Shown in pieces: positions 1-64,000 of a stretch of 64,000 nucleotides of DNA. Origin of the DNA: a bacterium (GTDB lineage: Bacteria > Auribacterota > UBA3054); the NCBI GenBank assembly GCA_017557885.1, contig JAFYXV010000003.1, forward strand, positions 1-64,000. Reading direction: 5' to 3'. The position numbers and the translations under genes were made by a program. The number at the start of each line of letters is the position of its first letter. The stretch's first letter is position 1. The notes beneath the pieces were generated by a model, which was not told the origin of the DNA, searched no databases, and worked only from the letters and a program-made list of their open reading frames with translations.

Positions 1-1
1 G

Positions 2-853
2 GTCCTTGCGCGCGCGGCCGTCTGGACGAACCCCGCCTTGAATTACCGCGGCGCGGTTCCCGGACTCGTCGGTTCGTTTGAAAGCGAAAACGACGCGGCG
101 GCCGCGTCGGCGGTCCTCCTGGCCGCCGAAGAATATGTCCGCGCCAGCGGACACCAGCGCGTCATCGGCCCCATGAACGGCAGCACCTGGGGTCGCTACC
201 GTCTCGCTCTTGCCGAGGGGGCGCCCTGCCTCTTTCCGTTGGAGCCGATGAATCCGCCCTGGTATTGGGAACTCTGGGAGAAATGCGGGTACGAGACGCT
301 GGCGGAGTACGTCACGAAAAGTTTTCCGCTCTCGGAAGATTCCTTCGCGCGCCTTGAAAAAGCGGAGCGGATCTTCGCGCAGCGCGCCATAACGGTCGCG
401 GATTGGCGTCCCGACCGCGTCCGGGAGGAACTCGACGACATTTTCGCGGTCTCGCAAGTCAGCTTTAAAAACAATTTTCTATACGTGCCGACGGACCGCG
501 GGGCGTTTCTTTCGCACTATCTGCCGCTGGCGGCCGGAATGCGCCCCCACGACGCAGCTATCGCCCGCCGCGCCGACGGATCGCCCGTCGGCTTCGTCTT
601 CGGCTTTCCCAATCCCTACGCTGCAGAAGGGGCGGAGTATGTCAGCAAGACGGTCGCCGTTCTGCCGGACGCGGACTGCCGCGGCCTCGGCGCGTTTTTA
701 GCCGAACGCATGGCAAAAAAAGCCTTTGAGGACGGGTTCCGTGTCATGTACCACGCGCTCATGCACGTCGACAACGTCTCCACCCTCATAGGTAACCACG
801 CCGGAGCCAAAATCTGCCGCAGGTACCGGCTTTACACGAAAGAGTTCAAATGA
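2..853 (+). CDS. GNAT-family acyltransferase, 5' end cut by window
   Basis: The reading frame is open to the first base of the window, so the gene starts upstream; the TTG at 38 is an internal codon, and sensible protein sequence (RAAVWTNPALNYRG) is encoded before it. About 283 residues are visible. The C-terminal part has a GNAT-like acetyl-CoA loop (VAVLPDADCRGLGAFLAERM) followed by the usual helix and strand, which is the main evidence for an N-acyltransferase. The substrate cannot be read from sequence. The stop overlaps the next start as ATGA (850-853), so it is translationally coupled to the AMP-ligase. Codon use is extremely rich in CGC and GCG and differs from the rest of the window. 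The family call is fairly sure; the function is unknown. Confidence 0.7.
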   Translation, partial: VLARAAVWTNPALNYRGAVPGLVGSFESENDAAAASAVLLAAEEYVRASGHQRVIGPMNGSTWGRYRLALAEGAPCLFPLEPMNPPWYWELWEKCGYETLAEYVTKSFPLSEDSFARLEKAERIFAQRAITVADWRPDRVREELDDIFAVSQVSFKNNFLYVPTDRGAFLSHYLPLAAGMRPHDAAIARRADGSPVGFVFGFPNPYAAEGAEYVSKTVAVLPDADCRGLGAFLAERMAKKAFEDGFRVMYHALMHVDNVSTLIGNHAGAKICRRYRLYTKEFK

Positions 854-2373
854 ACGCGAACCTTTGCGAACTTTTGAGGGACCGCGCCGCAAAAAACCCT
901 AGCCGCGCCGCCCTGATCCACCGCGGCGTTTCCGTAACATACGGCGAACTGACGCGGCGCGTCGAACGGCGCGCGTCCGCGCTGGCTCGCTATGGCGTGA
1001 AAAAAGGGGACCGCGTCGTGATTTTCGTCCCGATGTCGACAGCCCTTTACGAGATCCTGCTTTCCGTCTTCTCGCTGGGAGCGGTGGCGGTTTTCATCGA
1101 CGCCTGGGCCGACGCCGCGCGTCTCGATTACGCGGCGCGTCTCGCGGAAGCCAAGGCTTTCGTGGGCATCCCAAAGGCCTGGCTCCTTTTCCTTAAGTCC
1201 AAGGCGTTGCGTCAAATCCCCGTGAAACTTTTTCCCAGCTTCGGTAAAGGCTCCGCTAAAGAAAGCTGTCCTCCGGTTTCCTGCGCCGAGGACGATCCCG
1301 CGCTGGTTACTTTCACGACCGGTTCGACGGGCGTTCCGAAGGCGGCGCTGCGGACCTGCGGTTTTCTGCTGGCGCAGCATCGCGCGCTGAAAGATTTTCT
1401 CGGGGTGGGGGAAGGGGACGTCGACATGGCGACGCTGCCGATTTTCTCGCTGAACAACATCGCCTGCGGCGCGACGACGCTCATTCCCGATTTCAACCCC
1501 GCCAGGCCCGCCGACTTTGACCCCGTGAAAATCGCGGGCGAAGCGGCCGCGGCCGGCGTGACGACCACGGCCGCATCGCCCGCTTTCTTAAAGAAACTTT
1601 CCGAGGCGGCGCGGGAAACAAATCCGATTCCGACGCTCCGCAAAATTTTTGTCGGCGGCGCAGCGGTGTTTCCGGAGTTTGCCGAAGCGTTGTCCGCGGC
1701 TTTCCCCGGCGCGGCGGTAAGCGCGGTCTACGGTTCGACGGAGGCCGAGCCCATCGCCGCGATCGCGGCGGACGAGCTCGCGGCGTCCGATTGCGCCGAG
1801 GGCGTCCCGGCCGGAGAGGTGAGCGCCTTCATTGAGCTTCGCATTGTTCGTTTCGACGCTATCCTGCGTCATGAAATGAAGGAAGAAGAATGGATCGCCG
1901 CTCAGGCCGCGCCCGGCGAGGCCGGCGAGATCTGCGTCGCCGGCGGCCACGTCCTGAAAACCTACTATCGCAACCCGGAAGCCGAGAAAGAGAACAAAAT
2001 CAAGGTTGGCGGCAAAATATTCCACCGCACCGGCGATGCCGGACGGCTCGTCGGGGGACGTCTCTTTCTTCTGGGGAGAGCCTCGCGCGTCTTTACAACG
2101 CCCGGCGGCGTGAAGGCTTATCCCGCGCTGATCGAGCGCGAACTTCTGAAACTTGACGCGAGCGCCGCGGGAACGCTTGTTCGCGGCCGGGACGGCCGGG
2201 CGGTTCTGATTTTGGAAAGCGCCGATCCCGAAGCAGCCCGCGCGGAAGCCCTGACGCTCGACCGCCGGCGCGTGCCCTACGACGAGATCCGCGTTGTCGC
2301 CCACATTCCGCGCGACCCCCGCCACGCTTCGAAAATAGATTATAACGCTCTCGCCGAACATATTTCTCCGTGA
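850..2373 (+). CDS. AMP-dependent synthetase/ligase, OleC-like
   Basis: An ANL-superfamily adenylating enzyme of 507 residues. It carries the ATP P-loop TFTTGSTGVPK (about 154-164), an A5-like YGSTEAEP motif (about residue 297), an HRTGD motif (A7) and, near the C-terminus, a PRHASKID motif with the likely catalytic lysine. The stretch VGIPKA followed by a basic segment, and the LIPDFNPARPADFDPVKI region, resemble the OleC (beta-lactone synthetase) branch more than ordinary acyl-CoA ligases; this is a judgement from memory. It is coupled by a 4-base overlap to the GNAT gene upstream. The reductase gene downstream has its own promoter. An acyl or hydroxy-acid substrate is likely but unproven. 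Confidence 0.75.
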   Translation: MNANLCELLRDRAAKNPSRAALIHRGVSVTYGELTRRVERRASALARYGVKKGDRVVIFVPMSTALYEILLSVFSLGAVAVFIDAWADAARLDYAARLAEAKAFVGIPKAWLLFLKSKALRQIPVKLFPSFGKGSAKESCPPVSCAEDDPALVTFTTGSTGVPKAALRTCGFLLAQHRALKDFLGVGEGDVDMATLPIFSLNNIACGATTLIPDFNPARPADFDPVKIAGEAAAAGVTTTAASPAFLKKLSEAARETNPIPTLRKIFVGGAAVFPEFAEALSAAFPGAAVSAVYGSTEAEPIAAIAADELAASDCAEGVPAGEVSAFIELRIVRFDAILRHEMKEEEWIAAQAAPGEAGEICVAGGHVLKTYYRNPEAEKENKIKVGGKIFHRTGDAGRLVGGRLFLLGRASRVFTTPGGVKAYPALIERELLKLDASAAGTLVRGRDGRAVLILESADPEAARAEALTLDRRRVPYDEIRVVAHIPRDPRHASKIDYNALAEHISP

Positions 2374-2483
2374 AAATTAAAACTTTGTGCGTCATGATCA
2401 TACGGGACAAAACCATAAAGTCCCAGTTGCAACGAGAAGAGCTGTGTTGGCGGTCTGATTATAAAGGCCTTGGCTGCTTTCGG

Positions 2484-2512
2484 TTGATTTAAGAGGACCG
2501 TTATGGTATAAT
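2484..2512 (+). promoter_or_regulatory. Sigma-70-type promoter for the SDR gene
   Basis: TTGATT (2484-2489), a 17-base spacer, then TATAAT (2507-2512), with TGG just before the -10 giving an extended -10 (TATGGTATAAT). Transcription would begin near 2519, about 38 bases before the ATG at 2557. This is the best promoter match in the window. Confidence 0.7.
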
Positions 2513-2556
2513 CCCCATATTTAGCAAGTATTATTAACGACTATGGACATTTTAAA

Positions 2557-3753
2557 ATGACTAAGACGGTTTTTCTAACAGGCGGCACCGGCTTCCTTGG
2601 GGGGCATCTTGGACGCGAGTTCCTTGCTCGCGGCTGGCACGTTCTGTATTTGGCCAGAGCTAAGCGGACGGTGTCCGCGGAAGAACGCGTCTTGACAGTT
2701 CTCGAGGCGATAGATCCCAATTGGAAAAGCCTTCCCGGCACTTACGAAATGGTGGAGGGCGACATATCTCTGCCTAATCTGGGCGTGGACGACGCGAAAT
2801 TTGGCGAGAAGCTCCGCCAGGTGGACGAGTTTTGGCATTCAGCGGCTGTTTTATACTTCAGCGAAGATCAGCGCGAAGTAACAGAAAAGATAAATCACCA
2901 GGGAACCCTCAACGTTCTGGACTTCATCAAACGCTATGGCATCAAGCGTTTTCAGCACATCAGCACGGCCTATGTGAGCGGACTTTGCAATCACGTCGTC
3001 AAGGAAGAAGTCACGAAATGCGATTGGGAGTTCCGCAATCCCTATGAGGAGACCAAATACGAAGGCGAGCAGGCTGTCAAAAAATTCGCCGACGAAACGG
3101 GCGTTGCCACCACCATCTATCGCCCCGCGGTCATAATAGGGGACACCGTGAACGGAAAATGTCTTTCCTTCACCGGTTTTTATAACATTGCCAAGGTTTT
3201 CGCCTTGATCAAACGCCTCGCCATGCGTAGAATCAGCGGTGACACCGAATATTACAGGCAGCACGATCTTTATTCATTGGGAAATTACATTCATTTTCCC
3301 TTCCGTTTTCCCTGTCCCTCCGACACGACGGTCAATCTTATCCCCATCGACTGCGTCGTTAAAAACATCATGGGGCTTTGCGAACGTCCCGAATCCGTCG
3401 GCCAAGTCTATCATCTGACTCATCCCAATCCTCCCAAGATCCGCGAGCTGCTGGAGAAAGGCTGCAAGTGGATAGAGATGGACGGGGTGGAATTCGTGGA
3501 CTGCACTTTTGAGCAGTCGGAACAGGTCCTGAAGGAAGAGATCGTAAAATTTGGCGCTCTGGGCATCAACATCAGTTTCTGCCTGGAGATCAGCGAATAT
3601 CTGCGCTATCTGTTCGGCGAACCAAAATTCGACGTTTCAAAAATTCGCGCCGCTTTGAAGGACAAATACTTTGAAGCTCCCGCCATCGACGAGGCTTTCT
3701 TGAGAAAGATCCTTGACTTCGGCGCGGGGTGCCAATGGCATGGCGTAGTCTGA
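2557..3753 (+). CDS. SDR-family reductase, male-sterility/thioester-reductase-like
   Basis: An extended short-chain dehydrogenase of 398 residues. The N-terminus has the NAD(P)-binding glycine motif TGGTGFLGGHL (8-18). The active-site pair is Y163 and K167 (YEETK), with S136 in HISTAYV as the likely catalytic serine. The sequence WHSAAVLYFSE followed by NHQGTLNVLDF is typical of the NAD_binding_4 group, which includes fatty acyl-CoA reductases and carrier-protein thioester reductases. No strong ribosome binding site is seen. Next to an OleC-like ligase it could act as an OleD-like or acyl-thioester reductase; that link is inference. Confidence 0.75.
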   Translation: MTKTVFLTGGTGFLGGHLGREFLARGWHVLYLARAKRTVSAEERVLTVLEAIDPNWKSLPGTYEMVEGDISLPNLGVDDAKFGEKLRQVDEFWHSAAVLYFSEDQREVTEKINHQGTLNVLDFIKRYGIKRFQHISTAYVSGLCNHVVKEEVTKCDWEFRNPYEETKYEGEQAVKKFADETGVATTIYRPAVIIGDTVNGKCLSFTGFYNIAKVFALIKRLAMRRISGDTEYYRQHDLYSLGNYIHFPFRFPCPSDTTVNLIPIDCVVKNIMGLCERPESVGQVYHLTHPNPPKIRELLEKGCKWIEMDGVEFVDCTFEQSEQVLKEEIVKFGALGINISFCLEISEYLRYLFGEPKFDVSKIRAALKDKYFEAPAIDEAFLRKILDFGAGCQWHGVV

Positions 3754-4328
3754 CATCTCTTTTTTTCTGCCTGCTTGCATCAGCCTTCCTCACAGGCTGC
3801 GCAACCGACATCACGCTGCGCAACGCCCAGGTCAAGGTGACGGAAAGCGCCAAGCTTGGCTCTCCGGCGGTCTTCTTCCTTGACAAAGTCGCCACGCCTC
3901 TGCTTGTTAACGACAGGATAGGCAAGATCCGGGCCGTGGCCGACGGCCAGTGGAACTGGGTGAAGACCAAAAGCGACCTTTCCCTTTGGGCGGACAGGGA
4001 GTGGGAAACATTCCTGCAGCGTCACGGCCAGACTTTCGTGACCGATCCCGCCCGCAGCAACTACCATATTCTCTGCGACGTCAGCAAAATCTACCTGGAG
4101 AAATTCAACGAGTACCTGGGAGCTCATAAATTCGCCTCCCATGTGGTTATGCGCGTTACCATAACCAGATCCGACAACGGATCGACAGTTTATTCCAAAG
4201 AATTGAAGCAATCATACGCCGTGACCATCCCCGTGGAGGGATTGGAAAGCGCGGGTGACGAAGCTATCTACAACCACTGCCTGAGCGCAGTTTTCCAAAA
4301 TTGCCTGGAGAAGATAGTTTTGCCCTGA
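3735..4328 (+). CDS. Predicted lipoprotein of unknown function
   Basis: About 197 residues. I chose ATG 3735 over the GTG at 3729; the start overlaps the end of the reductase gene by 19 bases, so coupled translation is likely. The N-terminus is a lipoprotein signal with lipobox LTGC (MAWRSLTSLFFCLLASAFLTGC up to the lipidated cysteine), so the mature protein is membrane-anchored and periplasm-facing. The rest is a soluble alpha/beta-looking domain with no motif I recognise; general resemblance to YajG-like or other small auxiliary lipoproteins is weak. A promoterless position behind the reductase suggests cotranscription. Confidence 0.65.
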   Translation: MAWRSLTSLFFCLLASAFLTGCATDITLRNAQVKVTESAKLGSPAVFFLDKVATPLLVNDRIGKIRAVADGQWNWVKTKSDLSLWADREWETFLQRHGQTFVTDPARSNYHILCDVSKIYLEKFNEYLGAHKFASHVVMRVTITRSDNGSTVYSKELKQSYAVTIPVEGLESAGDEAIYNHCLSAVFQNCLEKIVLP

Positions 4329-4353
4329 ACACAAAAAGTTTTTATAAAAAAAA

Positions 4354-5928
4354 ATGAAAAATCCAAAAATAGAAAGAGAAATAATCATCGACACCGAACA
4401 GTCCCAGGAGCGCCGCGTGGCGGTCATCGAGGACAAGGTGCTGGAAGAATACTACATTGAGCGCGACGAGCAGCACCGCCATATGGGCAGCGTTTACAAG
4501 GGCAGGGTGGAGAACATTATCCCCGCCATCAACGCCGCCTTTGTGGACATCGGGCTGGAAAAGAACGGCTTCATCCACATCGACGATGTGTTCGCCTCCA
4601 ATCTGGACGCCATGGAGCTGGACGACGAGGACGAGGAAGGCGAGGAAAAAGAAAAGAAAGCCCCTCCCAAGAACCGCCCGAAAAGCCGCAAGGACCTCAA
4701 GATCTCCGATATACTGAAGGAAAAACAGGAGATCATTGTCCAGGTCGTCAAAGAGCCCATCAGCACAAAGGGCTGCAGGCTCACCACCGACATCAGCCTG
4801 CCGGGACGTTTCCTGGTGCTGATGCCCTTTGAAAAGCAGATCGCCGTATCAAGAAGGATCAGCAACGTCCAGGAACGCAAGCGCCTCCGCCAGATGGCCA
4901 AGGAAGTCGAGCTTCCCGAGGGCTGCGGCCTCATTATAAGGACCGCCGCGGAAGGCTGCACCAAGAAGGCTTTCGAGAACGACGTGGCCTATCTGGTGAA
5001 CACCTGGAAAGAAATAGAGGACAAGCACCGCTCCACCTCCGCTCCGGCTCTGCTTCATCCGGAGCTTGACCTCGTTTTGAGAACGATCCGCGACAGCTAC
5101 GGAGAGGACGTTTCCAGGATCGTGGTCAACACCAAGTCCGACTACGACAGGGTGATGGAATTCGTCAAGAGCTTCGTCCCGGAAGCGAAAAGCAACGTCA
5201 GGCTCTACGAGGGCGACGTGCCCATCTTTGAGAAATGGAACATCCAGAAAGATATCGACCGCGCTTTCAGACGCAACGTCTGGCTTAAATCAGGCGGCTA
5301 CATCGTCATCGACCAGACGGAAGCCATGATCGCCATCGACGTGAACTCCGGCCGCCACACTTCAAGCGACAACCAGGAGGAGACCGTCACCAAGACCAAT
5401 CTGGAGGCGGCGGACGAGATCGCCCGCCAGCTGAAATTAAGAAATATCGGCGGCCTTGTGGTGGTGGACTTCATCGACATGCACTCCAAGCAGAACCAGA
5501 AGGAGGTCGTGAGCAGGCTCCAGAGCGCCCTGAAGCGCGACAAGGCCAAGAGCTCTATCCTTCCCTTGTCCGAGTTCGGCCTGCTTGAAATGACCCGCCA
5601 GCGCGTCACAGAGTCCATCAGGCAGTCCGTTTACGACGAATGCCCCTATTGCCACGGCCGCGGACTCGTGAAATCCCTCTTGTCGATCTGCCTGGAATTG
5701 CAGCGCGCCCTGCAGTCCCTGCTTTCCATGCAGCATGAAAAGGACGTGAGAGTGGACGTCAACCCCTCCGTGGCGGCGAGCCTCAGGGAGAATCTGGACA
5801 TCCTGAAAAAGCTGGAGACCACTTACAACGCCAATCTGACCATAACCGCCAATCCCAAGATGGATCTGGAGGATTATAAATTCTACGATGCCCTGAGCGG
5901 CAAAGCGCTGCAGTTGAAGCGCCATTAA
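4354..5928 (+). CDS. rng: Ribonuclease G/E family endoribonuclease
   Basis: A single-strand-specific, 5'-end-sensing endoribonuclease of mRNA decay and rRNA maturation. At 524 residues it matches RNase G rather than the long RNase E. It has an S1 domain at residues 40-150 ([24 protein letters not shown]), the DNase-I-like catalytic region with metal-binding D329 (AIDVNSG) and D372/D375 (VVDFIDM), and the zinc-link CPYC (430-433) used for dimerisation. A charged insert (about residues 86-113, rich in D, E, K and R) interrupts the S1 domain. The ribosome binding site is poor: an A-rich run sits before the ATG. The FmdB and hisF genes follow closely. Call is secure. Confidence 0.95.
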
Positions 5929-5945
5929 TAAAGAAGGAAAACATA

Positions 5946-6209
5946 ATGCCCACTTACGAATACCGCTGCAAAAAATGCGGATATGAATTTGAGAAGTTCC
6001 AGCAGATAACCGCCGAGCCTCTGAAAAAGTGCCCCCAATGCGGAGGGCATGTGGAGAGACTGATAAGCGGGGGAGCCGGAATAATCTTCAAAGGCAGCGG
6101 TTTCTATGAGACCGATTACAAATGCAAGGCCTCGGAATCCTGCCATCAGATCGAACACGAACACGGAGCCGGCTGCGGCTGCGAACACTGTCATCACAAT
6201 AAAAAATAG
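5946..6209 (+). CDS. FmdB-family zinc ribbon protein
   Basis: A small protein of 87 residues starting [19 protein letters not shown], with two CxxC knuckles (CKKC and CPQC) that form a zinc ribbon, then the usual [17 protein letters not shown] segment of the FmdB/CxxC_CXXC_SSSS regulatory family. The C-terminus has extra cysteines and histidines ([11 protein letters not shown]) that could bind more metal. The family role is poorly defined. A purine-rich AAGAAGGAAAA site precedes the ATG. It lies 17 bases after the RNase G gene and 10 before hisF, so the three probably share one transcript. Confidence 0.9.
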
Positions 6210-6219
6210 GAAGCCCTTT

Positions 6220-7071
6220 ATGACTACTCCGAAACGAATCATTCCCTGCCTTGACACCAAAGGCGGCCGTCTTGTAAAAGGCGTCAACTTTTTAGGCCTC
6301 GCCGACGTCGGCGATCCGGTGGAATACGCCAGAATGTACAACGAACAGGGCGCGGACGAACTGGTCTTCCTTGACATCACCGCTTCCCACGAAGGAAGAG
6401 ACACCATCGTCGATCTCGTCTCCAAGACCTCCGAAGTGATCTTCATGCCCCTGACGGTGGGCGGCGGCATCAAATCTACCGACGACATGCAGCGCATCCT
6501 GAGAGCCGGCGCGGACAAAGTCGGCGTCAACACCGCGGCCGTCATGCGCCCCGAGATCTTGAAGGAAGGCGCCAAAATGTTCGGCACCCAGTGCATCGTT
6601 CTGGCGGTGGACGCCAGGGACCGCAGGCTCAATACGAAAGTGAACGTAGAGGAAGCCCACAAGATCGACTGGGGCTGGGACATCTCTCCTCTCAAAGTCG
6701 ATGAAAACAGTCTTTGGGAAGTTTACGTCCACGGCGGCCGCACGGCCACCGGCATCGACCTTATCAAGTGGTGCAAATACGCAGTCTCTTTGGGCGCCGG
6801 CGAAATCCTTCTCACCTCCATGGACAAGGACGGCACCAAGGACGGCTACGACAACGCCATGAACAAAGCCGTGCGCGACGCGGTCAGCGTTCCTCTGGTC
6901 GCCTCCGGCGGCGCCGGATGCCTCGAGGACTTCTACAAAGGCGCCGTGGAAGGCGAAGCGGACGCCCTTCTGGCGGCCTCGCTTTTCCATTTCGGCACGT
7001 TAACGGTCCCGCAGGTGAAAGAATACCTCGCAAGCAAAGGCGTGCCCGTAAGGCCCGTAGAGAAGAAATAA
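6220..7071 (+). CDS. hisF: Imidazole glycerol phosphate synthase cyclase subunit HisF
   Basis: The histidine-pathway cyclase that uses ammonia from HisH to make IGP and AICAR. I start it at ATG 6220 ([12 protein letters not shown]), which follows an AGGAAG site; the upstream in-frame extension is FmdB shadow sequence. The (beta/alpha)8 barrel has the catalytic aspartates D12 and D131, and the phosphate-binding GGGI and ASGGAG loops. At 283 residues it is about 30 longer than usual, because of an insert between AVDARDRR and WEVYVHGG (about residues 134-164). No other his gene is in the window, including its HisH partner. The terminator at 7101 follows. Confidence 0.93.
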
Positions 7072-7100
7072 AAAACTATATAAATAATTATGGATATGAA

Positions 7101-7127
7101 AAAGGCGGCAAATGCCGCCTTTTTTTA
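7101..7127. terminator. Bidirectional rho-independent terminator, hisF/Nudix
   Basis: The perfect inverted repeat AAAGGCGGCA-AA-TGCCGCCTTT is flanked by an A-run on the left and a T-run on the right, so it can end both hisF (+) and the convergent double-Nudix gene (-). Confidence 0.85.
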
Positions 7128-7152
7128 TGCTGTATAGCGATGTTGAGGCGGG

Positions 7153-8334
7153 CTACTTTTGTTTTGAAAGGTAGCGCCAGTAGGCCATAAGGCTCTTGGG
7201 GTCGTCCGTGACTTTGGAAAGGTCGCGGAGGGGGATTATTTCCACACGGATCTTTTCGTTTTCGTCCGGGCAGCCGCAGATCCTGCCTTTCAATGATTCG
7301 AGCTCTTCTTTGGTCAAATTAATTTCCGCGGCGAAAAGGAAGATTATCTCGTCGCTGATTCCGTAGGTGGGGAAGAATCCGCCGAGATCTGTGATGCTGT
7401 CTTTGGTGATCTCCAGACCGGTCTCTTCTTTCACTTCCCTTACGGCGGTGGTCAATTTGTCGGTGGAGTTGTCAAGCATGCCGGCGGGTATTTCTTTCGT
7501 TTCATAGAGCCCGGCGGCGAACCTGGGCTGCCTTACTATGACTGTGTATTTTTCGCCTTCGCAATTTATGACGATGAGGACGGCGGAAGCGTCGCCCCTC
7601 ATCAATACGGCGCCGGGGACCTGGCGGCCCTCCTGGTCGAAGGCTTTGACGAAAAGTTTGGCAAACAGCAAGCCTCCGTCGTGACGTCTGTCCACGGCCT
7701 GGACTTTGATCTCCTCGATCCTGAAGCGCTGGTCCATCCTTTTGATCCAGTTGGCGTACTGGACCGAGGTGCGGACCATCTCGATGTCGTCCTTGCGGCC
7801 TTTCCAGATGAAACTGTCGAAGGAGGTCTCCTCCTCTACGCCTTTCTCCTCCAGGGAATCGATCCACTTTTTTACTTCGACGTAAAGGGGCTGCTTGAAG
7901 CCGACCACGTAGGGGTAGAAATCCTCCCACTTGCGCCACTCGAAGGCGCTGAATTCCTTTTGGAAATCTTCGCTGTCGTAAGCCAGTTTTTCCGCGTCTT
8001 CGTCTTTCCCTTTATACAGGAAAAGGAACCATTTCTGGGCCTGGCCGCGGTAGCCGAAGAAGGTGGGCTTGTTCCTGGGAACTTCGTAAGTCAGCCAGAA
8101 AGGGCTTTCCGCCACGAGCTCGACTTCGTTTTCCGAAAGGCCGGTCTCTTCCCTGAGCTCGCGCCAGGCGGCTTCCCTGGGCGTTTCGCCGTTGTCGATG
8201 CCGCCCTGGGGCCATTGCCAGGAGCCTTTGAAATTCTGCCTTTCCCCAGTCCAGTAGAGGCCTTTTTCGTTCATGACGACCAATCCCACGTTGGGGCGGA
8301 AGGCGTTGTTTATAGGTGTTAATTGTTGACGCAT
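7153..8334 (-). CDS. Double Nudix hydrolase: RppH-like N-half, NUDX14-like C-half
   Basis: 393 residues carrying two Nudix domains. The N-terminal half (1-160) looks like RppH, the RNA 5'-pyrophosphohydrolase: it begins FRPNVGLVVMN and has a perfect Nudix box at 44-66 (G44, E50, R58-E59, E62-E63, G65). The C-terminal half (about 185-393) resembles plant-type ADP-sugar pyrophosphatases such as NUDX14; its box is at about 285-307, with REVKEETGL intact but threonine where the first box glutamate should be. So one chain may act on RNA 5' ends and on a nucleotide sugar or similar. The ATG sits about 7 bases after a -10 and has no ribosome binding site, suggesting leaderless translation. Fusion is seen directly; substrates are inferred. 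Confidence 0.85.
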   Translation of the reverse strand: MRQQLTPINNAFRPNVGLVVMNEKGLYWTGERQNFKGSWQWPQGGIDNGETPREAAWRELREETGLSENEVELVAESPFWLTYEVPRNKPTFFGYRGQAQKWFLFLYKGKDEDAEKLAYDSEDFQKEFSAFEWRKWEDFYPYVVGFKQPLYVEVKKWIDSLEEKGVEEETSFDSFIWKGRKDDIEMVRTSVQYANWIKRMDQRFRIEEIKVQAVDRRHDGGLLFAKLFVKAFDQEGRQVPGAVLMRGDASAVLIVINCEGEKYTVIVRQPRFAAGLYETKEIPAGMLDNSTDKLTTAVREVKEETGLEITKDSITDLGGFFPTYGISDEIIFLFAAEINLTKEELESLKGRICGCPDENEKIRVEIIPLRDLSKVTDDPKSLMAYWRYLSKQK

Positions 8335-8340
8335 AATGGC

Positions 8341-8351
8341 ATTATAGCATA
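8341..8351 (-). promoter_or_regulatory. Extended -10 promoter of the double Nudix gene
   Basis: Read on the minus strand this is TATGCTATAAT, a perfect -10 with TGC in front. Only six bases separate it from the ATG (8334), placing the start of transcription at or next to the A of the start codon. Confidence 0.55.
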
Positions 8352-8363
8352 ACCGCTTTTGGT

Positions 8364-8392
8364 TTTACATTTGACCACTTTTATAATATAAT
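8364..8392 (+). promoter_or_regulatory. Promoter of the ABC/Gld-like operon
   Basis: TTTACA (8364-8369), 17 bases, TATAAT (8387-8392). A second overlapping TATAAT lies at 8382-8387. The ATG of the ATPase gene is at 8429, giving a leader of about 30 bases. The divergent Nudix promoter shares this 94-base gap. Confidence 0.6.
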
Positions 8393-8428
8393 CATATAGA
8401 TAATCTAATAATATAGGGCATTGTATTT

Positions 8429-9355
8429 ATGATCCAAGTTAAGGAACTGGTGAAGACCTACGCGGACCTCCTGGCGGTGGACCATATCTCCTTCAATGTG
8501 GAGAAAGGCGACATCGTCGGGCTTTTGGGGCCGAACGGCGCCGGCAAGACCACGACCATGAAGATCCTGACCTGCTTCATGCCCGCCACCTCGGGCGTAG
8601 CCAAGGTGGCCGGGCACGATGTTTTCAAGGAATCGCTGGAAGTCAGGAGGCACATCGGCTATATGCCTGAGAACGTTCCTCTTTATCCCGAGATGCGGGT
8701 GAACGAATTCCTGAGCTACAGAGGCCGCCTCAAAGGCCTGAAGGGCCAGTCTCTCATAAACCGCATGAACGCCGTCATCGACGCCTGCGAACTGGGGCAG
8801 GTTAGATCAAGGATCATAGAGCAGCTCAGCAAAGGCAACCGCCAGAGGGTGGGCTTGGCCGACGCTCTCATTGGGGACCCGGATCTTTTGGTGCTGGACG
8901 AACCGACCATCGGACTGGACCCCAACCAGGTCAGAAAAGTCAGGGAGCTCATAAAGGAGATCGGCCGCGACAGGACGGTCATTCTTTCCACCCACATACT
9001 TCCGGAAGTGGAGATGGTCTGCGAAAAGGTCATCATCATGTACAAGGGCAAGATCGTTGCCCAGGACAGCATGTCGAACCTGAGAAGCGGCAACAAGAAG
9101 CGCTACTGCGTGGAAGTGAAGGCTCCCAAATCTGAGGTGGAGAGAGCGCTCCTGGACGTCAAGGAAGCCTACGAAATAAGGACTTCCGAAGCGGAAGGCT
9201 GGGTGAGGGCCGAGATGCTCTCCCGGCTTCCGGAGGAAAACATCTCCGAAAAGATCTTCCTTTCCCTGCAGAAACACTCCTGGCCCATGAGGCTTCTTAC
9301 TACCAAGATGCCGACTTTGGAAGATATTTTTGTGGAAATGACGACGAAACATTAG
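8429..9355 (+). CDS. ABC transporter ATP-binding protein, GldA-like
   Basis: A 308-residue ABC ATPase of the ABC-2/GldA type. Walker A is GPNGAGKTT (34-42), the signature is LSKGNRQRV (133-141), and Walker B is LLVLDEP (153-159); the switch histidine lies in STHILPE. The C-terminal 90 residues form the usual extension seen in GldA/CcmA-like ATPases. It is the first gene of an operon whose next members encode the matching permease, a GldG-like protein and a DUF4340 protein; this four-gene order occurs in many phyla. The exported substrate is unknown. Confidence 0.88.
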   Translation: MIQVKELVKTYADLLAVDHISFNVEKGDIVGLLGPNGAGKTTTMKILTCFMPATSGVAKVAGHDVFKESLEVRRHIGYMPENVPLYPEMRVNEFLSYRGRLKGLKGQSLINRMNAVIDACELGQVRSRIIEQLSKGNRQRVGLADALIGDPDLLVLDEPTIGLDPNQVRKVRELIKEIGRDRTVILSTHILPEVEMVCEKVIIMYKGKIVAQDSMSNLRSGNKKRYCVEVKAPKSEVERALLDVKEAYEIRTSEAEGWVRAEMLSRLPEENISEKIFLSLQKHSWPMRLLTTKMPTLEDIFVEMTTKH

Positions 9356-9362
9356 GGTATTT

Positions 9363-10103
9363 ATGCGAAATTTCCGGACACTGTACAAACGCGAATTGGC
9401 CACGCTTTACTACACGCCCACCAGCTACGTGGTGATGTGCGTTTTTCTCATCGTGGTGGGCTGGCTTTTCTGGATATTGGTGAATTACTTGAACGCGCCC
9501 TCCAAGCCGATCGAGGCTAACGTCTTCGGCTATCTTTTCGGCGGCACCTTCATCTACTGGATGGTGGTGGCGGCGGTCACTTCCGCCCTGACCATGCGTC
9601 TTTTCTCCGAAGAATACCGGACCGGCACCATCGAGATGCTGATGACCACGCCGGTCACGGACACCCAGGTGGTCCTTTCAAAATTCTCCGCGGCCCTGAC
9701 ATTCTTGATGCTCATGTGGCTGCCGACTCTCGTTTACGTCTATATCCTGGGGAAATTCACCACTGTGGATTACGGGGTGGTCTGCGCCGGATATCTGGGG
9801 ACCTTTCTTCTGAACTGCATGCTGACGTCTTTGGGGATCATGATCTCCTCCACCAACAAAAGCCAGTTCGTTTCCTTCTTCGTGACTTTTATCGGGATAT
9901 TGATGCTTTTCTCTTTGAATTTCATGCAGGACGTGGTAAGCAATAAATGGCGGGTGGTCTATCGCTACGCTTCCGTTTTGGAGCAGTTCAACCCCTTCAC
10001 GAAGGGCGTCATCAGCTCCCAGAGCGTGGTCTATTTCCTGAGCATCACGGCTTTCCTGCTTTTCTGCACCGTGAAGAGCGTTGAATCCAGGAAGTGGAGA
10101 TGA
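9363..10103 (+). CDS. ABC-2 type permease, GldF-like
   Basis: 246 residues with six predicted membrane helices (for example VVMCVFLIVVGWLFWIL, and a late helix around VVYFLSITAFLLFC). The motif FSEEYRTGTIEMLMTTPVTD after the second helix is characteristic of GldF-type ABC-2 permeases. It lies 7 bases after the ATPase gene and 4 before the GldG-like gene. It should form the membrane channel for the upstream ATPase. No gliding genes are present, so the Gld name indicates homology only. Confidence 0.87.
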   Translation: MRNFRTLYKRELATLYYTPTSYVVMCVFLIVVGWLFWILVNYLNAPSKPIEANVFGYLFGGTFIYWMVVAAVTSALTMRLFSEEYRTGTIEMLMTTPVTDTQVVLSKFSAALTFLMLMWLPTLVYVYILGKFTTVDYGVVCAGYLGTFLLNCMLTSLGIMISSTNKSQFVSFFVTFIGILMLFSLNFMQDVVSNKWRVVYRYASVLEQFNPFTKGVISSQSVVYFLSITAFLLFCTVKSVESRKWR

Positions 10104-10107
10104 TCTT

Positions 10108-11553
10108 ATGAAAGAGACGATCGTTAGAAGACTGACCTACGGCACCAACGTCACTTTCGCCATCATATTGGCGTTTGTCCTTGTGGTTTTGTTCAACGCC
10201 CTGGCGGCCAAGTATCCCAGGCGCTACGACTCCATCCAGAACCAGGATCTTTACAAACTTTCCGAAAAGACGCTGAATGTTCTGAAGGAACTTCAGGAGC
10301 CGGTGGAGTTTTACGTTTTCGGCAACCCGCAGAACTCCGAACTTTATCCCAAGGTCAAGAGGCTCATCGACCAATATTGCAACGCCAGTTCCAAGGTCAC
10401 CTGCCTTTTGGCCGACGATTACATCCTCCGGGATCCAGGAAAGATCCAGAAGATCAGGCTGCAATACAATGTGACGGACTGGGACACGGTCGTCGTGAAA
10501 GTGGGGGAGGAGACCAAGGAATTAAAGGAGAGCGATCTGGGAGAATTCAAGTTCGAGCACAACTATTACGACTACGGCCAGAAGAAAAAGCTGGTGCTTT
10601 TCAAGGCCGAGCAGGCTCTGACCTCCGCCATACTGGAACTGCAGAATCCCGAAGAGAAGAACGTTTACTTCACCGTCAACCATGGCGAGCGCAGCATCGC
10701 CAGCAAGGAAGACCGCAATTACAGCACGGTCAAAGACTATCTCGAAAGGGACAGGGTGAACTGCGCGCCCATCGAGCTTTTCCGCATTTCCGACCTGTCC
10801 GAGACCAACTGCGACCTTCTGGTGGTGGCAGGTCCGACAAGGGAATTTTTGGAAGAGGAAGTGGAAACTTTGCGGCGCTATCTTATGAAGGGCGGGCGGG
10901 CCATCATCATGCTTGATCCCAACTCCGATTGCGAGAGCATTCCGAAAATGCTGCGCAGCTGCAACATCAACGTGGGCGACGACGTGACGGTGGATCCCTC
11001 CACCAGGATCGCCGGCACCGGCTGGTTCGATCTGGTCATCCCGGAATACGGTTCCCACGAGATCACCAAAAATCTGGAATCCCTGAGCATTTTCTACATG
11101 GCCCGTTCCGTCTCGGAGATCAATCACGAGAACCAGGATTATATCGTGACGCCGTTTTTGGAGACCTCGTCGGACGGCTGGGGCGAGACCAAGTATCACG
11201 GGACCTCCTATCACTTTGACGAAAAGACGGATCTTTCCGGCCCTGTCTGCGTGGGCGCGGCGGTGGAGAACCGCAGGACCAACCTGAGACTGGTGGTCTT
11301 CGGCGACGCGGATTTCGCTGACAATTTTTATGTGGAGAGGCCTTTGTCCAACAGGGACATTTTCCTGAACGCCTGCAACTGGGCCATGCAGAGGGAATAC
11401 CTCGTCAGCATCGGCCCAAAGACCATCCAGGAGATCAGGAGCCTTAAGCTGAACCGCAGGCAGATATCTCTCATAAGGACGCTGGTGATAGTATTGGTGC
11501 CGGCCCTGGCGCTTTCCCTGGGCCTCGTAGTTTACGTGCGCCGCCGCCAATAA
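10108..11553 (+). CDS. GldG-like ABC-associated membrane protein
   Basis: 481 residues from ATG 10108, just after the permease stop at 10101-10103; the TTG at 10081 lies inside the permease gene and was rejected. There is an N-terminal membrane anchor (FAIILAFVLVVLFNALA), a large periplasmic GldG/IFT52-like domain (DLYKLSEKTLNVLKEL near the start, GGRAIIMLDPNS in the middle), and a C-terminal membrane helix ending in VVYVRRRQ. Both ends being anchored is typical of GldG. It is thought to act with the permease, as substrate-handling or structural partner. Confidence 0.82.
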   Translation: MKETIVRRLTYGTNVTFAIILAFVLVVLFNALAAKYPRRYDSIQNQDLYKLSEKTLNVLKELQEPVEFYVFGNPQNSELYPKVKRLIDQYCNASSKVTCLLADDYILRDPGKIQKIRLQYNVTDWDTVVVKVGEETKELKESDLGEFKFEHNYYDYGQKKKLVLFKAEQALTSAILELQNPEEKNVYFTVNHGERSIASKEDRNYSTVKDYLERDRVNCAPIELFRISDLSETNCDLLVVAGPTREFLEEEVETLRRYLMKGGRAIIMLDPNSDCESIPKMLRSCNINVGDDVTVDPSTRIAGTGWFDLVIPEYGSHEITKNLESLSIFYMARSVSEINHENQDYIVTPFLETSSDGWGETKYHGTSYHFDEKTDLSGPVCVGAAVENRRTNLRLVVFGDADFADNFYVERPLSNRDIFLNACNWAMQREYLVSIGPKTIQEIRSLKLNRRQISLIRTLVIVLVPALALSLGLVVYVRRRQ

Positions 11554-11571
11554 TTTTTAGCAAGAGCAAAA

Positions 11572-13389
11572 ATGAAATTCAAAACTACCATAATCTTATT
11601 GATCCTCGTTTTGGCGGTGGGCGGCTACGTTTGGTTCGTGGACCGCTTCAAACCCTCCACGGCGGAAATAAAGCAGACGGAAAAACGCGTGCTGAAGGAT
11701 TTCCGGCCTGAACTCATCACCAAGATCTACATCGACCGCCAGGTCAGGGAGAACGAGACCGGCAAGGTCCTGAGGCTGGAAAAATACGAGCTGGAAAGGG
11801 AAACGCTGGGCTGGAAACTGGTGAAGCCGGTCAACTTCCCGGTTAATACTCCTTTGGTGCGCCAGATATTGGACAGCCTAAAAAAAGTCGATCAGCACCG
11901 TTCCATAACGGGGGAGGAATACGAGAACATCAACCGGGACGCCACGGGCCTGAACGCTCCGGATATCATCGCCACCTTCGAGACGCCGACCACTTCGGTG
12001 GTCCTGCGCGTCGGCTCCCAGGTCCCGCTGGGCTGGGAATACTTTGCGGAACTGCAGGGCAAGCGCCAGGCTTATTTCATTCCCAACGAGATGCGCGACA
12101 TCCTTTGCTTCGAGACGGACAGCAGCGAAAAGGACGTCAGAAGGCGCAGGGTCTTCGACGTGACGCCGGAATACGTCAACGCCATGCAGATCACGGTGGG
12201 CGGGGAAGAGATAGATCTCAGGAAAGGCAAGGACCTCTTCTCCTGGTATCTCAGAAGCCCGCTTTACGACAGGGCGGACGACAAGCTCATAAACGAGTTC
12301 GTTAAAAAACTCTCAAAGGTGGACGTTGAGAAATACGTCGATCAGCCCAAGGGGAAAGTCGATCTGAAATATTCGGTCACACTGGTGCAGAGGGAAAATT
12401 CCCAGCGGCTCCAGATCTCCGACGAGATCGTGGAGACCAACGAGTATGAGGAAGTGGACCGCTACTGCTACGCCAGACGCTCGGAATACGGCCAGTTCTT
12501 CACCCTTCGTCCGGACATATTGAAGGACTTTTCTTCCCAACCCGACCACTACAGGGCCAAGACGCTCTTTGCGCCGGGCGTTTTCGAGGATCTGGACTAT
12601 CTCATACTGGAAAAAGGCAAAGAGCGCATGGAGCTTGTTTTCGACAAACAGCAGAACAAGTGGGATTGCACCACCATGCTTTCCACCAGCTTGAAGGACG
12701 AACTGGCCATCGAGGATTACGCTTTCCTCTGGCTTGACCTTCCGATCGCCCGCTTCGCCGAAAGTGCCGAAGCGAAATCCGCCATTGAGGACACGCTTTC
12801 GCCTCTCACAATCCAGATCCGTTACCAGGGGTTCGACGATATGCAGAAGTATTCATTGAGCAAGGATGTGGAAGGCTTGATGTTCATGGAAAGGATGTCG
12901 AACGTCTTCGTGGCGGTCAAATCGGAAGACGTCATGAAACTTTACACCACCAACTGCTTCCGCTTCCTGACCAGGGAGGCTCTCACCGTGCCGGAAGGGG
13001 AGGTGGACAAGATAGAATTGACGGGGAAGGAAGGGACGGCGACTTTGAACTACGGCACCAATTTCTGGATCGCCACGGAAAATGACGCCTCCAGGGAGAT
13101 CATGCCCAGGATGAAGGACGAGATCGCCAAGCGCGTGCCGGTGCTCATCGACCATTATGTCAAGGAATGCTCGGAGCTGGATCTGCCGTCCTTCGGCCTG
13201 AGCGACCCCTACCTCAAGATAACCTTCACTTTGAAAAACGGCGAAACCAAGACTATTTCCATCGGCGACAAGTGCGGCGAGGGACGATACGGCATGGTAG
13301 GGGAGCAGCCCTACGTTTTCGTCCTCAACAAGGAGACCGTCACAGCCCTGGAGCAGTTCCGGGATTTAGCCAGAATATATCGTGACTGA
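11572..13389 (+). CDS. DUF4340-domain membrane-anchored protein
   Basis: 605 residues with an N-terminal membrane anchor (TIILLILVLAVGGYVWFV) and a long periplasmic region with repeated modules of the kind Pfam calls DUF4340: GWKLVKPVNFPVNTPLVRQILDSL with a following GL-AP-DIIATFET segment, and a second copy late in the protein (FGLSDPYLKITFTLKNGE). DUF4340 genes habitually follow GldG-like genes; the spacing here is 18 bases. No catalytic motif is visible. The partnership with the ABC proteins is well supported by context, the molecular role is not known. Confidence 0.75.
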   Translation: MKFKTTIILLILVLAVGGYVWFVDRFKPSTAEIKQTEKRVLKDFRPELITKIYIDRQVRENETGKVLRLEKYELERETLGWKLVKPVNFPVNTPLVRQILDSLKKVDQHRSITGEEYENINRDATGLNAPDIIATFETPTTSVVLRVGSQVPLGWEYFAELQGKRQAYFIPNEMRDILCFETDSSEKDVRRRRVFDVTPEYVNAMQITVGGEEIDLRKGKDLFSWYLRSPLYDRADDKLINEFVKKLSKVDVEKYVDQPKGKVDLKYSVTLVQRENSQRLQISDEIVETNEYEEVDRYCYARRSEYGQFFTLRPDILKDFSSQPDHYRAKTLFAPGVFEDLDYLILEKGKERMELVFDKQQNKWDCTTMLSTSLKDELAIEDYAFLWLDLPIARFAESAEAKSAIEDTLSPLTIQIRYQGFDDMQKYSLSKDVEGLMFMERMSNVFVAVKSEDVMKLYTTNCFRFLTREALTVPEGEVDKIELTGKEGTATLNYGTNFWIATENDASREIMPRMKDEIAKRVPVLIDHYVKECSELDLPSFGLSDPYLKITFTLKNGETKTISIGDKCGEGRYGMVGEQPYVFVLNKETVTALEQFRDLARIYRD

Positions 13390-13417
13390 CCCTCTAAATT
13401 AAAAAAGGGAGCGAAAT

Positions 13418-16372
13418 ATGAGAAAAGCGTTTTTTACATTGATCATTCTCGCGTTTGCGGCCGCTTTCCAATCCAAGGCCGCCGATATCGTGGGCATGGC
13501 GCCCAGGGAGACCTCCGTCGTCATAAGGACGCAGAAGAACATCAAGTCCTTCCTGCGCATCCCTTCCCCCGGTTTCTGCTACGATGAGATGAAATACACC
13601 GCCAGGGTGGTCTCGGAACCCAAGAAAACGATCTTTCAGGTCAGCATGCTGGCTCCCACGAACCAGCCTGACCGCATCGTCATGCCCTACGCCAGGATCA
13701 TGCGTCCGGACTACACGGAGCTGGCGGCGGGAGCTTTTTCCAACGCGGTCTTCTGGGCCAACGGACAGATCCTGGCCCAGCGTTTCGCCGTGCCGGAGAA
13801 AATGGACAAATATCTCGTGGCCGTGGGCTACGTAAGCTACAGGGACGCCAGGCACCGCCACATCGCGGGAGGCCCCTACGAGACCGTCATCAATGAAAAG
13901 GGCATGATCGTCCACCGGGGCGAGCCCCTTATGAAATCCAAGTACAGCGCCAAGTTCAGCATCGACTCCTCCATCATGTTCCTGGACGACGAACTGGAGA
14001 TGGAAGTGACTCAGGAAGTGGCCAGGAAAGGCTCCACCAACGAAGTGCAGACGGTCTTCGGCTACACCCTTGTGAACCTCGATACCGGCAAGGTCGTCAT
14101 CAGCGCCGAGGAAGTCCAGAAGCCGGTCATAAAGATGAAAACTCTGGGCAACTACGCCGTGGATCTGAGAATGTCAAGGAACGGCAGCACCTTCTGGCAC
14201 GGCATGAAAGTTTACTGCGTCCTGCCAAGGCTGGAAAGGACCTTCGATCCCGACTATCTTGGCAAGCTCACCTTGAACGACGGCGTCATTTGCGGCTCCT
14301 CCAACGACGTGCATCAGCTGGCGGACGGGCGTTATTCGCCTTCCGTCAAGGACAGGATCAGCCAGCGCTACTACGCCTCCGAGATCACCAACATCTTCGG
14401 CGGCAAGGGACGCATCATAACCCAGGACAGGGGATATTTCAGCTACAATCTGGGCGTCAGGCTTAAGCTCAACATGCCCTATCTCCTTGAGATCGATTAT
14501 CCCGAGGACGCTCCCAGGACCTTCGCGGTCTCCGTCAGTGGCGGAACCTATTCCCCCTGCGTGCAGACCGGCCACACCTTGCCTTACCAGCGCCCCGACC
14601 AGTTCGTGGAGCAGCTGCAGCTGCCCCTGAACGGGAACGTCAACAAGATGCAGTTCATCGTCTGGGCGGGCGACGACGAGCTCAAGAACGGCTTTAACGT
14701 GGCGATCGCCGATCCGGGGGAACAGTATGCCCCCTTCAGCAAGAAACCCCTCGTTTTGCGCGTTTCGCTGTATTCCTTCCTGACCATAGCCGTTCCCCAG
14801 GCCAAGGAAAAGTTCCCGGAACAGTATCAGCGCTACATATGGACGGAAGGCGAAGCCATGACGGGCAAGGACGGGGTTTTCTTCGCCCCGGTTTTAAACA
14901 GCCTTTTCTTCGGCATGAACAGCTTCTCGCCTTTGGCCCTGGCCTGGAACTCCCGGGGCGGCAGCGACGGGACCGTCATGTTCCCGACAGAGCACTACAC
15001 CATTCCCTACAAGACGGAAATAAACGGCGTGGAATACATCAGCGACCGCAAGGAAGACAACAGCAAGAGGAACAATTACATTGGACGCTGCTCCGACATG
15101 GCCCGCTATCTTAAGATGAAGATCTTCCCCAGGCTGGAATACGGCGGCAGCGATCTTCTGAAGGACAAGTTCGCGGTGGGTATGGACGGCAAAAAGCTGG
15201 CTCCTTACCTTTACAACAAAGAGGCGGCGCCTCTTCAGGACAGCGTGGACGTGACTTACGAGGGCGTGGCGGAGGATTTCATCGGCATACTTAAGGAAAT
15301 GGCCGCAAGCGTGCCGGAAAGATCCAGGAGCTGCTTCGAGAATCTCATCATCCGCCAGCGCGCGAACTTCACGCCCACCTCTTACAGCGACAACGCCCTT
15401 AAGCTTTACGCGGCCGAAAAAGGCCTCGGATTGAGCGGCGAAGCGCTGCGCACGGAAGTCACCATGAACAGGACGGAGGATTACCGCCGCTGGTATCAGA
15501 ACAAGAAGTTCGCTTTCTGGACCAAGGTCAACGAAGCTTACAATCAGCTCTTCGGAAGGAAAGGCGATCTTATTTACTACAACTGGCGCAACGGCGGCAT
15601 GCCCTTCGAAAACCTCTATTATTACGATCCCGCGGCCTGGACTGAGATCAAGAGAAAACGCTGCGTCCCCGTGGAAGGCTTCCCGCTTCCCGAGATGAAC
15701 GTCTCCGATCTTACCAAGGCGGCGGAGACTTGGACGAACGACGAGGACGCGCTCCTCAAGGACGTTTTCAATTATCCCATTCTTCCGGTCTGCCCGGTCT
15801 TCGGCACTCTGGCGGCCACTTCCGAGGAATATTTCTCCCTTTTCCGCAAAGGCGACGACCTCTCGAAAAGGGCGGTGAAGATAACGCCAAACGTTCAATC
15901 CCGCACCCTGGTTTTGGACACCAAGAAAGTTCCTTCCCTCGCCGGTCAGACCATGTACCGCTCCAGGGAATACTCCATGTACGATCCGCTGCTGGCCTTT
16001 ATTTTCGACAACCCCAAATATCTCTGCTTCGAACAGTCCCACCAGGCCTGCTTCCCCTTCGCCGGCATAACCAGGCGCTTCTTCATGAACTATCTGGCGC
16101 TGCCATTGGTGCCTTTCGGAGAGGTTAAGCAAAGCGAGGGCAATCCTCTGAACGTTTACCTCGGCGTCTATGAAAACGCGCCTTACATCGCGGTTGTCAA
16201 CAAGACCCTGAAGCCCGTCACGGCGAGAGTGAGCCTGCCTTTGGCGGGCGTGAAACAGCTGCGTCCGCTGGTGACCAAGGACAAACGCCAGGACTATTTC
16301 GTGCAGGAGGACACCATCGAGGTGGACCTGACGCTTGCGCCCATGGAACTGAGGAGCTTCAAAGCTGAATAA
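13418..16372 (+). CDS. Large secreted protein, possibly glycoside-hydrolase-like
   Basis: 984 residues with a signal peptide (MRKAFFTLIILAFAAAFQSKA). The first 400 residues look beta-rich. The middle (about 460-760) has aromatic and acidic stretches such as YIWTEGEAMTGKDG, MKIFPRLEYGGSDLL and LIYYNWRNGG that read like a TIM-barrel hydrolase. The end (VDLTLAPMELRSFKAE) resembles the C-terminal beta domain of several glycoside hydrolases. I cannot assign a family or catalytic pair. It lies 28 bases after the DUF4340 gene, after an AAAAGGGAGCG site, so it belongs to the ABC operon. It may be the exported or served substrate of that system. Confidence 0.55.
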   Translation: MRKAFFTLIILAFAAAFQSKAADIVGMAPRETSVVIRTQKNIKSFLRIPSPGFCYDEMKYTARVVSEPKKTIFQVSMLAPTNQPDRIVMPYARIMRPDYTELAAGAFSNAVFWANGQILAQRFAVPEKMDKYLVAVGYVSYRDARHRHIAGGPYETVINEKGMIVHRGEPLMKSKYSAKFSIDSSIMFLDDELEMEVTQEVARKGSTNEVQTVFGYTLVNLDTGKVVISAEEVQKPVIKMKTLGNYAVDLRMSRNGSTFWHGMKVYCVLPRLERTFDPDYLGKLTLNDGVICGSSNDVHQLADGRYSPSVKDRISQRYYASEITNIFGGKGRIITQDRGYFSYNLGVRLKLNMPYLLEIDYPEDAPRTFAVSVSGGTYSPCVQTGHTLPYQRPDQFVEQLQLPLNGNVNKMQFIVWAGDDELKNGFNVAIADPGEQYAPFSKKPLVLRVSLYSFLTIAVPQAKEKFPEQYQRYIWTEGEAMTGKDGVFFAPVLNSLFFGMNSFSPLALAWNSRGGSDGTVMFPTEHYTIPYKTEINGVEYISDRKEDNSKRNNYIGRCSDMARYLKMKIFPRLEYGGSDLLKDKFAVGMDGKKLAPYLYNKEAAPLQDSVDVTYEGVAEDFIGILKEMAASVPERSRSCFENLIIRQRANFTPTSYSDNALKLYAAEKGLGLSGEALRTEVTMNRTEDYRRWYQNKKFAFWTKVNEAYNQLFGRKGDLIYYNWRNGGMPFENLYYYDPAAWTEIKRKRCVPVEGFPLPEMNVSDLTKAAETWTNDEDALLKDVFNYPILPVCPVFGTLAATSEEYFSLFRKGDDLSKRAVKITPNVQSRTLVLDTKKVPSLAGQTMYRSREYSMYDPLLAFIFDNPKYLCFEQSHQACFPFAGITRRFFMNYLALPLVPFGEVKQSEGNPLNVYLGVYENAPYIAVVNKTLKPVTARVSLPLAGVKQLRPLVTKDKRQDYFVQEDTIEVDLTLAPMELRSFKAE

Positions 16373-16373
16373 A

Positions 16374-16754
16374 ATGTCGGAGATCTGGCGCGCTAAAAAC
16401 GACACGAAAGTCTGGTCGCCGTCCTGCATAGCGACGATCTTGCTTTTCATCGCGGTCTCGCTGGCCTTCTTTTTCGGGTTGAGCGCTTATTTTACGGAAA
16501 GAAGCGGCGACCTTTTCAAAGCGGCCTATCCCTTGCTGGAGCCGCTTTTGGAGGATTCGGCGACGGAGGGCGAGAAAGCGGATTTCTCCAACGCCTATTT
16601 CAGGATCGCCCAGAGCATAAACGACCATCCCCTGATCCTTACCAACAAGGAGCTTCTTCTAGTGAGGGACATGGTGATGGATCAGAAGATCTCCCGGGAG
16701 GAGATCGCCAAAATCGAAGCGCTCGCCGCTAAGGTCTCGGAACGGAATGAATAG
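16374..16754 (+). CDS. Small single-pass membrane protein, unknown
   Basis: 126 residues, starting one base after the previous stop. One clear membrane helix (IATILLFIAVSLAFFFGLSAYF, about residues 20-41) follows a short cytoplasmic N-terminus, and a charged helical domain follows, so the bulk is probably periplasmic. No motif is recognised. Tight packing between the 984-residue protein and the next gene (8-base overlap) indicates cotranslation. Confidence 0.6.
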   Translation: MSEIWRAKNDTKVWSPSCIATILLFIAVSLAFFFGLSAYFTERSGDLFKAAYPLLEPLLEDSATEGEKADFSNAYFRIAQSINDHPLILTNKELLLVRDMVMDQKISREEIAKIEALAAKVSERNE

Positions 16755-17466
16755 ATCGTTTATAGTTTCCGCTCTGTTTTTCGCCCTCTTTTCCCTGGGA
16801 GCCTTCGGTGAGGAATATTTCACCGTGGATCTGCCGGAAGGCTGGCAGAAAGTTCCCAAGGAAAGCCTGGAAATATACAACCGGGCGGAAAATTCCCTCA
16901 AGGGTCAAAGCGGAAAAGGCTACAGCGCCGCCTACGAGAGAAAAGCCCTGCTGGATTTTCAATTGCCATACATCCTGGTGGAGCAGGAAAAGCACGCTCC
17001 TTACAGCGTTCCGGAACTGGAGGCGATGGCGGAGGAAATGCCTTCGGTAATCAGAAGAGCCTATTTGCCGCTGCACCGGGCGGGAAGCTACGGAGAGGTC
17101 AAGGTCATGCCCGGCCTTTACGACAGGGAAAGGAACATGGTCTTCACTTATTATGAGATGGTGAGGGCTAAGCCCAGGGAGGAGTTGTTCGCCTTTGTGG
17201 CGATCTTCCCTTCCAAAATAGGGCTTGTGAGGCTTAACGGCTTCGGCAAAAAAGCGGATTACGCCCGCAGCATGGAGGAGATGGAAAAGATCTTGCAGAG
17301 CTTTTCCTTCACCAGCAATTATCTCTACTCTCCCTCCTTGAAAAAAAGCTCAAGGCTCAGGATCCTTCCCGTCGTGTGCGTCTGCGCCTTCGTGATCCTT
17401 TACGCCTTGAAAATCTTTGGCAGACGCCGGGGCGTTTCGCGGGAGCCTTTTGCCGGGAGAAACTGA
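16747..17466 (+). CDS. Secreted protein with C-terminal membrane anchor, unknown
   Basis: 239 residues with a signal peptide (MNRSFIVSALFFALFSLGAFG), a soluble domain starting EEYFTVDLPEGWQKVPKES, and a C-terminal membrane helix (LPVVCVCAFVILYALKIFG) with a basic tail. The start of the mature domain resembles small PsbP/DUF-type domains found in lipid- or stress-related periplasmic proteins, but the match is too weak to name. It overlaps the preceding gene by 8 bases and precedes a lipoprotein by 3. Confidence 0.6.
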   Translation: MNRSFIVSALFFALFSLGAFGEEYFTVDLPEGWQKVPKESLEIYNRAENSLKGQSGKGYSAAYERKALLDFQLPYILVEQEKHAPYSVPELEAMAEEMPSVIRRAYLPLHRAGSYGEVKVMPGLYDRERNMVFTYYEMVRAKPREELFAFVAIFPSKIGLVRLNGFGKKADYARSMEEMEKILQSFSFTSNYLYSPSLKKSSRLRILPVVCVCAFVILYALKIFGRRRGVSREPFAGRN

Positions 17467-17469
17467 CTT

Positions 17470-18558
17470 ATGGATTTGTTTTTTAGATCTTTATTGTTTA
17501 CGGCCGCGGCGCTTTTGCTGAGCGCTTGCAAAAACGGGAAAGAAGCCGAGGCTGACTGGCGGAGAATGCCATCCCCCGTGGAAGTCAGATCCAGCGGCGA
17601 TGAAAATGTGATCGCTCTTCCCGGCACCAACAGATTCCTTTTGCTGGGTAAAAAGCTCGGGCTTCCCAAATACGCGGCTTTTTACAGCCAGCCGGGAGAG
17701 GATCCCAAGACTGTCGTGCCAATGATCGCAGCCATCGGCGAAAGGCAGTTTTTCTCCGGAGAAATTTATGCCGACACCAATAACATCGGTCGCTTCAAAA
17801 CGCCTTTCCTCTTCAAGGGCATCATAATATCCAAGCACAATTACGTCAGCCGGGAGGCTTTTGATCCCCTTAAACTGCCCGGCGAAGTCGTCAACCTCAC
17901 CCTGTGGCACAACCAGAGCGCTATCAGGGAAGCGAATATGCGGCGCTGGAACGACATCCTCAGTTACCACGACGACGCCTACAGGGAGCGCATGGCGAAA
18001 GCTTTCAGAACCACCAACATGCAGACTGACGAGGTCTGGGACGACGACGTTGATCTGACCGTCAGGATCCGCTACATAAAGGACGGCTACACCTACATGT
18101 TCTACAACTCGGGCAACACCGCGGCCAAAATATGCGACGTGAAGCCCGTGGATGTTTTCCGTCCGCTGACAGCCGAGATCGAGACCAGGGAGAATCCCAC
18201 CAACAGCGCTTTGAGCGACGTGATGCTCTATTTCCGCTACGACGGCGGGAAAAGGTATTACATGTACAAGAGAGATTACGACCTGGAAGCATGCTATTGG
18301 CGCCAATCCGAGCATGTGACGCTGCAGAACGAACCATCCAAAGTTGAAGCGAAACTCGAGCTGATAAAGGACGGCGAGACCGTTCAAAGCGAGAAATACA
18401 CCCTGGGCGATTTTGTGAAAGGCTATTTCCCTTACGCCACCTTCACCAACTGGGTGACGGGAGTTTCCCTGAAAACTCCGCCAAAGGGAGCCAAGCTGAA
18501 GATCACTGTGGACGGGGGCCCGCTGTACGGGCCTATCGAAGCGGAAAAAGAGTTTTAA
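17470..18558 (+). CDS. Predicted lipoprotein, unknown, last gene of ABC operon
   Basis: 362 residues with lipobox LLSAC at the end of a signal peptide (MDLFFRSLLFTAAALLLSAC). The mature domain is beta-rich, with patches such as VDLTVRIRYIKDGYTYMFYNSG and KRYYMYKRDYDLEACYWRQ that suggest a beta-sandwich. I recognise no family. It closes the eight-gene operon and is followed by a strong terminator, so it is probably part of the same envelope system. Confidence 0.6.
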   Translation: MDLFFRSLLFTAAALLLSACKNGKEAEADWRRMPSPVEVRSSGDENVIALPGTNRFLLLGKKLGLPKYAAFYSQPGEDPKTVVPMIAAIGERQFFSGEIYADTNNIGRFKTPFLFKGIIISKHNYVSREAFDPLKLPGEVVNLTLWHNQSAIREANMRRWNDILSYHDDAYRERMAKAFRTTNMQTDEVWDDDVDLTVRIRYIKDGYTYMFYNSGNTAAKICDVKPVDVFRPLTAEIETRENPTNSALSDVMLYFRYDGGKRYYMYKRDYDLEACYWRQSEHVTLQNEPSKVEAKLELIKDGETVQSEKYTLGDFVKGYFPYATFTNWVTGVSLKTPPKGAKLKITVDGGPLYGPIEAEKEF

Positions 18559-18566
18559 AAAAAAAA

Positions 18567-18589
18567 GAGCGCCTCGGCGCTCTTTTTTT
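18567..18589. terminator. Bidirectional terminator, ABC operon/hom
   Basis: GAGCGC-CTCG-GCGCTC followed by seven T and preceded by a run of A. It serves the ABC operon on the plus strand and hom, which ends at 18609, on the minus strand. Confidence 0.85.
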
Positions 18590-18608
18590 CGAAGTCCTTC
18601 CGGAAAGA

Positions 18609-19910
18609 TCAGAAGCCGGATTCGACTCTCAGCATCACGGTCTTGGACTGGATGCAGTCGAGTTTGTTCAGGGAGGCGATGGCTTCCTTCATGCGCGCTT
18701 CCGTAGTCTCTCTGGTCATGAAGGTCACGATGGAATAGGGCTGGGCTTTGGCAAATTCGTGCAGAATTACGGAACTGATGCCGATCTCCCTTTCCGTAAG
18801 CTCTTTTGAAAGAGCGGCGATGACGCCAGGCCGGTCGTCGGTCTTCCAGCGGAGGTAATAGCGCATTTCCATTTCAGGGGCGGGGACAAGCTGGTATTCT
18901 TCCTTTTTCAGAGCGAAGACAGGAAGGCGTCCGACGGATCCGCTGTAAATGTTGCGGGCGATGTCTATGATGTCGGCGGTCACGGCGCTGCTTGTGGCGT
19001 TCATGCCGGCGCCCTCGCCGTAGTAAAGCGTGCGGCCTATGGGGAAGCCGTTTATTTCCACGGCATTGTAGGCGTCGCAGACGCCGGAGAGCATGCTGCT
19101 TTTGTTTATCAGCGTGGGGGCAACCATGCATTCAAGCTTGTTGTCTTTTGCCCTGGCCCAGGCCAGAAGCTTAATGGAGTAGCCCAGTTCCTCGGCGCAG
19201 CGGATGTCGGTCTGATCCAGACCAATGATGCCCTCCGTATAGATCTCCTCCGGCTTTATCCATTGTCCGAAGCAGTTGGCGATAAGCAAGACCAGTTTGT
19301 GCAGGGAGTCTTTGCCCATGAGGTCGAAGGTGGGATCCGCCTCGGCATATCCGTTCTGCTGGGCGGCCTTGACGGCGTCGTCGAAGGCCATGCCGTCCTT
19401 GCCCATGCGGGTGAGGATGTAATTGCAAGTCCCGTTGACGATGCCGCGGAAATTCTCGATCGCGTCGCAGGTGAGGCCTTCCCTCACGGATTTGATGATC
19501 GGGATGCCGCCGCAGACGGCGGCTTCGTAATAGAGATCCACTTCGTTTTGTTTCGCCAGGGCGGCCAGATGCTGACCGTATTCGGCCAGAAGGGCCTTGT
19601 TGGCCGTCACGACGCTTTTCTTCCTCATCAGGGCGTCCTTTATGACCTTCAGGGCAAACCCGCACCCGCCGATCAGTTCGACGATGATGTCGATCTCGGG
19701 ATCGTCTAAAAGCTCGTCGGCGTTGGTGGTGAAAAGATCCACTGGGATCTTGTAAGGCCGCTCCTTGAAAGGATAAAGGTCGGCGATCTTCTTGAGCTTT
19801 ATCTCGCAGGGCAGATTTCTTTCCGCACTCTCGATGTTCAAGAGGTTGTTGGCGACGCCGGTTCCCACCACGCCGCAGCCGATCAGGCCTATGTTTATGG
19901 ATTTCTTCAT
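18609..19910 (-). CDS. hom: Homoserine dehydrogenase
   Basis: Reduces aspartate semialdehyde to homoserine on the route to threonine and methionine. The 433 residues contain the NAD(P)-binding motif GLIGCGVVGTGVANNLL at the N-terminus, the catalytic domain with GTCNYILTRM and YAEADPTFDLMGKDSLHKL, and a C-terminal ACT domain starting near YYLRWKTDDRPGVIA for feedback control. The length is that of the monofunctional ACT-containing type; no aspartokinase is fused. An extended -10 lies just upstream; the ribosome binding site is weak. Confidence 0.95.
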   Translation of the reverse strand: MKKSINIGLIGCGVVGTGVANNLLNIESAERNLPCEIKLKKIADLYPFKERPYKIPVDLFTTNADELLDDPEIDIIVELIGGCGFALKVIKDALMRKKSVVTANKALLAEYGQHLAALAKQNEVDLYYEAAVCGGIPIIKSVREGLTCDAIENFRGIVNGTCNYILTRMGKDGMAFDDAVKAAQQNGYAEADPTFDLMGKDSLHKLVLLIANCFGQWIKPEEIYTEGIIGLDQTDIRCAEELGYSIKLLAWARAKDNKLECMVAPTLINKSSMLSGVCDAYNAVEINGFPIGRTLYYGEGAGMNATSSAVTADIIDIARNIYSGSVGRLPVFALKKEEYQLVPAPEMEMRYYLRWKTDDRPGVIAALSKELTEREIGISSVILHEFAKAQPYSIVTFMTRETTEARMKEAIASLNKLDCIQSKTVMLRVESGF

Positions 19911-19933
19911 GCTTCTAAAAAGGGGTAATTATT

Positions 19934-19942
19934 ATTTTACCA
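19934..19942 (-). promoter_or_regulatory. Extended -10 promoter of hom
   Basis: On the minus strand this reads TGGTAAAAT (part of TTATGGTAAAAT). No good -35 is seen at 17 bases, which fits an extended -10 promoter. The predicted leader is short, about 17-20 bases. Confidence 0.5.
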
Positions 19943-19992
19943 TAATCTTCAAGCGATTTTTATCCGTTCTCCGATTTTGGCTGATCAAGGGC

Positions 19993-20020
19993 AAAAAAAA
20001 GCCCGCTTGCAAAGCGGGCT
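19993..20020 (-). terminator. Terminator after glutamine synthetase gene
   Basis: Minus-strand stem AGCCCGCTT / AAGCGGGCT (20000-20020) with a 3-base loop, followed on the minus strand by eight T (19993-20000). It ends transcription of the tolB-pfkB-DJ1-glnN run before hom. Confidence 0.85.
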
Positions 20021-20045
20021 GATCAAGTCGGGCAGGGGAGAAGAT

Positions 20046-22232
20046 TCAGTTGATGAAGAGCAGCTCCCGGTATTTCGGCAGCGGCCAGAGATCATTGTCC
20101 ACGATCTCCTCCAGCCGGTCTATGGGCTTCCTGATGTCCTCTATGGACTCCGCCACCTTGTGGTAGGCGAGGGCTTTCTTGTAGATATCCTCGATGACGT
20201 TGGCGGCTTTTCTGGCCTCGATTAGGGCGTCCACTTTGGATCTTATCTCCGCAATAAGAGCGGAAGTTTCCCTTATGAGTCCTATTTCCGGCGCGGATTG
20301 CTTGAGATATTCCCGCGGGAAGATTTCCTTGGAAAGCTCGACGGATCTCAAAAGCCTGGTCTTGTACTCCAGGGCGGCGGGAATGACATGGTTGGTGGCC
20401 ATTCTGCCAAGCACGCGGGCTTCTATCTGGACCTTCTTAACGTAGGTCTCCCATTTGACTTCGTTGCGGGCTATCAGTTCCTTTTCGGTGTAGACATTCG
20501 TCCTGGCGAACATATCCACCGCGTCTTTTTTAGTGAAGGCGGAAAACATTTTCGGCACAATTTTTTCCGTGTCGAGCCCTCTTTTCTTGGCTTCCTTCTG
20601 CCATTCGGAAGTGTAGCCGTTTCCGTCGAAGCAAATAGTGTCGACGGTTTCCCGGATCATGGGCTTCAGAAGATCCATTACCGCGCAGTTCAATTTTTTC
20701 CCGGCGGCAATATCTTTGGCAAGCGCGGCGTAGAAGGCCGTCAGCTGATCGGCCACGGCGGCGTTGAGGGTGGTCAGGGCGCCGGCGCAGTTGGCGGAGG
20801 AGCCCACGGCCCGGAACTCGAAGCGGTTGCCGGTGAAGGCGAAGGGGGATGTGCGATTGCGGTCCGTGTTGTCAATTAAGATCTCCGGGATCTCCACCAG
20901 CCCCAACTTGCGGCCTTTCTTGCCGGCGATCTCGATGGGGGTGTCGGAGGGGACTTCGAGGATCTTTTTCAGTATTCCGGTCATGGCCTGGCCCAGGAAT
21001 ACCGAAATAACGGCGGGAGGAGCCTCGCTGGCCCCCAGACGGTGAGCGTTGGTAGAAGACGCTATGGAAGCCTTCAAAAGGCCGTTGTGGCGCTTCACAG
21101 CCATCAGGGTGTTGATGAGAAAAGTCAGGAACTGCAGGTTGCCCATTGCGTCTTTGCCGGGAGCAAAGAGCTGGGTGCCGGTGTCCGTGCCCAAAGACCA
21201 GTTGTTATGCTTGCCGCTTCCGTTGATGCCGGCGAAGGGCTTTTCATGAAGCAATGCCACGAAGCCATGCTTCCTGGCAACGAAGTTCATGAGGTTCATG
21301 ATCTGCTGGTTCTGGTCGTTGGAGAGGTTCATCTCGCCGTAGATGGGGGCTATCTCAAACTGGTTGGGAGCCACTTCGTTGTGCCTGGTCTTCAAGGGAA
21401 TGCCGAGCTTGTAGGCCGAGATCTCCAGTTCCCGCATGAAATTCACCACCCTGGGAGGAATGAAGCCCAGGTAGTGGTCGTCGAGCTGCTGGCTCTTGGA
21501 GGATTCGTGACCCATGAGGGTGCGGCCCGCCAGGGTAAGGTCGGTCCTGGCGGCGAAAAGCTCTTCGTCCACCAGGAAGAACTCCTGCTCCCAGCCCAGA
21601 TAGGCGGTCACTTTATTGACGCGCTTGTCGAACAGCTTGCAGATCGGCAGAGCTGCTTCCGTCAGGGCTTTCAGGGATTTTTTCAAGGGAGTCTTGTAGT
21701 CCAGGGCTTCGCCGGTGTAGGCCAGGAAAACGGTGGGAATGCACAGGGTGTCTCCCTGGATGAAGACCGGGGAGGTGGGATCCCAGGCGGTGTAGCCCCG
21801 GGCCTCGAAGGTAGCCCTTATGCCTCCGTTGGGGAAGCTGGAAGCGTCCGGTTCCTGCTGGATCAAGACTTTGCCGTCGAAAACTTCGATCATGCCGCCT
21901 TTGCCGTCGTATTCCAAAAAGGAATCGTGCTTTTCGGCGGTGCTGTCGGTGAGGGGCTGGAACCAGTGGGTTATGTGGGTGGCTCCGTGCTGGAGCGCCC
22001 ATTTTTTCATGCCGGCGGCCACTTTGTCGGCGACGGCCGCGCTTAAGGGTTTTCCTTTGTCGATGCATTCTGTGAGGGCTTCATAGGTCTCCTTGTCCAG
22101 GTACTGTTTCATTTTGCTCCTGGTGAAGACCAACTCTCCGAAATATTCGGAGGGAAGTTCCTTGGGGACATCGACGGGTATGGGTTTCTTTTTATAGGAG
22201 GCGCGGACGGCTTGGAATCTAAGACTGCTCAT
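20046..22232 (-). CDS. glnN: Glutamine synthetase type III
   Basis: Makes glutamine from glutamate, ammonia and ATP. The 728 residues are the size of the GSIII class found in Bacteroidota, cyanobacteria and PVC bacteria, far longer than GSI. Motifs include GWEQEFFLVD, KTRHNEVAPNQFEIAPIYGE and the GSGKHNNWSLGT loop, plus NRTSPFAFTGNRFEFRAVGSS. It is the last gene of a run read from tolB, 29 bases after the DJ-1 gene, with only a weak ribosome binding site. Call is secure. Confidence 0.96.
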   Translation of the reverse strand: MSSLRFQAVRASYKKKPIPVDVPKELPSEYFGELVFTRSKMKQYLDKETYEALTECIDKGKPLSAAVADKVAAGMKKWALQHGATHITHWFQPLTDSTAEKHDSFLEYDGKGGMIEVFDGKVLIQQEPDASSFPNGGIRATFEARGYTAWDPTSPVFIQGDTLCIPTVFLAYTGEALDYKTPLKKSLKALTEAALPICKLFDKRVNKVTAYLGWEQEFFLVDEELFAARTDLTLAGRTLMGHESSKSQQLDDHYLGFIPPRVVNFMRELEISAYKLGIPLKTRHNEVAPNQFEIAPIYGEMNLSNDQNQQIMNLMNFVARKHGFVALLHEKPFAGINGSGKHNNWSLGTDTGTQLFAPGKDAMGNLQFLTFLINTLMAVKRHNGLLKASIASSTNAHRLGASEAPPAVISVFLGQAMTGILKKILEVPSDTPIEIAGKKGRKLGLVEIPEILIDNTDRNRTSPFAFTGNRFEFRAVGSSANCAGALTTLNAAVADQLTAFYAALAKDIAAGKKLNCAVMDLLKPMIRETVDTICFDGNGYTSEWQKEAKKRGLDTEKIVPKMFSAFTKKDAVDMFARTNVYTEKELIARNEVKWETYVKKVQIEARVLGRMATNHVIPAALEYKTRLLRSVELSKEIFPREYLKQSAPEIGLIRETSALIAEIRSKVDALIEARKAANVIEDIYKKALAYHKVAESIEDIRKPIDRLEEIVDNDLWPLPKYRELLFIN

Positions 22233-22261
22233 TATTTTCGCTCAAAAAATATTAAACAAGA

Positions 22262-22816
22262 TCATTCAAACATCGTATCCTGAGACAAACGCTGTCGGAG
22301 TTCCGGGCTGAAAAGCGTTTTTATGATCTCCAGGGCGAAGGGATAGGCGGCGCCCGGGCTGTTGGCGGTTATGAGGTTGCGGTCGACGGCGACGTTTTTC
22401 TCGATCTCCCATTTGACGTCGAAATAACCTTCCTCGCAGCCCGGATAAGCGGTGGCGCGGTATCCTTTGATGAGGCCTTTATGGGCCAACACGAAGGCGG
22501 GGGAGGCGCAGATGGCGGACACGGGAAGCGCTTTCGCCATGTGCTTTCTAAGAATGCGGTCCAAGGCCGGGCAATCCCTCAGGTTGTATGCTCCGGGAAG
22601 CCCTCCCGGCAAAATGATCATGCCAAACGATTCCTCCTCAAGTTCGTCGAAGGAGATCTCGCTCATCATTTTCACGCCGTGGGCCAGATGGATCATCCCG
22701 CCGTTGGGGGAGGCGATGATAAGATCGGCGCCGGCTCTTTTCAAAAGATCGATGGGAGTGATGGTCTCGATCTCTTCGCTGCCGTCGGCCACGGCCATTA
22801 AAATTCTTTTGTCCAT
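22262..22816 (-). CDS. DJ-1/PfpI family protein
   Basis: 184 residues of the DJ-1/YajL/ThiJ fold. The conserved elements are an early glutamate pair (GSEEIE, E14/E15) and the nucleophile-elbow cysteine C103 in AICASPAFVLA, with TANSPGAAYPFALEI near the end. Relatives are glyoxalase III-like, deglycase or chaperone proteins, and the true activity is disputed even for well-studied members. It starts 2 bases after the stop of the PfkB kinase gene, so the two are coupled. Confidence 0.88.
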   Translation of the reverse strand: MDKRILMAVADGSEEIETITPIDLLKRAGADLIIASPNGGMIHLAHGVKMMSEISFDELEEESFGMIILPGGLPGAYNLRDCPALDRILRKHMAKALPVSAICASPAFVLAHKGLIKGYRATAYPGCEEGYFDVKWEIEKNVAVDRNLITANSPGAAYPFALEIIKTLFSPELRQRLSQDTMFE

Positions 22817-22818
22817 AA

Positions 22819-23733
22819 TTATTTCGCCAGGAAGCGAAGAGCCTCAACGCGCTCTTCTATTTTGTTAAGGGAAAGATCGCGGAAGGCGTCTATGGAGAAG
22901 GCCGTCACCAAAAAGGAGCCCATGGCGGTCCCGTAGCGCACAGCTTCCGTAACGTTGTCGTTGGTAAGCCTTCCGTTCCGGGCGATGAAGCCCAGGACGC
23001 CGCCGGCAAAGGAATCCCCGGCGCCGGTGGGATCGACGACTTTTTCCGTCGGGAAAGCCGGCACGGCTTTGATGAAGCCCTCGCGGCCGAAGATCAAAGA
23101 GCCGTGCTCGCCTTTTTTCAAAAGCAAATATTCCGGATTAAACCTGGCCATCACGGTTTTTCCCGCGGTTATCAGGTTCTCGCAGTCCGTGAACATTTTT
23201 ATTTCGCCGTCGTTCATGACGATGACGTCAACTTTTTGGAAAACCTTTTCCAGTTCTTCCCTCGCCGAGTTGATGTAAAAGTTCATGGTGTCGCAGACCT
23301 TGTAGCAGCCTTTGTCCATCTTGTCGATGACGTTGAGCTGCAGCGAGGGGAGAATGTTGGCCAGGAAAAGATTGGGCGCTTTTTTATAATCCTCGGGGAT
23401 CTTCGGGTCGAAGGTCGCGAAGACGTTGAGCATCGTGCAGTGGGTGTCGGCGGCGTTCACGTCGTTCATGTAGGATCCGGACCAGCGGAAGGTCTTGGCG
23501 CCTTTCACGATCTCAAGGCCCTGCAGGTCCACGCCGCGGGAGCGCAAAAGCTCGACATGCTCCTGCGGGAAATCGTCGCCGGCCACGCCTATGAGTCCGA
23601 CTTTGGCCTGGAAGGAAGCGCTCATGGAAAAATAAACGGCGGAGCCGCCCAGGCAGTTCTCGTGGGTGCCGTAGTGGGTGGTGACGGTGTCTAAGGCGAT
23701 CGAGCCTACGGCTGCTATGTCTGGTGTGCTCAT
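22819..23733 (-). CDS. PfkB-family carbohydrate kinase
   Basis: A ribokinase-fold kinase of 304 residues. The N-terminal glycine motif (NCLGGSAVYFSM) and the C-terminal anion-hole/catalytic motif DPTGAGDSFAGG, where the second D is the base, are both present. The substrate is probably a sugar or nucleoside but cannot be fixed from sequence. Its start overlaps the tolB stop by one base (TAATG at 23733). Confidence 0.88.
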   Translation of the reverse strand: MSTPDIAAVGSIALDTVTTHYGTHENCLGGSAVYFSMSASFQAKVGLIGVAGDDFPQEHVELLRSRGVDLQGLEIVKGAKTFRWSGSYMNDVNAADTHCTMLNVFATFDPKIPEDYKKAPNLFLANILPSLQLNVIDKMDKGCYKVCDTMNFYINSAREELEKVFQKVDVIVMNDGEIKMFTDCENLITAGKTVMARFNPEYLLLKKGEHGSLIFGREGFIKAVPAFPTEKVVDPTGAGDSFAGGVLGFIARNGRLTNDNVTEAVRYGTAMGSFLVTAFSIDAFRDLSLNKIEERVEALRFLAK

Positions 23734-24989
23734 TATGGTTCGAGAGCCGGCGCGGTGTCAGATCCGCCGGAGGTGAGAGGTGACGTTTTGCCGGTCTCGC
23801 TGTCAACGATCATGATGCTGGAGCCGCCGCGGGAGAAAACGATGTGGCGGGAATCCGCAGCCCAGCAGGGGAATTCGTCGTTGCTGGGATTGTTGGTCAC
23901 GTTGACGGAGTTGCCGCTGGAAATGTCGTAGACGCAGATCTCATAATTGGCGCCGATCTGGGCCACGAAGGCGATCTTCTTGCCGTCCGGAGACCAGGCG
24001 GGCGAGGTGCAGTAGCGGGAGACGTTGCGGCAGATCCTTTTTTTGCCGCCGCCGGAAGCGCTCATGATATAGATCTGGGGCGTCTTTCCTTCGTCGCAGG
24101 AGAAGACGATCTGCCGGCTGTCAGGGGACCAGGCGGGGGAAGACTCGTTTTCCCGTCCTCTGGTGAGACGCTTGTGGCTGCCGCCGGAAAGGGCGTAGGT
24201 GTAAAGTTCCGGGAAGCCGTCCTTGTCGAGGATGGCGGCCAGCTGCTTGCCGTCCGGGGAAATGGCGCCGGAGGTGTTCATGCCCGGCATGGCCAGAAGC
24301 TTCTGGGTGCGTCCGGTGGTCAGATCCAGCTTATAGATGACCGCGCGGTTGTCGCGGTAGCTGGTGAAGAGGATGTTCTTGTGATCGGGATACCAGTCCG
24401 GGAAAGTGTTGAGATCGGCGCCGGAAGTGAGATTCTTCCTGTCGCCGCCCAGAATGTCCGTCATCACGATGTTCTTGGCCCGGCCTCTGCCGGAGGCGAA
24501 AAGCAGCCTGGACTGGAAGAAGCCTTTTTCCTTCAGGACGTACTGCACGATGTCGTTGGCGATGGCGTGGCCCACCCGGCGGGGGGAGACGGAGCCCATA
24601 TTGTAGGTCCGGTTCATGACCGCGGAGCCGTTGGAGGTGTTGTAAAGCTTGAAGGTCAGCGAGCTTCCGTTGACTTCGCCTTTGCCGATGAGAGCGCAGC
24701 CCAGGTTGCGCCAGTTGTCGAAATAGACGGTTCCCGCGGCGTATTCCGCGTTGGAGAGCTTCGTCGCGTCACTCTGGGAGATCCTGGGGACCGAGAAGCC
24801 GCCGTGAATGTTAAGGTCTTTCCTGACCACCTCGGCGATGGAGACCGCGCCGCCGCGGAAATCGGCCACGTATATGGGGATCCCCTGGCGCTGGGCGGTT
24901 CCGCGGACCGTTCCCGGGGTCAAGATCTCTTCCGCGAAGAGATTTGCCGCGCAGACTGCGAGCAGAGTGAAGAGAAGAAGTTTTTTCAT
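23733..24989 (-). CDS. tolB: TolB-like beta-propeller periplasmic protein
   Basis: 418 residues with signal peptide MKKLLLFTLLAVCAANLFA. An N-terminal alpha/beta domain (about 30-160) with PIYVADFRGG is followed by a beta-propeller of WSPDG/FSPDS-type repeats (AWSPDSRQIVFSC, AWSPDGKKIAFVA, CWAADSRHIVFSR). This is TolB architecture, the periplasmic part of the Tol-Pal envelope-constriction system. No tolA, tolQ, tolR or pal lies next to it; a CpoB/BamD-like gene is found at 39080. It has its own promoter and heads the run to glnN. Confidence 0.9.
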   Translation of the reverse strand: MKKLLLFTLLAVCAANLFAEEILTPGTVRGTAQRQGIPIYVADFRGGAVSIAEVVRKDLNIHGGFSVPRISQSDATKLSNAEYAAGTVYFDNWRNLGCALIGKGEVNGSSLTFKLYNTSNGSAVMNRTYNMGSVSPRRVGHAIANDIVQYVLKEKGFFQSRLLFASGRGRAKNIVMTDILGGDRKNLTSGADLNTFPDWYPDHKNILFTSYRDNRAVIYKLDLTTGRTQKLLAMPGMNTSGAISPDGKQLAAILDKDGFPELYTYALSGGSHKRLTRGRENESSPAWSPDSRQIVFSCDEGKTPQIYIMSASGGGKKRICRNVSRYCTSPAWSPDGKKIAFVAQIGANYEICVYDISSGNSVNVTNNPSNDEFPCWAADSRHIVFSRGGSSIMIVDSETGKTSPLTSGGSDTAPALEP

Positions 24990-25060
24990 AAGTCGTCCCT
25001 TGCTTGAAATTTTAGCTCCCCCCTTTTTTTAAAAGGAGAAAATACAAATTATTTATTTCA

Positions 25061-25089
25061 TTTTACCATAACTCGTTTTTTCTTGTCAT
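25061..25089 (-). promoter_or_regulatory. Promoter of the tolB operon
   Basis: On the minus strand ATGACA (25089-25084), a 17-base spacer ending in TGG, and TAAAAT (25066-25061). This gives a leader of about 65 bases to the ATG at 24989. Confidence 0.6.
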
Positions 25090-25148
25090 GAAGGCGGCGG
25101 TTCCTATTGTTAATGAAGGAGCGCGCCCCTTTTGCCCGAAGAATCGGC

Positions 25149-25154
25149 TATAAT
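25149..25154 (+). promoter_or_regulatory. -10 element immediately before sfsA
   Basis: A perfect TATAAT seven bases before the sfsA ATG (25162). No matching -35 and no ribosome binding site are visible; this suggests a leaderless transcript. Confidence 0.45.
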
Positions 25155-25161
25155 TTTAAAC

Positions 25162-25845
25162 ATGAGATATGCCGATACGGAAGAAGGCGTTTTCCTGAGA
25201 AGGCCCAACCGCTTCGAAGCGTACGTTTCTCTTTGCGGGAAGGAAACGCTGGTCCATGTAAAGAACACGGGGCGCTGCCGGGAACTTCTCGTCCCCGGAG
25301 CCAGGGTGGTATTGCAGAGAAGCGGCGGCGGCAAGCGCAAGACCGCCCATGATCTGATAGCGGTTTACAAGAAGGGCCTTGGGCTTGTGAACATCGACAG
25401 CCAATCTCCCAACAAAGCGGCGGAAGAATGGCTCAGGAGCGGGCGTTCCTTTTTCGGAAAACTCGATCTTGTGAAGCCGGAGCAAAACTACGGCTCTTCC
25501 CGCATCGACTTTTACCTTGAGAAAGCGGGGGAGAGGATCCTTTTGGAAGTGAAGGGCTGCACCTTGGAAAGAGAGGGGGTCGGATATTTTCCGGACGCTC
25601 CCACCGCAAGAGGCTCAAAACATCTCAGGGAGCTGGCGGCTTCGCTTGAAGAAGGCTTCAAGCCCTTCCTTGCCTTCGTCATAGCCATGCCGAGGGTAAG
25701 GAAAGTGATCCCCAACGCGGAAACGGATCCTGCTTTCGCAGAATATTTCCGCAAAGCCCTGCAAGCCGGCGTGAGAGTCCTTCTGCTCCGCTGCCTGATC
25801 AGGAAGGACTTTATGAAAATAAAAGGCTGGGAAGAAATGAAATGA
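25162..25845 (+). CDS. sfsA: DNA/RNA nuclease SfsA
   Basis: 227 residues from ATG 25162 (MRYADTEEGVFLRRPNRFEA); a TTG at 25132 would overlap the -10 and was rejected. The conserved SfsA blocks are present: VHVKNTGRCRELLVPGARV near the start, SRIDFYLE and the nuclease-like EVKGCTL (catalytic E-x-K) in the middle, FPDAPTARGSKHLREL and VFVIAMPR-like AFVIAMPRV after it. SfsA relatives are PD-(D/E)xK nucleases once described as sugar-fermentation stimulators. It is a single-gene unit between the tolB promoter and a terminator. Confidence 0.93.
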   Translation: MRYADTEEGVFLRRPNRFEAYVSLCGKETLVHVKNTGRCRELLVPGARVVLQRSGGGKRKTAHDLIAVYKKGLGLVNIDSQSPNKAAEEWLRSGRSFFGKLDLVKPEQNYGSSRIDFYLEKAGERILLEVKGCTLEREGVGYFPDAPTARGSKHLRELAASLEEGFKPFLAFVIAMPRVRKVIPNAETDPAFAEYFRKALQAGVRVLLLRCLIRKDFMKIKGWEEMK

Positions 25846-25857
25846 TCCTTCCCAGCC
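25825..25857 (+). repeat. Inverted repeat spanning the sfsA stop codon
   Basis: A perfect 10-base inverted repeat, GGCTGGGAAG (25825-25834) and CTTCCCAGCC (25848-25857), with the stop codon in its 13-base loop. There is no T-run after it. It precedes the real terminator and may stabilise the 3' end. Confidence 0.6.
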
Positions 25858-25880
25858 CGCTTACTCCGCCATATGGAATG

Positions 25881-25910
25881 AAAAAAGCCTTCCCTTACGG
25901 AAGGCTTTTT
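25881..25910. terminator. Bidirectional terminator, sfsA/mreB
   Basis: Stem GCCTTCC / GGAAGGC with a 5-base loop, five or more A before and five T after. Serves sfsA on the plus strand and the long mreB-ending run on the minus strand. Confidence 0.88.
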
Positions 25911-25913
25911 GCT

Positions 25914-27002
25914 TTAGAGGTTGGTGAGCGCCAGTTTTTCCAGAACGTCCTCCCTCTCGACGATGAAACCGGTTCCTTTCGCCACCGCCAGCAGCGGTTC
26001 GTCGGCGATGGAAACGGAAAGGCCCGTGTCGTTCTCGATGCGCTTGTAGAGTCCTCTCAGGAGAGCGCCGCCGCCCGCCAGCATCAGGCCGTGGTCCAGA
26101 AGGTCCGCGGACAATTCGGGCGGGCACTGCTCCAGGGCGTCCCTTACGGAATTCACGATGGAGTCCACCGGATCCTTCAGGGCCTGGCGGATCTCCACGG
26201 AGGATACCGTGATGGTCTTGGGCAGCCCGACGTTGAGGTCGCGGCCGCGCACTTCTTTTTTCATTTCGTTCTCGCCGTTTTCGCCCAAAGGATAAGCGGA
26301 GCCGATGGCGATCTTAAGTTCTTCCGCGGTCTGTTCGCCGATCAGGAGGGCGTACTCCCGCTTCATATACTGCACGATGGCGTCGTTCATCTCGTTGCCG
26401 GCCACTCTCAGGGATTTCGAGTAGACCGTGCCGGAGAGCGAGGTGATGGCCACTTCCGTGGTGCCGCCGCCGATGTCGATGATCATGTTGCCGGAAGGAT
26501 CGTGGACGGGCAGCCCGCTGCCGATGGCGGCGGCCATGGCCTGCTCGATGCAGTAAACTTTTCTTGCCCCGGCGCGCTCGGCGGCGGATTTGACCGCCTG
26601 GCGTTCAAGCTCGGTAATGCTGGAGGGAACGGCTATGACGATCCTGGGGGGGACGATGGAATGGCGGCTGTGGGCGCGGCGGATGAAAGTCCTGAGCATT
26701 TCTTCCGTAACGTTGGGGTTGGCCACGGCGCCGTCTTTCATGGGCCTTAAGGTGTCGATTATCCCCGGGGTGCGGCCGAGCATGCACTGGGCTTCCCGGC
26801 CGATGGCGATTATTTCGCCGGTCTTGTTGTTGATGGCGACGATGGTTGGCTCGTTCACCACCACGCCAACGCCGCTGACATAGACGATGGTGTTGGCGGT
26901 GCCGAGGTCAACGCCGATGTCGCTGGCCAAAGCTCCCAGGAATTTGCCCGAGACGTTCATGAAGGATTCGCGGATCCCGGAACGGATAGTCTTGTTTTTC
27001 AT
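25914..27002 (-). CDS. mreB: Rod-shape determining actin homologue MreB
   Basis: Bacterial actin that guides lateral wall synthesis. The 362 residues contain phosphate-1 DIGVDLGTANTIVYV, the conserved RPMKDGAVAN, phosphate-2 IDIGGGTTEVAI and the adenosine motif LAGGGALLRG. The N-terminus carries about 25 extra residues before DIGVDLG (MKNKTIRSGIRESFMNVSG...), which could be a membrane-binding helix; an in-frame ATG at residue 15 is an alternative. A strong AAGGAGA site precedes the first ATG, so I keep the longer start. No mreC, mreD or rodA follows. Confidence 0.95.
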   Translation of the reverse strand: MKNKTIRSGIRESFMNVSGKFLGALASDIGVDLGTANTIVYVSGVGVVVNEPTIVAINNKTGEIIAIGREAQCMLGRTPGIIDTLRPMKDGAVANPNVTEEMLRTFIRRAHSRHSIVPPRIVIAVPSSITELERQAVKSAAERAGARKVYCIEQAMAAAIGSGLPVHDPSGNMIIDIGGGTTEVAITSLSGTVYSKSLRVAGNEMNDAIVQYMKREYALLIGEQTAEELKIAIGSAYPLGENGENEMKKEVRGRDLNVGLPKTITVSSVEIRQALKDPVDSIVNSVRDALEQCPPELSADLLDHGLMLAGGGALLRGLYKRIENDTGLSVSIADEPLLAVAKGTGFIVEREDVLEKLALTNL

Positions 27003-27014
27003 ATTTTTTCTCCT

Positions 27015-29507
27015 TTATTTGCTTGGAGGCAAAAGCGTTTTCAAAAAGCGCCCCGTCACGCTTTTCTCGTTTTCAGCGATCTCAAAGGGAGAGCCGCAGG
27101 CCAGGAGTTCTCCTCCCGCCGCGCCTCCCTCGGGACCGAGGTCGATGATGTGATCGGCGCACTTTATAAAGTCAAGGTTGTGTTCGATGACAACGACGGT
27201 GTTGCCGGCGTCCACCAGCCTCTGCAGGACCTGGAGCAGCCTTTCCACGTCGGCGAAGTGCAGCCCGGTGGTTGGTTCGTCCAGGACGTAGAGCGTCCTG
27301 CCGGTGTCAACTCTTGCCAACTCGTAGGAAAGCTTCACCCTTTGGGCCTCGCCGCCGGAAAGCGTGGTGGCGTGCTGCCCGAGGGTTATGTAATCCAGTC
27401 CGACTTCGGAAATCGTTTCCAATATGCGGGAGAGAATCTTGTGGTGGCGGAAGAAGTCCTTGGCTTCCGAAACGGGCATGTCAAGGACGTCCGCGATGCT
27501 CTTCCCGCGGTACTTAATTTCCAGTGTTTCTTTATTATAGCGTTTCCCCTCGCATTTGTCACATGTGACGAAGACGTCCGGCAGAAAATGCATTTCCACC
27601 CTCTTGACTCCTGAGCCTTCGCATTCCTCGCAGCGGCCGCCCTTCACGTTGAAAGAGAAGCGCCCGGGTTTGTAGCCCCTGAGCTTGGCTTCCGGCAGCT
27701 GGGCGAAAAGATTCCTGATATGCGCGAAGGCTTCGGTGTAGGTGGCGGGGTTCGAGCGGGGGGTGCGCCCCAGGGGCGACTGGTCCACCACGATCACTTT
27801 GTCGAGGAACTTCAGGCCTTCGATCTCTTTGAAAGCCCCGGGGGTGTCCTTGGCTTTGTGATAATAGTTTCTCAGAGCCGGCAGCAGGGTGTCGGTGACA
27901 AGGGAAGACTTGCCCGATCCGGAAACGCCTGTGACGCAAATTAAGCGGCCTAAGGGGAAGCGAACGGTCAAGTTCTTGAGATTGTTGTGGGAGGCCCCTT
28001 TCAGGACCAGCGAGGGCGTCCTGGGGCCGACCGGGCGGTAAGTTGGGAGCGCGATCTCCCTTTTTCCGCTCATGTAGTCGGCGGTCAGGGAGCCCTTGCA
28101 TTTCAAAAGTTTTTCGTAAGGCCCCTGGAAGATCACCCTGCCTCCCTCCACGCCGGCTCCCGGACCCATGTCCACGATGTAGTCGGCGTTCCTGATGACC
28201 TCCGCGTCGTGTTCCACCAGGACCACCGTGTTGTTGAGGTCGCGGAGCTGCTTCAGGGCCGCCAGCAATTTCTGGTTGTCCCGGGGGTGAAGGCCGATGG
28301 TCGGCTCGTCCAATACATAAAGGACGCCGGTCAGGCCCGTGCCGATCTGGGAGCTGAGCCTGATGCGCTGGGCCTCGCCTCCGGAGAGGCTTATGGAGTT
28401 GCGGGAAAGATTGAGGTATCCCAAGCCCACCGAGCGCAGGAAGCCCAGGCGGTTGTTGACTTCCCTTAAAATGTCCGCCGAGACCTGGGCTTGTTCGCCC
28501 TTCAGGCTGGCGGTCATTTCGTTGAAAAAGGCGGCGGCTTTGTCCAGGGACATTCTGCCTACGTCCACGATGGTCTTGCCGTTCAGCGTTACCGCCCGGC
28601 TGTAGGCGTTCAGGCGTTCGCCCTGGCATTCCGGGCAAACTCTCGAGGGGTCGAAATACATTACCCCGAGGCCGTAGCAGTTCGGGCAGAAGCCGTAGGG
28701 GCTGTTGAAGGAGAAAAGACGGGGCTCCATCTTGGGAAGCGCAACGCCGTCCCGGCAGTTGGGGCAGGCGTAATTGCCTGAAAAATAAAGCTCCTCGCCG
28801 CTGCTTTTAAGGACCACAAGGTCGTTTCCGCCTATTTTCAGGGCGGTCTCGACGGAGTCGGCCAATCTCCGGCGAATGTCTTTCTTCAGGACCAGGCGGT
28901 CAACCACCACCTCTATGGTGTGGAGATTGTAGCGGGCCAGAGCGGGAGCGTCTTCCAGAAGATATTCCTGGCCGTCGATCCTAACCCTTACGAACCCTTC
29001 CCGAAGCGCTTTTTGCAAAAGTTCTTTGTGCTCGCCTTTCTTGCCTCTGACCAGGGGAGCAAGGATCTCTATCTTCTCGCCCTCGTTCAAACTCAACACC
29101 GACTCTATGATCTGCTCCGGGCTCTGGGGCGTGATGGCTGCGCCGCACTTGGGGCAGTGGGGGACGCCAAGCTGGGCGAAGAGCACCCTGAGATAGTCGT
29201 GGATCTCGGTGGCGGTGCCAACGGTGGAGCGCAGGCTGGTGTTGCCCATGCGCTGCTGGATGGCGATGGCGGGGCAGAGTCCGGTGATGCGGTCCACCTT
29301 GGGTTTCTGCAGAATGCCCAGGAACTGGCGGGCGTAGGAAGAGAGGGATTCCATGAAGCGCCTCTGGCCCTCGGCAAAAAGAGTGTCCAGAGCCAAAGAG
29401 GACTTTCCGGAGCCGGAAAGTCCTGTTATCACCGTCAGGGAGCGATGGGGAATATCGACGCTGATGTTCCTGAGGTTGTGTTCGCGCGCGCCTCTTACAG
29501 AGATCAT
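27015..29507 (-). CDS. uvrA: UvrA excinuclease subunit lacking the insertion domain
   Basis: Damage-recognition ATPase of nucleotide excision repair. It has 830 residues against about 940 in E. coli. Both ABC halves are intact: Walker A GLSGSGKSSLALDT and GVSGSGKSSLVTDT, signatures SLSGGEAQRI and TLSGGEAQRV, and zinc modules CPNC...CPNC and CEEC...CDKC. The UvrB-binding region after VRGKKGEHKELLQ is present. What is missing is the insertion domain: YFDPSRV runs straight into CPECQGERL, where most UvrA proteins have about 100 extra residues. It lies 1 base after accA and 12 before mreB. The identity is secure. Confidence 0.95.
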   Translation of the reverse strand: MISVRGAREHNLRNISVDIPHRSLTVITGLSGSGKSSLALDTLFAEGQRRFMESLSSYARQFLGILQKPKVDRITGLCPAIAIQQRMGNTSLRSTVGTATEIHDYLRVLFAQLGVPHCPKCGAAITPQSPEQIIESVLSLNEGEKIEILAPLVRGKKGEHKELLQKALREGFVRVRIDGQEYLLEDAPALARYNLHTIEVVVDRLVLKKDIRRRLADSVETALKIGGNDLVVLKSSGEELYFSGNYACPNCRDGVALPKMEPRLFSFNSPYGFCPNCYGLGVMYFDPSRVCPECQGERLNAYSRAVTLNGKTIVDVGRMSLDKAAAFFNEMTASLKGEQAQVSADILREVNNRLGFLRSVGLGYLNLSRNSISLSGGEAQRIRLSSQIGTGLTGVLYVLDEPTIGLHPRDNQKLLAALKQLRDLNNTVVLVEHDAEVIRNADYIVDMGPGAGVEGGRVIFQGPYEKLLKCKGSLTADYMSGKREIALPTYRPVGPRTPSLVLKGASHNNLKNLTVRFPLGRLICVTGVSGSGKSSLVTDTLLPALRNYYHKAKDTPGAFKEIEGLKFLDKVIVVDQSPLGRTPRSNPATYTEAFAHIRNLFAQLPEAKLRGYKPGRFSFNVKGGRCEECEGSGVKRVEMHFLPDVFVTCDKCEGKRYNKETLEIKYRGKSIADVLDMPVSEAKDFFRHHKILSRILETISEVGLDYITLGQHATTLSGGEAQRVKLSYELARVDTGRTLYVLDEPTTGLHFADVERLLQVLQRLVDAGNTVVVIEHNLDFIKCADHIIDLGPEGGAAGGELLACGSPFEIAENEKSVTGRFLKTLLPPSK

Positions 29508-29508
29508 C

Positions 29509-30462
29509 CTATATCTCCCTGAGACTTCCTATCGTCCGGAATTTCTGATAGCGCTGTTCCTTCAGTTCGGCGCTGGAAAGTTTCGCCAGTTCGTCAAGGT
29601 TGCGCACCACGGCTTCCTTTACGGCCAGGGCCGCGCTCTTGTGGTCGCGGTGGGCGCCGCCCAGAGGCTCCTCAATCATTTCGTCGGCGATCTTCAGGCG
29701 CACGAGATCGGAGGCGGAGAGCCGGAGAGCCGCCGCGGCGTCTTCAGCGCGTTTGGCGTCGTGGAAGAGAATGGCGGCGCAGCCTTCCGGCGAGATAACG
29801 GAATAATAGGAATTGGAAAGGACCAGAAGACGGTTGCAGACGCCTATGCCAATGGCGCCGCCGCTGCCGCCTTCGCCGATGACCACAGACACGACGGGCA
29901 CGCCAAGCTCCATCATATCCCTTAGGTTGACGGCTATGGCTTCCGCCTGGCCTCTTTCCTCGGCGCCGATGCCCGGGTAGGCTCCGGCGGTGTCTATCAA
30001 AGTGACGATGGGCAGGGAGAAGCGGTCGGCCGTCTGCATCAGCCTCAGGGCTTTGCGATAGCCCTCGGGGTGCGCCATGCCGAAATTGCGCTGGATGTTT
30101 TCCTTGGCCGTGCGGCCCTTCTGCTGGCCGATGATCATGACCTTGCGGCCGTCGATGGTGGCGAATCCGCCCACCATTGTGCCGTCGTCATAGAAGCGGC
30201 GGTCGCCGTGAAGTTCCGTAAAATCGCTGCAGCAAAGGGAAATGTAATCCAGGGTGTAGGGCCGCTGGGGATGCCTCGCTATCTGGACAAGCTCGTAGGG
30301 CTTCAGGTTCGAGTAGATCTTGCGGCAGAGCTCGTCCCTTTTTTTAATGAGGCCCTCCAGCTCCGCGGAAGCGTCTATCTTAACTTCCTCGGAATAGCGG
30401 CGCAGTTCGTCGATGTTTTTTTCCAGTTCGACGATCGGTTTCTCAAAATCGTATACGAGCAT
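29509..30462 (-). CDS. accA: Acetyl-CoA carboxylase carboxyltransferase alpha subunit
   Basis: Transfers the carboxyl group from carboxybiotin to acetyl-CoA for fatty acid synthesis. 317 residues, the family length, with the crotonase-like core signatures RPYTLDYISLC, HGDRRFYDDG, MAHPEGYRKALRLM, TLIDTAGAYPGIGAEERGQ and IGEGGSGGAIGIGV. The partner accD is not in the window. It is packed between the L,D-transpeptidase and uvrA, with gaps of 9 and 1 bases. Confidence 0.97.
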   Translation of the reverse strand: MLVYDFEKPIVELEKNIDELRRYSEEVKIDASAELEGLIKKRDELCRKIYSNLKPYELVQIARHPQRPYTLDYISLCCSDFTELHGDRRFYDDGTMVGGFATIDGRKVMIIGQQKGRTAKENIQRNFGMAHPEGYRKALRLMQTADRFSLPIVTLIDTAGAYPGIGAEERGQAEAIAVNLRDMMELGVPVVSVVIGEGGSGGAIGIGVCNRLLVLSNSYYSVISPEGCAAILFHDAKRAEDAAAALRLSASDLVRLKIADEMIEEPLGGAHRDHKSAALAVKEAVVRNLDELAKLSSAELKEQRYQKFRTIGSLREI

Positions 30463-30471
30463 GAAAGATCT

Positions 30472-31569
30472 TTAGTCGTGGATGTGGACCGGGGTGCCTT
30501 CCTTCACAAGGGAGAAGAGCTCCTCCACGTCTTCGTTGCGCATCCTGACGCAGCCGGCGCTGGAGGCTTTGCCAACCGTGTCGGGCTCCCAGGTGCCGTG
30601 AATGCCGAAGCCGGGGGACGAAATGGCCATCCAGCGGGTGCCGAGGGCGTTCTCGGGATCGCCGTAGGGGATGGGCTTGGAGTTGTCCTTGTACCAGATG
30701 GGCTCCTTCTGCTTCAGATTGATGATGAAATCGCCCCTGGGCGTGTTGTCGTTTTTGCCGGTGCCCACGGGATAGCTCTTGAAGAAATTGGTCTGGCCGT
30801 CCCAAATGCGGTAAACTCTCAGCTTGAACTCAGGAATGGATACGTCGATGAGGTAGGAGGACATGTCGATCCTGAGCCTCTGGTTGATCCTGATGCGGTC
30901 GGAGTTCATGCGGTTGACGAAAAGGATGGAGTCCGCGGTGGTCTTGTATTTCCTGGCGATGGAATTCAGTATCTCGCCGGAATGGACCACGTGATTCGTG
31001 ATGAAGTCCAGCTTGGCTTCCCTCAGCTCCGAGATGTTGCGGTCGCCGATGTAGGCTTCCGCCTGCTTGGCTTCCGCGCTCTGGGGGAAGCCGTCTATGA
31101 GGGCCTGGCGGATAAGGTCGGCGTTTGGGGTGTCGCCTTTGGCGTTGGAAGCGTTCAGGCTTTCCAGAAGGAAGCCTTTGGAGGCTTCGTTTTTGGGGTA
31201 TTTCTCGCGGAAGGCTTTTTTCGCCGCCTCTTTGTCCTGGGCGAAGGCTATGAGTTCGTACTCGGCTTTGGCCTGGACTTCCGGATTGGTGTGAAGCGTC
31301 CGGACTTTTTCCCAGGTCTCCTTGTCGGATTTGCCAAGCGCGGTCTCGCAGAGCGCCTGCTTGTAAAGAGCATCGGCCTGGGAAGCGGGAGTCTTTTCAT
31401 ATTTTCGCACAGCTTTCCTGAAGATTGGCAGGGCGAAGGAATAGCGCTGCTCCTGGAGAGCTTTGTCCGCTTCCGCAAGTTTTTCCTCAAAGGGCCTTCT
31501 GGTGGCGCAGAGGATCGCCACCGTTCCGGCTATTCCAAGAAGCACGATTATCAAAAAAACTTTTTTCAT
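30472..31569 (-). CDS. L,D-transpeptidase with TPR-like and LysM regions
   Basis: 365 residues, membrane-anchored by an N-terminal helix (VFLIIVLLGIAGTVAIL). A helical TPR-like segment (about 30-190) leads to a LysM-like peptidoglycan-binding region (HVVHSGEILNSIARKYKT, ending INQRLRI), then a YkuD domain with catalytic H324, C340 and R342 in the pattern HG...SAGCVRM. YkuD enzymes make 3-3 peptidoglycan cross-links or attach proteins to the wall. In this position, next to accA and mreB, a role in wall maintenance is likely. Confidence 0.9.
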   Translation of the reverse strand: MKKVFLIIVLLGIAGTVAILCATRRPFEEKLAEADKALQEQRYSFALPIFRKAVRKYEKTPASQADALYKQALCETALGKSDKETWEKVRTLHTNPEVQAKAEYELIAFAQDKEAAKKAFREKYPKNEASKGFLLESLNASNAKGDTPNADLIRQALIDGFPQSAEAKQAEAYIGDRNISELREAKLDFITNHVVHSGEILNSIARKYKTTADSILFVNRMNSDRIRINQRLRIDMSSYLIDVSIPEFKLRVYRIWDGQTNFFKSYPVGTGKNDNTPRGDFIINLKQKEPIWYKDNSKPIPYGDPENALGTRWMAISSPGFGIHGTWEPDTVGKASSAGCVRMRNEDVEELFSLVKEGTPVHIHD

Positions 31570-31588
31570 TATTTATCCGATGGATCAG

Positions 31589-33208
31589 TTATTTGGCTTT
31601 CTTACTGTCCTTGGGGGCGGGGCCGTCTCCTTTGGGACTTTTCTCTTTCTTGGCTTTTTTCTGCTCTTCGATGTCGGAGGCGACCGAGTCGGTGGTCAGG
31701 GGATAGAAGACCAAAGCGGGGACTCTGTTGCGGAAAGTTTTGAAATTGTTGCCGATATCGGAAGATTCCGCGTCGGAGTCTTCGCTTTCCTTGGGTTTGT
31801 CCTTGTCTTTATCTTTGTCCTTGTCCTTCTTATCCTTCTTGTCTTTGTCTTTATCCTTGTCTTTTTTGTCGTCGGATTTCTTGCCCATGAAGGAGTCGCG
31901 GTGCAAACTGGCGAAGAAGTTGTCGTAATCCTTGTCGAAGTTGCGGTTCTGCTCTTTGGATCTGCGCATGAGGTACACAAGGGGCAGGGCGTCCTTGATG
32001 GAGAGATAATCGTAAAGGGCGCTGGCCTGGCGCAGGTAGTAATAGAGCTTGGCGTTGTCAGTGGGGGGGCCGTTCTTAACGAAGGCGTCGATGCCTATGA
32101 GGCCGCTCTTTTCAAGGGGCAGCGCTTTAAAGGGCAGGGAACCGGATTTGACTTTCAGAAGCATGTCGTAAGTGACAGGCTTGCCCTGGAAGCGGGAAAC
32201 CTGGCTGGGGCCGCCTTCCGTTACGACGGAGGAGAGGTCGCTGCAGTAAGCCGCAAAGCCTATGGTCAGGAACTCATTGACGGAGCCGCGGGGGTTTACC
32301 ACGGAAAGGAACTCGTCCAGCACGGCGACGGCCACGGTGTAGGCGAAAGCTTCGGCGTTCCAGTCCTTGTTGACGGGCGTCAGGAAGACATAGAATTCCC
32401 TGTAGCCTTTGGCGTTGTAGATGGTCTGGACGGGGGAGTTGCGGAGTCCGGTGCCCTTGAGCATCGTCCAGTCTTCGCTCTTGGTGACGAAGAAGACGGT
32501 GCCTTTGAACTTGCCGGCCCAATTGATGAAATCAGTCATTACCAGGGCTTCCGTGGCTTTGTCGAAAGCCGAGTCGCCGGCGGCGAGGATCTTGTCGATA
32601 CCGTAAAAATCGGCTGTGTCCACTTCCACGGCCTTGCCGCCCTTCACGGCTTTGCATTTTTCAGGATAGACAGCCTTGAAACGGCTGCTTTCCGCCACGA
32701 CTTTTTTCTGCCCTTTCATGGAGTTCGCCAGCCTTGTGGAATGGTTGCTTTCGCCCTGTTTCTTGAGCTTGATGTCGTTTTGACGGAAAAGATTGTAGGT
32801 CTTCTGAACGTCTGCCTCGGAGGTGACGCCTATTTTGCTGCAATAGGATTTCGCTCCCCGGTCGCTGCCGGCTTTGGCGTTCAGCCTGGACATGTAATCG
32901 CTGAATTTGGGAGGGGCGAACTGGGGGCCGGCGGCTTTCTCAGCTTCCGTATCGCTCGGGGCGGCGCCTTCTTTGGCGGCGTCGGCCGGTTCGGTCTTCA
33001 CTTCCTCCGCGGCGGTTTCGGTGACCTCTTCGGCGGCAGGGGCCTCGTCCTGTTCGTCGGCCTCTTCGCTTTCGTCGGCTTCCTCTACCAGAGCGTTGCC
33101 TTCTTCGTCGAACTGAACGTCTTCATCGTCGAACTCCTCATCCGCCATGACGGGAAGCGTGACGGCCAGAAGGGAGATCAGAAGCAGGTATAAAAGATTT
33201 TTTTTCAT
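31589..33208 (-). CDS. Secreted protein with lysine-aspartate repeat tail
   Basis: About 539 residues from ATG 33208 (MKKNLLYLLLISLLAVTLPVMA signal); the GTG nine bases upstream overlaps the ribosome binding site. An acidic linker (DEEFDDEDVQFDEEG..., about 25-115) leads to a 300-residue domain and then a strongly charged tail of KD/KDKD repeats at about residues 440-475. The domain aligns by eye with the gene upstream: both have YYLR, then an FDK-D/E motif. The segment VLDEFLSVV ... FLTIGFAAYCSDL looks like a gluzincin peptidase (DUF1570/peptidase-MA) scaffold that has lost HExxH; this is inference. No function known. Confidence 0.65.
   Translation of the reverse strand: MKKNLLYLLLISLLAVTLPVMADEEFDDEDVQFDEEGNALVEEADESEEADEQDEAPAAEEVTETAAEEVKTEPADAAKEGAAPSDTEAEKAAGPQFAPPKFSDYMSRLNAKAGSDRGAKSYCSKIGVTSEADVQKTYNLFRQNDIKLKKQGESNHSTRLANSMKGQKKVVAESSRFKAVYPEKCKAVKGGKAVEVDTADFYGIDKILAAGDSAFDKATEALVMTDFINWAGKFKGTVFFVTKSEDWTMLKGTGLRNSPVQTIYNAKGYREFYVFLTPVNKDWNAEAFAYTVAVAVLDEFLSVVNPRGSVNEFLTIGFAAYCSDLSSVVTEGGPSQVSRFQGKPVTYDMLLKVKSGSLPFKALPLEKSGLIGIDAFVKNGPPTDNAKLYYYLRQASALYDYLSIKDALPLVYLMRRSKEQNRNFDKDYDNFFASLHRDSFMGKKSDDKKDKDKDKDKKDKKDKDKDKDKDKPKESEDSDAESSDIGNNFKTFRNRVPALVFYPLTTDSVASDIEEQKKAKKEKSPKGDGPAPKDSKKAK
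31797..31876 (-). repeat. Short-period repeat encoding Lys-Asp tail
   Basis: Minus-strand AAGGACAAGGAC-like hexamer units with AAA/AAG and GAC/GAT variation, encoding alternating lysine and aspartate. Likely prone to length change by slippage. Confidence 0.75.
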
Positions 33209-33252
33209 ATCTATCACCTCGAAAATTTGTGAGCTAAAAAAGGGCGGCTTGT

Positions 33253-34773
33253 TTATTTGCTTTCGGCTGCTTCGGGTGCGCTCGCCTCGTTCGTTTCAGG
33301 CGCGGCTTCCTTGGCTTCCGGTTCGGGTTCCTTGTCAGCAGGGGCGGGCTCGGTTTCCTTGGCTTCCGGCTCCGCATCCTTTGCGGCCGCTTCGGCGGGC
33401 TGTTCGGCGGCGCTTTCGGCTCCTTCCTTGGCTTCCTCAGCCTGGGGGGCGTCTTTCGCTTCCGCTTCGCCGCTCTGCGCTTCGGCGCCTTTTTCCGCAG
33501 CGGCTTTATCCTTGGCCTTCTTGGCTTCGACAATGTCCTTCGTCATCTTTTCCTGGGTCATTTCATAGAACAGGCGGTTGGCAGCTTTCTCCAGAGCTTT
33601 CAGGTCGGCTTCGCCCACCACCACGACGTTGGTCGTCGGTTTCTGCTCCTTGACCGCGGCGCCTATGATGCCTCGCTGCATCTCGCAATAGGAGATGCTG
33701 AACTCCTTGTCGAAGGAGCGGCCCTGGGAGAGGGAGCGGATGAGGGACAAAACGCCCAGAGGAGATTCTTTCCAGAGTTTTTCGAAGACGCCGCGGCTCT
33801 CGCGCAGGAAGTAATACTTCTGCTCAGGCAGCTGGGGGAGAGTCTGGGAGTCCTTCAGTTCGGTGAAGGGCATAAGACGCTTTTCCTTCAGGGGAAGCAT
33901 GATGCCGACTTTCGGTCTTTTGATCTTTTTGCCCTTGCCGTTTATCACCACTTCGCTCACCTGTTTGGGGTTGAAGTCAGGGGGAGCGATGCAGGCTTCG
34001 AGTCCGGAAAGTTCGCCGGAGATGCCCACGTTGACGAAGAGAGGCAGCTTGGAATCGGGACGGCCCGAGAGCACGCGGCAGTACTCCTTGAGGATCTGTT
34101 CGGAGATCGCGTAGCAGAGAGCCTGGGGAACGTATTCGGCGCAGCAGGCGTCGTCCAGCAAGATGAATTCGCGGGAATTATCGGTGACGGTAACGTTGGC
34201 CGTGAGAGATTCGGCGGACTCGTTGCTCCTGAGTCTCATCCACATCATGGTGTTGGGGATGATGTAGATCCTGCCGGGAAAATCGGACCAGTCCATGAAT
34301 TCGCCCACCAAAAGTTTTTCCGTGACGGCGACGTAGTTGGACTCGGCTATGGTGAGGAGATTCTGCAGATGCTCCTTGTTGTCGATCCTTTTGCGCTTCT
34401 CCTCGACGGTGACGGTGGTATGGCTGGGGCCGGTGATGAGAAAATACTCGCCGGTCAGCGTGATCTCGCCTCCGTACATGGCGCGGAAGCCTTTGGTCTT
34501 GGTGAATTCCTTGGCGCGCTGAGGAATGTTGCTGCGGTCCGCCTTCGCCACGGTTTCGTTGTCGTAGAGTCTGAAGCGGCTGTAATATTCGTTGACGCCT
34601 TCGGGAGTGTCAAGGCCGAAAAGGCGGGTGTAAAGGGTTATGGCCGTGCCGCTCTGCTCCACCTGGCCCACGGTCTTTTTGACCTGCAGGACTTTCGGGG
34701 GCTCGTCGTGGCTCGCCATGAGATAACTTGCGCTCAGAAGAAAAAGAAGGGCGAAAACAGTAACTTTTTTCAT
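33253..34773 (-). CDS. Secreted paralogue with Ala/Glu/Pro-rich tail
   Basis: 506 residues from ATG 34773 (MKKVTVFALLFLLSASYLMA signal); the GTG at 34785 is inside the GTGAGGA ribosome binding site. The 390-residue domain is related to that of the next gene: FVNVGISGELSGLEA matches FLTIGFAAYCSDL, and YYFLRESRGVFEKLW plus FDKEF match YYYLRQASALYDYL plus FDKDY. A low-complexity tail of about 95 residues rich in A, E, K and P ends the protein. It has no HExxH. It lies between dut and its paralogue and may be a periplasmic or wall-associated protein. Confidence 0.65.
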   Translation of the reverse strand: MKKVTVFALLFLLSASYLMASHDEPPKVLQVKKTVGQVEQSGTAITLYTRLFGLDTPEGVNEYYSRFRLYDNETVAKADRSNIPQRAKEFTKTKGFRAMYGGEITLTGEYFLITGPSHTTVTVEEKRKRIDNKEHLQNLLTIAESNYVAVTEKLLVGEFMDWSDFPGRIYIIPNTMMWMRLRSNESAESLTANVTVTDNSREFILLDDACCAEYVPQALCYAISEQILKEYCRVLSGRPDSKLPLFVNVGISGELSGLEACIAPPDFNPKQVSEVVINGKGKKIKRPKVGIMLPLKEKRLMPFTELKDSQTLPQLPEQKYYFLRESRGVFEKLWKESPLGVLSLIRSLSQGRSFDKEFSISYCEMQRGIIGAAVKEQKPTTNVVVVGEADLKALEKAANRLFYEMTQEKMTKDIVEAKKAKDKAAAEKGAEAQSGEAEAKDAPQAEEAKEGAESAAEQPAEAAAKDAEPEAKETEPAPADKEPEPEAKEAAPETNEASAPEAAESK

Positions 34774-34800
34774 GTTTTTCCTCACTTCAGATTTGAATTG

Positions 34801-35265
34801 TTAAATTCCGGTGTGACCGAAACCGCCTGATCCGCGCGCGGTGTCGCCAAGTTCCTCTTCGCTTTTGCAGGCGGATACCGCCGCTCTCTCGACTTTCTGG
34901 AGGACGAACTGGGCGATGCGCATGCCGCGGCTGACGGCAAATCTTTCTTTCCCAAAATTTATTAAAATGACGCGGATCTCTCCGCGGTAGTCCGAATCCA
35001 CCGTTCCCGGAGCGTTGACCAAACCGATGCCGGATCTGGCGGCCAGGCCGCTGCGGGCCCTGACCTGGATCTCGTAGCCCTCCGGAATGGAGGCCTTGAG
35101 CCCGGTTGGCACCATGGCGATGGCGCCGGGCTCAAGGACGATCTCCTCCTCGTTCGCCGCCACGACGTCCAGGCCGCTGGAGCCTTCCGTCTGGTAGGCG
35201 GGGAGAGGCAGGTCCTCCGTTCCGGGAAGCCTTAGGAATTGGATCTGGACTGCTTTTTCAGGCAT
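34801..35265 (-). CDS. dut: dUTP diphosphatase
   Basis: Hydrolyses dUTP to dUMP and pyrophosphate, keeping uracil out of DNA. 154 residues with all five trimeric dUTPase motifs: [36 protein letters not shown] (with the catalytic aspartate), [10 protein letters not shown] and the C-terminal GSGGFGHTG. It follows pnp by 5 bases, an order also known from other bacteria. Confidence 0.97.
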
Positions 35266-35270
35266 TTCGC

Positions 35271-37487
35271 TTAATCCTGGTCGTCGTGATCATCGCGTTT
35301 GCGCGAGAAGCGTTTTTCCTTGTCGCCGCGTCCGCCGCCGTTGCCGCGCTCGCGGTTGCCGCGGCGTTCGCTGTCCTTTTGGCTGCGGGACTTGACTTTG
35401 CTGGGGTCGAAGGGCTCGTCCAGGTGCTTCATGGAGAGGTTGACTCGTCCCTTGTCGTCGATCTCGATGACGCGGACGTCGACCATGTCGCCTTCCTTCA
35501 GGACGTCTTCGATCTTCTCGACGCGCTCGTCCCTGATCTCGCTGATGTGCACCATGCCCTCCACGTCGGGCAGGATCTTGACGAAGGCGCCGAAGGTCAT
35601 CAGCCTGGTGACGGGGCCGCGGTAGATCTTGCCGACTTCGGCGGTGGCCATCATGCTTTCGATGACGTCTTTGCCGGCCTGGGCTATCTCCAGGGAATCG
35701 CCGGCGATCTGAACGGTGCCGTCGTCCTCGATGGAGATGGTGGTGCCGGTCTGCTCCTGGATGGCGCGGACGTTCTTGCCGCCGGGGCCGATGAGGGCGC
35801 CGATCTTGTCGACCGGGATCTTGATGGTCAGGATCTTGGGAGCCAGGGGGGAGAGTTCCGGACGGGGAGCCGGCAGCTCCTGGGCCATGATGTCCAGGAT
35901 GCGGAGCCTGGCGCTGCGGGCTCTCTCGAAGATGGCGGGCAGAAGATCCACGGGCAGGCCTTCCACCTTCAGGTCGACCTGGACGCCGGTGACGCCGTTT
36001 TTGGAGCCGGCCACCTTGAAGTCCATGTGTCCGTAGTGGTCTTCGTCGCCCACGATGTCGGTTATGAGGGTGTATTCATCGTCATCCGCGACCAGACCGA
36101 CGGAAATGCCGGCCACAGGCGCCGCGATGGGAACGCCGGCGTCCATCAGGGAAAGGCAGCCGCCGCAGACCGAAGCCATGGAGGAGGAGCCGTTGGATTC
36201 CGTGATGTCGCTGGTGATGCGGATGGTGTATTCGAAATCTTCGGGAACGAGGAATTTCAGGCTGCGCTCCGCCAGGTTGCCGTGCCCGATCTCGCGGCGG
36301 CCGGGGCCTCTCAGGGGCCTGGCTTCGCCAACGGAGTAAGGCGGGAAGGTGTAATGCAGCATGAACTTCTTCTGGGTTTCGCCGGCCAGGCCTTCGACGC
36401 CCTGGGCGTCGTCGGCGGTGCCGAGAGTGGTGGTCACCAGGGCCTGGGTCTCGCCGCGGGTGAAGAGGGCGGAGCCGTGGCAGCGGGGCAAAAAGCCCGT
36501 TTCGCAGGTGATGGGCCTGATGTCGTCAAGGCCGCGGCCGTCCACCCTGTGCCCTTCCTTCCTGATGAGCTTTCTCAAGCAGACGCCGGTGAGGTCTTCG
36601 AAGGCCACGTTGAGGGCGATGGGATTCTCTTCGGCGCATTCTTCAAGCGCCAGGACTTCCTCCTGATAGCTTTGGCGAAGAGAGGCGAGCTTTTCGTTGC
36701 GTTCGGCCTTGCCGGGGATCCTGAGGGCCTCGGTGATGCGGTCGCGGTAGGTCTCGCAGACGGCCTGGGCTTTCTCGCCGGCCTTGATGTGGGTGTACTC
36801 GCGCTTCACCACGCCGATCTTGGCGGCCAGCTCGTCCTGCAGCTTGATGAGGGGCTGGAGCTCCTTGAAAGCATAGGCGATGGCTTCGGTGACTTCCGCT
36901 TCCGGAGCCTGCTTGGCTTCGCCTTCGATCATGACGACCTTGGTTGCGGAGCCGGCCACCACGAAGTCGAGGCTGGCTTTGGCGCGCTGTTCGTCGTTGG
37001 GGTTGATGATGAGCTGTCCGTCCACCTTGACGACCCGGACGGCCGCCAGCGTGCAGGCGAAGGGAATGTCGGAGACCGCGACGGCGGCGGAGGCGGCGGT
37101 CACGGCCATGACGTCGGGATCCTCGTCGCGCTTGGCGCTAAGGACCTGGAGCATGATCTGAACTTCGTTGTAATAGTCCGCGGGAAAGAGGGGACGCATG
37201 GGCCTGTCGATGCAGCGCATGGTCAGGATCTCTTTGTCCGTGGGACGGTTTTCTCTTTTCATATAGCCGCCGGGGAATTTGCCAACGGCGGGGAAACGTT
37301 CGCGGTAATCCACGGTCAGGGGGAAGAAATCCGTGTCTTCCTTGACTTCGTAGGGCGAAACGGCAGTGGCTATGAGGACCAGGTCGCCGTGTTGCAGAAT
37401 GACCGCGCCGTGTGCCTGGCGGGCGATGCGGCCGGTCTCAATGGAAAGGGTCTGGCCTAAAAATTGTGTTTCGACTTTGGAAACCAT
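35271..37487 (-). CDS. pnp: Polyribonucleotide nucleotidyltransferase
   Basis: Phosphorolytic 3'-5' exoribonuclease of mRNA decay. The 738 residues comprise two RNase PH domains ([18 protein letters not shown] at the start; [27 protein letters not shown] in the second, catalytic one), a KH domain ([21 protein letters not shown]) and an S1 domain ([17 protein letters not shown]). The C-terminal tail is strongly charged, rich in R, K, G and D, and longer than in E. coli; it could bind RNA or partner proteins. It follows rpsO, as in many bacteria, with a strong hairpin in the 80-base gap. Confidence 0.97.
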
Positions 37488-37520
37488 AGAGATAAAACTC
37501 CTAGAAATGAATAAAGTTGA

Positions 37521-37555
37521 AACGCGCGGAGGGCTTTCCGGCCCGTCCGCGCGTT
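37521..37555 (-). promoter_or_regulatory. Hairpin in the rpsO-pnp gap
   Basis: AACGCGCGGA (37521-37530) pairs with TCCGCGCGTT (37546-37555) and GGGC with GCCC inside: 14 base pairs with one bulged base and a 6-base loop. On the minus-strand transcript it begins 12 bases after the rpsO stop. No U-run follows, so it is more likely an RNA processing or stability element than a terminator. Confidence 0.75.
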
Positions 37556-37567
37556 GCCCGCAATTTT

Positions 37568-37837
37568 TTATTTGCGGATACCCAGTTGTTCAAGCAGCGC
37601 TTTGTAGCGATCTTCGTTGGTGGCGCGCAGATAATCGAGAAGTTTCCTGCGTTTGGCGACCAGCTTAAGAAGCCCGCGGCGGGAGTTGTTGTCCTTGGGG
37701 AACTGTTTAAGGTGTTCCTGGATGTGGGAAATGCGCTCGGTCATGAGAGCGATCTGAACGTCGGAAGAACCGGTGTCGCCTTCGTGCAAAGCGAATTTCT
37801 TGATAACTTCCTGCTTGCGTTCAACTGTAATAGGCAT
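37568..37837 (-). CDS. rpsO: 30S ribosomal protein S15
   Basis: Binds the 16S rRNA central domain early in 30S assembly. 89 residues from ATG 37837 (MPITVERKQEVIKKFALHEGDTGS), with the characteristic DTGSSDVQIALMTERI, HIQEH and HSRRGLL-like NNSRRGLLKLVAKRRKLLDYL. The longer frame upstream is noncoding leader. A strong AAGGAGGC ribosome binding site lies 4 bases before the ATG. It heads the rpsO-pnp-dut run and has a long structured leader. Confidence 0.98.
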   Translation of the reverse strand: MPITVERKQEVIKKFALHEGDTGSSDVQIALMTERISHIQEHLKQFPKDNNSRRGLLKLVAKRRKLLDYLRATNEDRYKALLEQLGIRK

Positions 37838-37840
37838 GTT

Positions 37841-37921
37841 GCCTCCTTTTTGGTTGGCGCCCTGCTCAGGCGCGATACACCCTACTCTAAGCAGACAACC
37901 AGATGCCAACCTGGGGTAGGG
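37841..37921 (-). promoter_or_regulatory. Structured rpsO leader, possible pseudoknot
   Basis: On the minus-strand RNA, CCCTAC (37921-37916) can pair with GTAGGG (37885-37880), and GGTTGGC (37911-37905) with GCCAACC (37858-37852). The two helices interleave, which is pseudoknot topology. A third hairpin, GCGCC/GGCGC (37873-37869 with 37861-37857), competes with the second helix. All of this sits directly upstream of the AGGAGGC site (37847-37841). Confidence 0.5.
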
Positions 37922-38027
37922 CAGATAAAAAAACAGTATAAAGAGCATATCAAAAACGCTTTTGGAAAGCAAACGGTCCGGAAGGCCGGGGCGCCCCAGG
38001 GAGGAGATCCGTATTACTTTCAACTCT

Positions 38028-38033
38028 ATTATA
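38028..38033 (-). promoter_or_regulatory. -10 element of the rpsO operon
   Basis: A perfect TATAAT on the minus strand. No good -35 is visible at 16-18 bases. Transcription from here would give an rpsO leader of about 185 bases. Confidence 0.45.
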
Positions 38034-38117
38034 CGATGTTTTTGGCACAGTTGGGTAAAAAGAAGCAAAGAAGAGGGAAGCGCCCCGGCCCCTCCCTCGG
38101 CGGACGGGGGGGACATA

Positions 38118-38146
38118 TTGAATATAAAAACCTCTTTTGATACAAT
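38118..38146 (+). promoter_or_regulatory. Promoter of tRNA-Arg
   Basis: TTGAAT (38118-38123), 17 bases, TACAAT (38141-38146), with TGA just before the -10. Transcription would start about 40 bases before the mature tRNA, and would include the left arm of the flanking inverted repeat. Confidence 0.55.
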
Positions 38147-38164
38147 GACTGAATAAAAATAAAT

Positions 38165-38290
38165 TTTGCCTAGAAAAGTTTTTGCCCGAACTGTCCTCGT
38201 AGCTCAGCAGGATAGAGCGACGGTTTCCTAAACCGTAGGTCGCCGGTTCGAATCTGGCCGAGGATACTCGGGCGGACTTTTCTAGGCAAA
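38165..38290 (+). repeat. Inverted repeat enclosing the tRNA gene
   Basis: TTTGCCTAGAAAAGT (38165-38179) is the perfect complement of 38276-38290 (15 base pairs). Two G-U pairs, a 2-base bulge and six further pairs GCCCGA/TCGGGC (38184-38189 with 38268-38273) continue the helix almost to the acceptor stem. The precursor RNA would be a long rod with the tRNA at its tip. Confidence 0.8.
38193..38266 (+). tRNA. tRNA-Arg (anticodon CCT)
   Basis: A full cloverleaf of 74 bases: acceptor GTCCTCG/CGAGGAT with a G-U first pair, D-arm starting TAGCTCAGC, anticodon stem ACGGT/ACCGT with loop TTCCTAA, T-arm GCCGG-TTCGAAT-CTGGC, discriminator A. CCA is not encoded. Anticodon CCT reads AGG, an arginine codon used heavily in most genes of this window. 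Confidence 0.95.
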
Positions 38291-38339
38291 TGAACTTTAA
38301 TCCCAACCACTGCATTCTAAGGACATCTAAAGGAGTCAT

Positions 38340-39020
38340 ATGGCAGGTTTTACAAAACAGGAACTGCGTCACGACGCGGTGCATGAAGAACTGGAGAAGA
38401 TCACGGTGACCGTGGTCAAGAAACGCAACACCATTCTGCTCGTCATCCTCATCCTTCTGGTGATCGGCTTCGCCATTTCCCAGTACATCGCCAGCGGCAA
38501 GAATAAAAAATCCAACGCGGAAAATCTCCTGGCCCAGGCCGGAACGAACAGCGTCGCCCTTGCGGAAGTGACTTCCAAGTATCCCGGGACTCACGGCGCC
38601 AAGGCCGCCCTTTTGAGGATGGCCGCGGAAGCCGCTGCTTCCACAAATTATGTGGCGGCCAGGGAACATTTTACTAAGGTGGCGGAATCTTATCCGGAGG
38701 ATGAGATCGCCGACGCCGCCTGGATCTCCGTGGCCCGCTGCTACGCCGGGGAAGGGGATTATGACGCCGCGGCCGCGGTCCTCAACGAGAAAGTTATGAA
38801 AGGCCCGCACGCCCAGAGCGCCAAATACGTTCTCTTCAAGATCTACGCCCTTCAGGGCAAGGATGAGGAAGCCCTGGCTTTGGCCAAGGAACTTCCTGAC
38901 CTGGAAGGCACTCCGCTGGTGGACGACATAACCGCTTCCATGCTGCGCAAAAGCGGCAAGCTTCTGAGCGAGGAAGCGGAAGCCGCCGCCCCCGGGGACG
39001 AAGCCGAAAAGGCTGAATAA
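38340..39020 (+). CDS. Membrane-anchored TPR protein, YfgM-like
   Basis: 226 residues. A short cytoplasmic N-terminus is followed by one membrane helix (TILLVILILLVIGFAISQYI, about 31-50) and a periplasmic helical repeat region with TPR-like units (YVAAREHFTKVAESYPEDEIADAAWISVARCYAGEGDYDAA is spread over about 100-140). This is the layout of YfgM/TPR_21 proteins, which work with envelope biogenesis and the Sec translocon in E. coli. The alanine- and glutamate-rich C-terminus is low complexity. An AAAGGAGT site precedes the ATG. Confidence 0.7.
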   Translation: MAGFTKQELRHDAVHEELEKITVTVVKKRNTILLVILILLVIGFAISQYIASGKNKKSNAENLLAQAGTNSVALAEVTSKYPGTHGAKAALLRMAAEAAASTNYVAAREHFTKVAESYPEDEIADAAWISVARCYAGEGDYDAAAAVLNEKVMKGPHAQSAKYVLFKIYALQGKDEEALALAKELPDLEGTPLVDDITASMLRKSGKLLSEEAEAAAPGDEAEKAE

Positions 39021-39079
39021 AGCTGACAACATTCGAAATCATTTATAGCGACAAATCATTTTTCCGCGAGGAGATGCCT

Positions 39080-41875
39080 ATGAAATCCCAATATTTGCGC
39101 AACCTTTGTTTCGCCCTTTTGTGCGCCGCTTTCGCATTTGAGGCGCCGGGAGCGGAAACTACGGCCGAGACCGCCCAGTCCCTTTTCAGCCTGGGCGTCA
39201 CGCAGTATGAGACCGGAGACTATCAGAACGCCCTAAAGACTTTCCGCCGCATGCAGGAAGATTTCCCCCGCTCCAGCAGGGCCGTGCGCGGCTGGGAGTA
39301 CATCGCTCTTTGCGAAAACAAGCTGGGAGACCCCTACGCGGCTTTCGAGGCTTACCAGGAGATCTGGGACAATCACAAAGAGTTCACCAAGATGCAGGTC
39401 ATCACCCGCAACCAGATGCGCATCGGCAACCACTACATGGAGTACAAGCGCTATCAGATCGCGGAGAAGATCTTCAAGAAGATCCTGGAGAACGCCCCCT
39501 ACAGCGAGGCCGCTCCCGCGGCCCAGTATTCCCTCGGCCTGGCCCAGTACAACCTGAAGAAATACGGGGAAGCCAGGGAGTCCTTCGAAGCGGTCTGCCA
39601 GAATTTCCCCACCTCCCAGCTGGTCGACGATTCCGCCTTCATGCTGGGCATCGTTGATTCCGCCGCGGCTGTGGCGGCCGACTATGACCAGACCTCCACG
39701 GACCGCGCCATCGCCTCCTTCCGCAATTACATCAGGGAGTTTCCCACCGCGGAGCACGTTGGCGACGCCCAGGCCCACATCAGGGCCCTGAGAGACCGCA
39801 AGGCCCAGTCTCTTTACGACCAGGCTTATTATTACGACTATTCCGGACACGCCAAGTCCGCCGTCATGCACTACGAGCTTCTCATCTCCGAATATCCCGA
39901 CACGGATTGCGCGGACAAGGCCAAGATGCGCCTGGCGGCCCTGAGAGGCGAGCCCGTGCAGGGCATGCCCAAGGACAAGGTAACTTACGTTGAGCCCGCC
40001 AATGATCCGGGCCCGGTCAGCAGTCAGGAGGAACAGGATAAAGCTTACAAGTCCTCCGGCAAGGACGATCCTTTCGGAACCGCCAAGGCCAGCCCCGCGC
40101 CCTTTGACGAAACGCGTCCCGTGACGACCTCCAGCTCCACTCCGGAAGTCACCAACAGCGGCTCCGCCTTTGACACCGCTCCTCAAAAGAGCACCGGAAG
40201 CCTTTTTGATGAAGAGCCTGAAAAAGTTGAGCAGCAGCGCGAGGAAAGGACCACGGCTCTCACCCAGCCTTCCTCCAGCATGGCCTCCACCGGCGACGAT
40301 TGGCGCCAGAACCAGTCCCGCCAGGTCATCTCCTCCTACATGCAGGATCCCGCCAAGAAGGAAGAGCTGACTTCTTTCATGAAGGAAGAGTATGAAAAGG
40401 AAGCGGAAGCCCAGGCTGCCTCCGCGGCCCTTCTGAAGCTTTACCAGCAGAACAACCCCGACGCGGTCCCGCCCCCCGTCAGCGAATCCTCCGCCAACGC
40501 CTACATCAAGGAGCAGGTGGAAAAACAGAACGCGTCCGCTCCTGAAACGGAGATCTCCTTCACAGCGAAGGAGACCAAGACTCAGAAGCAGGTCAGCAAG
40601 ATAGAGAACGTTTGGGCGCCTGTTCCCGGCACGGAAGTCAAGACGGTCAGCGCCGCTCCCGTCCAGACGAGCGTGAAGGCCGAGACCAGGACGGAAGTGA
40701 AGGAAACGCCTTCCTTCTCCCAGCCCCAGGTCTCCGCGCCCGCTCCCAGCGGACAGCCTGTTTCCAGAGTGCAGTCCTCCAGCTGGCAGACCCTTTCCCA
40801 GGCCACGGATTTCGGCGAGGAAAAGGTGGAGAGCGCTCCTCCCAAATACAGCACCATCAGCGACAGCGAGCTGGCCGAGATCCAGAGGAACCAGAACGCC
40901 CAGCCGATCCAGGTCAAGACCTCTGCCGTCGGCAGCGGCTCCACGCCGGTCTTCCATGATGTTTCCGGAACGAGCGCTACTGTGACTTACGCTCCCCAGA
41001 GCAGCGCGGTCCAGACCACTCCCTCCTTTGAGCCTGTGAAGACCGAGGTCAGGACCTCCGCGCCTTCTTTCCAGGTTGAAGCTTCCGCCGCGGCAACCCA
41101 GCCGCAGATCACGGTCCAGTCCACCAACCCCAGTTTCACGGTTGAAACGGCCCCCGCTTCCATAACCGTCTCCGAGAGCCCGAAGACCGAGACCGTCTCC
41201 GCCATGGAGATCAACACGGAAGCCAGCAAGGCCGCCGACGAACTGGTCAGCGACCTTGTGCCCATGATCGACAAAGAGCCGACCGTAAAAGTGACCGTCA
41301 CCACCAACACGGGTCTCAGGGTCACCAGGGAACTTTCCGCTCCTTCCTTCAAGGAAGAGCCCGCGAAAGAGCCGACTTCCGCTTTCGACACCAAGACCGA
41401 GCCGGTCGGCGCCAGCGTTTCTGTCAAAGCCGGCAAGAGCGAGGAGACCACCGGGGCCACTTCCCAGGACGTCACTTCAGTCCTGCCCAGCGGCCTTATG
41501 GATGACAACGACCCCAACAAGAACGCCATCGTGAAAGCTCCGGAAGGCACCGTCATCCGCACCATGCCCGATTCCGGCCGCGTTTCCACCGCCATCTCCC
41601 AGGCCCAGTACCAGAGAGTGGTCGAAGAGAAGAACGTTAAGGACGCCAATTCCGAAACGACGCTCATCAATTCCTACAAGCAGGCTTACAATCTGGTCCA
41701 GCGCGCCGAAGCATACGCCAAGCAGAACGACAATGTCAACGCCCGCTTCTACTACGGGCAGGCGCTGGATGCTTTCACCGCCCTGAAAGCCCAGGCTCCG
41801 GCCAACTGGAGGCACATGGACATCCTGGACACCCGCATCCAGAAATGCAGGGAAGAACTCCACCGCATCGACTAA
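39080..41875 (+). CDS. Secreted TPR protein, BamD/CpoB-like, with long Ser/Thr/Pro tail
   Basis: 931 residues from ATG 39080; the ATG at 39074 sits against the GAGGAG site and is less likely. A signal peptide (LCFALLCAAFAFEAPGA) has no lipobox, unlike true BamD. Residues 30-300 hold TPR units of the BamD/YbgF kind (LFSLGVTQYETGDYQNALKTF). Residues about 310-860 are a disordered S/T/P/A/V/E-rich region with repeated phrases such as APSFxxEP and SAPxxQ. The last 70 residues return to helix (YNLVQRAEAYAKQNDNVNARFYYGQALDAF). It lies upstream of lptE-like and lpt genes, so an outer-membrane assembly or Tol role is plausible. Confidence 0.68.
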   Translation: MKSQYLRNLCFALLCAAFAFEAPGAETTAETAQSLFSLGVTQYETGDYQNALKTFRRMQEDFPRSSRAVRGWEYIALCENKLGDPYAAFEAYQEIWDNHKEFTKMQVITRNQMRIGNHYMEYKRYQIAEKIFKKILENAPYSEAAPAAQYSLGLAQYNLKKYGEARESFEAVCQNFPTSQLVDDSAFMLGIVDSAAAVAADYDQTSTDRAIASFRNYIREFPTAEHVGDAQAHIRALRDRKAQSLYDQAYYYDYSGHAKSAVMHYELLISEYPDTDCADKAKMRLAALRGEPVQGMPKDKVTYVEPANDPGPVSSQEEQDKAYKSSGKDDPFGTAKASPAPFDETRPVTTSSSTPEVTNSGSAFDTAPQKSTGSLFDEEPEKVEQQREERTTALTQPSSSMASTGDDWRQNQSRQVISSYMQDPAKKEELTSFMKEEYEKEAEAQAASAALLKLYQQNNPDAVPPPVSESSANAYIKEQVEKQNASAPETEISFTAKETKTQKQVSKIENVWAPVPGTEVKTVSAAPVQTSVKAETRTEVKETPSFSQPQVSAPAPSGQPVSRVQSSSWQTLSQATDFGEEKVESAPPKYSTISDSELAEIQRNQNAQPIQVKTSAVGSGSTPVFHDVSGTSATVTYAPQSSAVQTTPSFEPVKTEVRTSAPSFQVEASAAATQPQITVQSTNPSFTVETAPASITVSESPKTETVSAMEINTEASKAADELVSDLVPMIDKEPTVKVTVTTNTGLRVTRELSAPSFKEEPAKEPTSAFDTKTEPVGASVSVKAGKSEETTGATSQDVTSVLPSGLMDDNDPNKNAIVKAPEGTVIRTMPDSGRVSTAISQAQYQRVVEEKNVKDANSETTLINSYKQAYNLVQRAEAYAKQNDNVNARFYYGQALDAFTALKAQAPANWRHMDILDTRIQKCREELHRID

Positions 41876-41893
41876 AAAGGAGCCCCTTTTCCT

Positions 41894-42475
41894 ATGAAGA
41901 ACTTTTTTCCATTCCTGGCTCTGGCGCTTGTCATGCTTGCTTTGACGGGCTGCGAGAGAGACCATTCCCCGGACGCGCCCATCACCATACTGGGCTACAC
42001 CGCCGGCTCCCCCCAAAGGGAAGACTCCATCAAGAAACTGCACATTCCCAGAGTCTCCTACGTGCCTGACAAGGTGAAGGAGCCTCATCTTCAGATGGAA
42101 GTCACCAACCTGATCATCAGCGAGTTCACCAAGGAACAGACCTATGAGGTCGTCCCCACCGCCGAAGAGGCCGACGGCGAACTCAGGGTCCAGCTGGTGG
42201 ACATGGATTTCCGCCCGACCCAGTTCATTGACAAAAAGGACGACTCCAAAGCCGCCGGCGTGGCCACGGCTTTCAGGACCATCATCTACGCCAACATCAC
42301 GATGTACGAGTATCGCGACGGCGAGCCGGTGGCCATCTGGAGCCGCAACAGAGTGCGCGGCAAACACGAGCTTCTGACCACCGACGACATCTCGGTGACC
42401 AGGCACCAGTCGATCCTTATAGCCTGCGCCGACCTTGCCCAGCATATTTGCGAGCAGGCGGTGGAGCGCTGGTAA
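41894..42475 (+). CDS. lptE: LptE-like lipoprotein
   Basis: 193 residues with lipobox ALTGC after the signal MKNFFPFLALALVML. The mature part (IPRVSYVPDKVKEPHLQMEVTNLIISEF, then EEADGELRVQLVDM) follows the pattern of LptE-family lipoproteins of Bacteroidota and PVC bacteria: a short beta-alpha-beta unit in which a paired set of gene-product termini bind LptD. It lies 18 bases after the BamD-like gene and directly before the Kdo/Lpt cluster, which supports a role as LptD plug. The gene name is from pattern and context, not a certain match. Confidence 0.65.
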   Translation: MKNFFPFLALALVMLALTGCERDHSPDAPITILGYTAGSPQREDSIKKLHIPRVSYVPDKVKEPHLQMEVTNLIISEFTKEQTYEVVPTAEEADGELRVQLVDMDFRPTQFIDKKDDSKAAGVATAFRTIIYANITMYEYRDGEPVAIWSRNRVRGKHELLTTDDISVTRHQSILIACADLAQHICEQAVERW

Positions 42476-42498
42476 AACCGTTTTTAATTTTAACAACA

Positions 42499-42504
42499 TA
42501 TAAT
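42499..42504 (+). promoter_or_regulatory. Possible -10 before rpmB
   Basis: TATAAT in an AT-rich 48-base gap upstream of rpmB. No clear -35. It could give the rpmB-kds-lpt genes their own transcript. An AAAGGAGA ribosome binding site follows. Confidence 0.4.
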
Positions 42505-42523
42505 AAAAAGAAAGGAGACAAAC

Positions 42524-42754
42524 ATGTCTAAAGAATGCGAGATCTGCGGCAAGAAGCCCTCGGTTGGCAAAAAGGTCATCCGCCACGGTATTCCGAAAAA
42601 GAAAGGCGGCATCGGCTTGCACACCACCGGCATTTCCGTGCGCCGCTTTATGCCGAATCTGCAGAGAGTCCGCGTCAGAACGGAAGACGGCACCATCCTG
42701 ACCGCCACCGTCTGCGCCCGCTGCATACGTTCCGGCAAAATCACCAAAGCCTGA
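42524..42754 (+). CDS. rpmB: 50S ribosomal protein L28
   Basis: 76 residues beginning MSKECEICGKKPSVGKKVIRHG, the typical L28 N-terminus with a CxxC (the zinc-type form), then RRFMPNLQRVR and a C-terminal CARCIRSGKI giving a second CxxC. Strong ribosome binding site AAAGGAGA. Its stop is 2 bases before kdsB, so L28 and Kdo synthesis are cotranscribed. Confidence 0.96.
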   Translation: MSKECEICGKKPSVGKKVIRHGIPKKKGGIGLHTTGISVRRFMPNLQRVRVRTEDGTILTATVCARCIRSGKITKA

Positions 42755-42756
42755 CA

Positions 42757-43494
42757 ATGGCTTCCGCCGTTGGAATAATTCCAGCGCGTTACGCATCCAC
42801 GCGCTTTCCCGGCAAACCGCTCAAACTGCTGAGAGGATTGCCGGTGATAGCGCATGTATGCAAGGCGGCTTCGAAAGTCGCCAATTTGGATAGTTTCCAT
42901 GTCGCCACTGACGACGAGCGCATCGCCGAGGCCGTCAGGGCGCATGGCTATTCCGCCATCATGACCAGAACTGACCACAAGTGCGGCACCGACCGCATTG
43001 TGGAAGCGCTGGGAAAACTTGATAAAAATTACGACATCGTCGTCAATATCCAGGGCGACGAGCCTTTGATTGACCCTCTGGCTGTGGAGAAGGCCGTGGC
43101 CGCCCTTAAGGAAAGCTCCGCCGACTGGTCCACCCTCTGCTATCCCATTTCTTCGGAAGAGGCCCGGGACCCCAACAAGGTCAAAGTGGTCATGGACAAT
43201 TTTGGGCGCGCGCTTTATTTTTCAAGAGCGCCGATCCCTTATGCCAGGGACGGGTTCCCGGCGGATTATTTCGGCCACATCGGCCTTTACTGCTACAAAA
43301 GGGAAGCCCTTCTGAAATTTGCTTCGCTTCCCCAGACTCCCTTGGAAAGTTCGGAAAAGCTTGAGCAGCTGAGAGCCCTTGAAAACGGCATGTCCATAAT
43401 ATGCGTCAAAGTCGCAGGCGCCGCTCCCGGGATAGACACCCCCGAGGACCTGGCCCGGACGGAAGAGATCCTAGCCGGGAGGGAAGGCTTATAA
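42757..43494 (+). CDS. kdsB: CMP-Kdo synthetase
   Basis: Activates Kdo with CTP for lipid A-Kdo assembly. 245 residues from ATG 42757 (MASAVGIIPARYASTRFPGKPL), which carries the nucleotidyltransferase signature; the longer frame into rpmB is spurious. Further motifs: TRTDHKCGTDRI, VNIQGDEPLI and HIGLYCYKR. There is no separate ribosome binding site, and with 2 bases after the rpmB stop translation is probably coupled. The stop overlaps the kdsA start (TAATG). Confidence 0.95.
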   Translation: MASAVGIIPARYASTRFPGKPLKLLRGLPVIAHVCKAASKVANLDSFHVATDDERIAEAVRAHGYSAIMTRTDHKCGTDRIVEALGKLDKNYDIVVNIQGDEPLIDPLAVEKAVAALKESSADWSTLCYPISSEEARDPNKVKVVMDNFGRALYFSRAPIPYARDGFPADYFGHIGLYCYKREALLKFASLPQTPLESSEKLEQLRALENGMSIICVKVAGAAPGIDTPEDLARTEEILAGREGL

Positions 43495-44372
43495 TGAAAG
43501 AGATCAAGCCCTATAACATGGATGTGGGCGCGCTGAAGTCCAAGCTTGGCACGCGCAAAGTTCAGATCGCCTCCTTCTTGGGAGGCGGCGGGGAAAAGCT
43601 TTTCTTTTTCGCCGGCCCCTGCGTCATAGAAGATTTTGAAACGGTGCTTTTCGAAGCCCGGGAAATGAAAAAGATCGCCGGGAAACTGGAGATCAACCTT
43701 GTTTACAAGGCCAGTTTCGACAAGGCCAACCGCACGTCGGTAAAAAATTTCCGCGGCCCGGGTCTGGAAAAAGGACTGGAAATACTGAAAGCGGTGAAGG
43801 AGGAGACAGGTCTCCCGATCGTCACCGACGTCCACGAAAGCTGGCAGATCGAAAAGGTCGCTGCGGTGGCCGACGTCCTGCAGATACCGGCTTTTCTCTG
43901 CCGCCAGACCGACCTTCTGGTGGAAGCCGGCCGAAGCGGCCGCGTGGTGAACATCAAAAAGGGCCAGTTCGTGGCTCCGGAGACCATGGCCCAGGCCGTG
44001 GCGAAAGTCGAATCCACCGGCAACGAAAAGATCCTGCTTACGGAAAGGGGAGCGGCCTTCGGCTACGGCAACCTGGTGGTGGATATGCGCGCCCTTTCGA
44101 TCATGCGGAAAATGGGCGTTCCGGTCATTTTCGACGCCACCCATTCCGTCCAGCTGCCCAGCGGGCAGGGAACTTGCTCCGGCGGCGACAGGAATTTCGT
44201 CCCTCTTTTAGCCAGGGCGGCGGTGGCGGCCGGCGTGGACGGGATTTTCATGGAAGTGCATCCGGACCCGGACAAGGCTCTTTGCGACGGCCCGAACAGC
44301 TGGCCTTTGGCGAATTTTGAGGAACTGGCCGCGATGCTTTTAAAAATCGACAGCTGCGTGAACGGAGAATAA
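43494..44372 (+). CDS. kdsA: Kdo-8-phosphate synthase
   Basis: Condenses arabinose-5-phosphate with PEP to Kdo-8-phosphate. 292 residues from ATG 43494, after a GGGAGGGAAGG site. Barrel motifs are FFAGPCVIE, YKASFDKANRTS, VTDVHESWQ, IPAFLCRQTDLL, NIKKGQF and DATHSVQLP. The cysteine in AGPCVIE marks the metal-dependent class (E. coli has asparagine at that place). It lies between kdsB and kdsD. Confidence 0.96.
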   Translation: MKEIKPYNMDVGALKSKLGTRKVQIASFLGGGGEKLFFFAGPCVIEDFETVLFEAREMKKIAGKLEINLVYKASFDKANRTSVKNFRGPGLEKGLEILKAVKEETGLPIVTDVHESWQIEKVAAVADVLQIPAFLCRQTDLLVEAGRSGRVVNIKKGQFVAPETMAQAVAKVESTGNEKILLTERGAAFGYGNLVVDMRALSIMRKMGVPVIFDATHSVQLPSGQGTCSGGDRNFVPLLARAAVAAGVDGIFMEVHPDPDKALCDGPNSWPLANFEELAAMLLKIDSCVNGE

Positions 44373-44374
44373 AA

Positions 44375-45331
44375 ATGGATCATTTAAGCGTAGCCCGCAA
44401 CGTATTGAAACTGGAAGCCCGCGCTATCGACGAAGTCTCGGAGCGTCTGACGGATTCTTTTTGCCAGGCGGTGGAGCTGATGTTCGCTTCCAAAGGGCGC
44501 GTCATCGTCCTGGGCATGGGGAAATGCTTCCACATAGCCAGGAAGATCGCGGCCACTTTGGCCAGCACAGGCACGCCGGCCTTCGCGGTCCATCCCGGCG
44601 AGGCTTTTCACGGAGACCTTGGAATGATAGTCGAGGGCGACGTGGTCCTGGCGCTTTCCAACAGCGGCGAAACTTCTGAAATGACGGCCATACTGCCAAG
44701 CTTGAAGCAGCGCGGGGCCAAGCTTATCGCCATTACCGGACGCGCCGATTCCACGCTTGCCAAAGCCGCCGAGGTCTCCATATCTTCCCACGTGCCCAGG
44801 GAAGCCTGTTCCTTCGGAATGGTCCCCACCTGCTCCTCAACGGTGCAGCTTGCCCTTGGTGACGCTTTGGCCATGGCTTTGGTGGAGAAGCGCAACTTTA
44901 CGGAAAAGGATTTCGCCCTGCTGCATCCCGGCGGCGCTTTGGGCCGCAAAATGCTTAAGGTCGAACAGATCATGCGCACCGGCGAAAACCTGGCCAAGGT
45001 CAATCCCGACACCATCGTCAGGGACGCGGTCATACTGATGACCAAGACCAGGAACGGCGCGGCCTGCGTGGTGGACGCTGAAGGAAAACTCTGCGGATTC
45101 TTCACAGACGGCGATTTCCGCCGGGCCATGCTGAAGGATTCGGAGGCCATTTTGCAGCCCGTGTCCGCGGTCATGACAAAGAACCCGACCACCATCACGC
45201 CGGGATACCTGGCTTCGGAAGCCGCCGAGATCATGTTCGGCTCCGGCAAGAAATTCTCCCAGCTGCCCGTGGTCGACGAAAAGGGCGTGCTTTTGGGCCT
45301 CTTAGACGACGACGAACTCATAGGAATGTAA
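44375..45331 (+). CDS. kdsD: Arabinose-5-phosphate isomerase (KpsF/GutQ/KdsD family)
   Basis: Converts ribulose-5-phosphate to arabinose-5-phosphate, the first committed substrate for Kdo. 318 residues: an SIS domain (about 30-190) with GMGK, HPGEAFHGDLG, SNSGETSE and LLHPGGALGRK, then a CBS pair (about 205-318). The usual GMGKSGHIG is changed to GMGKCFHIA, and PTASTT-like to PTCSST, so active-site neighbours differ although the catalytic lysine, glutamates and histidine appear kept. The start is 2 bases after the kdsA stop. Confidence 0.93.
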   Translation: MDHLSVARNVLKLEARAIDEVSERLTDSFCQAVELMFASKGRVIVLGMGKCFHIARKIAATLASTGTPAFAVHPGEAFHGDLGMIVEGDVVLALSNSGETSEMTAILPSLKQRGAKLIAITGRADSTLAKAAEVSISSHVPREACSFGMVPTCSSTVQLALGDALAMALVEKRNFTEKDFALLHPGGALGRKMLKVEQIMRTGENLAKVNPDTIVRDAVILMTKTRNGAACVVDAEGKLCGFFTDGDFRRAMLKDSEAILQPVSAVMTKNPTTITPGYLASEAAEIMFGSGKKFSQLPVVDEKGVLLGLLDDDELIGM

Positions 45332-45883
45332 ATGCCCCATTGGCTTGGAAAAAATCCCACGGAGGAGCAGCTGAAAACGCTCAGGTCCATCGAGGCGCTG
45401 GCTCTCGACGTTGACGGCGTTCTGACGAACGGCGGCATCATTTACGGCACCGCCGGCATGGAGATCAAACGCTTCGACTGCAAGGACGGTTTGGGTCTCA
45501 GGCTGTGGCTTAAAGCCGGGCACGAGATCGCCATTGTGACCGGGCGGGAATCCGTGGCTGTCAGCGAACGCGCCAAGGATCTCGGCTTGAAATATGTTTA
45601 CCAGGGCTGCGGAGACAAGAAGGAGAGCCTTAAGCGCTTTTCATTTGAAAGCGGCATCCCTCTCGAAAAGATCTGCGTCGTCGGGGACGACATCATCGAC
45701 ATCCCCATGATGGCAATTGCCGGGCTTCCCGTGGCCGTGGGCGACGCCTCCAGGGAAGCTCAGGAAGCCGCCCAGCTCATCGCCCTGAAGGGCGGAGGGC
45801 TTGGCGCTGTCAGGGAAGTGATAGAATATATATTGAAGGGACAAGGTCTCTGGGAAAAGGTCATTGCGCAATATTATGAATAA
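45332..45883 (+). CDS. kdsC: Kdo-8-phosphate phosphatase
   Basis: HAD phosphatase releasing Kdo from its 8-phosphate. 183 residues with the nucleophile motif ALDVDGVLTNGG, IVTGRES (second motif threonine), and the metal-binding GDDIIDIPMM. No cap domain, as in the tetrameric KdsC family. It begins on the base after the kdsD stop and overlaps lptC by 8 bases. Confidence 0.95.
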   Translation: MPHWLGKNPTEEQLKTLRSIEALALDVDGVLTNGGIIYGTAGMEIKRFDCKDGLGLRLWLKAGHEIAIVTGRESVAVSERAKDLGLKYVYQGCGDKKESLKRFSFESGIPLEKICVVGDDIIDIPMMAIAGLPVAVGDASREAQEAAQLIALKGGGLGAVREVIEYILKGQGLWEKVIAQYYE

Positions 45884-46391
45884 GCTCAAATACATTCTGC
45901 TATTGGCTCTTTTTTCACTGCCCCTTCTGGGAGCCGGAGAGAAGGGATCCTCCAAATCTGCCGTGGCGGCCACTCAGAACGTGAAATCCGGGACGAGCCG
46001 GGACGAGATGGTGGACGAAATGGAGATGCTGGAGGGCGTGACTTTGATGGAGGTCGATGAAAAGGGCAATTCCCGCTGGGTGCTGGAAGGCTCAAGCGCC
46101 AAGCAGATAGAAGGCCTGAAGATCCGCTTCTTCGACGTCATAGTGACCATGTACAGGAAAGACGGCTCCCAGGTCAAAGTCATCACCGCCCACGCCGACG
46201 TGAACCGGGAAAGCGGCGAAATAGAGACGGACGAGGTCGTGCAGATCCTGGACGGGGACAGGCTCATAAAGGGGCGCGGAATGTACGTCATTTACAACAA
46301 AGAACGCAAGGAATGCAAACTTTTCCACGACGTTGAAATAAAGGCAAAGATAGATAAGGGAAGTTTGGATATCTTTAAACAGGGGAAATGA
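45876..46391 (+). CDS. lptC: LPS export protein LptC
   Basis: 171 residues from ATG 45876; an upstream TTG is inside kdsC. An N-terminal helix (KYILLLALFSLPLLGA) anchors or exports it. The domain SRWVLEGSSAKQIEGLKIRFFDVIV is the LptC/OstA beta-jellyroll that passes LPS from LptBFG to LptA across the periplasm. In the order kdsC-lptC-lptA-lptA-lptB it matches the standard LPS export locus, with an additional lptA-like gene. Confidence 0.85.
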   Translation: MNKLKYILLLALFSLPLLGAGEKGSSKSAVAATQNVKSGTSRDEMVDEMEMLEGVTLMEVDEKGNSRWVLEGSSAKQIEGLKIRFFDVIVTMYRKDGSQVKVITAHADVNRESGEIETDEVVQILDGDRLIKGRGMYVIYNKERKECKLFHDVEIKAKIDKGSLDIFKQGK

Positions 46392-46393
46392 GT

Positions 46394-46921
46394 ATGTTGA
46401 GATTCCTGATTCTGTTGATATTGTGCGCGGCTTTTGCTTTCGCCCAGGAAAAGGGCAAGAGCGAAGTCACCATCAATTCGGACGAGCTTAAGTATTCCAT
46501 AGAGGAGAACACGGCTTATCTGCACGGGCACGTCGTCGTGACTGACGGCGAAAGAAAGCTGACCACCGACAACGCCACGGTCTATTTCGACGAAGACAAG
46601 AAAGGCGGCGACGAAGCCGTGGAAGACCTGGGCATAAAAGGCGTGGACGGCTTCAGCCGCGTGGTGGCTGTCGGCAATGTTCACGTGGTCTTCAACGACC
46701 ATCAGAACGTCAAGACGGAAGTCATAGCCGACCGCGGCATCTGGGAGAAAGCCAAGAACAAAGTCGTCATGACCGGAGGACCGCCCATCGTGCGGAGCGG
46801 CTCCCACTATATCCGCTGCCGCATGCTCACGGTCGATCTCACCAAAGCCAAATGTAATTTTGAAGCGCCTGAGATCGTTCTCACGCCTTCCAAAGAAGAG
46901 AAGGAAAAATTCCTTTTTTAA
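46394..46921 (+). CDS. lptA: LptA/OstA-like periplasmic protein 1
   Basis: 175 residues from ATG 46394, which is well spaced from an AGGGGAA site; the ATG at 46388 overlaps lptC as ATGA and is the alternative. Signal peptide MLRFLILLILCAAFAFA, then an OstA jellyroll (VTINSDELKYSIEENTAYL, HGHVVVTDGERKLTTDNATVYFD). A loop of acidic and glycine residues (KKGGDEAVEDLG) interrupts it. It should form part of the LptA bridge between LptC and the outer membrane. Confidence 0.82.
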   Translation: MLRFLILLILCAAFAFAQEKGKSEVTINSDELKYSIEENTAYLHGHVVVTDGERKLTTDNATVYFDEDKKGGDEAVEDLGIKGVDGFSRVVAVGNVHVVFNDHQNVKTEVIADRGIWEKAKNKVVMTGGPPIVRSGSHYIRCRMLTVDLTKAKCNFEAPEIVLTPSKEEKEKFLF

Positions 46922-46933
46922 AAGGAGCGTCTC

Positions 46934-47451
46934 ATGAAAAAATATTTATTCCCGACCCTTTGCCTTTTTTTCCTCGCCGCCTTTGCGCTGGCGGACGAGG
47001 ATGGCAACGGCCGCGTCCTGATCACGGCTGACAGCACCACCATGGAGACCAACGGCACCTTTGTGCTGACCGGCAACGTGAAGCTCACCTCCATGGGCGT
47101 CTTCGGCACCGCCGCCAACAAGGTCACCAACGTTTCCGTCAGGGCTGACAAAGCCATCGTTTACCAGGATCAGGACACCCACGACATTGGAAAGATAGAA
47201 GCCTACGGCAAAGTCCTCATCAGGACCTCCCAGGGTACCATCAGCGGCAGCAAGCTGGTCTATAACGCTCAGCAGGACACTTTCCGCATGACAGGGGAAC
47301 CGGTGCTGCGCGATTACAAAGGCAACGCCGCCTCCGGCTCCGCCATCACCTGGGACAACCGTCACAGGAAGCTTTCCTTGGAAGAAGGCGCCCGCATATC
47401 CTTAAACGTCAAGGGCGGAAAAATGCATCTTCCGAATATCAAGGAGGAAAA

Positions 47452-47455
<4 letters not shown>
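46934..47455 (+). CDS. LptA/OstA-like periplasmic protein 2
   Basis: 173 residues with signal peptide MKKYLFPTLCLFFLAAFALA and a second OstA-type jellyroll (VLITADSTTMETNGTFVLTGNVKL, RADKAIVYQD, KVLIRTSQGTISGSKLVYN). It is only distantly related to the preceding LptA-like gene. A strong AAAAGGAGCG site lies upstream. Two LptA-like proteins side by side could build a mixed bridge or serve different stages of LPS transport. It overlaps lptB by 4 bases. Confidence 0.82.
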
Positions 47456-48201
<746 letters not shown>

Positions 48202-48207
48202 CCGAAG

Positions 48208-48239
48208 GGAAGGGACGCTCAGGCGTCCCTTCCTTTTTT
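48208..48239 (+). terminator. Terminator after lptB
   Basis: Perfect 11-base stem GGAAGGGACGC / GCGTCCCTTCC with loop TCAG, then six T. It ends the tRNA-side/LPS block. Confidence 0.9.
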
Positions 48240-48263
48240 ATAAAAACAGTTGGGGAAAATGCG

Positions 48264-49865
48264 ATGAATGTGATAAGGTTCAGCGATTACCGTCCCGATG
48301 TTTCCGGCACGGAAAACACGCTTCCTGTTTTTGAACAGGCTTTGCAGGAATGCCGAAAGCAAAGCGGCTGCGAATTTCTGATCGACCCTGGGACTTATCT
48401 CTTGAGGGACCGCTCGGCAGTCGAACTTTTTCAAAAAGTTCTTTCCCTTGACGACGACAGCGAGAACGCCGGCACGATCTTTAGGATGAACAGGCCTTAC
48501 GCAAAGGGGCTGGATCTGAGCAACCTTTCCGGCGTGACGGTCAGCGCCAAGGGCGTGACCTTGCTGTGCGAAGGCATCATGGAACCCGTCAGCATAATAA
48601 AAAGCAAGGATATTCTTCTGCAGGGGCTTACCATCAGGTATGTAAGGCCTCCCTTCACCCAGGGGAAAATAATCGACGTCAAGGAGGGATATTACGATGT
48701 GCTGCTCGATCCCGACACGCCTCTTGCAAAAGGCGCCTCCAACTGCCGCATCGCCTTTTGGGACGTGACCAGACAAAGGCTGGATCCAGACCAGCGCAGG
48801 CCGGAAAACAGAAATGAGATCGTAGCCCCGGGGATATTGCGCGTTCATGCCTCGGTCGATCACAAGCACGTCGGGAACATCGCCATAATCTATCATACCT
48901 TCCATTCGCGGCCGGCGATATTCATAAACGAAAGCGCCAACGTTGTCCTGAAGGACGTCACCATCCACAATCATCCCGGCATGGGAGTAGTGGGAAACAA
49001 AAGCAGAAATATCGCCATGCGGGGGCTGAGGGTAGTGCCGCTTCCCGGGAAAAAACTGGCCACCAACACGGACGCCACGCATTTCACCAACTGCCGGGGG
49101 ACGGTTGAGTTTGAAAACTGCCTCTTCTCCTGCCAGGGCGACGACGCCACCAACCTGCACAATTACTATTATCATATCGAGCGAATTCCGGAGGATCCCG
49201 CTTCCGCATATCTTAAGGTGGAAGTGACGACTCACTCCCAGCTCCAGGACAGCCCCGAGGAAGGCGACATGATGGAGATCGTGGATCTCGCCAGCATGAA
49301 CGTTATCACCGCCAAAAAGGTCTTGAAAGTCGAAAATGACATTGAAGCGCTTCGCAGCTTTGTAACTTTCGATTCTCCTCTTCCGGAATTTGAAGGCGAG
49401 ATCGCCGCGGTAAACGTCAGCGCTCTTCCTTCCCTTGTCATGCGAGGCTGCCATATCTCGACCCACCGGGCCAGGGGCGTACTGATAAAGACCAGGAACG
49501 TGCTGGTGGAAAACTGCACCGTCGAGGAAACCACGCTTTCCGCCATCCATATCGGTGTGGAAAAATATTGGGACGAGGGTCCGGGCTCGGAAAACGTGAT
49601 CATAAGGGGCAACCGCTTCGTCAGGTGCGGCTACGGCGGCTCCTGTTCGGGCGTGCTCATTAACTGCGAATGCGAGAAGCCGGAGCTGTCGAGAGTCCAC
49701 AACAACATCCTCATTGAAAACAATGTGATAGAGAACGAGACGGAGCTTCCGGACGTTATTGTTTCCGGCGCCAGGAAAGTCGTCATGAGAGGCAACGTTT
49801 TTTCCCGGCCCAAGGAGCAGGCTGTTCTTTGCAAAGATTCCGAAAGGGTCGTTTTTGAACGTTGA
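48264..49865 (+). CDS. Right-handed beta-helix protein, GH110-like
   Basis: 533 residues of parallel beta-helix repeats (VTVSAKGVTLLCEG, DILLQGLTIRYVRPPFTQGK, NVLVENCTVEETTLSAIHI). The order RPPFTQG, then NTDATHFTNCRGTVEFENCLFSCQGDDATNLH resembles GH110 alpha-1,3-galactosidases; the DD pair in QGDDATNLH fits the position of their catalytic acids. I rate this as likely, not certain. No signal peptide is seen, unusual for such enzymes. It stands alone between two strong terminators, so it is a single-gene unit. Confidence 0.65.
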   Translation: MNVIRFSDYRPDVSGTENTLPVFEQALQECRKQSGCEFLIDPGTYLLRDRSAVELFQKVLSLDDDSENAGTIFRMNRPYAKGLDLSNLSGVTVSAKGVTLLCEGIMEPVSIIKSKDILLQGLTIRYVRPPFTQGKIIDVKEGYYDVLLDPDTPLAKGASNCRIAFWDVTRQRLDPDQRRPENRNEIVAPGILRVHASVDHKHVGNIAIIYHTFHSRPAIFINESANVVLKDVTIHNHPGMGVVGNKSRNIAMRGLRVVPLPGKKLATNTDATHFTNCRGTVEFENCLFSCQGDDATNLHNYYYHIERIPEDPASAYLKVEVTTHSQLQDSPEEGDMMEIVDLASMNVITAKKVLKVENDIEALRSFVTFDSPLPEFEGEIAAVNVSALPSLVMRGCHISTHRARGVLIKTRNVLVENCTVEETTLSAIHIGVEKYWDEGPGSENVIIRGNRFVRCGYGGSCSGVLINCECEKPELSRVHNNILIENNVIENETELPDVIVSGARKVVMRGNVFSRPKEQAVLCKDSERVVFER

Positions 49866-49891
49866 TTCACCTCACAAAACGGCTGTTGATC

Positions 49892-49926
49892 AAGAAGCGG
49901 GAAGTTTTTTCCCGCTTCTTTTTTTT
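49892..49926 (+). terminator. Terminator after the beta-helix gene
   Basis: Stem AAGAAGCGGGAA / TTCCCGCTTCTT (12 pairs) with a short loop, followed by six more T. Confidence 0.9.
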
Positions 49927-49963
49927 ATGAGTTGCAAAATGTTTTTTCAACCGCTGCTTTTTG

Positions 49964-49992
49964 TTGTGAAAAAACACGCAATTTGCTAAAAT
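49964..49992 (+). promoter_or_regulatory. Promoter of the metzincin operon
   Basis: TTGTGA (49964-49969), 17 bases, TAAAAT (49987-49992) with TGC before it. An imperfect inverted repeat (GTTTTTTCAAC at 49941-49951 and GTTGTGAAAAAAC at 49963-49975) overlaps the -35 and could be an operator; that is speculation. The ATG follows at 50031 behind GGGAG. Confidence 0.5.
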
Positions 49993-50030
49993 TAAAACAT
50001 ATAATAAATAATAATCTTCGGGAGCGTTAA

Positions 50031-53000
50031 ATGAAAAAAACGGCCTTCTTATCCTTTCTTGTTTTGCTTTTAGCCGGTTTTTCCCTGGCTGAAACGCACA
50101 CCATTGACATTTCACCGCGTGAAGCAGAGATCAACGGCGATATCTCGGGCAATCAGGACGCGGATTTTGTCAACGAAGTGAAGGCGCTTAAGATGGGGGA
50201 CAAGCTGGTCATAAAGACCGCCTCCAACAAGGCGTTGACCGGCACGGTCTCGTACGCCTATATGGACGTCAACTTCGTGGAAGTCAGGGCAGGCTTCCTG
50301 GATGACCGCCTTGGTCACTTCCGCATGACCTGGGACGACGACGCCATGATGGGCAGAGTTTACGATTCCATGAAGCCGGAAAGCTACGATCTTTTGAAAA
50401 AATTCGGCCGGCATCCCCTGAACATCGACTGCATGGACGTCAACGCTTTCGAGGAGAAGTACCCCCTGAAGTGCGGCGTCAACGAAGGCGACGCCGAGAT
50501 ACACGCTTCCGCGGTGGATCAGAAGGACGATCCCAGGATCTGGGACGATTCAGTCATGACCACCCAGACCTTCCTGGTCATCTACACCCAGAACGCCAGT
50601 AAGAAATACGCGGAGCGCGGCGGCATCAACAACCTGATCGCGCAGGGGCTTGCGCTTGGCAACCTGAGCCTTGAAAACAGCGGCGTCCCGACGAGGCTCG
50701 TATTGGCGCACAGCGAAGCTGTCGATTACGTCAGCACCGGCAACGGCGGCACTGACCTTGGCGCTTTTGGCAACGACCGGCCGCCTTTCGACAAGGTGAA
50801 ATATCTGCAGTGCCATTACGGCGCCGACATAAGGTCAATCGTCCCGGAAAACAGCAACTACGGCGGATTAGCCTATGTGGCCTCCACGGCCTCCGGTATC
50901 TACGACCGCGATCCCGCTCACATGATCAACGTGGACTACATGAGTTGGCACAGCTGGATCCATGAGATCGGCCACAACATGGGAGGCCAGCACGCCATCG
51001 AACAATCTTACAGCGCCGGCCCTTCCAACGGCGGACTCTTCGGACACAGTGTCGGCAGTTTCTACACTCTGCACGGCGACGATTCCTTCGGCAGCATCAT
51101 GGCCTACGCCGGGCACAGGACGGACAATTTCTCCGACACCAACGCTTTCATCGAAGGCGTGCCTTTGGGCGTGGACGGAAAAAGGAACGTGGCCCGCACC
51201 TGGAAGAAGATCAGGAAATACGCCGCCAATTATCACGCCAAGCCGAAAAGTTCCAGGATACTGGCTGAAGAAAGTTTCAACTACAAGCTGGACGATTCCC
51301 TTATGTGGCAGGAAGGCGGCACCGGCTGGTTCGAGCCCTGGTGGACCTGCTCCAACAAGGTTTACCAGATATGCGGCGGACTTAACTATCCAGGGCTGCA
51401 CAGCAGCGGCAACGCCGTCCTGATGGACGCCTGGACCAGCAACGCCATCTTCCGCGCGGGCGGAGACTACGAGCGGCGCCATCCTTTCCTTAAAGGCGAG
51501 AAATCCTCTTTCTGGTTCTCCTGCCTCATAAGCCGGCAAAACAACGACGACAATTATTTCGCCATAGGCCTTGGCTCAAGGGTAAAGATCTCCAAGAATG
51601 CCGGGACGGACACGATCTACCTTAACAACGCCGTGACCGACGTGAAGCTTGAGCCATTCGCCACCAACCTCTTCCTTGTTAAATTCGACTACGCACAGAA
51701 CATAGTTTACTTCTGGCTTGATCCGAGTCTGGATACCGAACCTAGACTCGATTCGGCGGACGCTTACGTGTCCAACTATGCGACCTATGATGTTGCAAAC
51801 AGAGTGGTCATTGAAGGCAGGAAAGGCGCGAAGTTCATCGTGGATGAAATAAGGCTCGGCAAAAGCTGGGAGGACGTCCTCATCGCCCAGCATCCCCAGG
51901 ATCCGAAACTTGATGAGCGCGATAATTCTTTGCTGTTCTCCTTTGCGGCGGCAGCAGGTGAATACGGCGTTTACAGAAGCGAGACGAAAAATTTCGATGA
52001 TTTTGAATTGCTCGCCAACGTTTCCACTGAAGGCGGAAGAGTAGAGTTTGATGACGACTCGGCGGAAGCGGACAAAGTCTATTACTACATGGCGGCCCCA
52101 AGGGGCGCGACGGAACCTAGACTCTTCACCATGCCGGTCTCCGGGCTGCTTGGAAAACTCAGCCAGACCGCGGAACCAGGCGGACCCTATATGGTGGGGC
52201 AAAGCGAGACCAACTACTTCGACGCTTCCGCGTCAATTGGCTGGATGCCGGCCTTCAGGTGGCAATTGAGAGGCGTGCAGTCGCAGATGAAGACCAACAA
52301 CGCGGTCTATGCCTATACCGACACCTATACCCCGGGGACTTATGAGGTCACTTTGATCATGCGCGACGCAATGCGCCCCTACGACGGCATGGTGACGAAC
52401 TACACGACGCTTACCGTGACAAATGCTTATCCGAAACTGGACGTGAGTCTGATCAACGGAAGCCTGATGGCGGGAAGGAGCCTTACCTTCCAGGCTTTCC
52501 CCAGCGACCCCGGCACCAACGACACATTCGAAGTGCGCTGGCGCGCCGAAGGGGGAGAGGACTGGACGGAATGGACCCCGGATCTTTTCTTCGTGCATAA
52601 ATACCAGACTTCCGGCGGAAAGGAATTGAAATGCCAGGTCAGGGACAATTACGGAGCGGTGACGGAAAAGAGCTTGGATATCACTCTAGGCGAAGCCAAG
52701 GCCATCCCCAGCTTCCCAACTCTCATTACTGTTCCCATAGGCTCGGACAGAACGGCGCTGGAACTGAAGAATCTCGGGACGCTGCCTTACGATTACAGCG
52801 TCAGCGGAGTAGATGACCAGCCCTTAACGGTCTCGCCTGCAACTGGCCGTGTCGATGAGACCGGCCGCGCGCTGCTCATAAAAGTTTCCAGCGAAGCGCT
52901 TGGCAAAGCAGGGGAGTACCGTTTCACGCTTACCGCCGACGGGAAAGACGAAACAGTGAAGGTGAAGACTTTCACTTCCGGCAATTATCCCGTTCTGGCG

Positions 53001-54584
53001 CAGAGCGGCAACTTTACGCTCAACGAGGGCGACGTTCTTCACCTCAACAACTTCGGCTCCACGCCGGGCTATGCCTACAAATGGCTTGTTGACGGAATTG
53101 AAACGGCAAGCGGAAATACAGCTGACGTTATTGCAAAATCCGGAAGCGGGGAGCACGCCCTGAAACTCGAAGCCTACGACAGTGAAAACAAGCTCGTCGG
53201 CAGTTCCGACACCAATGTTTTTATCATGCCCCTTGTCTCGAGAGTTTATCTTGAGGAAGTTTCGCGCGGCGAAAAGAGCATAACATTAAGGCCCTTCCTG
53301 GCGCCTTACAAAGAAGGAACGCTCATCAGGTTCAACTGGGGCGAGGACGCTGGCTGGACCACCTGGCAAAGTCTTGCAAATGATTCTGAATTCACCCACG
53401 AGTTTAACAATAAGGATGATCACTACATCCAGTGCGAGATAAGTCAGAAAGGCGGCGTCAACGGCTCCGGCTTAATTTTCCGTCCGGAATTCTCTTTCGC
53501 TTCCAAGCCAAAAATTATAGGAAGCGAAGATAAGTCGATTATTCTTTCCGTCGGCGAAAGCGTCGAACTGCAAGGGGACGGATCTGTCAGAAATTTCTGG
53601 CGCGAGGATCCCATGAACCCGCAATTGGGCCTGATCTCCGACAATCTTGCCAGCGAAACTTCCTGCGGGCCTTTCGAGAAATCCGGCACATATTATTTCG
53701 TTTATTACGCAGGAAACGGCGATGCCATTTCTGCGCCCAAGGTCCTGACGGTCGAAGTTGGTCTTCCCGAAACGGGAAGCGTTTCCTGGGACCTCAACGG
53801 CACGGTGATCACCAACACCATGTTCGGCTCCGGTTCATTGGGAGGCTGCTCTATTGCCGTTTCCACGGGGAGCGAGATCTACTGGATCACCAACAACGCT
53901 TACGGCGCTTTCAGTTTCCCGACCTTCGAGGGCGGAAGCGGCTTAACTTTGAATATCACGCATCCCGATCATGCGCCCTGCTTCACCAACCTCAGCGAGA
54001 ATACCGGCTGCACGTTCGAACTTAAGAAGAGCGAAGCCTCAGGATATCTTTATTTCAATTGTGCTGGCGAACGTTCCAATCTTCCCTTGGCAGGCGTTAT
54101 TATAATAATCGCCGGGCAGAAAGGTGTTACGAACGCCAAGGGACGCTCCGTTGCCTTCGCGCTGCCCTGCGGCGAATATCTTGCCGAACTTAATTATCCC
54201 GGCATGGACCGCGTCATCACGAACGTTACGGTAAGTTCGAAACCCGCCACTTACAATATCGCGATGAAAGGAAAGCAGTTCACTCTTTCCGGCATGGCTT
54301 ACGGCACTGGATTGGAGATCGTGACAAACGCCCAGATCCAGGTGCTAAGTAAGGAGACCATGAACATCGCCAAACGCTGGAACCTCGACGGCGTTCCTTT
54401 CTACGACATAGGTTTGGGCGAAGCCGCAACGACGCTGCGCGTACGTCCGGTGGACTACGACAATTTAAATTTCGACATACATCTTGAAAACAACGGGCAC
54501 AAAGACGTGGTGCTGACGCCGGAACCGCTTCTTGCGTCGCTTCTCATCTTTGCTCTCGGCATCATTTATTTGAGACACGAATAA
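50031..54584 (+). CDS. Secreted metzincin metalloprotease with PEP-CTERM signal (A)
   Basis: 1517 residues. Signal peptide MKKTAFLSFLVLLLAGFSLA. An N-terminal prodomain-like region (about 30-170) leads to a catalytic domain with the metzincin zinc motif HEIGHNMGGQH (H311, H315, H321; E312 is the base) and Met-turn SIMAY. Then follow a laminin-G-like lectin region (about 420-620), Fn3/PKD/Ig-like beta modules (for example MVGQSETNYFDAS) and a carboxypeptidase-regulatory-like repeat. The C-terminus VLTPEPLLASLLIFALGI ending YLRHE is a PEP-CTERM sorting signal. A surface protease anchored via exosortase is the likely role; the substrate is unknown. Confidence 0.85.
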   Translation: MKKTAFLSFLVLLLAGFSLAETHTIDISPREAEINGDISGNQDADFVNEVKALKMGDKLVIKTASNKALTGTVSYAYMDVNFVEVRAGFLDDRLGHFRMTWDDDAMMGRVYDSMKPESYDLLKKFGRHPLNIDCMDVNAFEEKYPLKCGVNEGDAEIHASAVDQKDDPRIWDDSVMTTQTFLVIYTQNASKKYAERGGINNLIAQGLALGNLSLENSGVPTRLVLAHSEAVDYVSTGNGGTDLGAFGNDRPPFDKVKYLQCHYGADIRSIVPENSNYGGLAYVASTASGIYDRDPAHMINVDYMSWHSWIHEIGHNMGGQHAIEQSYSAGPSNGGLFGHSVGSFYTLHGDDSFGSIMAYAGHRTDNFSDTNAFIEGVPLGVDGKRNVARTWKKIRKYAANYHAKPKSSRILAEESFNYKLDDSLMWQEGGTGWFEPWWTCSNKVYQICGGLNYPGLHSSGNAVLMDAWTSNAIFRAGGDYERRHPFLKGEKSSFWFSCLISRQNNDDNYFAIGLGSRVKISKNAGTDTIYLNNAVTDVKLEPFATNLFLVKFDYAQNIVYFWLDPSLDTEPRLDSADAYVSNYATYDVANRVVIEGRKGAKFIVDEIRLGKSWEDVLIAQHPQDPKLDERDNSLLFSFAAAAGEYGVYRSETKNFDDFELLANVSTEGGRVEFDDDSAEADKVYYYMAAPRGATEPRLFTMPVSGLLGKLSQTAEPGGPYMVGQSETNYFDASASIGWMPAFRWQLRGVQSQMKTNNAVYAYTDTYTPGTYEVTLIMRDAMRPYDGMVTNYTTLTVTNAYPKLDVSLINGSLMAGRSLTFQAFPSDPGTNDTFEVRWRAEGGEDWTEWTPDLFFVHKYQTSGGKELKCQVRDNYGAVTEKSLDITLGEAKAIPSFPTLITVPIGSDRTALELKNLGTLPYDYSVSGVDDQPLTVSPATGRVDETGRALLIKVSSEALGKAGEYRFTLTADGKDETVKVKTFTSGNYPVLAQSGNFTLNEGDVLHLNNFGSTPGYAYKWLVDGIETASGNTADVIAKSGSGEHALKLEAYDSENKLVGSSDTNVFIMPLVSRVYLEEVSRGEKSITLRPFLAPYKEGTLIRFNWGEDAGWTTWQSLANDSEFTHEFNNKDDHYIQCEISQKGGVNGSGLIFRPEFSFASKPKIIGSEDKSIILSVGESVELQGDGSVRNFWREDPMNPQLGLISDNLASETSCGPFEKSGTYYFVYYAGNGDAISAPKVLTVEVGLPETGSVSWDLNGTVITNTMFGSGSLGGCSIAVSTGSEIYWITNNAYGAFSFPTFEGGSGLTLNITHPDHAPCFTNLSENTGCTFELKKSEASGYLYFNCAGERSNLPLAGVIIIIAGQKGVTNAKGRSVAFALPCGEYLAELNYPGMDRVITNVTVSSKPATYNIAMKGKQFTLSGMAYGTGLEIVTNAQIQVLSKETMNIAKRWNLDGVPFYDIGLGEAATTLRVRPVDYDNLNFDIHLENNGHKDVVLTPEPLLASLLIFALGIIYLRHE

Positions 54585-54594
54585 AGGAAACAAA

Positions 54595-57500
54595 ATGAAA
54601 AAACTCTTCCTGCTCTCAGTTCTTTTTATCGCTTCCTCTCTTTTAGCCACGCCGCCCAAAAAAGGCTTGCTCGTGGTGGACTTTGAGAACGCCGGCGCCT
54701 CAACCGTCATGGGCACAGACGTCACGAAACTTCAGGATGCTGATTTCCCGGAACAGGTGAGGGCCCTGAAGTACAAAGACCAGATCGTTTTCAAAACAGC
54801 CGAGGGCGTCTTCACGGGCACTGTGGGCGTGGCTTACCGCGACGTCAACATGGTGGAAGTGAGGGCCGGGTATTTTGAGCCGCGCAACAACGGTTACAGG
54901 GAGATCTTCCATTTCACCTATGACCAGGACGCGCTGGTGGGCTGGATGGAATACACCTACCTTGCCAAGGAATACAACATCCTTTACACCAAAGCCAGCG
55001 GTAAACTCACGGCCTATTGCGAGGACAGCCGAATGAAGGATTTTCGCTGCGGCAACGAGGACGGCGCGGCTCTTTCCGAACTCAGCGAGGAACAGAAATC
55101 GGAGATCCATGCCAACTTTACCGCTCCGCAGCCGACCACTTTCTACACCAACATCTGGGAAGTTCCGGAATATGTGACGCAGAATTACCTCATCTGCTAC
55201 ACCAAGGACGCCTACGAATATTCCAAAAGGAAAGGCGGCATCAACCACCTGATGGCCCACGGCATCGTCCATGGCACCTTGCTTTTAAGCAACAGCAACA
55301 TCAAGGCCTGCCTGAGGCTCGGTCACTCGCAGCTGCTTTCCGATTACCCGGACAACCACAATTCCGGCAAGAGCCTCGGCGACTTCAACGGCTACCGCAA
55401 CGGCTGCGAGGACGCCTACGACATGCGCTGCCGCTACGGCTGCGACATGGGGTCTATCGGCATCAAGCACGCCACCTACACCGGCCTCGCCAACGTCAAC
55501 TACTCCCAGACCGGCTCCGAATCCATTCCCTTCAACTGCATGGACTCCGACTTTTTGGGCGGCACCGGCTGGTGCCATGAGGACGGCCACACCATGGGCG
55601 GCCGCCACTACATCGACACCTACGCGGAAAACAACCGGAGCAGTCTTTTCGACCACAGCTTCGGCTGCCACAACACGCCTCCGGGCGCTCCCAGGGAATA
55701 CGGCTCCGTCATGGCCCGTTCCGCCGGCCTCTTCAACTACTATTCCTCCACCAACATCTACTACGACGGCGTTCCGATCAGCACCAACGCCAAGTGCCGC
55801 GTGGCGGACACCTGGACGAAGATCAGGCGCTACGCCGCCAGATACCGCTGCACTCCCGTCGTCCCCGACGTGGACGGACTTGTCTGCAACGAAGAGTTCG
55901 AATATCCGGAGGGCATGGGCTTGATGTGGCAGGAAGGCGGCGAAGGCTTCTGCACGCCTTGGGAGAACTGCAACACCAATATTTTCCAGACGGTTGCTGA
56001 CACTTTTGGGAGGGAAGGTTTCCACAGAGGCGGCGTATTGAGGATCAGAAACGACAACGCCGGCTCTGAATCGGCCAGGCGCTTTATTTTCTGGGGCCGC
56101 AACATCAACGGCGACTACCATTACAGCAGAACGAATTTCTGGCTGAAGAGCACCCTGAAGATCCAGAGCGAAAATATATTTTACATTTATCTGGGCAATT
56201 TCTATCTCCGCTTCAATGACAACAAGATCAGGGTCAACGGCGGGATCTCCGCCATTACTTATGATTATGACGTGCCCTTCAGCGTATTGGTCCATTTTGA
56301 AATGGGGGAATCTGATACTACCGTCAGCGTTTGGAAAGATTACGAAGGCATAAGCGAGCCCGATCCTTCCAGCGCCGATTTTACCGTGGATGTGAGCAAC
56401 GTCAGTTACTTCAGCAATTACCGTTATCTGACGCTTTACAGCATGAACGACTTCAAGGGCGAACTGGATGATCTGAGGATCGGCTTCACTTATGCCTCAC
56501 TGAATCCTCCGGAAAGACCCATGAATTTCCAAATCGTTCCGGGCGGCTACACCAACGACTATATCAGGATGGTCTGGCGCAACGTCACCGAGCCCGAATC
56601 CTTCGATATCCTGAGATCCACGGTCAACGATCCTGCGTCCGCTGCAAGTATCGCCACTTTAGGCGGCAGCACCGCCAGTTTCAAGGACGTCAATGTAACA
56701 CCCGGCGTCACGTATTACTACTGGCTGAAAGCCAACTACGCCGACCACGAGTTCACGACGCTTGTAAGAAAAGGCGTTGCGGGAACGCCCGTGGATACGG
56801 TGGAAGCCAACGGCGAATATACGATCGGCCAGGGACAAATTGCGCATCTCACCGCCAAGGGCACAACTGGTTTTCTGCCCATGATCCGCTGGACGGTCGG
56901 GACTTTCGACACGGTCTTCCTTACCAACCACTACGACTATGCCTTCAACGAAAGGATCATCATGACGCCGGGCGATTACCCGGTCAAGATCGAAGTGACG
57001 GAGCAGGAAGTTCAGACCGACATTCTGGAAGACACGACCGTACTTCACGTCACCAACAGTTATCCGCACGTGACTTTCGAATGTGAGACGGCGGAAAAGA
57101 TGGCCGGCAAGCAGTTGATCTTCCACGCCTATCCCACTGATCCCGGCACCAACGACATCCTTATCGTCAGATGGCGCTTCGCTCCCGAGACGGAATGGAG
57201 CCCCTGGACCAACAGCTATTACTTCGCGCACACCTTCACGGATGCGGGCAGCTTCAAAGTGGAGTGCGAAGTAAAGGATGATTACGAGGCTGTGACAAGG
57301 GAAGAAGGCACGATTGTGATCTCAGGCTCCAGCCCAGTCCCGTTCTTCCCGGCCAGACTCACCATGAGCAACGGACATTCGGCTGTTCTCGTTCTGGGCA
57401 ACAAGGGCTCCTCTCCTTACGATTATGAGATCGACACCCAGAACGACCTTCTTTCCGCCTATCCCGCCAGCGGGACCGTCAGCGGTTATTCTACCGTGCT

Positions 57501-59214
57501 TCTGACCTACGATCATGCCGCTACCGGCGGCACGTCGGGCATATACACCCTGAAGCTTAAGATCGGCGAAGAAACGCACGACATAAGAGTCAATGTTCCT
57601 TACGTTCCCTGCCAGCTTGCTTACCAGGGGCCCTTCGATCTCCTGGGAGAATATGAAACTACTTTCTCCGCCCTTGGCACACAACCGGGCTACGGTTTAC
57701 GCTGGCTCCTTGACGGCGAAGAGATCGGCGCCAAAGAAAAGAGCCTTTTGCTTGCGAGAACCCTTACTCTGGAGGAAGGCGAACACGAACTCGTAACGCA
57801 GGCTCTTAAGCCTAACGAATCAGTGGCGGCGGTCGTCACCAACACAGTTACCGCAGCCGTGATCGATCCCGAAGTCTTCCTGGAAGAAACAGGAAGAGAG
57901 GGGACGACCGTCACTTATTCTCCCAGAGCGATACTGCATGCGCCGGGAGAGGCGGAAGTCCGCTTCAACTGGGATGAGGGCGTAGGCTGGACGATCTGGC
58001 AATCTCCCGCCGAAGTGACTCATACCTTCAAAGCCGACCGCACCTACCTCGTCCAGTGCCAGATCAGGGCTTACGGCAAGGAGAACGCAACCTCCACCCG
58101 CTTCAGCCCGGAAGATCCTCTGAGCGTCAAAGCAACTTTTGAGAACGGCGAAAAAGATTATTCCGTTTCCACGGGCGCCAGCGCGACCGTAAACGCGACA
58201 AAAGTCGGGGAGTGCGACATCGTTTGGCGCGAGAATTTCTCCAATCCTCAGCTCGGCCTCATAGAAGACGCTTCCTCCGCCTCCTTCACTGTGACGCCGG
58301 AGAAGCCGGGCACCTACTGCTTCCTCTGCTACGCCCAGAACGACAAGGCCATCAGCGCGCCAGCTGTTCTTACCCTCAACGTAACGAAGGAAACGGAAGC
58401 CATAGACCTTTGCGGTTCCCTTGCCGGCGTAGTCGTGACCAACACCATCTACGGCTGCGACACCACGGGCGAATGCATCCTCCGCGCCGTGGGCAAAAAC
58501 TACGCGCTCTCCGTCTCCAACGAAGTGGACGGCACCTTCATTTTGGAAGGCCTGCCCTACGGACCCGTCTCGCTCTGCCTTAGTAGCGACCGCTACGCCG
58601 GTGTCGTTTACGATACCGTGATATCCAACGAGTCTCAAGTCGTAACTTTGGAAGCGGAAGATCTCACCGGCAGCGGCATAATATACGCCCAGCTGGCCGA
58701 CAACCGCTCTAAATTGCCCATAAAGGGCGCTTTTGTCACCGCAGGGTCAAAGACAGGCACCACCACCGACAAGGGCCGTTCCACGGCTCTTACGCTTCCC
58801 TACGGCGAATATGTCATGACTGTCGAGATCCCCGGCAGGGACATTGTCGTTGAGAGCGTTTCTCCGGAAGCCAGGGCCAAGACCTATGACGTCGTAAGCG
58901 AAGGATACTCGCCCTTCGTCCACGGCTTCCTCTACGGCACCGGCGGCGAGACCGTGAAAGCCGGCACCATCCAGGTGTTGTCCGACCTTACTAAGAACAT
59001 CGTTGATCGTCACAGCATGAACGGCGAGCCCTTCTATTTCATCGGCCTTACGCCCGGACACCCCGTGACGCTGCGCTACCGCCTCGACGGTTACGACAAC
59101 GAGAACTACAGCATAAATTCCGATTCTATCGTCGAGCACAACGTCGTTTTGACTCCGGAACCGGCTCTCATAGCGCTTATAGCGCTTCTTCTTGCGCTGA
59201 AATGGCGAAGATAA
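54595..59214 (+). CDS. Secreted metzincin metalloprotease with PEP-CTERM signal (B)
   Basis: 1539 residues, a paralogue of A along its length. Signal MKKLFLLSVLFIASSLLA. Prodomain with VEVRAGYFEPRNNGY, zinc motif HEDGHTMGGRH (H328, H332, H338), then the shared segment CHNTPPGAP and Met-turn SVMARS. A lectin-like region, Fn3 (PERPMNFQIVPGG), PKD-like (VEANGEYTIGQGQ) and carboxypeptidase-regulatory repeats follow. The end VLTPEPALIALIALLLALK plus WRR is a PEP-CTERM signal. It begins 10 bases after gene A, with AAAGGAAA as binding site. It is closer to the partial gene at 61730 than to A. Confidence 0.85.
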   Translation: MKKLFLLSVLFIASSLLATPPKKGLLVVDFENAGASTVMGTDVTKLQDADFPEQVRALKYKDQIVFKTAEGVFTGTVGVAYRDVNMVEVRAGYFEPRNNGYREIFHFTYDQDALVGWMEYTYLAKEYNILYTKASGKLTAYCEDSRMKDFRCGNEDGAALSELSEEQKSEIHANFTAPQPTTFYTNIWEVPEYVTQNYLICYTKDAYEYSKRKGGINHLMAHGIVHGTLLLSNSNIKACLRLGHSQLLSDYPDNHNSGKSLGDFNGYRNGCEDAYDMRCRYGCDMGSIGIKHATYTGLANVNYSQTGSESIPFNCMDSDFLGGTGWCHEDGHTMGGRHYIDTYAENNRSSLFDHSFGCHNTPPGAPREYGSVMARSAGLFNYYSSTNIYYDGVPISTNAKCRVADTWTKIRRYAARYRCTPVVPDVDGLVCNEEFEYPEGMGLMWQEGGEGFCTPWENCNTNIFQTVADTFGREGFHRGGVLRIRNDNAGSESARRFIFWGRNINGDYHYSRTNFWLKSTLKIQSENIFYIYLGNFYLRFNDNKIRVNGGISAITYDYDVPFSVLVHFEMGESDTTVSVWKDYEGISEPDPSSADFTVDVSNVSYFSNYRYLTLYSMNDFKGELDDLRIGFTYASLNPPERPMNFQIVPGGYTNDYIRMVWRNVTEPESFDILRSTVNDPASAASIATLGGSTASFKDVNVTPGVTYYYWLKANYADHEFTTLVRKGVAGTPVDTVEANGEYTIGQGQIAHLTAKGTTGFLPMIRWTVGTFDTVFLTNHYDYAFNERIIMTPGDYPVKIEVTEQEVQTDILEDTTVLHVTNSYPHVTFECETAEKMAGKQLIFHAYPTDPGTNDILIVRWRFAPETEWSPWTNSYYFAHTFTDAGSFKVECEVKDDYEAVTREEGTIVISGSSPVPFFPARLTMSNGHSAVLVLGNKGSSPYDYEIDTQNDLLSAYPASGTVSGYSTVLLTYDHAATGGTSGIYTLKLKIGEETHDIRVNVPYVPCQLAYQGPFDLLGEYETTFSALGTQPGYGLRWLLDGEEIGAKEKSLLLARTLTLEEGEHELVTQALKPNESVAAVVTNTVTAAVIDPEVFLEETGREGTTVTYSPRAILHAPGEAEVRFNWDEGVGWTIWQSPAEVTHTFKADRTYLVQCQIRAYGKENATSTRFSPEDPLSVKATFENGEKDYSVSTGASATVNATKVGECDIVWRENFSNPQLGLIEDASSASFTVTPEKPGTYCFLCYAQNDKAISAPAVLTLNVTKETEAIDLCGSLAGVVVTNTIYGCDTTGECILRAVGKNYALSVSNEVDGTFILEGLPYGPVSLCLSSDRYAGVVYDTVISNESQVVTLEAEDLTGSGIIYAQLADNRSKLPIKGAFVTAGSKTGTTTDKGRSTALTLPYGEYVMTVEIPGRDIVVESVSPEARAKTYDVVSEGYSPFVHGFLYGTGGETVKAGTIQVLSDLTKNIVDRHSMNGEPFYFIGLTPGHPVTLRYRLDGYDNENYSINSDSIVEHNVVLTPEPALIALIALLLALKWRR

Positions 59215-59248
59215 ACACACTGGCTCCAGAAATGGAAGGAGAAGATCA

Positions 59249-60535
59249 ATGAAAAAAATCATTTTAATTCTGAGCTTTTTGATGGCTCTTACGGCAGCCG
59301 CTGACAGGACGCCTATTAAACCAGTAGGAGACGGGACGGAAGTGAGTCCATATGAGATTGCTTGCTTGGAAAACTTTGTTTGGCTAAGCGAAAATCTTTC
59401 TAACTTTCAGGAAGGAACCACCGTTTATTGCAAGCAGACGCAGGACATCTTGGCTTCTGAAACCAAAGGCGAAGAGTGGCGTGAATCCGGCGGATTTCCT
59501 GTCATAATGACTGCTTATTCTGGAATTTTACATATAAAACCTTTTATTTTAAATTATGATGGGCAAGGCTTTGCCATCAAAAACCCATACATCAGAATGC
59601 CGATGGAATATGTAGAATATGTTGGCATTTTTAGATATGGGAGTTTTCAGTTGAAAAACATAGTGATTGAAGACGCTGAAGTCCAGTATTGCGGACGCCT
59701 GGGCTCTGGTATTTTGGTTGGAAATGCTCTTGGAAATTCCACTATTGATAATTGTTCTGTTAGTGGAACAATAGAATCAAAATTACCCCAAGGAGTACAT
59801 GTTGAAGGCATAGGCGGATTAATTGGACAGGTCTATGCCCAACATAACAACTCAATTTCTATTTCTCAATGCAAGGCCAGCGTTCAAGTGAGTGGACAAT
59901 CATCTATAGGAGGTTTGGTTGGACTTGTTGGAATGGAAACAAATTCGCATTTGAGCATATCGCGTTGCTATGCCGAGATTGATGCTGAATATTCTTCCGG
60001 TTTCGGTGAAGCTGGTGGCTTAATTGGGTTTTACGAGGCTGATGGCAATGCAGAATGCTCAATTGAGGACTGCTATGCGTCTTGCAATTTGGAAATGGCT
60101 TCTTCTCTCCAAGGTCGAGAGACTTTTGCAGGAGGATTTATTGGTGCTCTGTCGTTCGTACCGCATCTTTCAAGCACGAATTATGTAAATGACATAAGAG
60201 TCAGTATTTCCAGATGCTATGCTACAGGAAATATTAAAGGAGATTTTAAACATACCGGTGGATTTTTAGCTTTCAAATCAGTAAAGAGCCTGACTGTTAC
60301 AAATTGCTATTTTGACACCACCACTTTCGGCCTGGATGATTCCTTTGCTATTGCGAAAACTCATGATGAATTGAAAAGCGAGGCGACCTTTGAAAACTGG
60401 GATTTTGACAATGTCTGGTATATAGAGGAAGGCGTTTCGCTGCCCGAGCTGGCTTGGGATCTTCCTGAGCCGGGCGCGCTGGTATTGGCATTCCTTGGTT
60501 TGCTTTGCTTGTATAGGAGAAGCCAACACATCTGA
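59249..60535 (+). CDS. GLUG-repeat secreted protein with PEP-CTERM signal
   Basis: 428 residues with signal peptide MKKIILILSFLMALTAAA. A repeat region (about 140-380) has GLUG-type units such as GGLIGQVYAQHNNSISISQCKA (given in part), IGGLVGLVG and AGGLIGFYE, each followed by SISRCYA-like strands, which suggests a beta-helix adhesin. The end LPEPGALVLAFLGLLCLYRR is a PEP-CTERM signal. Base composition is clearly more AT-rich than neighbours from about 59480 to 60360, suggesting acquisition by transfer. It lies within the metzincin array. Confidence 0.82.
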   Translation: MKKIILILSFLMALTAAADRTPIKPVGDGTEVSPYEIACLENFVWLSENLSNFQEGTTVYCKQTQDILASETKGEEWRESGGFPVIMTAYSGILHIKPFILNYDGQGFAIKNPYIRMPMEYVEYVGIFRYGSFQLKNIVIEDAEVQYCGRLGSGILVGNALGNSTIDNCSVSGTIESKLPQGVHVEGIGGLIGQVYAQHNNSISISQCKASVQVSGQSSIGGLVGLVGMETNSHLSISRCYAEIDAEYSSGFGEAGGLIGFYEADGNAECSIEDCYASCNLEMASSLQGRETFAGGFIGALSFVPHLSSTNYVNDIRVSISRCYATGNIKGDFKHTGGFLAFKSVKSLTVTNCYFDTTTFGLDDSFAIAKTHDELKSEATFENWDFDNVWYIEEGVSLPELAWDLPEPGALVLAFLGLLCLYRRSQHI

Positions 60536-60536
60536 T

Positions 60537-61703
60537 ATGTTTAAGAAATGCTTCTTAACATTTATTTTTCTTGCCGCCTCGCTGCTCTTCGGCAGCGAGA
60601 CTGACGGCCTCGCCACCTACGGCGAGGTGGAGGATTACTTCAAGTCGAAAGGCTCCACCAACGCTTTCTATGAAGCGATGGACGTCATGAAAGCGCGGCA
60701 TGCTTTTGATTTCTCGCCTGAGTACAAAAAGGCGGTTGCCGCGCATTTCGCCGAGATCACGAACATCAACGCCACGGTGAAGCCGAGCATGCTCTACCGC
60801 ACGCAGGCGCTGGCGGCCAAGACTTTCGGACCAAAGAAACTTTTCGCCAAGCCGGCGGATAAATTGAAGAGCAAGCTGGACAAGAAGACGAGCTGGAAGG
60901 AGACCTACGCTCCCAAGTGGCTGAGAGTCGTAAAGGACGTGGAATCTCTGCCTCTTTCTGATGGACGGCACTGTGAGATCATAAGGCAGAAGAAGGGAAA
61001 CGGCAAGGCACTGCTCTACTGTCACGGCGGCGGCATGATATTGCCGCCTATGCTGCAGCACTGGGATCTGGCCCTTTACTTCCTTCAGAAAGGGGAGAGG
61101 GATATTTGGTTCCCGGATTATCCCTTGCTGCCGGATACGGACATGTACCGTTCCACCACGACCTGCTTCGAAGCCTACAAGGAGATGCTGAAGGTTTACA
61201 AGCCGGAAGACATCGCTTTCTTCGGCGACTCCGCGGGCTGCGCGCTTTGCCTGACCGTCTGCTTTAGGGCCAGGGACAACAAATTGCCGCTGCCCAGCCG
61301 TCTCTTCCTCTTTTCCCCGGCGCACATTGATGTCAGCGAGGAAAACTGCAAAGTGGAAATGGCGATCCTGGCGCCGGACGACATCCTCATACCTTTGCAG
61401 CTCATCGACAATCTCAACGTTTTCCTGCGCCCGGGAAGCGCCGCCACGCACAACGAGTGCGACCCTTATCACGGGGATCTTGAAGGCTTCCCGCCAATGG
61501 ACATCTTCACCGGAAGCAAGGAGGTCTTCTCCTCGCATGCCACGCGTTTTTACGAACTGGCGAAGCGCAAGGGGATAGACGCCACGCTCTTCATCGGCAA
61601 AAGCGTCATGCACGCCTGGATCCTCATGCCGGTCGGCAAAGAGAGTTTGGAAGTCAGGAAAATGATAGCCGAAAAACTTAAGAATGATAAAATAGACAAA
61701 TAG
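60537..61703 (+). CDS. Secreted alpha/beta hydrolase (HSL-like esterase)
   Basis: 388 residues from ATG 60537 (MFKKCFLTFIFLAASLLFG signal), beginning 1 base after the GLUG gene stop; no close ribosome binding site, so coupling is likely. The fold signatures are the oxyanion motif HGGG (about residue 163), nucleophile GDSAG and a late HAW histidine, the pattern of hormone-sensitive-lipase-type esterases. It has no PEP-CTERM signal. Its substrate is not known. Base composition returns to that of the surrounding genes. Confidence 0.82.
   Translation: MFKKCFLTFIFLAASLLFGSETDGLATYGEVEDYFKSKGSTNAFYEAMDVMKARHAFDFSPEYKKAVAAHFAEITNINATVKPSMLYRTQALAAKTFGPKKLFAKPADKLKSKLDKKTSWKETYAPKWLRVVKDVESLPLSDGRHCEIIRQKKGNGKALLYCHGGGMILPPMLQHWDLALYFLQKGERDIWFPDYPLLPDTDMYRSTTTCFEAYKEMLKVYKPEDIAFFGDSAGCALCLTVCFRARDNKLPLPSRLFLFSPAHIDVSEENCKVEMAILAPDDILIPLQLIDNLNVFLRPGSAATHNECDPYHGDLEGFPPMDIFTGSKEVFSSHATRFYELAKRKGIDATLFIGKSVMHAWILMPVGKESLEVRKMIAEKLKNDKIDK
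61685..61693 (+). promoter_or_regulatory. Extended -10 before the third metzincin
   Basis: TGATAAAAT inside the end of the esterase gene, about 37 bases before the next ATG. It could provide a separate promoter for the third protease. No clear -35 was found. Confidence 0.35.
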
Positions 61704-61729
61704 AAAACAATCAATAAAAGGACATAAAA

Positions 61730-64000
61730 ATGAAAAAAGCACTCTGGTTCAGCTCCCTGCTGGCTGTTTTCGCCGCAATATCTTTCGCGACTCCTCCGAA
61801 GGACATTCTGACCGTTGACCTGACTTGTCAGACTCCTCCCACCATTACGGGCGGGTACGAAAGGAACATCACCAAGCTTCAGGATTCCGACCTGCCCAAA
61901 CAGATAGAAGCGCTGGAAGTGGGGGACACAATATTCTTCAATTCCCCGGACGGCGTTTTCACGGGAAAATGCACGGTGGCTTACCGCGACATCAACTTGG
62001 TGGAAGTCAGGGCCGGCTATTTCCAGCCCCGCAACAACGGCTACAACGAGATCTGGCGTTTCACTTACGACAAGGACCAGATGTTGGGGCAGGTGGACTA
62101 CACTTACCTGAACCACGAGTACGCTATTCTCTATTCCGATATGACGGGACTCATGGCGCTGGAACCGAACACCAAAAACTTCACTTGCGGCGGCTGCGAC
62201 GGTCCCATCGACGACATTATCGCCCGCGACGGCGTGCAGCAGATAATGAGCAAGGTCGAGGCCGAACAATACTACACCAACGACTGGCAGTGCGACGAGT
62301 ATGTGACGCAGAACTACATGATCGTCTATACCAAGGAAGCTATGGAAGAGGCGAAGTCCAGAGGCGGCATCAACAACGTCTTGGCCCAGGGCATCGTTCT
62401 GGGAACGCTGGTACTTAGCAACAGCCACGTGAGGTCCTGCTTCAACCTCGTGCATTCCCAGCTCGTCGATTATTACAATCCTGTCGGCGAGATCTGCAAT
62501 TCCAGTTTGGCCTTAAGCAGCCTGTGCAACTCCAGGAACGGCCTTGAACAGATCGAGCAGCTGAGAGCCCGCTACGGCGCCGACATGTGCTCCATCGCCG
62601 TTCTGATGCCGACCTACACCGGCCTTGCCTACGTCTCTGGCGGCGTCAGCGGCAGCGAGAGTTCCGCCAACAACTGCATGGACGTGAACTTCGTCAACAC
62701 CACCGGCTGGATCCACGAGGACGGCCACAACATGGGCGGCCAGCACTATGACGAGACCGGAACCAGCGGCGGCGGCCTCTTCGGCCACAGCCACGGCTGC
62801 CACAACACGCCTCCCGGGGCGCCCATGGAGTACGGTTCTATCATGGCCAGATCCAACGGCATTTTCAACTATTACAGCTCCACAAATATTTACTACGACG
62901 GCGTTCCCATCTCCACTAACCTGAAATGCCAGGTGGCCCTGACCTGGGAGAAGACGCGCCGCTATGCCGCGCGCTACCGCTCCGTTCCGTACCATGCGGC
63001 GGGAGACATGCTTTTGCATGAGAGCTTCAATTATCCTATAGGCAGCGGCTTGATGTTTGCGGAAGGAGGCTGCGGTTTCGCTTCCCCCTGGTACGCGTGT
63101 CTTTCCAACATTTTCTTCATTCAGGACAGAGACTTGGGCGACGACTCCGCCATGCACGAAGGCGGAAGCTTGAGGATCTGCAACGAAGGCAATGAAACAG
63201 CCACCACCAGGCGTTTCATCAACTGGATGAAATATAGTCCCGCCTCCCTTACCACGCTTGCTGGGCAGGATATCTGGCTATCAGTCTGGGCCGACATGGA
63301 CGAATCGTCCGACAGTTACGGCTACGGCGGTTTCAAGCTCGGCGGTTCCTATGAATGCTTCTCTTTCTACAGGGACGGCGAGGTGAACGTGTTTGACTTC
63401 GGCACCGGCTACAAGCACGAATTCGGCACCCCCGCCCACTATCTCGCTCACTGCACGATAACGACCAACGACGCGGGCTACGCCTACACTGACATCTATA
63501 TGTGGGTGAACCCGGATATGAGCAGCGAACCAGTTGAGAGCGACGCGGTCTTCCACAAATACGGTTACTCTTACTGGGGCTACAACTTCTCCAGTTTGTA
63601 TCTTTACGCTCCTCCGGGCTTCAAGGGAACCTTCGACGAATTCTGCCTGGGCTACACCTTCGACTCCGTCAAAAACAGGGCCGTGCCTTACGGCTTTGTC
63701 AGCATGAACGGCGACGACAAGATCAGACTCCGCTGGCGCAACACCACGAAAGGCAACGTCACGCTTTGGCGCAACACGGTGGAAGATCTTGCGACTGCCG
63801 AAAAACTGAGGGAAGGGGACAGCATCTTCCAGGCTTATGACGATTCCGCTGCGACTCCCGGCCAAACTTACTATTACTGGCTGACCGGCGATTTCCCGAC
63901 TCCCGAGCCCCGCAAAGCCGTCAGGGGCATCCCCGACGTCAGCGCGGAATGCAACGGCGAATACACGATCGGCCAGGGACAGCCGGCGCATCTTTCAGCC
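61730..64000 (+). CDS. Secreted metzincin metalloprotease (C), 3' end cut by window
   Basis: 757 residues are visible and the frame is open at the window end. Signal MKKALWFSSLLAVFAAISFA, prodomain with DINLVEVRAGYFQPRNNGY, zinc motif HEDGHNMGGQH (H329, H333, H339), CHNTPPGAP and Met-turn SIMARSNG, then a lectin-like region and the beginning of the PKD-like CNGEYTIGQGQ repeat. DNA and protein similarity to B is high throughout, so it arose by duplication. From its relatives, a PEP-CTERM end is expected beyond 64000. Confidence 0.85.
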   Translation, partial: MKKALWFSSLLAVFAAISFATPPKDILTVDLTCQTPPTITGGYERNITKLQDSDLPKQIEALEVGDTIFFNSPDGVFTGKCTVAYRDINLVEVRAGYFQPRNNGYNEIWRFTYDKDQMLGQVDYTYLNHEYAILYSDMTGLMALEPNTKNFTCGGCDGPIDDIIARDGVQQIMSKVEAEQYYTNDWQCDEYVTQNYMIVYTKEAMEEAKSRGGINNVLAQGIVLGTLVLSNSHVRSCFNLVHSQLVDYYNPVGEICNSSLALSSLCNSRNGLEQIEQLRARYGADMCSIAVLMPTYTGLAYVSGGVSGSESSANNCMDVNFVNTTGWIHEDGHNMGGQHYDETGTSGGGLFGHSHGCHNTPPGAPMEYGSIMARSNGIFNYYSSTNIYYDGVPISTNLKCQVALTWEKTRRYAARYRSVPYHAAGDMLLHESFNYPIGSGLMFAEGGCGFASPWYACLSNIFFIQDRDLGDDSAMHEGGSLRICNEGNETATTRRFINWMKYSPASLTTLAGQDIWLSVWADMDESSDSYGYGGFKLGGSYECFSFYRDGEVNVFDFGTGYKHEFGTPAHYLAHCTITTNDAGYAYTDIYMWVNPDMSSEPVESDAVFHKYGYSYWGYNFSSLYLYAPPGFKGTFDEFCLGYTFDSVKNRAVPYGFVSMNGDDKIRLRWRNTTKGNVTLWRNTVEDLATAEKLREGDSIFQAYDDSAATPGQTYYYWLTGDFPTPEPRKAVRGIPDVSAECNGEYTIGQGQPAHLSA

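Follow-up and report, generated by a model that had tools for sequence, protein, structure and literature searches.

The five giant metzincins encoded in this genome, here named A to E, are likely to be exosortase-anchored, active zinc endopeptidases that digest protein or glycoprotein outside the cell, a reading to which we assign a probability of about 0.7. We infer surface anchoring, latency and activity from the sequences of the proteins. A signal peptide would export each metzincin, and exosortase would cut the PEP-CTERM tail and fix the protein at the envelope. Latency would be maintained by an N-terminal propeptide, which in A, B and C would most likely act via a Cys-Gly thiol on the zinc; removal of the propeptide would free a catalytic head borne on a long Fn3/PKD/Ig-like stalk, and this head would then cleave extracellular proteins or glycoproteins. 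The metzincins would be part of a protease-rich surface set feeding the organism.

The genome amounts to 2.24 Mb in 13 contigs, and the window, i.e., the whole stretch of 64,000 nucleotides analysed, is the opening 64 kb of contig C2. The window contains A, B and the first part of C, arranged as follows:

49892..49920, + strand: intrinsic terminator (13-bp stem and T tract) between the upstream gene and the array
49964..49992, + strand: promoter-like site (extended -10) in the terminator-to-A interval, a consensus match only
50031..54584, + strand: metzincin A, 1517 aa, with signal peptide, propeptide, adamalysin-like catalytic domain, Ig/Fn3/PKD-like modules and PEP-CTERM (ORF, profile and structure search)
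54595..59214, + strand: metzincin B, 1539 aa, with the same architecture as A (ORF, profile search)
59249..60535, + strand: GLUG-repeat protein with PEP-CTERM tail, 428 aa (profile search)
60537..61703, + strand: secreted alpha/beta-hydrolase (hormone-sensitive-lipase-like esterase), 388 aa, without PEP-CTERM (best ATG start at 60537)
61730..64000 (window part), + strand: metzincin C, 1550 aa, of which 757 aa lie inside the window, continuing to a PEP-CTERM end at contig position 66382 (ORF, contig read on)

Intergenic gaps were of 10 nt between A and B, 34 nt between B and the GLUG gene, 1 nt between the GLUG gene and the esterase (from the ATG at 60537), and 26 nt between the esterase and C. 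A purine-rich, ribosome-binding-like sequence preceded B, the GLUG gene and C, and the terminator at 49892-49920, which is strong, was located directly after the beta-helix gene upstream of A. Since the gaps are short, ribosome-binding-like stretches are present and a terminator precedes the array, the sequence supports a single transcript, with A, B, the GLUG gene, the esterase and C as one operon-like unit starting past the terminator. The initial annotation had likewise proposed an operon-like series. The GLUG PEP-CTERM protein and the secreted esterase, which it had placed between B and C, were both located in that interval. The esterase occupies the same interval in relatives, in which the order A-B-esterase-C is repeated; where the B-C interval was read in relatives, no GLUG gene was seen, and one of these relatives had a CotH/lamin-tail PEP-CTERM gene between the esterase and C.

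A, B and C proved to be real, full-length paralogues, with the coordinates, lengths and motifs initially reported, but the genome contains five such proteins rather than three. Reading on past position 64000 completed C, and a genome search with B retrieved two further paralogues carrying the same zinc motif and a PEP-CTERM tail: D (C2:75820-80655, 1611 aa), on the same contig, and E (C8:114574-119667, minus strand, 1697 aa). D, about 9 kb downstream, is probably separate from the A-to-C unit. Amino-acid identity was about 30% for A-B and A-C and 41% for B-C, with homology spanning the full length. E has the propeptide and catalytic parts in common with the others, whereas its stalk is different. 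The N-terminus of A, B and C resembled a signal peptide. Among the modules announced in the initial annotation, Fn3 and PKD-like domains were supported, and the stalks comprised PKD, Fn3 and other Ig-like folds; a lectin domain, sought downstream of the catalytic domain in A, B and C, was not found.

We examined 44 genomes of the same phylum, 8 of them from the genus. The metzincin family was present in all eight genus genomes, which are ruminant-forestomach MAGs, and in almost no other relatives. Relatives with a named source were MAGs from the rumen, reticulum and omasum of buffalo, goat, sheep and yak. Phylogenetic analysis separated five orthologous groups, with strong support for four and weaker support for C, and the duplications are therefore older than the genus. 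In one MAG, B was split by an apparent frameshift. A phage origin was considered and is unsupported, as a scan of viral contigs returned no relatives of the family.

The catalytic centres of the three proteins in the window were located as follows:

50961..50993, + strand: zinc site HEIGHNMGGQH of A, with the Met-turn methionine, Met357, at about 51099
55576..55608, + strand: zinc site HEDGHTMGGRH of B
62714..62746, + strand: zinc site HEDGHNMGGQH of C

The motif HExxHxxGxxH was found in A to E and in 35 out of the 35 orthologues whose sequence covers the site, with the zinc ligands and the catalytic Glu retained in every one. The Met-turns read SIMAY in A, SVMAR in B and SIMAR in C. The methionine was present in all A, B, D and E orthologues reaching this position and in the C protein of this genome, and was replaced by Leu in 4 of the 6 C orthologues. 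The most conserved part of A, B, C and D was the catalytic region (78-100% identity between species), while stalk identity fell to 56-73% in more distant pairs. Pairwise dN/dS for A-D was about 0.02-0.3, with dN well under dS; in E, the catalytic region was not clearly more conserved than the flanking parts. Chance is excluded, given that the family is kept in eight genomes with dN well below dS. The retained zinc site and the high conservation of the catalytic region make activity very likely, and together argue for active enzymes under purifying selection. The loss of the Met-turn methionine in most C orthologues might instead indicate adhesins built on a dead metzincin scaffold; this is extremely unlikely, however, because neither a zinc ligand nor the catalytic Glu has been lost, and constraint in A-D is strongest in the catalytic region.

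To assign the proteases to a family, we relied on profile and structure searches. Pfam Reprolysin_5 matched A, C and E above its cut-off; B had no Pfam reprolysin match of its own and was assigned to the family because of its similarity to C. Together with the zinc motif and the Met-turn, these matches bear out the earlier description of the proteins as reprolysin-like metzincins. The best-scoring model was that of NCBIfam for Mep72 (NF052434; E-value of 1e-15 for A), with 57, 44 and 48 bits for A, C and E, respectively, all far under its equivalog cut-off of 645. The CpaA model (NF033511) matched weakly (E-values of 7e-6 for E and 0.011 for C), with at best 25 bits (E) against a cut-off of 750. 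A single-sequence PDB search with A gave no useful match, and a sequence-profile search returned venom reprolysins only, weakly (E-value of 0.07). The AlphaFold2 model of the propeptide-catalytic part was poor (pLDDT of 42); when it was submitted to Foldseek, the CpaA-CpaB complex (6o38) ranked first, followed by ADAMs and many snake-venom metalloproteases, with identities in these alignments of mostly about 15-19%. These matches are consistent with an adamalysin-like fold. A-E have HExxHxxGxxH, a Met-turn and a propeptide in common with M12B enzymes (ADAMs and snake-venom metalloproteases), but are bacterial and have no recognised disintegrin domain. Overall, they look like adamalysin/reprolysin-like metzincins whose nearest characterised relatives are Mep72 and CpaA, two bacterial M72 enzymes, without being members of either family.

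CpaA, an M72 glycoprotease of Acinetobacter, is, like A-E, a metzincin with Ig-like repeats, and cleaves mucins at O-glycosylation sites (PMC7542363); unlike them, it is type II-secreted and its structure was solved together with a chaperone. A narrower form of the main reading would make the metzincins O-glycoproteases that strip mucin-like glycoproteins, such as salivary mucin or plant O-glycoproteins. The top rank of CpaA-CpaB in the fold search, for an enzyme that cuts beside O-glycosylated Ser/Thr, and the weak matches of E and C to the CpaA model make this a tentative possibility. Sequence cannot separate glycoproteases from proteases, however (PMC7542363), Mep72, which is also close, is not described as a glycoprotease in the accessible part of the report on it, and the search downstream of the catalytic domain in A, B and C revealed no lectin domain.

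The stalk was modelled with a pLDDT of 66 and gave fold matches to generic Ig/Fn3 repeats only. Among these, the predicted C-terminal stalk resembled GhpA, the grappling-hook protein of Aureispira, and one could imagine proteases directed against competing rumen microbes or protozoa, a role compatible with display at the surface and with the presence of several diverged copies. We consider such antagonism very unlikely: the GhpA match concerns generic Ig-like repeats at a very low TM-score, and no immunity genes were recognised.

The putative sorting signals of A and B were read at the following positions:

54519..54581, + strand: PEP-CTERM tail of A (PEPLLASLLIFALGIIYLRHE)
59155..59211, + strand: PEP-CTERM tail of B (PEPALIALIALLLALKWRR)

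All five proteins end with PEP, a hydrophobic helix and a basic end, so that the tails initially noted for A and B extend to C, D and E; that of C lies beyond the window and is hence invisible in the first 64 kb. A terminal helix was predicted for B. With the short Pfam PEP-CTERM model, E passed the cut-off in the genome scan, while A and B were not reported; genome-wide, there were 37 PEP-CTERM-like matches (E-values up to 1), 11 of them above the curated cut-off. The presence of an exosortase had been set beforehand as a test of the proposal, and one was found on contig C7, fused to an EpsI/DUF3485 domain. It scored 123.7 bits with PF09721 (cut-off of 25.7) and 56.8 with TIGR04178 (cut-off of 23), and fell under the curated cut-off of TIGR02602. 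An exosortase was identified in 7 of the 8 genus genomes, the remaining one being 83% complete.

The tails and the exosortase-EpsI protein correspond to known PEP-CTERM/exosortase (EpsH) sorting, but the cargo here differs from that of the described systems in including a giant protease family. PEP-CTERM systems have been tied to exopolysaccharide, and protease cargo is not described in the accessible part of that study (PMC1569441); we found no fitting report of a PEP-CTERM metalloprotease in the open-access literature. The link with exopolysaccharide would also suit a role in envelope or biofilm housekeeping, i.e., the trimming of secreted factors or PEP-CTERM matrix proteins made by the organism itself. 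Mep72 of Pseudomonas aeruginosa, the best-scoring model, offers a parallel, since the available portion of the report describes self-processing in the biofilm, together with the processing of a few other secreted proteins (PMC4334185). Like A-E, it has a secreted metzincin catalytic domain followed by accessory modules; unlike them, it has two carbohydrate-binding domains and uses type II secretion, and that portion describes no PEP-CTERM. Housekeeping is nevertheless rather unlikely, as five diverged paralogues point to several substrates, and no partner like BamI, the immunity protein described for mep72, was recognised among the adjacent genes, which were not specifically searched for it.

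With regard to the substrates of surface-anchored endopeptidases feeding the organism, the habitat is informative. Because the rumen wall is keratinised and without goblet cells, epithelial mucus and collagen are less likely targets than salivary mucin, glycoproteins of plant cell walls, or protein of microbial or dietary origin. For a forestomach commensal, collagen or matrix would be an unlikely main target, and mucin would be a substrate only by analogy to CpaA.

To describe how the enzymes might be kept latent, we compared the propeptides, in which three candidate cysteine switches were located:

50472..50477, + strand: Cys148-Gly149 of A
55048..55053, + strand: Cys152-Gly153 of B
62186..62191, + strand: Cys153-Gly154 of C

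The propeptide Cys-Gly was conserved in all orthologues reaching the region (7 out of 7 for A, 8 out of 8 for B and 6 out of 6 for C). Its distance to the zinc motif was 163 residues in 6 of the 7 A orthologues and 169 in the other one, and 176 in all eight B and all six C orthologues. In 6 of the 8 B orthologues, this cysteine was the sole propeptide Cys after the signal peptide. Among the ten distant homologues examined, five had a Cys 162-170 residues upstream, in one case as Cys-Gly. These data suggest that A, B and C are cysteine-switch zymogens, in which the Cys-Gly thiol would block the zinc. The pair was absent from 5 of the 6 D orthologues, and E has Cys-Ala; a Cys-Gly switch is therefore not general, and D and E would need other means of latency. 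The switch is a new proposal of this analysis, for which other metzincin families offer a precedent: in mirolysin, the propeptide likewise contains a Cys-Gly, which acts as a cysteine switch (PMC6949598). Mirolysin and myroilysin, both cysteine-switch zymogens, are pappalysin-family and M12A metzincins, whereas A, B and C are M72/M12B-like and their switch is proposed from sequence. If true, it would extend to these proteins a latency mechanism shown in other metzincin families.

The initial annotation had presented the array as a candidate undescribed system. The combination and the five-fold expansion do look new, but M72-type metzincins and PEP-CTERM/exosortase sorting have both been described, and what we observed is a real, coherent variation on known kinds and not a categorically new system. 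It is clearly unlikely that the genus as a whole has a dedicated surface apparatus for glycoprotein degradation, made up of exosortase-anchored, O-glycoprotein-cutting metzincins kept latent by a Cys-Gly switch. If the broader reading of surface-anchored endopeptidases is true, an entire family of large proteases can be handled by PEP-CTERM/exosortase sorting, which is known mainly for proteins linked to exopolysaccharide, and an uncultured ruminant lineage gains a plausible means of living on protein. New glycoproteases would, moreover, be useful tools in mucin research.

Finally, PF12044 proteins were observed in 3-4 copies per genus genome, with a PEP-CTERM tail confirmed for only part of them. 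The one encoded at C9 carries such a tail and represents a second type of metallopeptidase with this ending.

The surroundings of the metzincin array, and stretches elsewhere in its genome (G000) and in a MAG of the same genus (G004), contained the following features:

Window 43518-48201: KDO synthesis and LPS export genes, upstream of the array
Window 48264-49865: right-handed beta-helix protein, directly before the array
G004, locus L075, 6046-9609: PEP-CTERM protein with CotH-kinase and lamin-tail domains, between the secreted esterase gene and C
G004, locus L075, 10730-15376: B, as two ORFs (1104 and 431 aa)
G000, contig C7, 206001-226000 (L134): eight PEP-CTERM genes in a row, on a single strand
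G000, contig C9, 49138-52794 (L142): metallopeptidase (PF12044; about 1213 aa) that contains HEAGHGFGLPH and carries a PEP-CTERM tail

The genes upstream of the array encode KdsA, a KdsD-like protein, KdsC, LptB and two LptA/LptC-like proteins, from which the organism is very likely Gram-negative, with LPS. The end of an ORF at contig position 125523-127250 looked similar to that of the beta-helix protein, of which this ORF may be a paralogue.

Within the array, the C orthologues of G002, G003, G004 and G005, all from the same genus, exhibited leucine in place of the Met-turn methionine (SVLAR), with all zinc ligands kept. The division of B in G004 is a frameshift or an assembly error. At the propeptide position, where A, B and C carry the Cys-Gly of a candidate cysteine switch, distant bacterial reprolysin-like proteins (L125-L133 and L050) had Cys, Asp, or neither; judging from these sequences, cysteine and aspartate switches may alternate within the group.

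Among the other PEP-CTERM genes, the CotH-kinase/lamin-tail gene was present in one relative (G004) and absent from the same place in the window. Half of the L134 run (four of the eight genes) encodes small proteins (237-250 aa) with very similar tails. Finally, PF12044 proteins numbered three or four in each genome of the genus.
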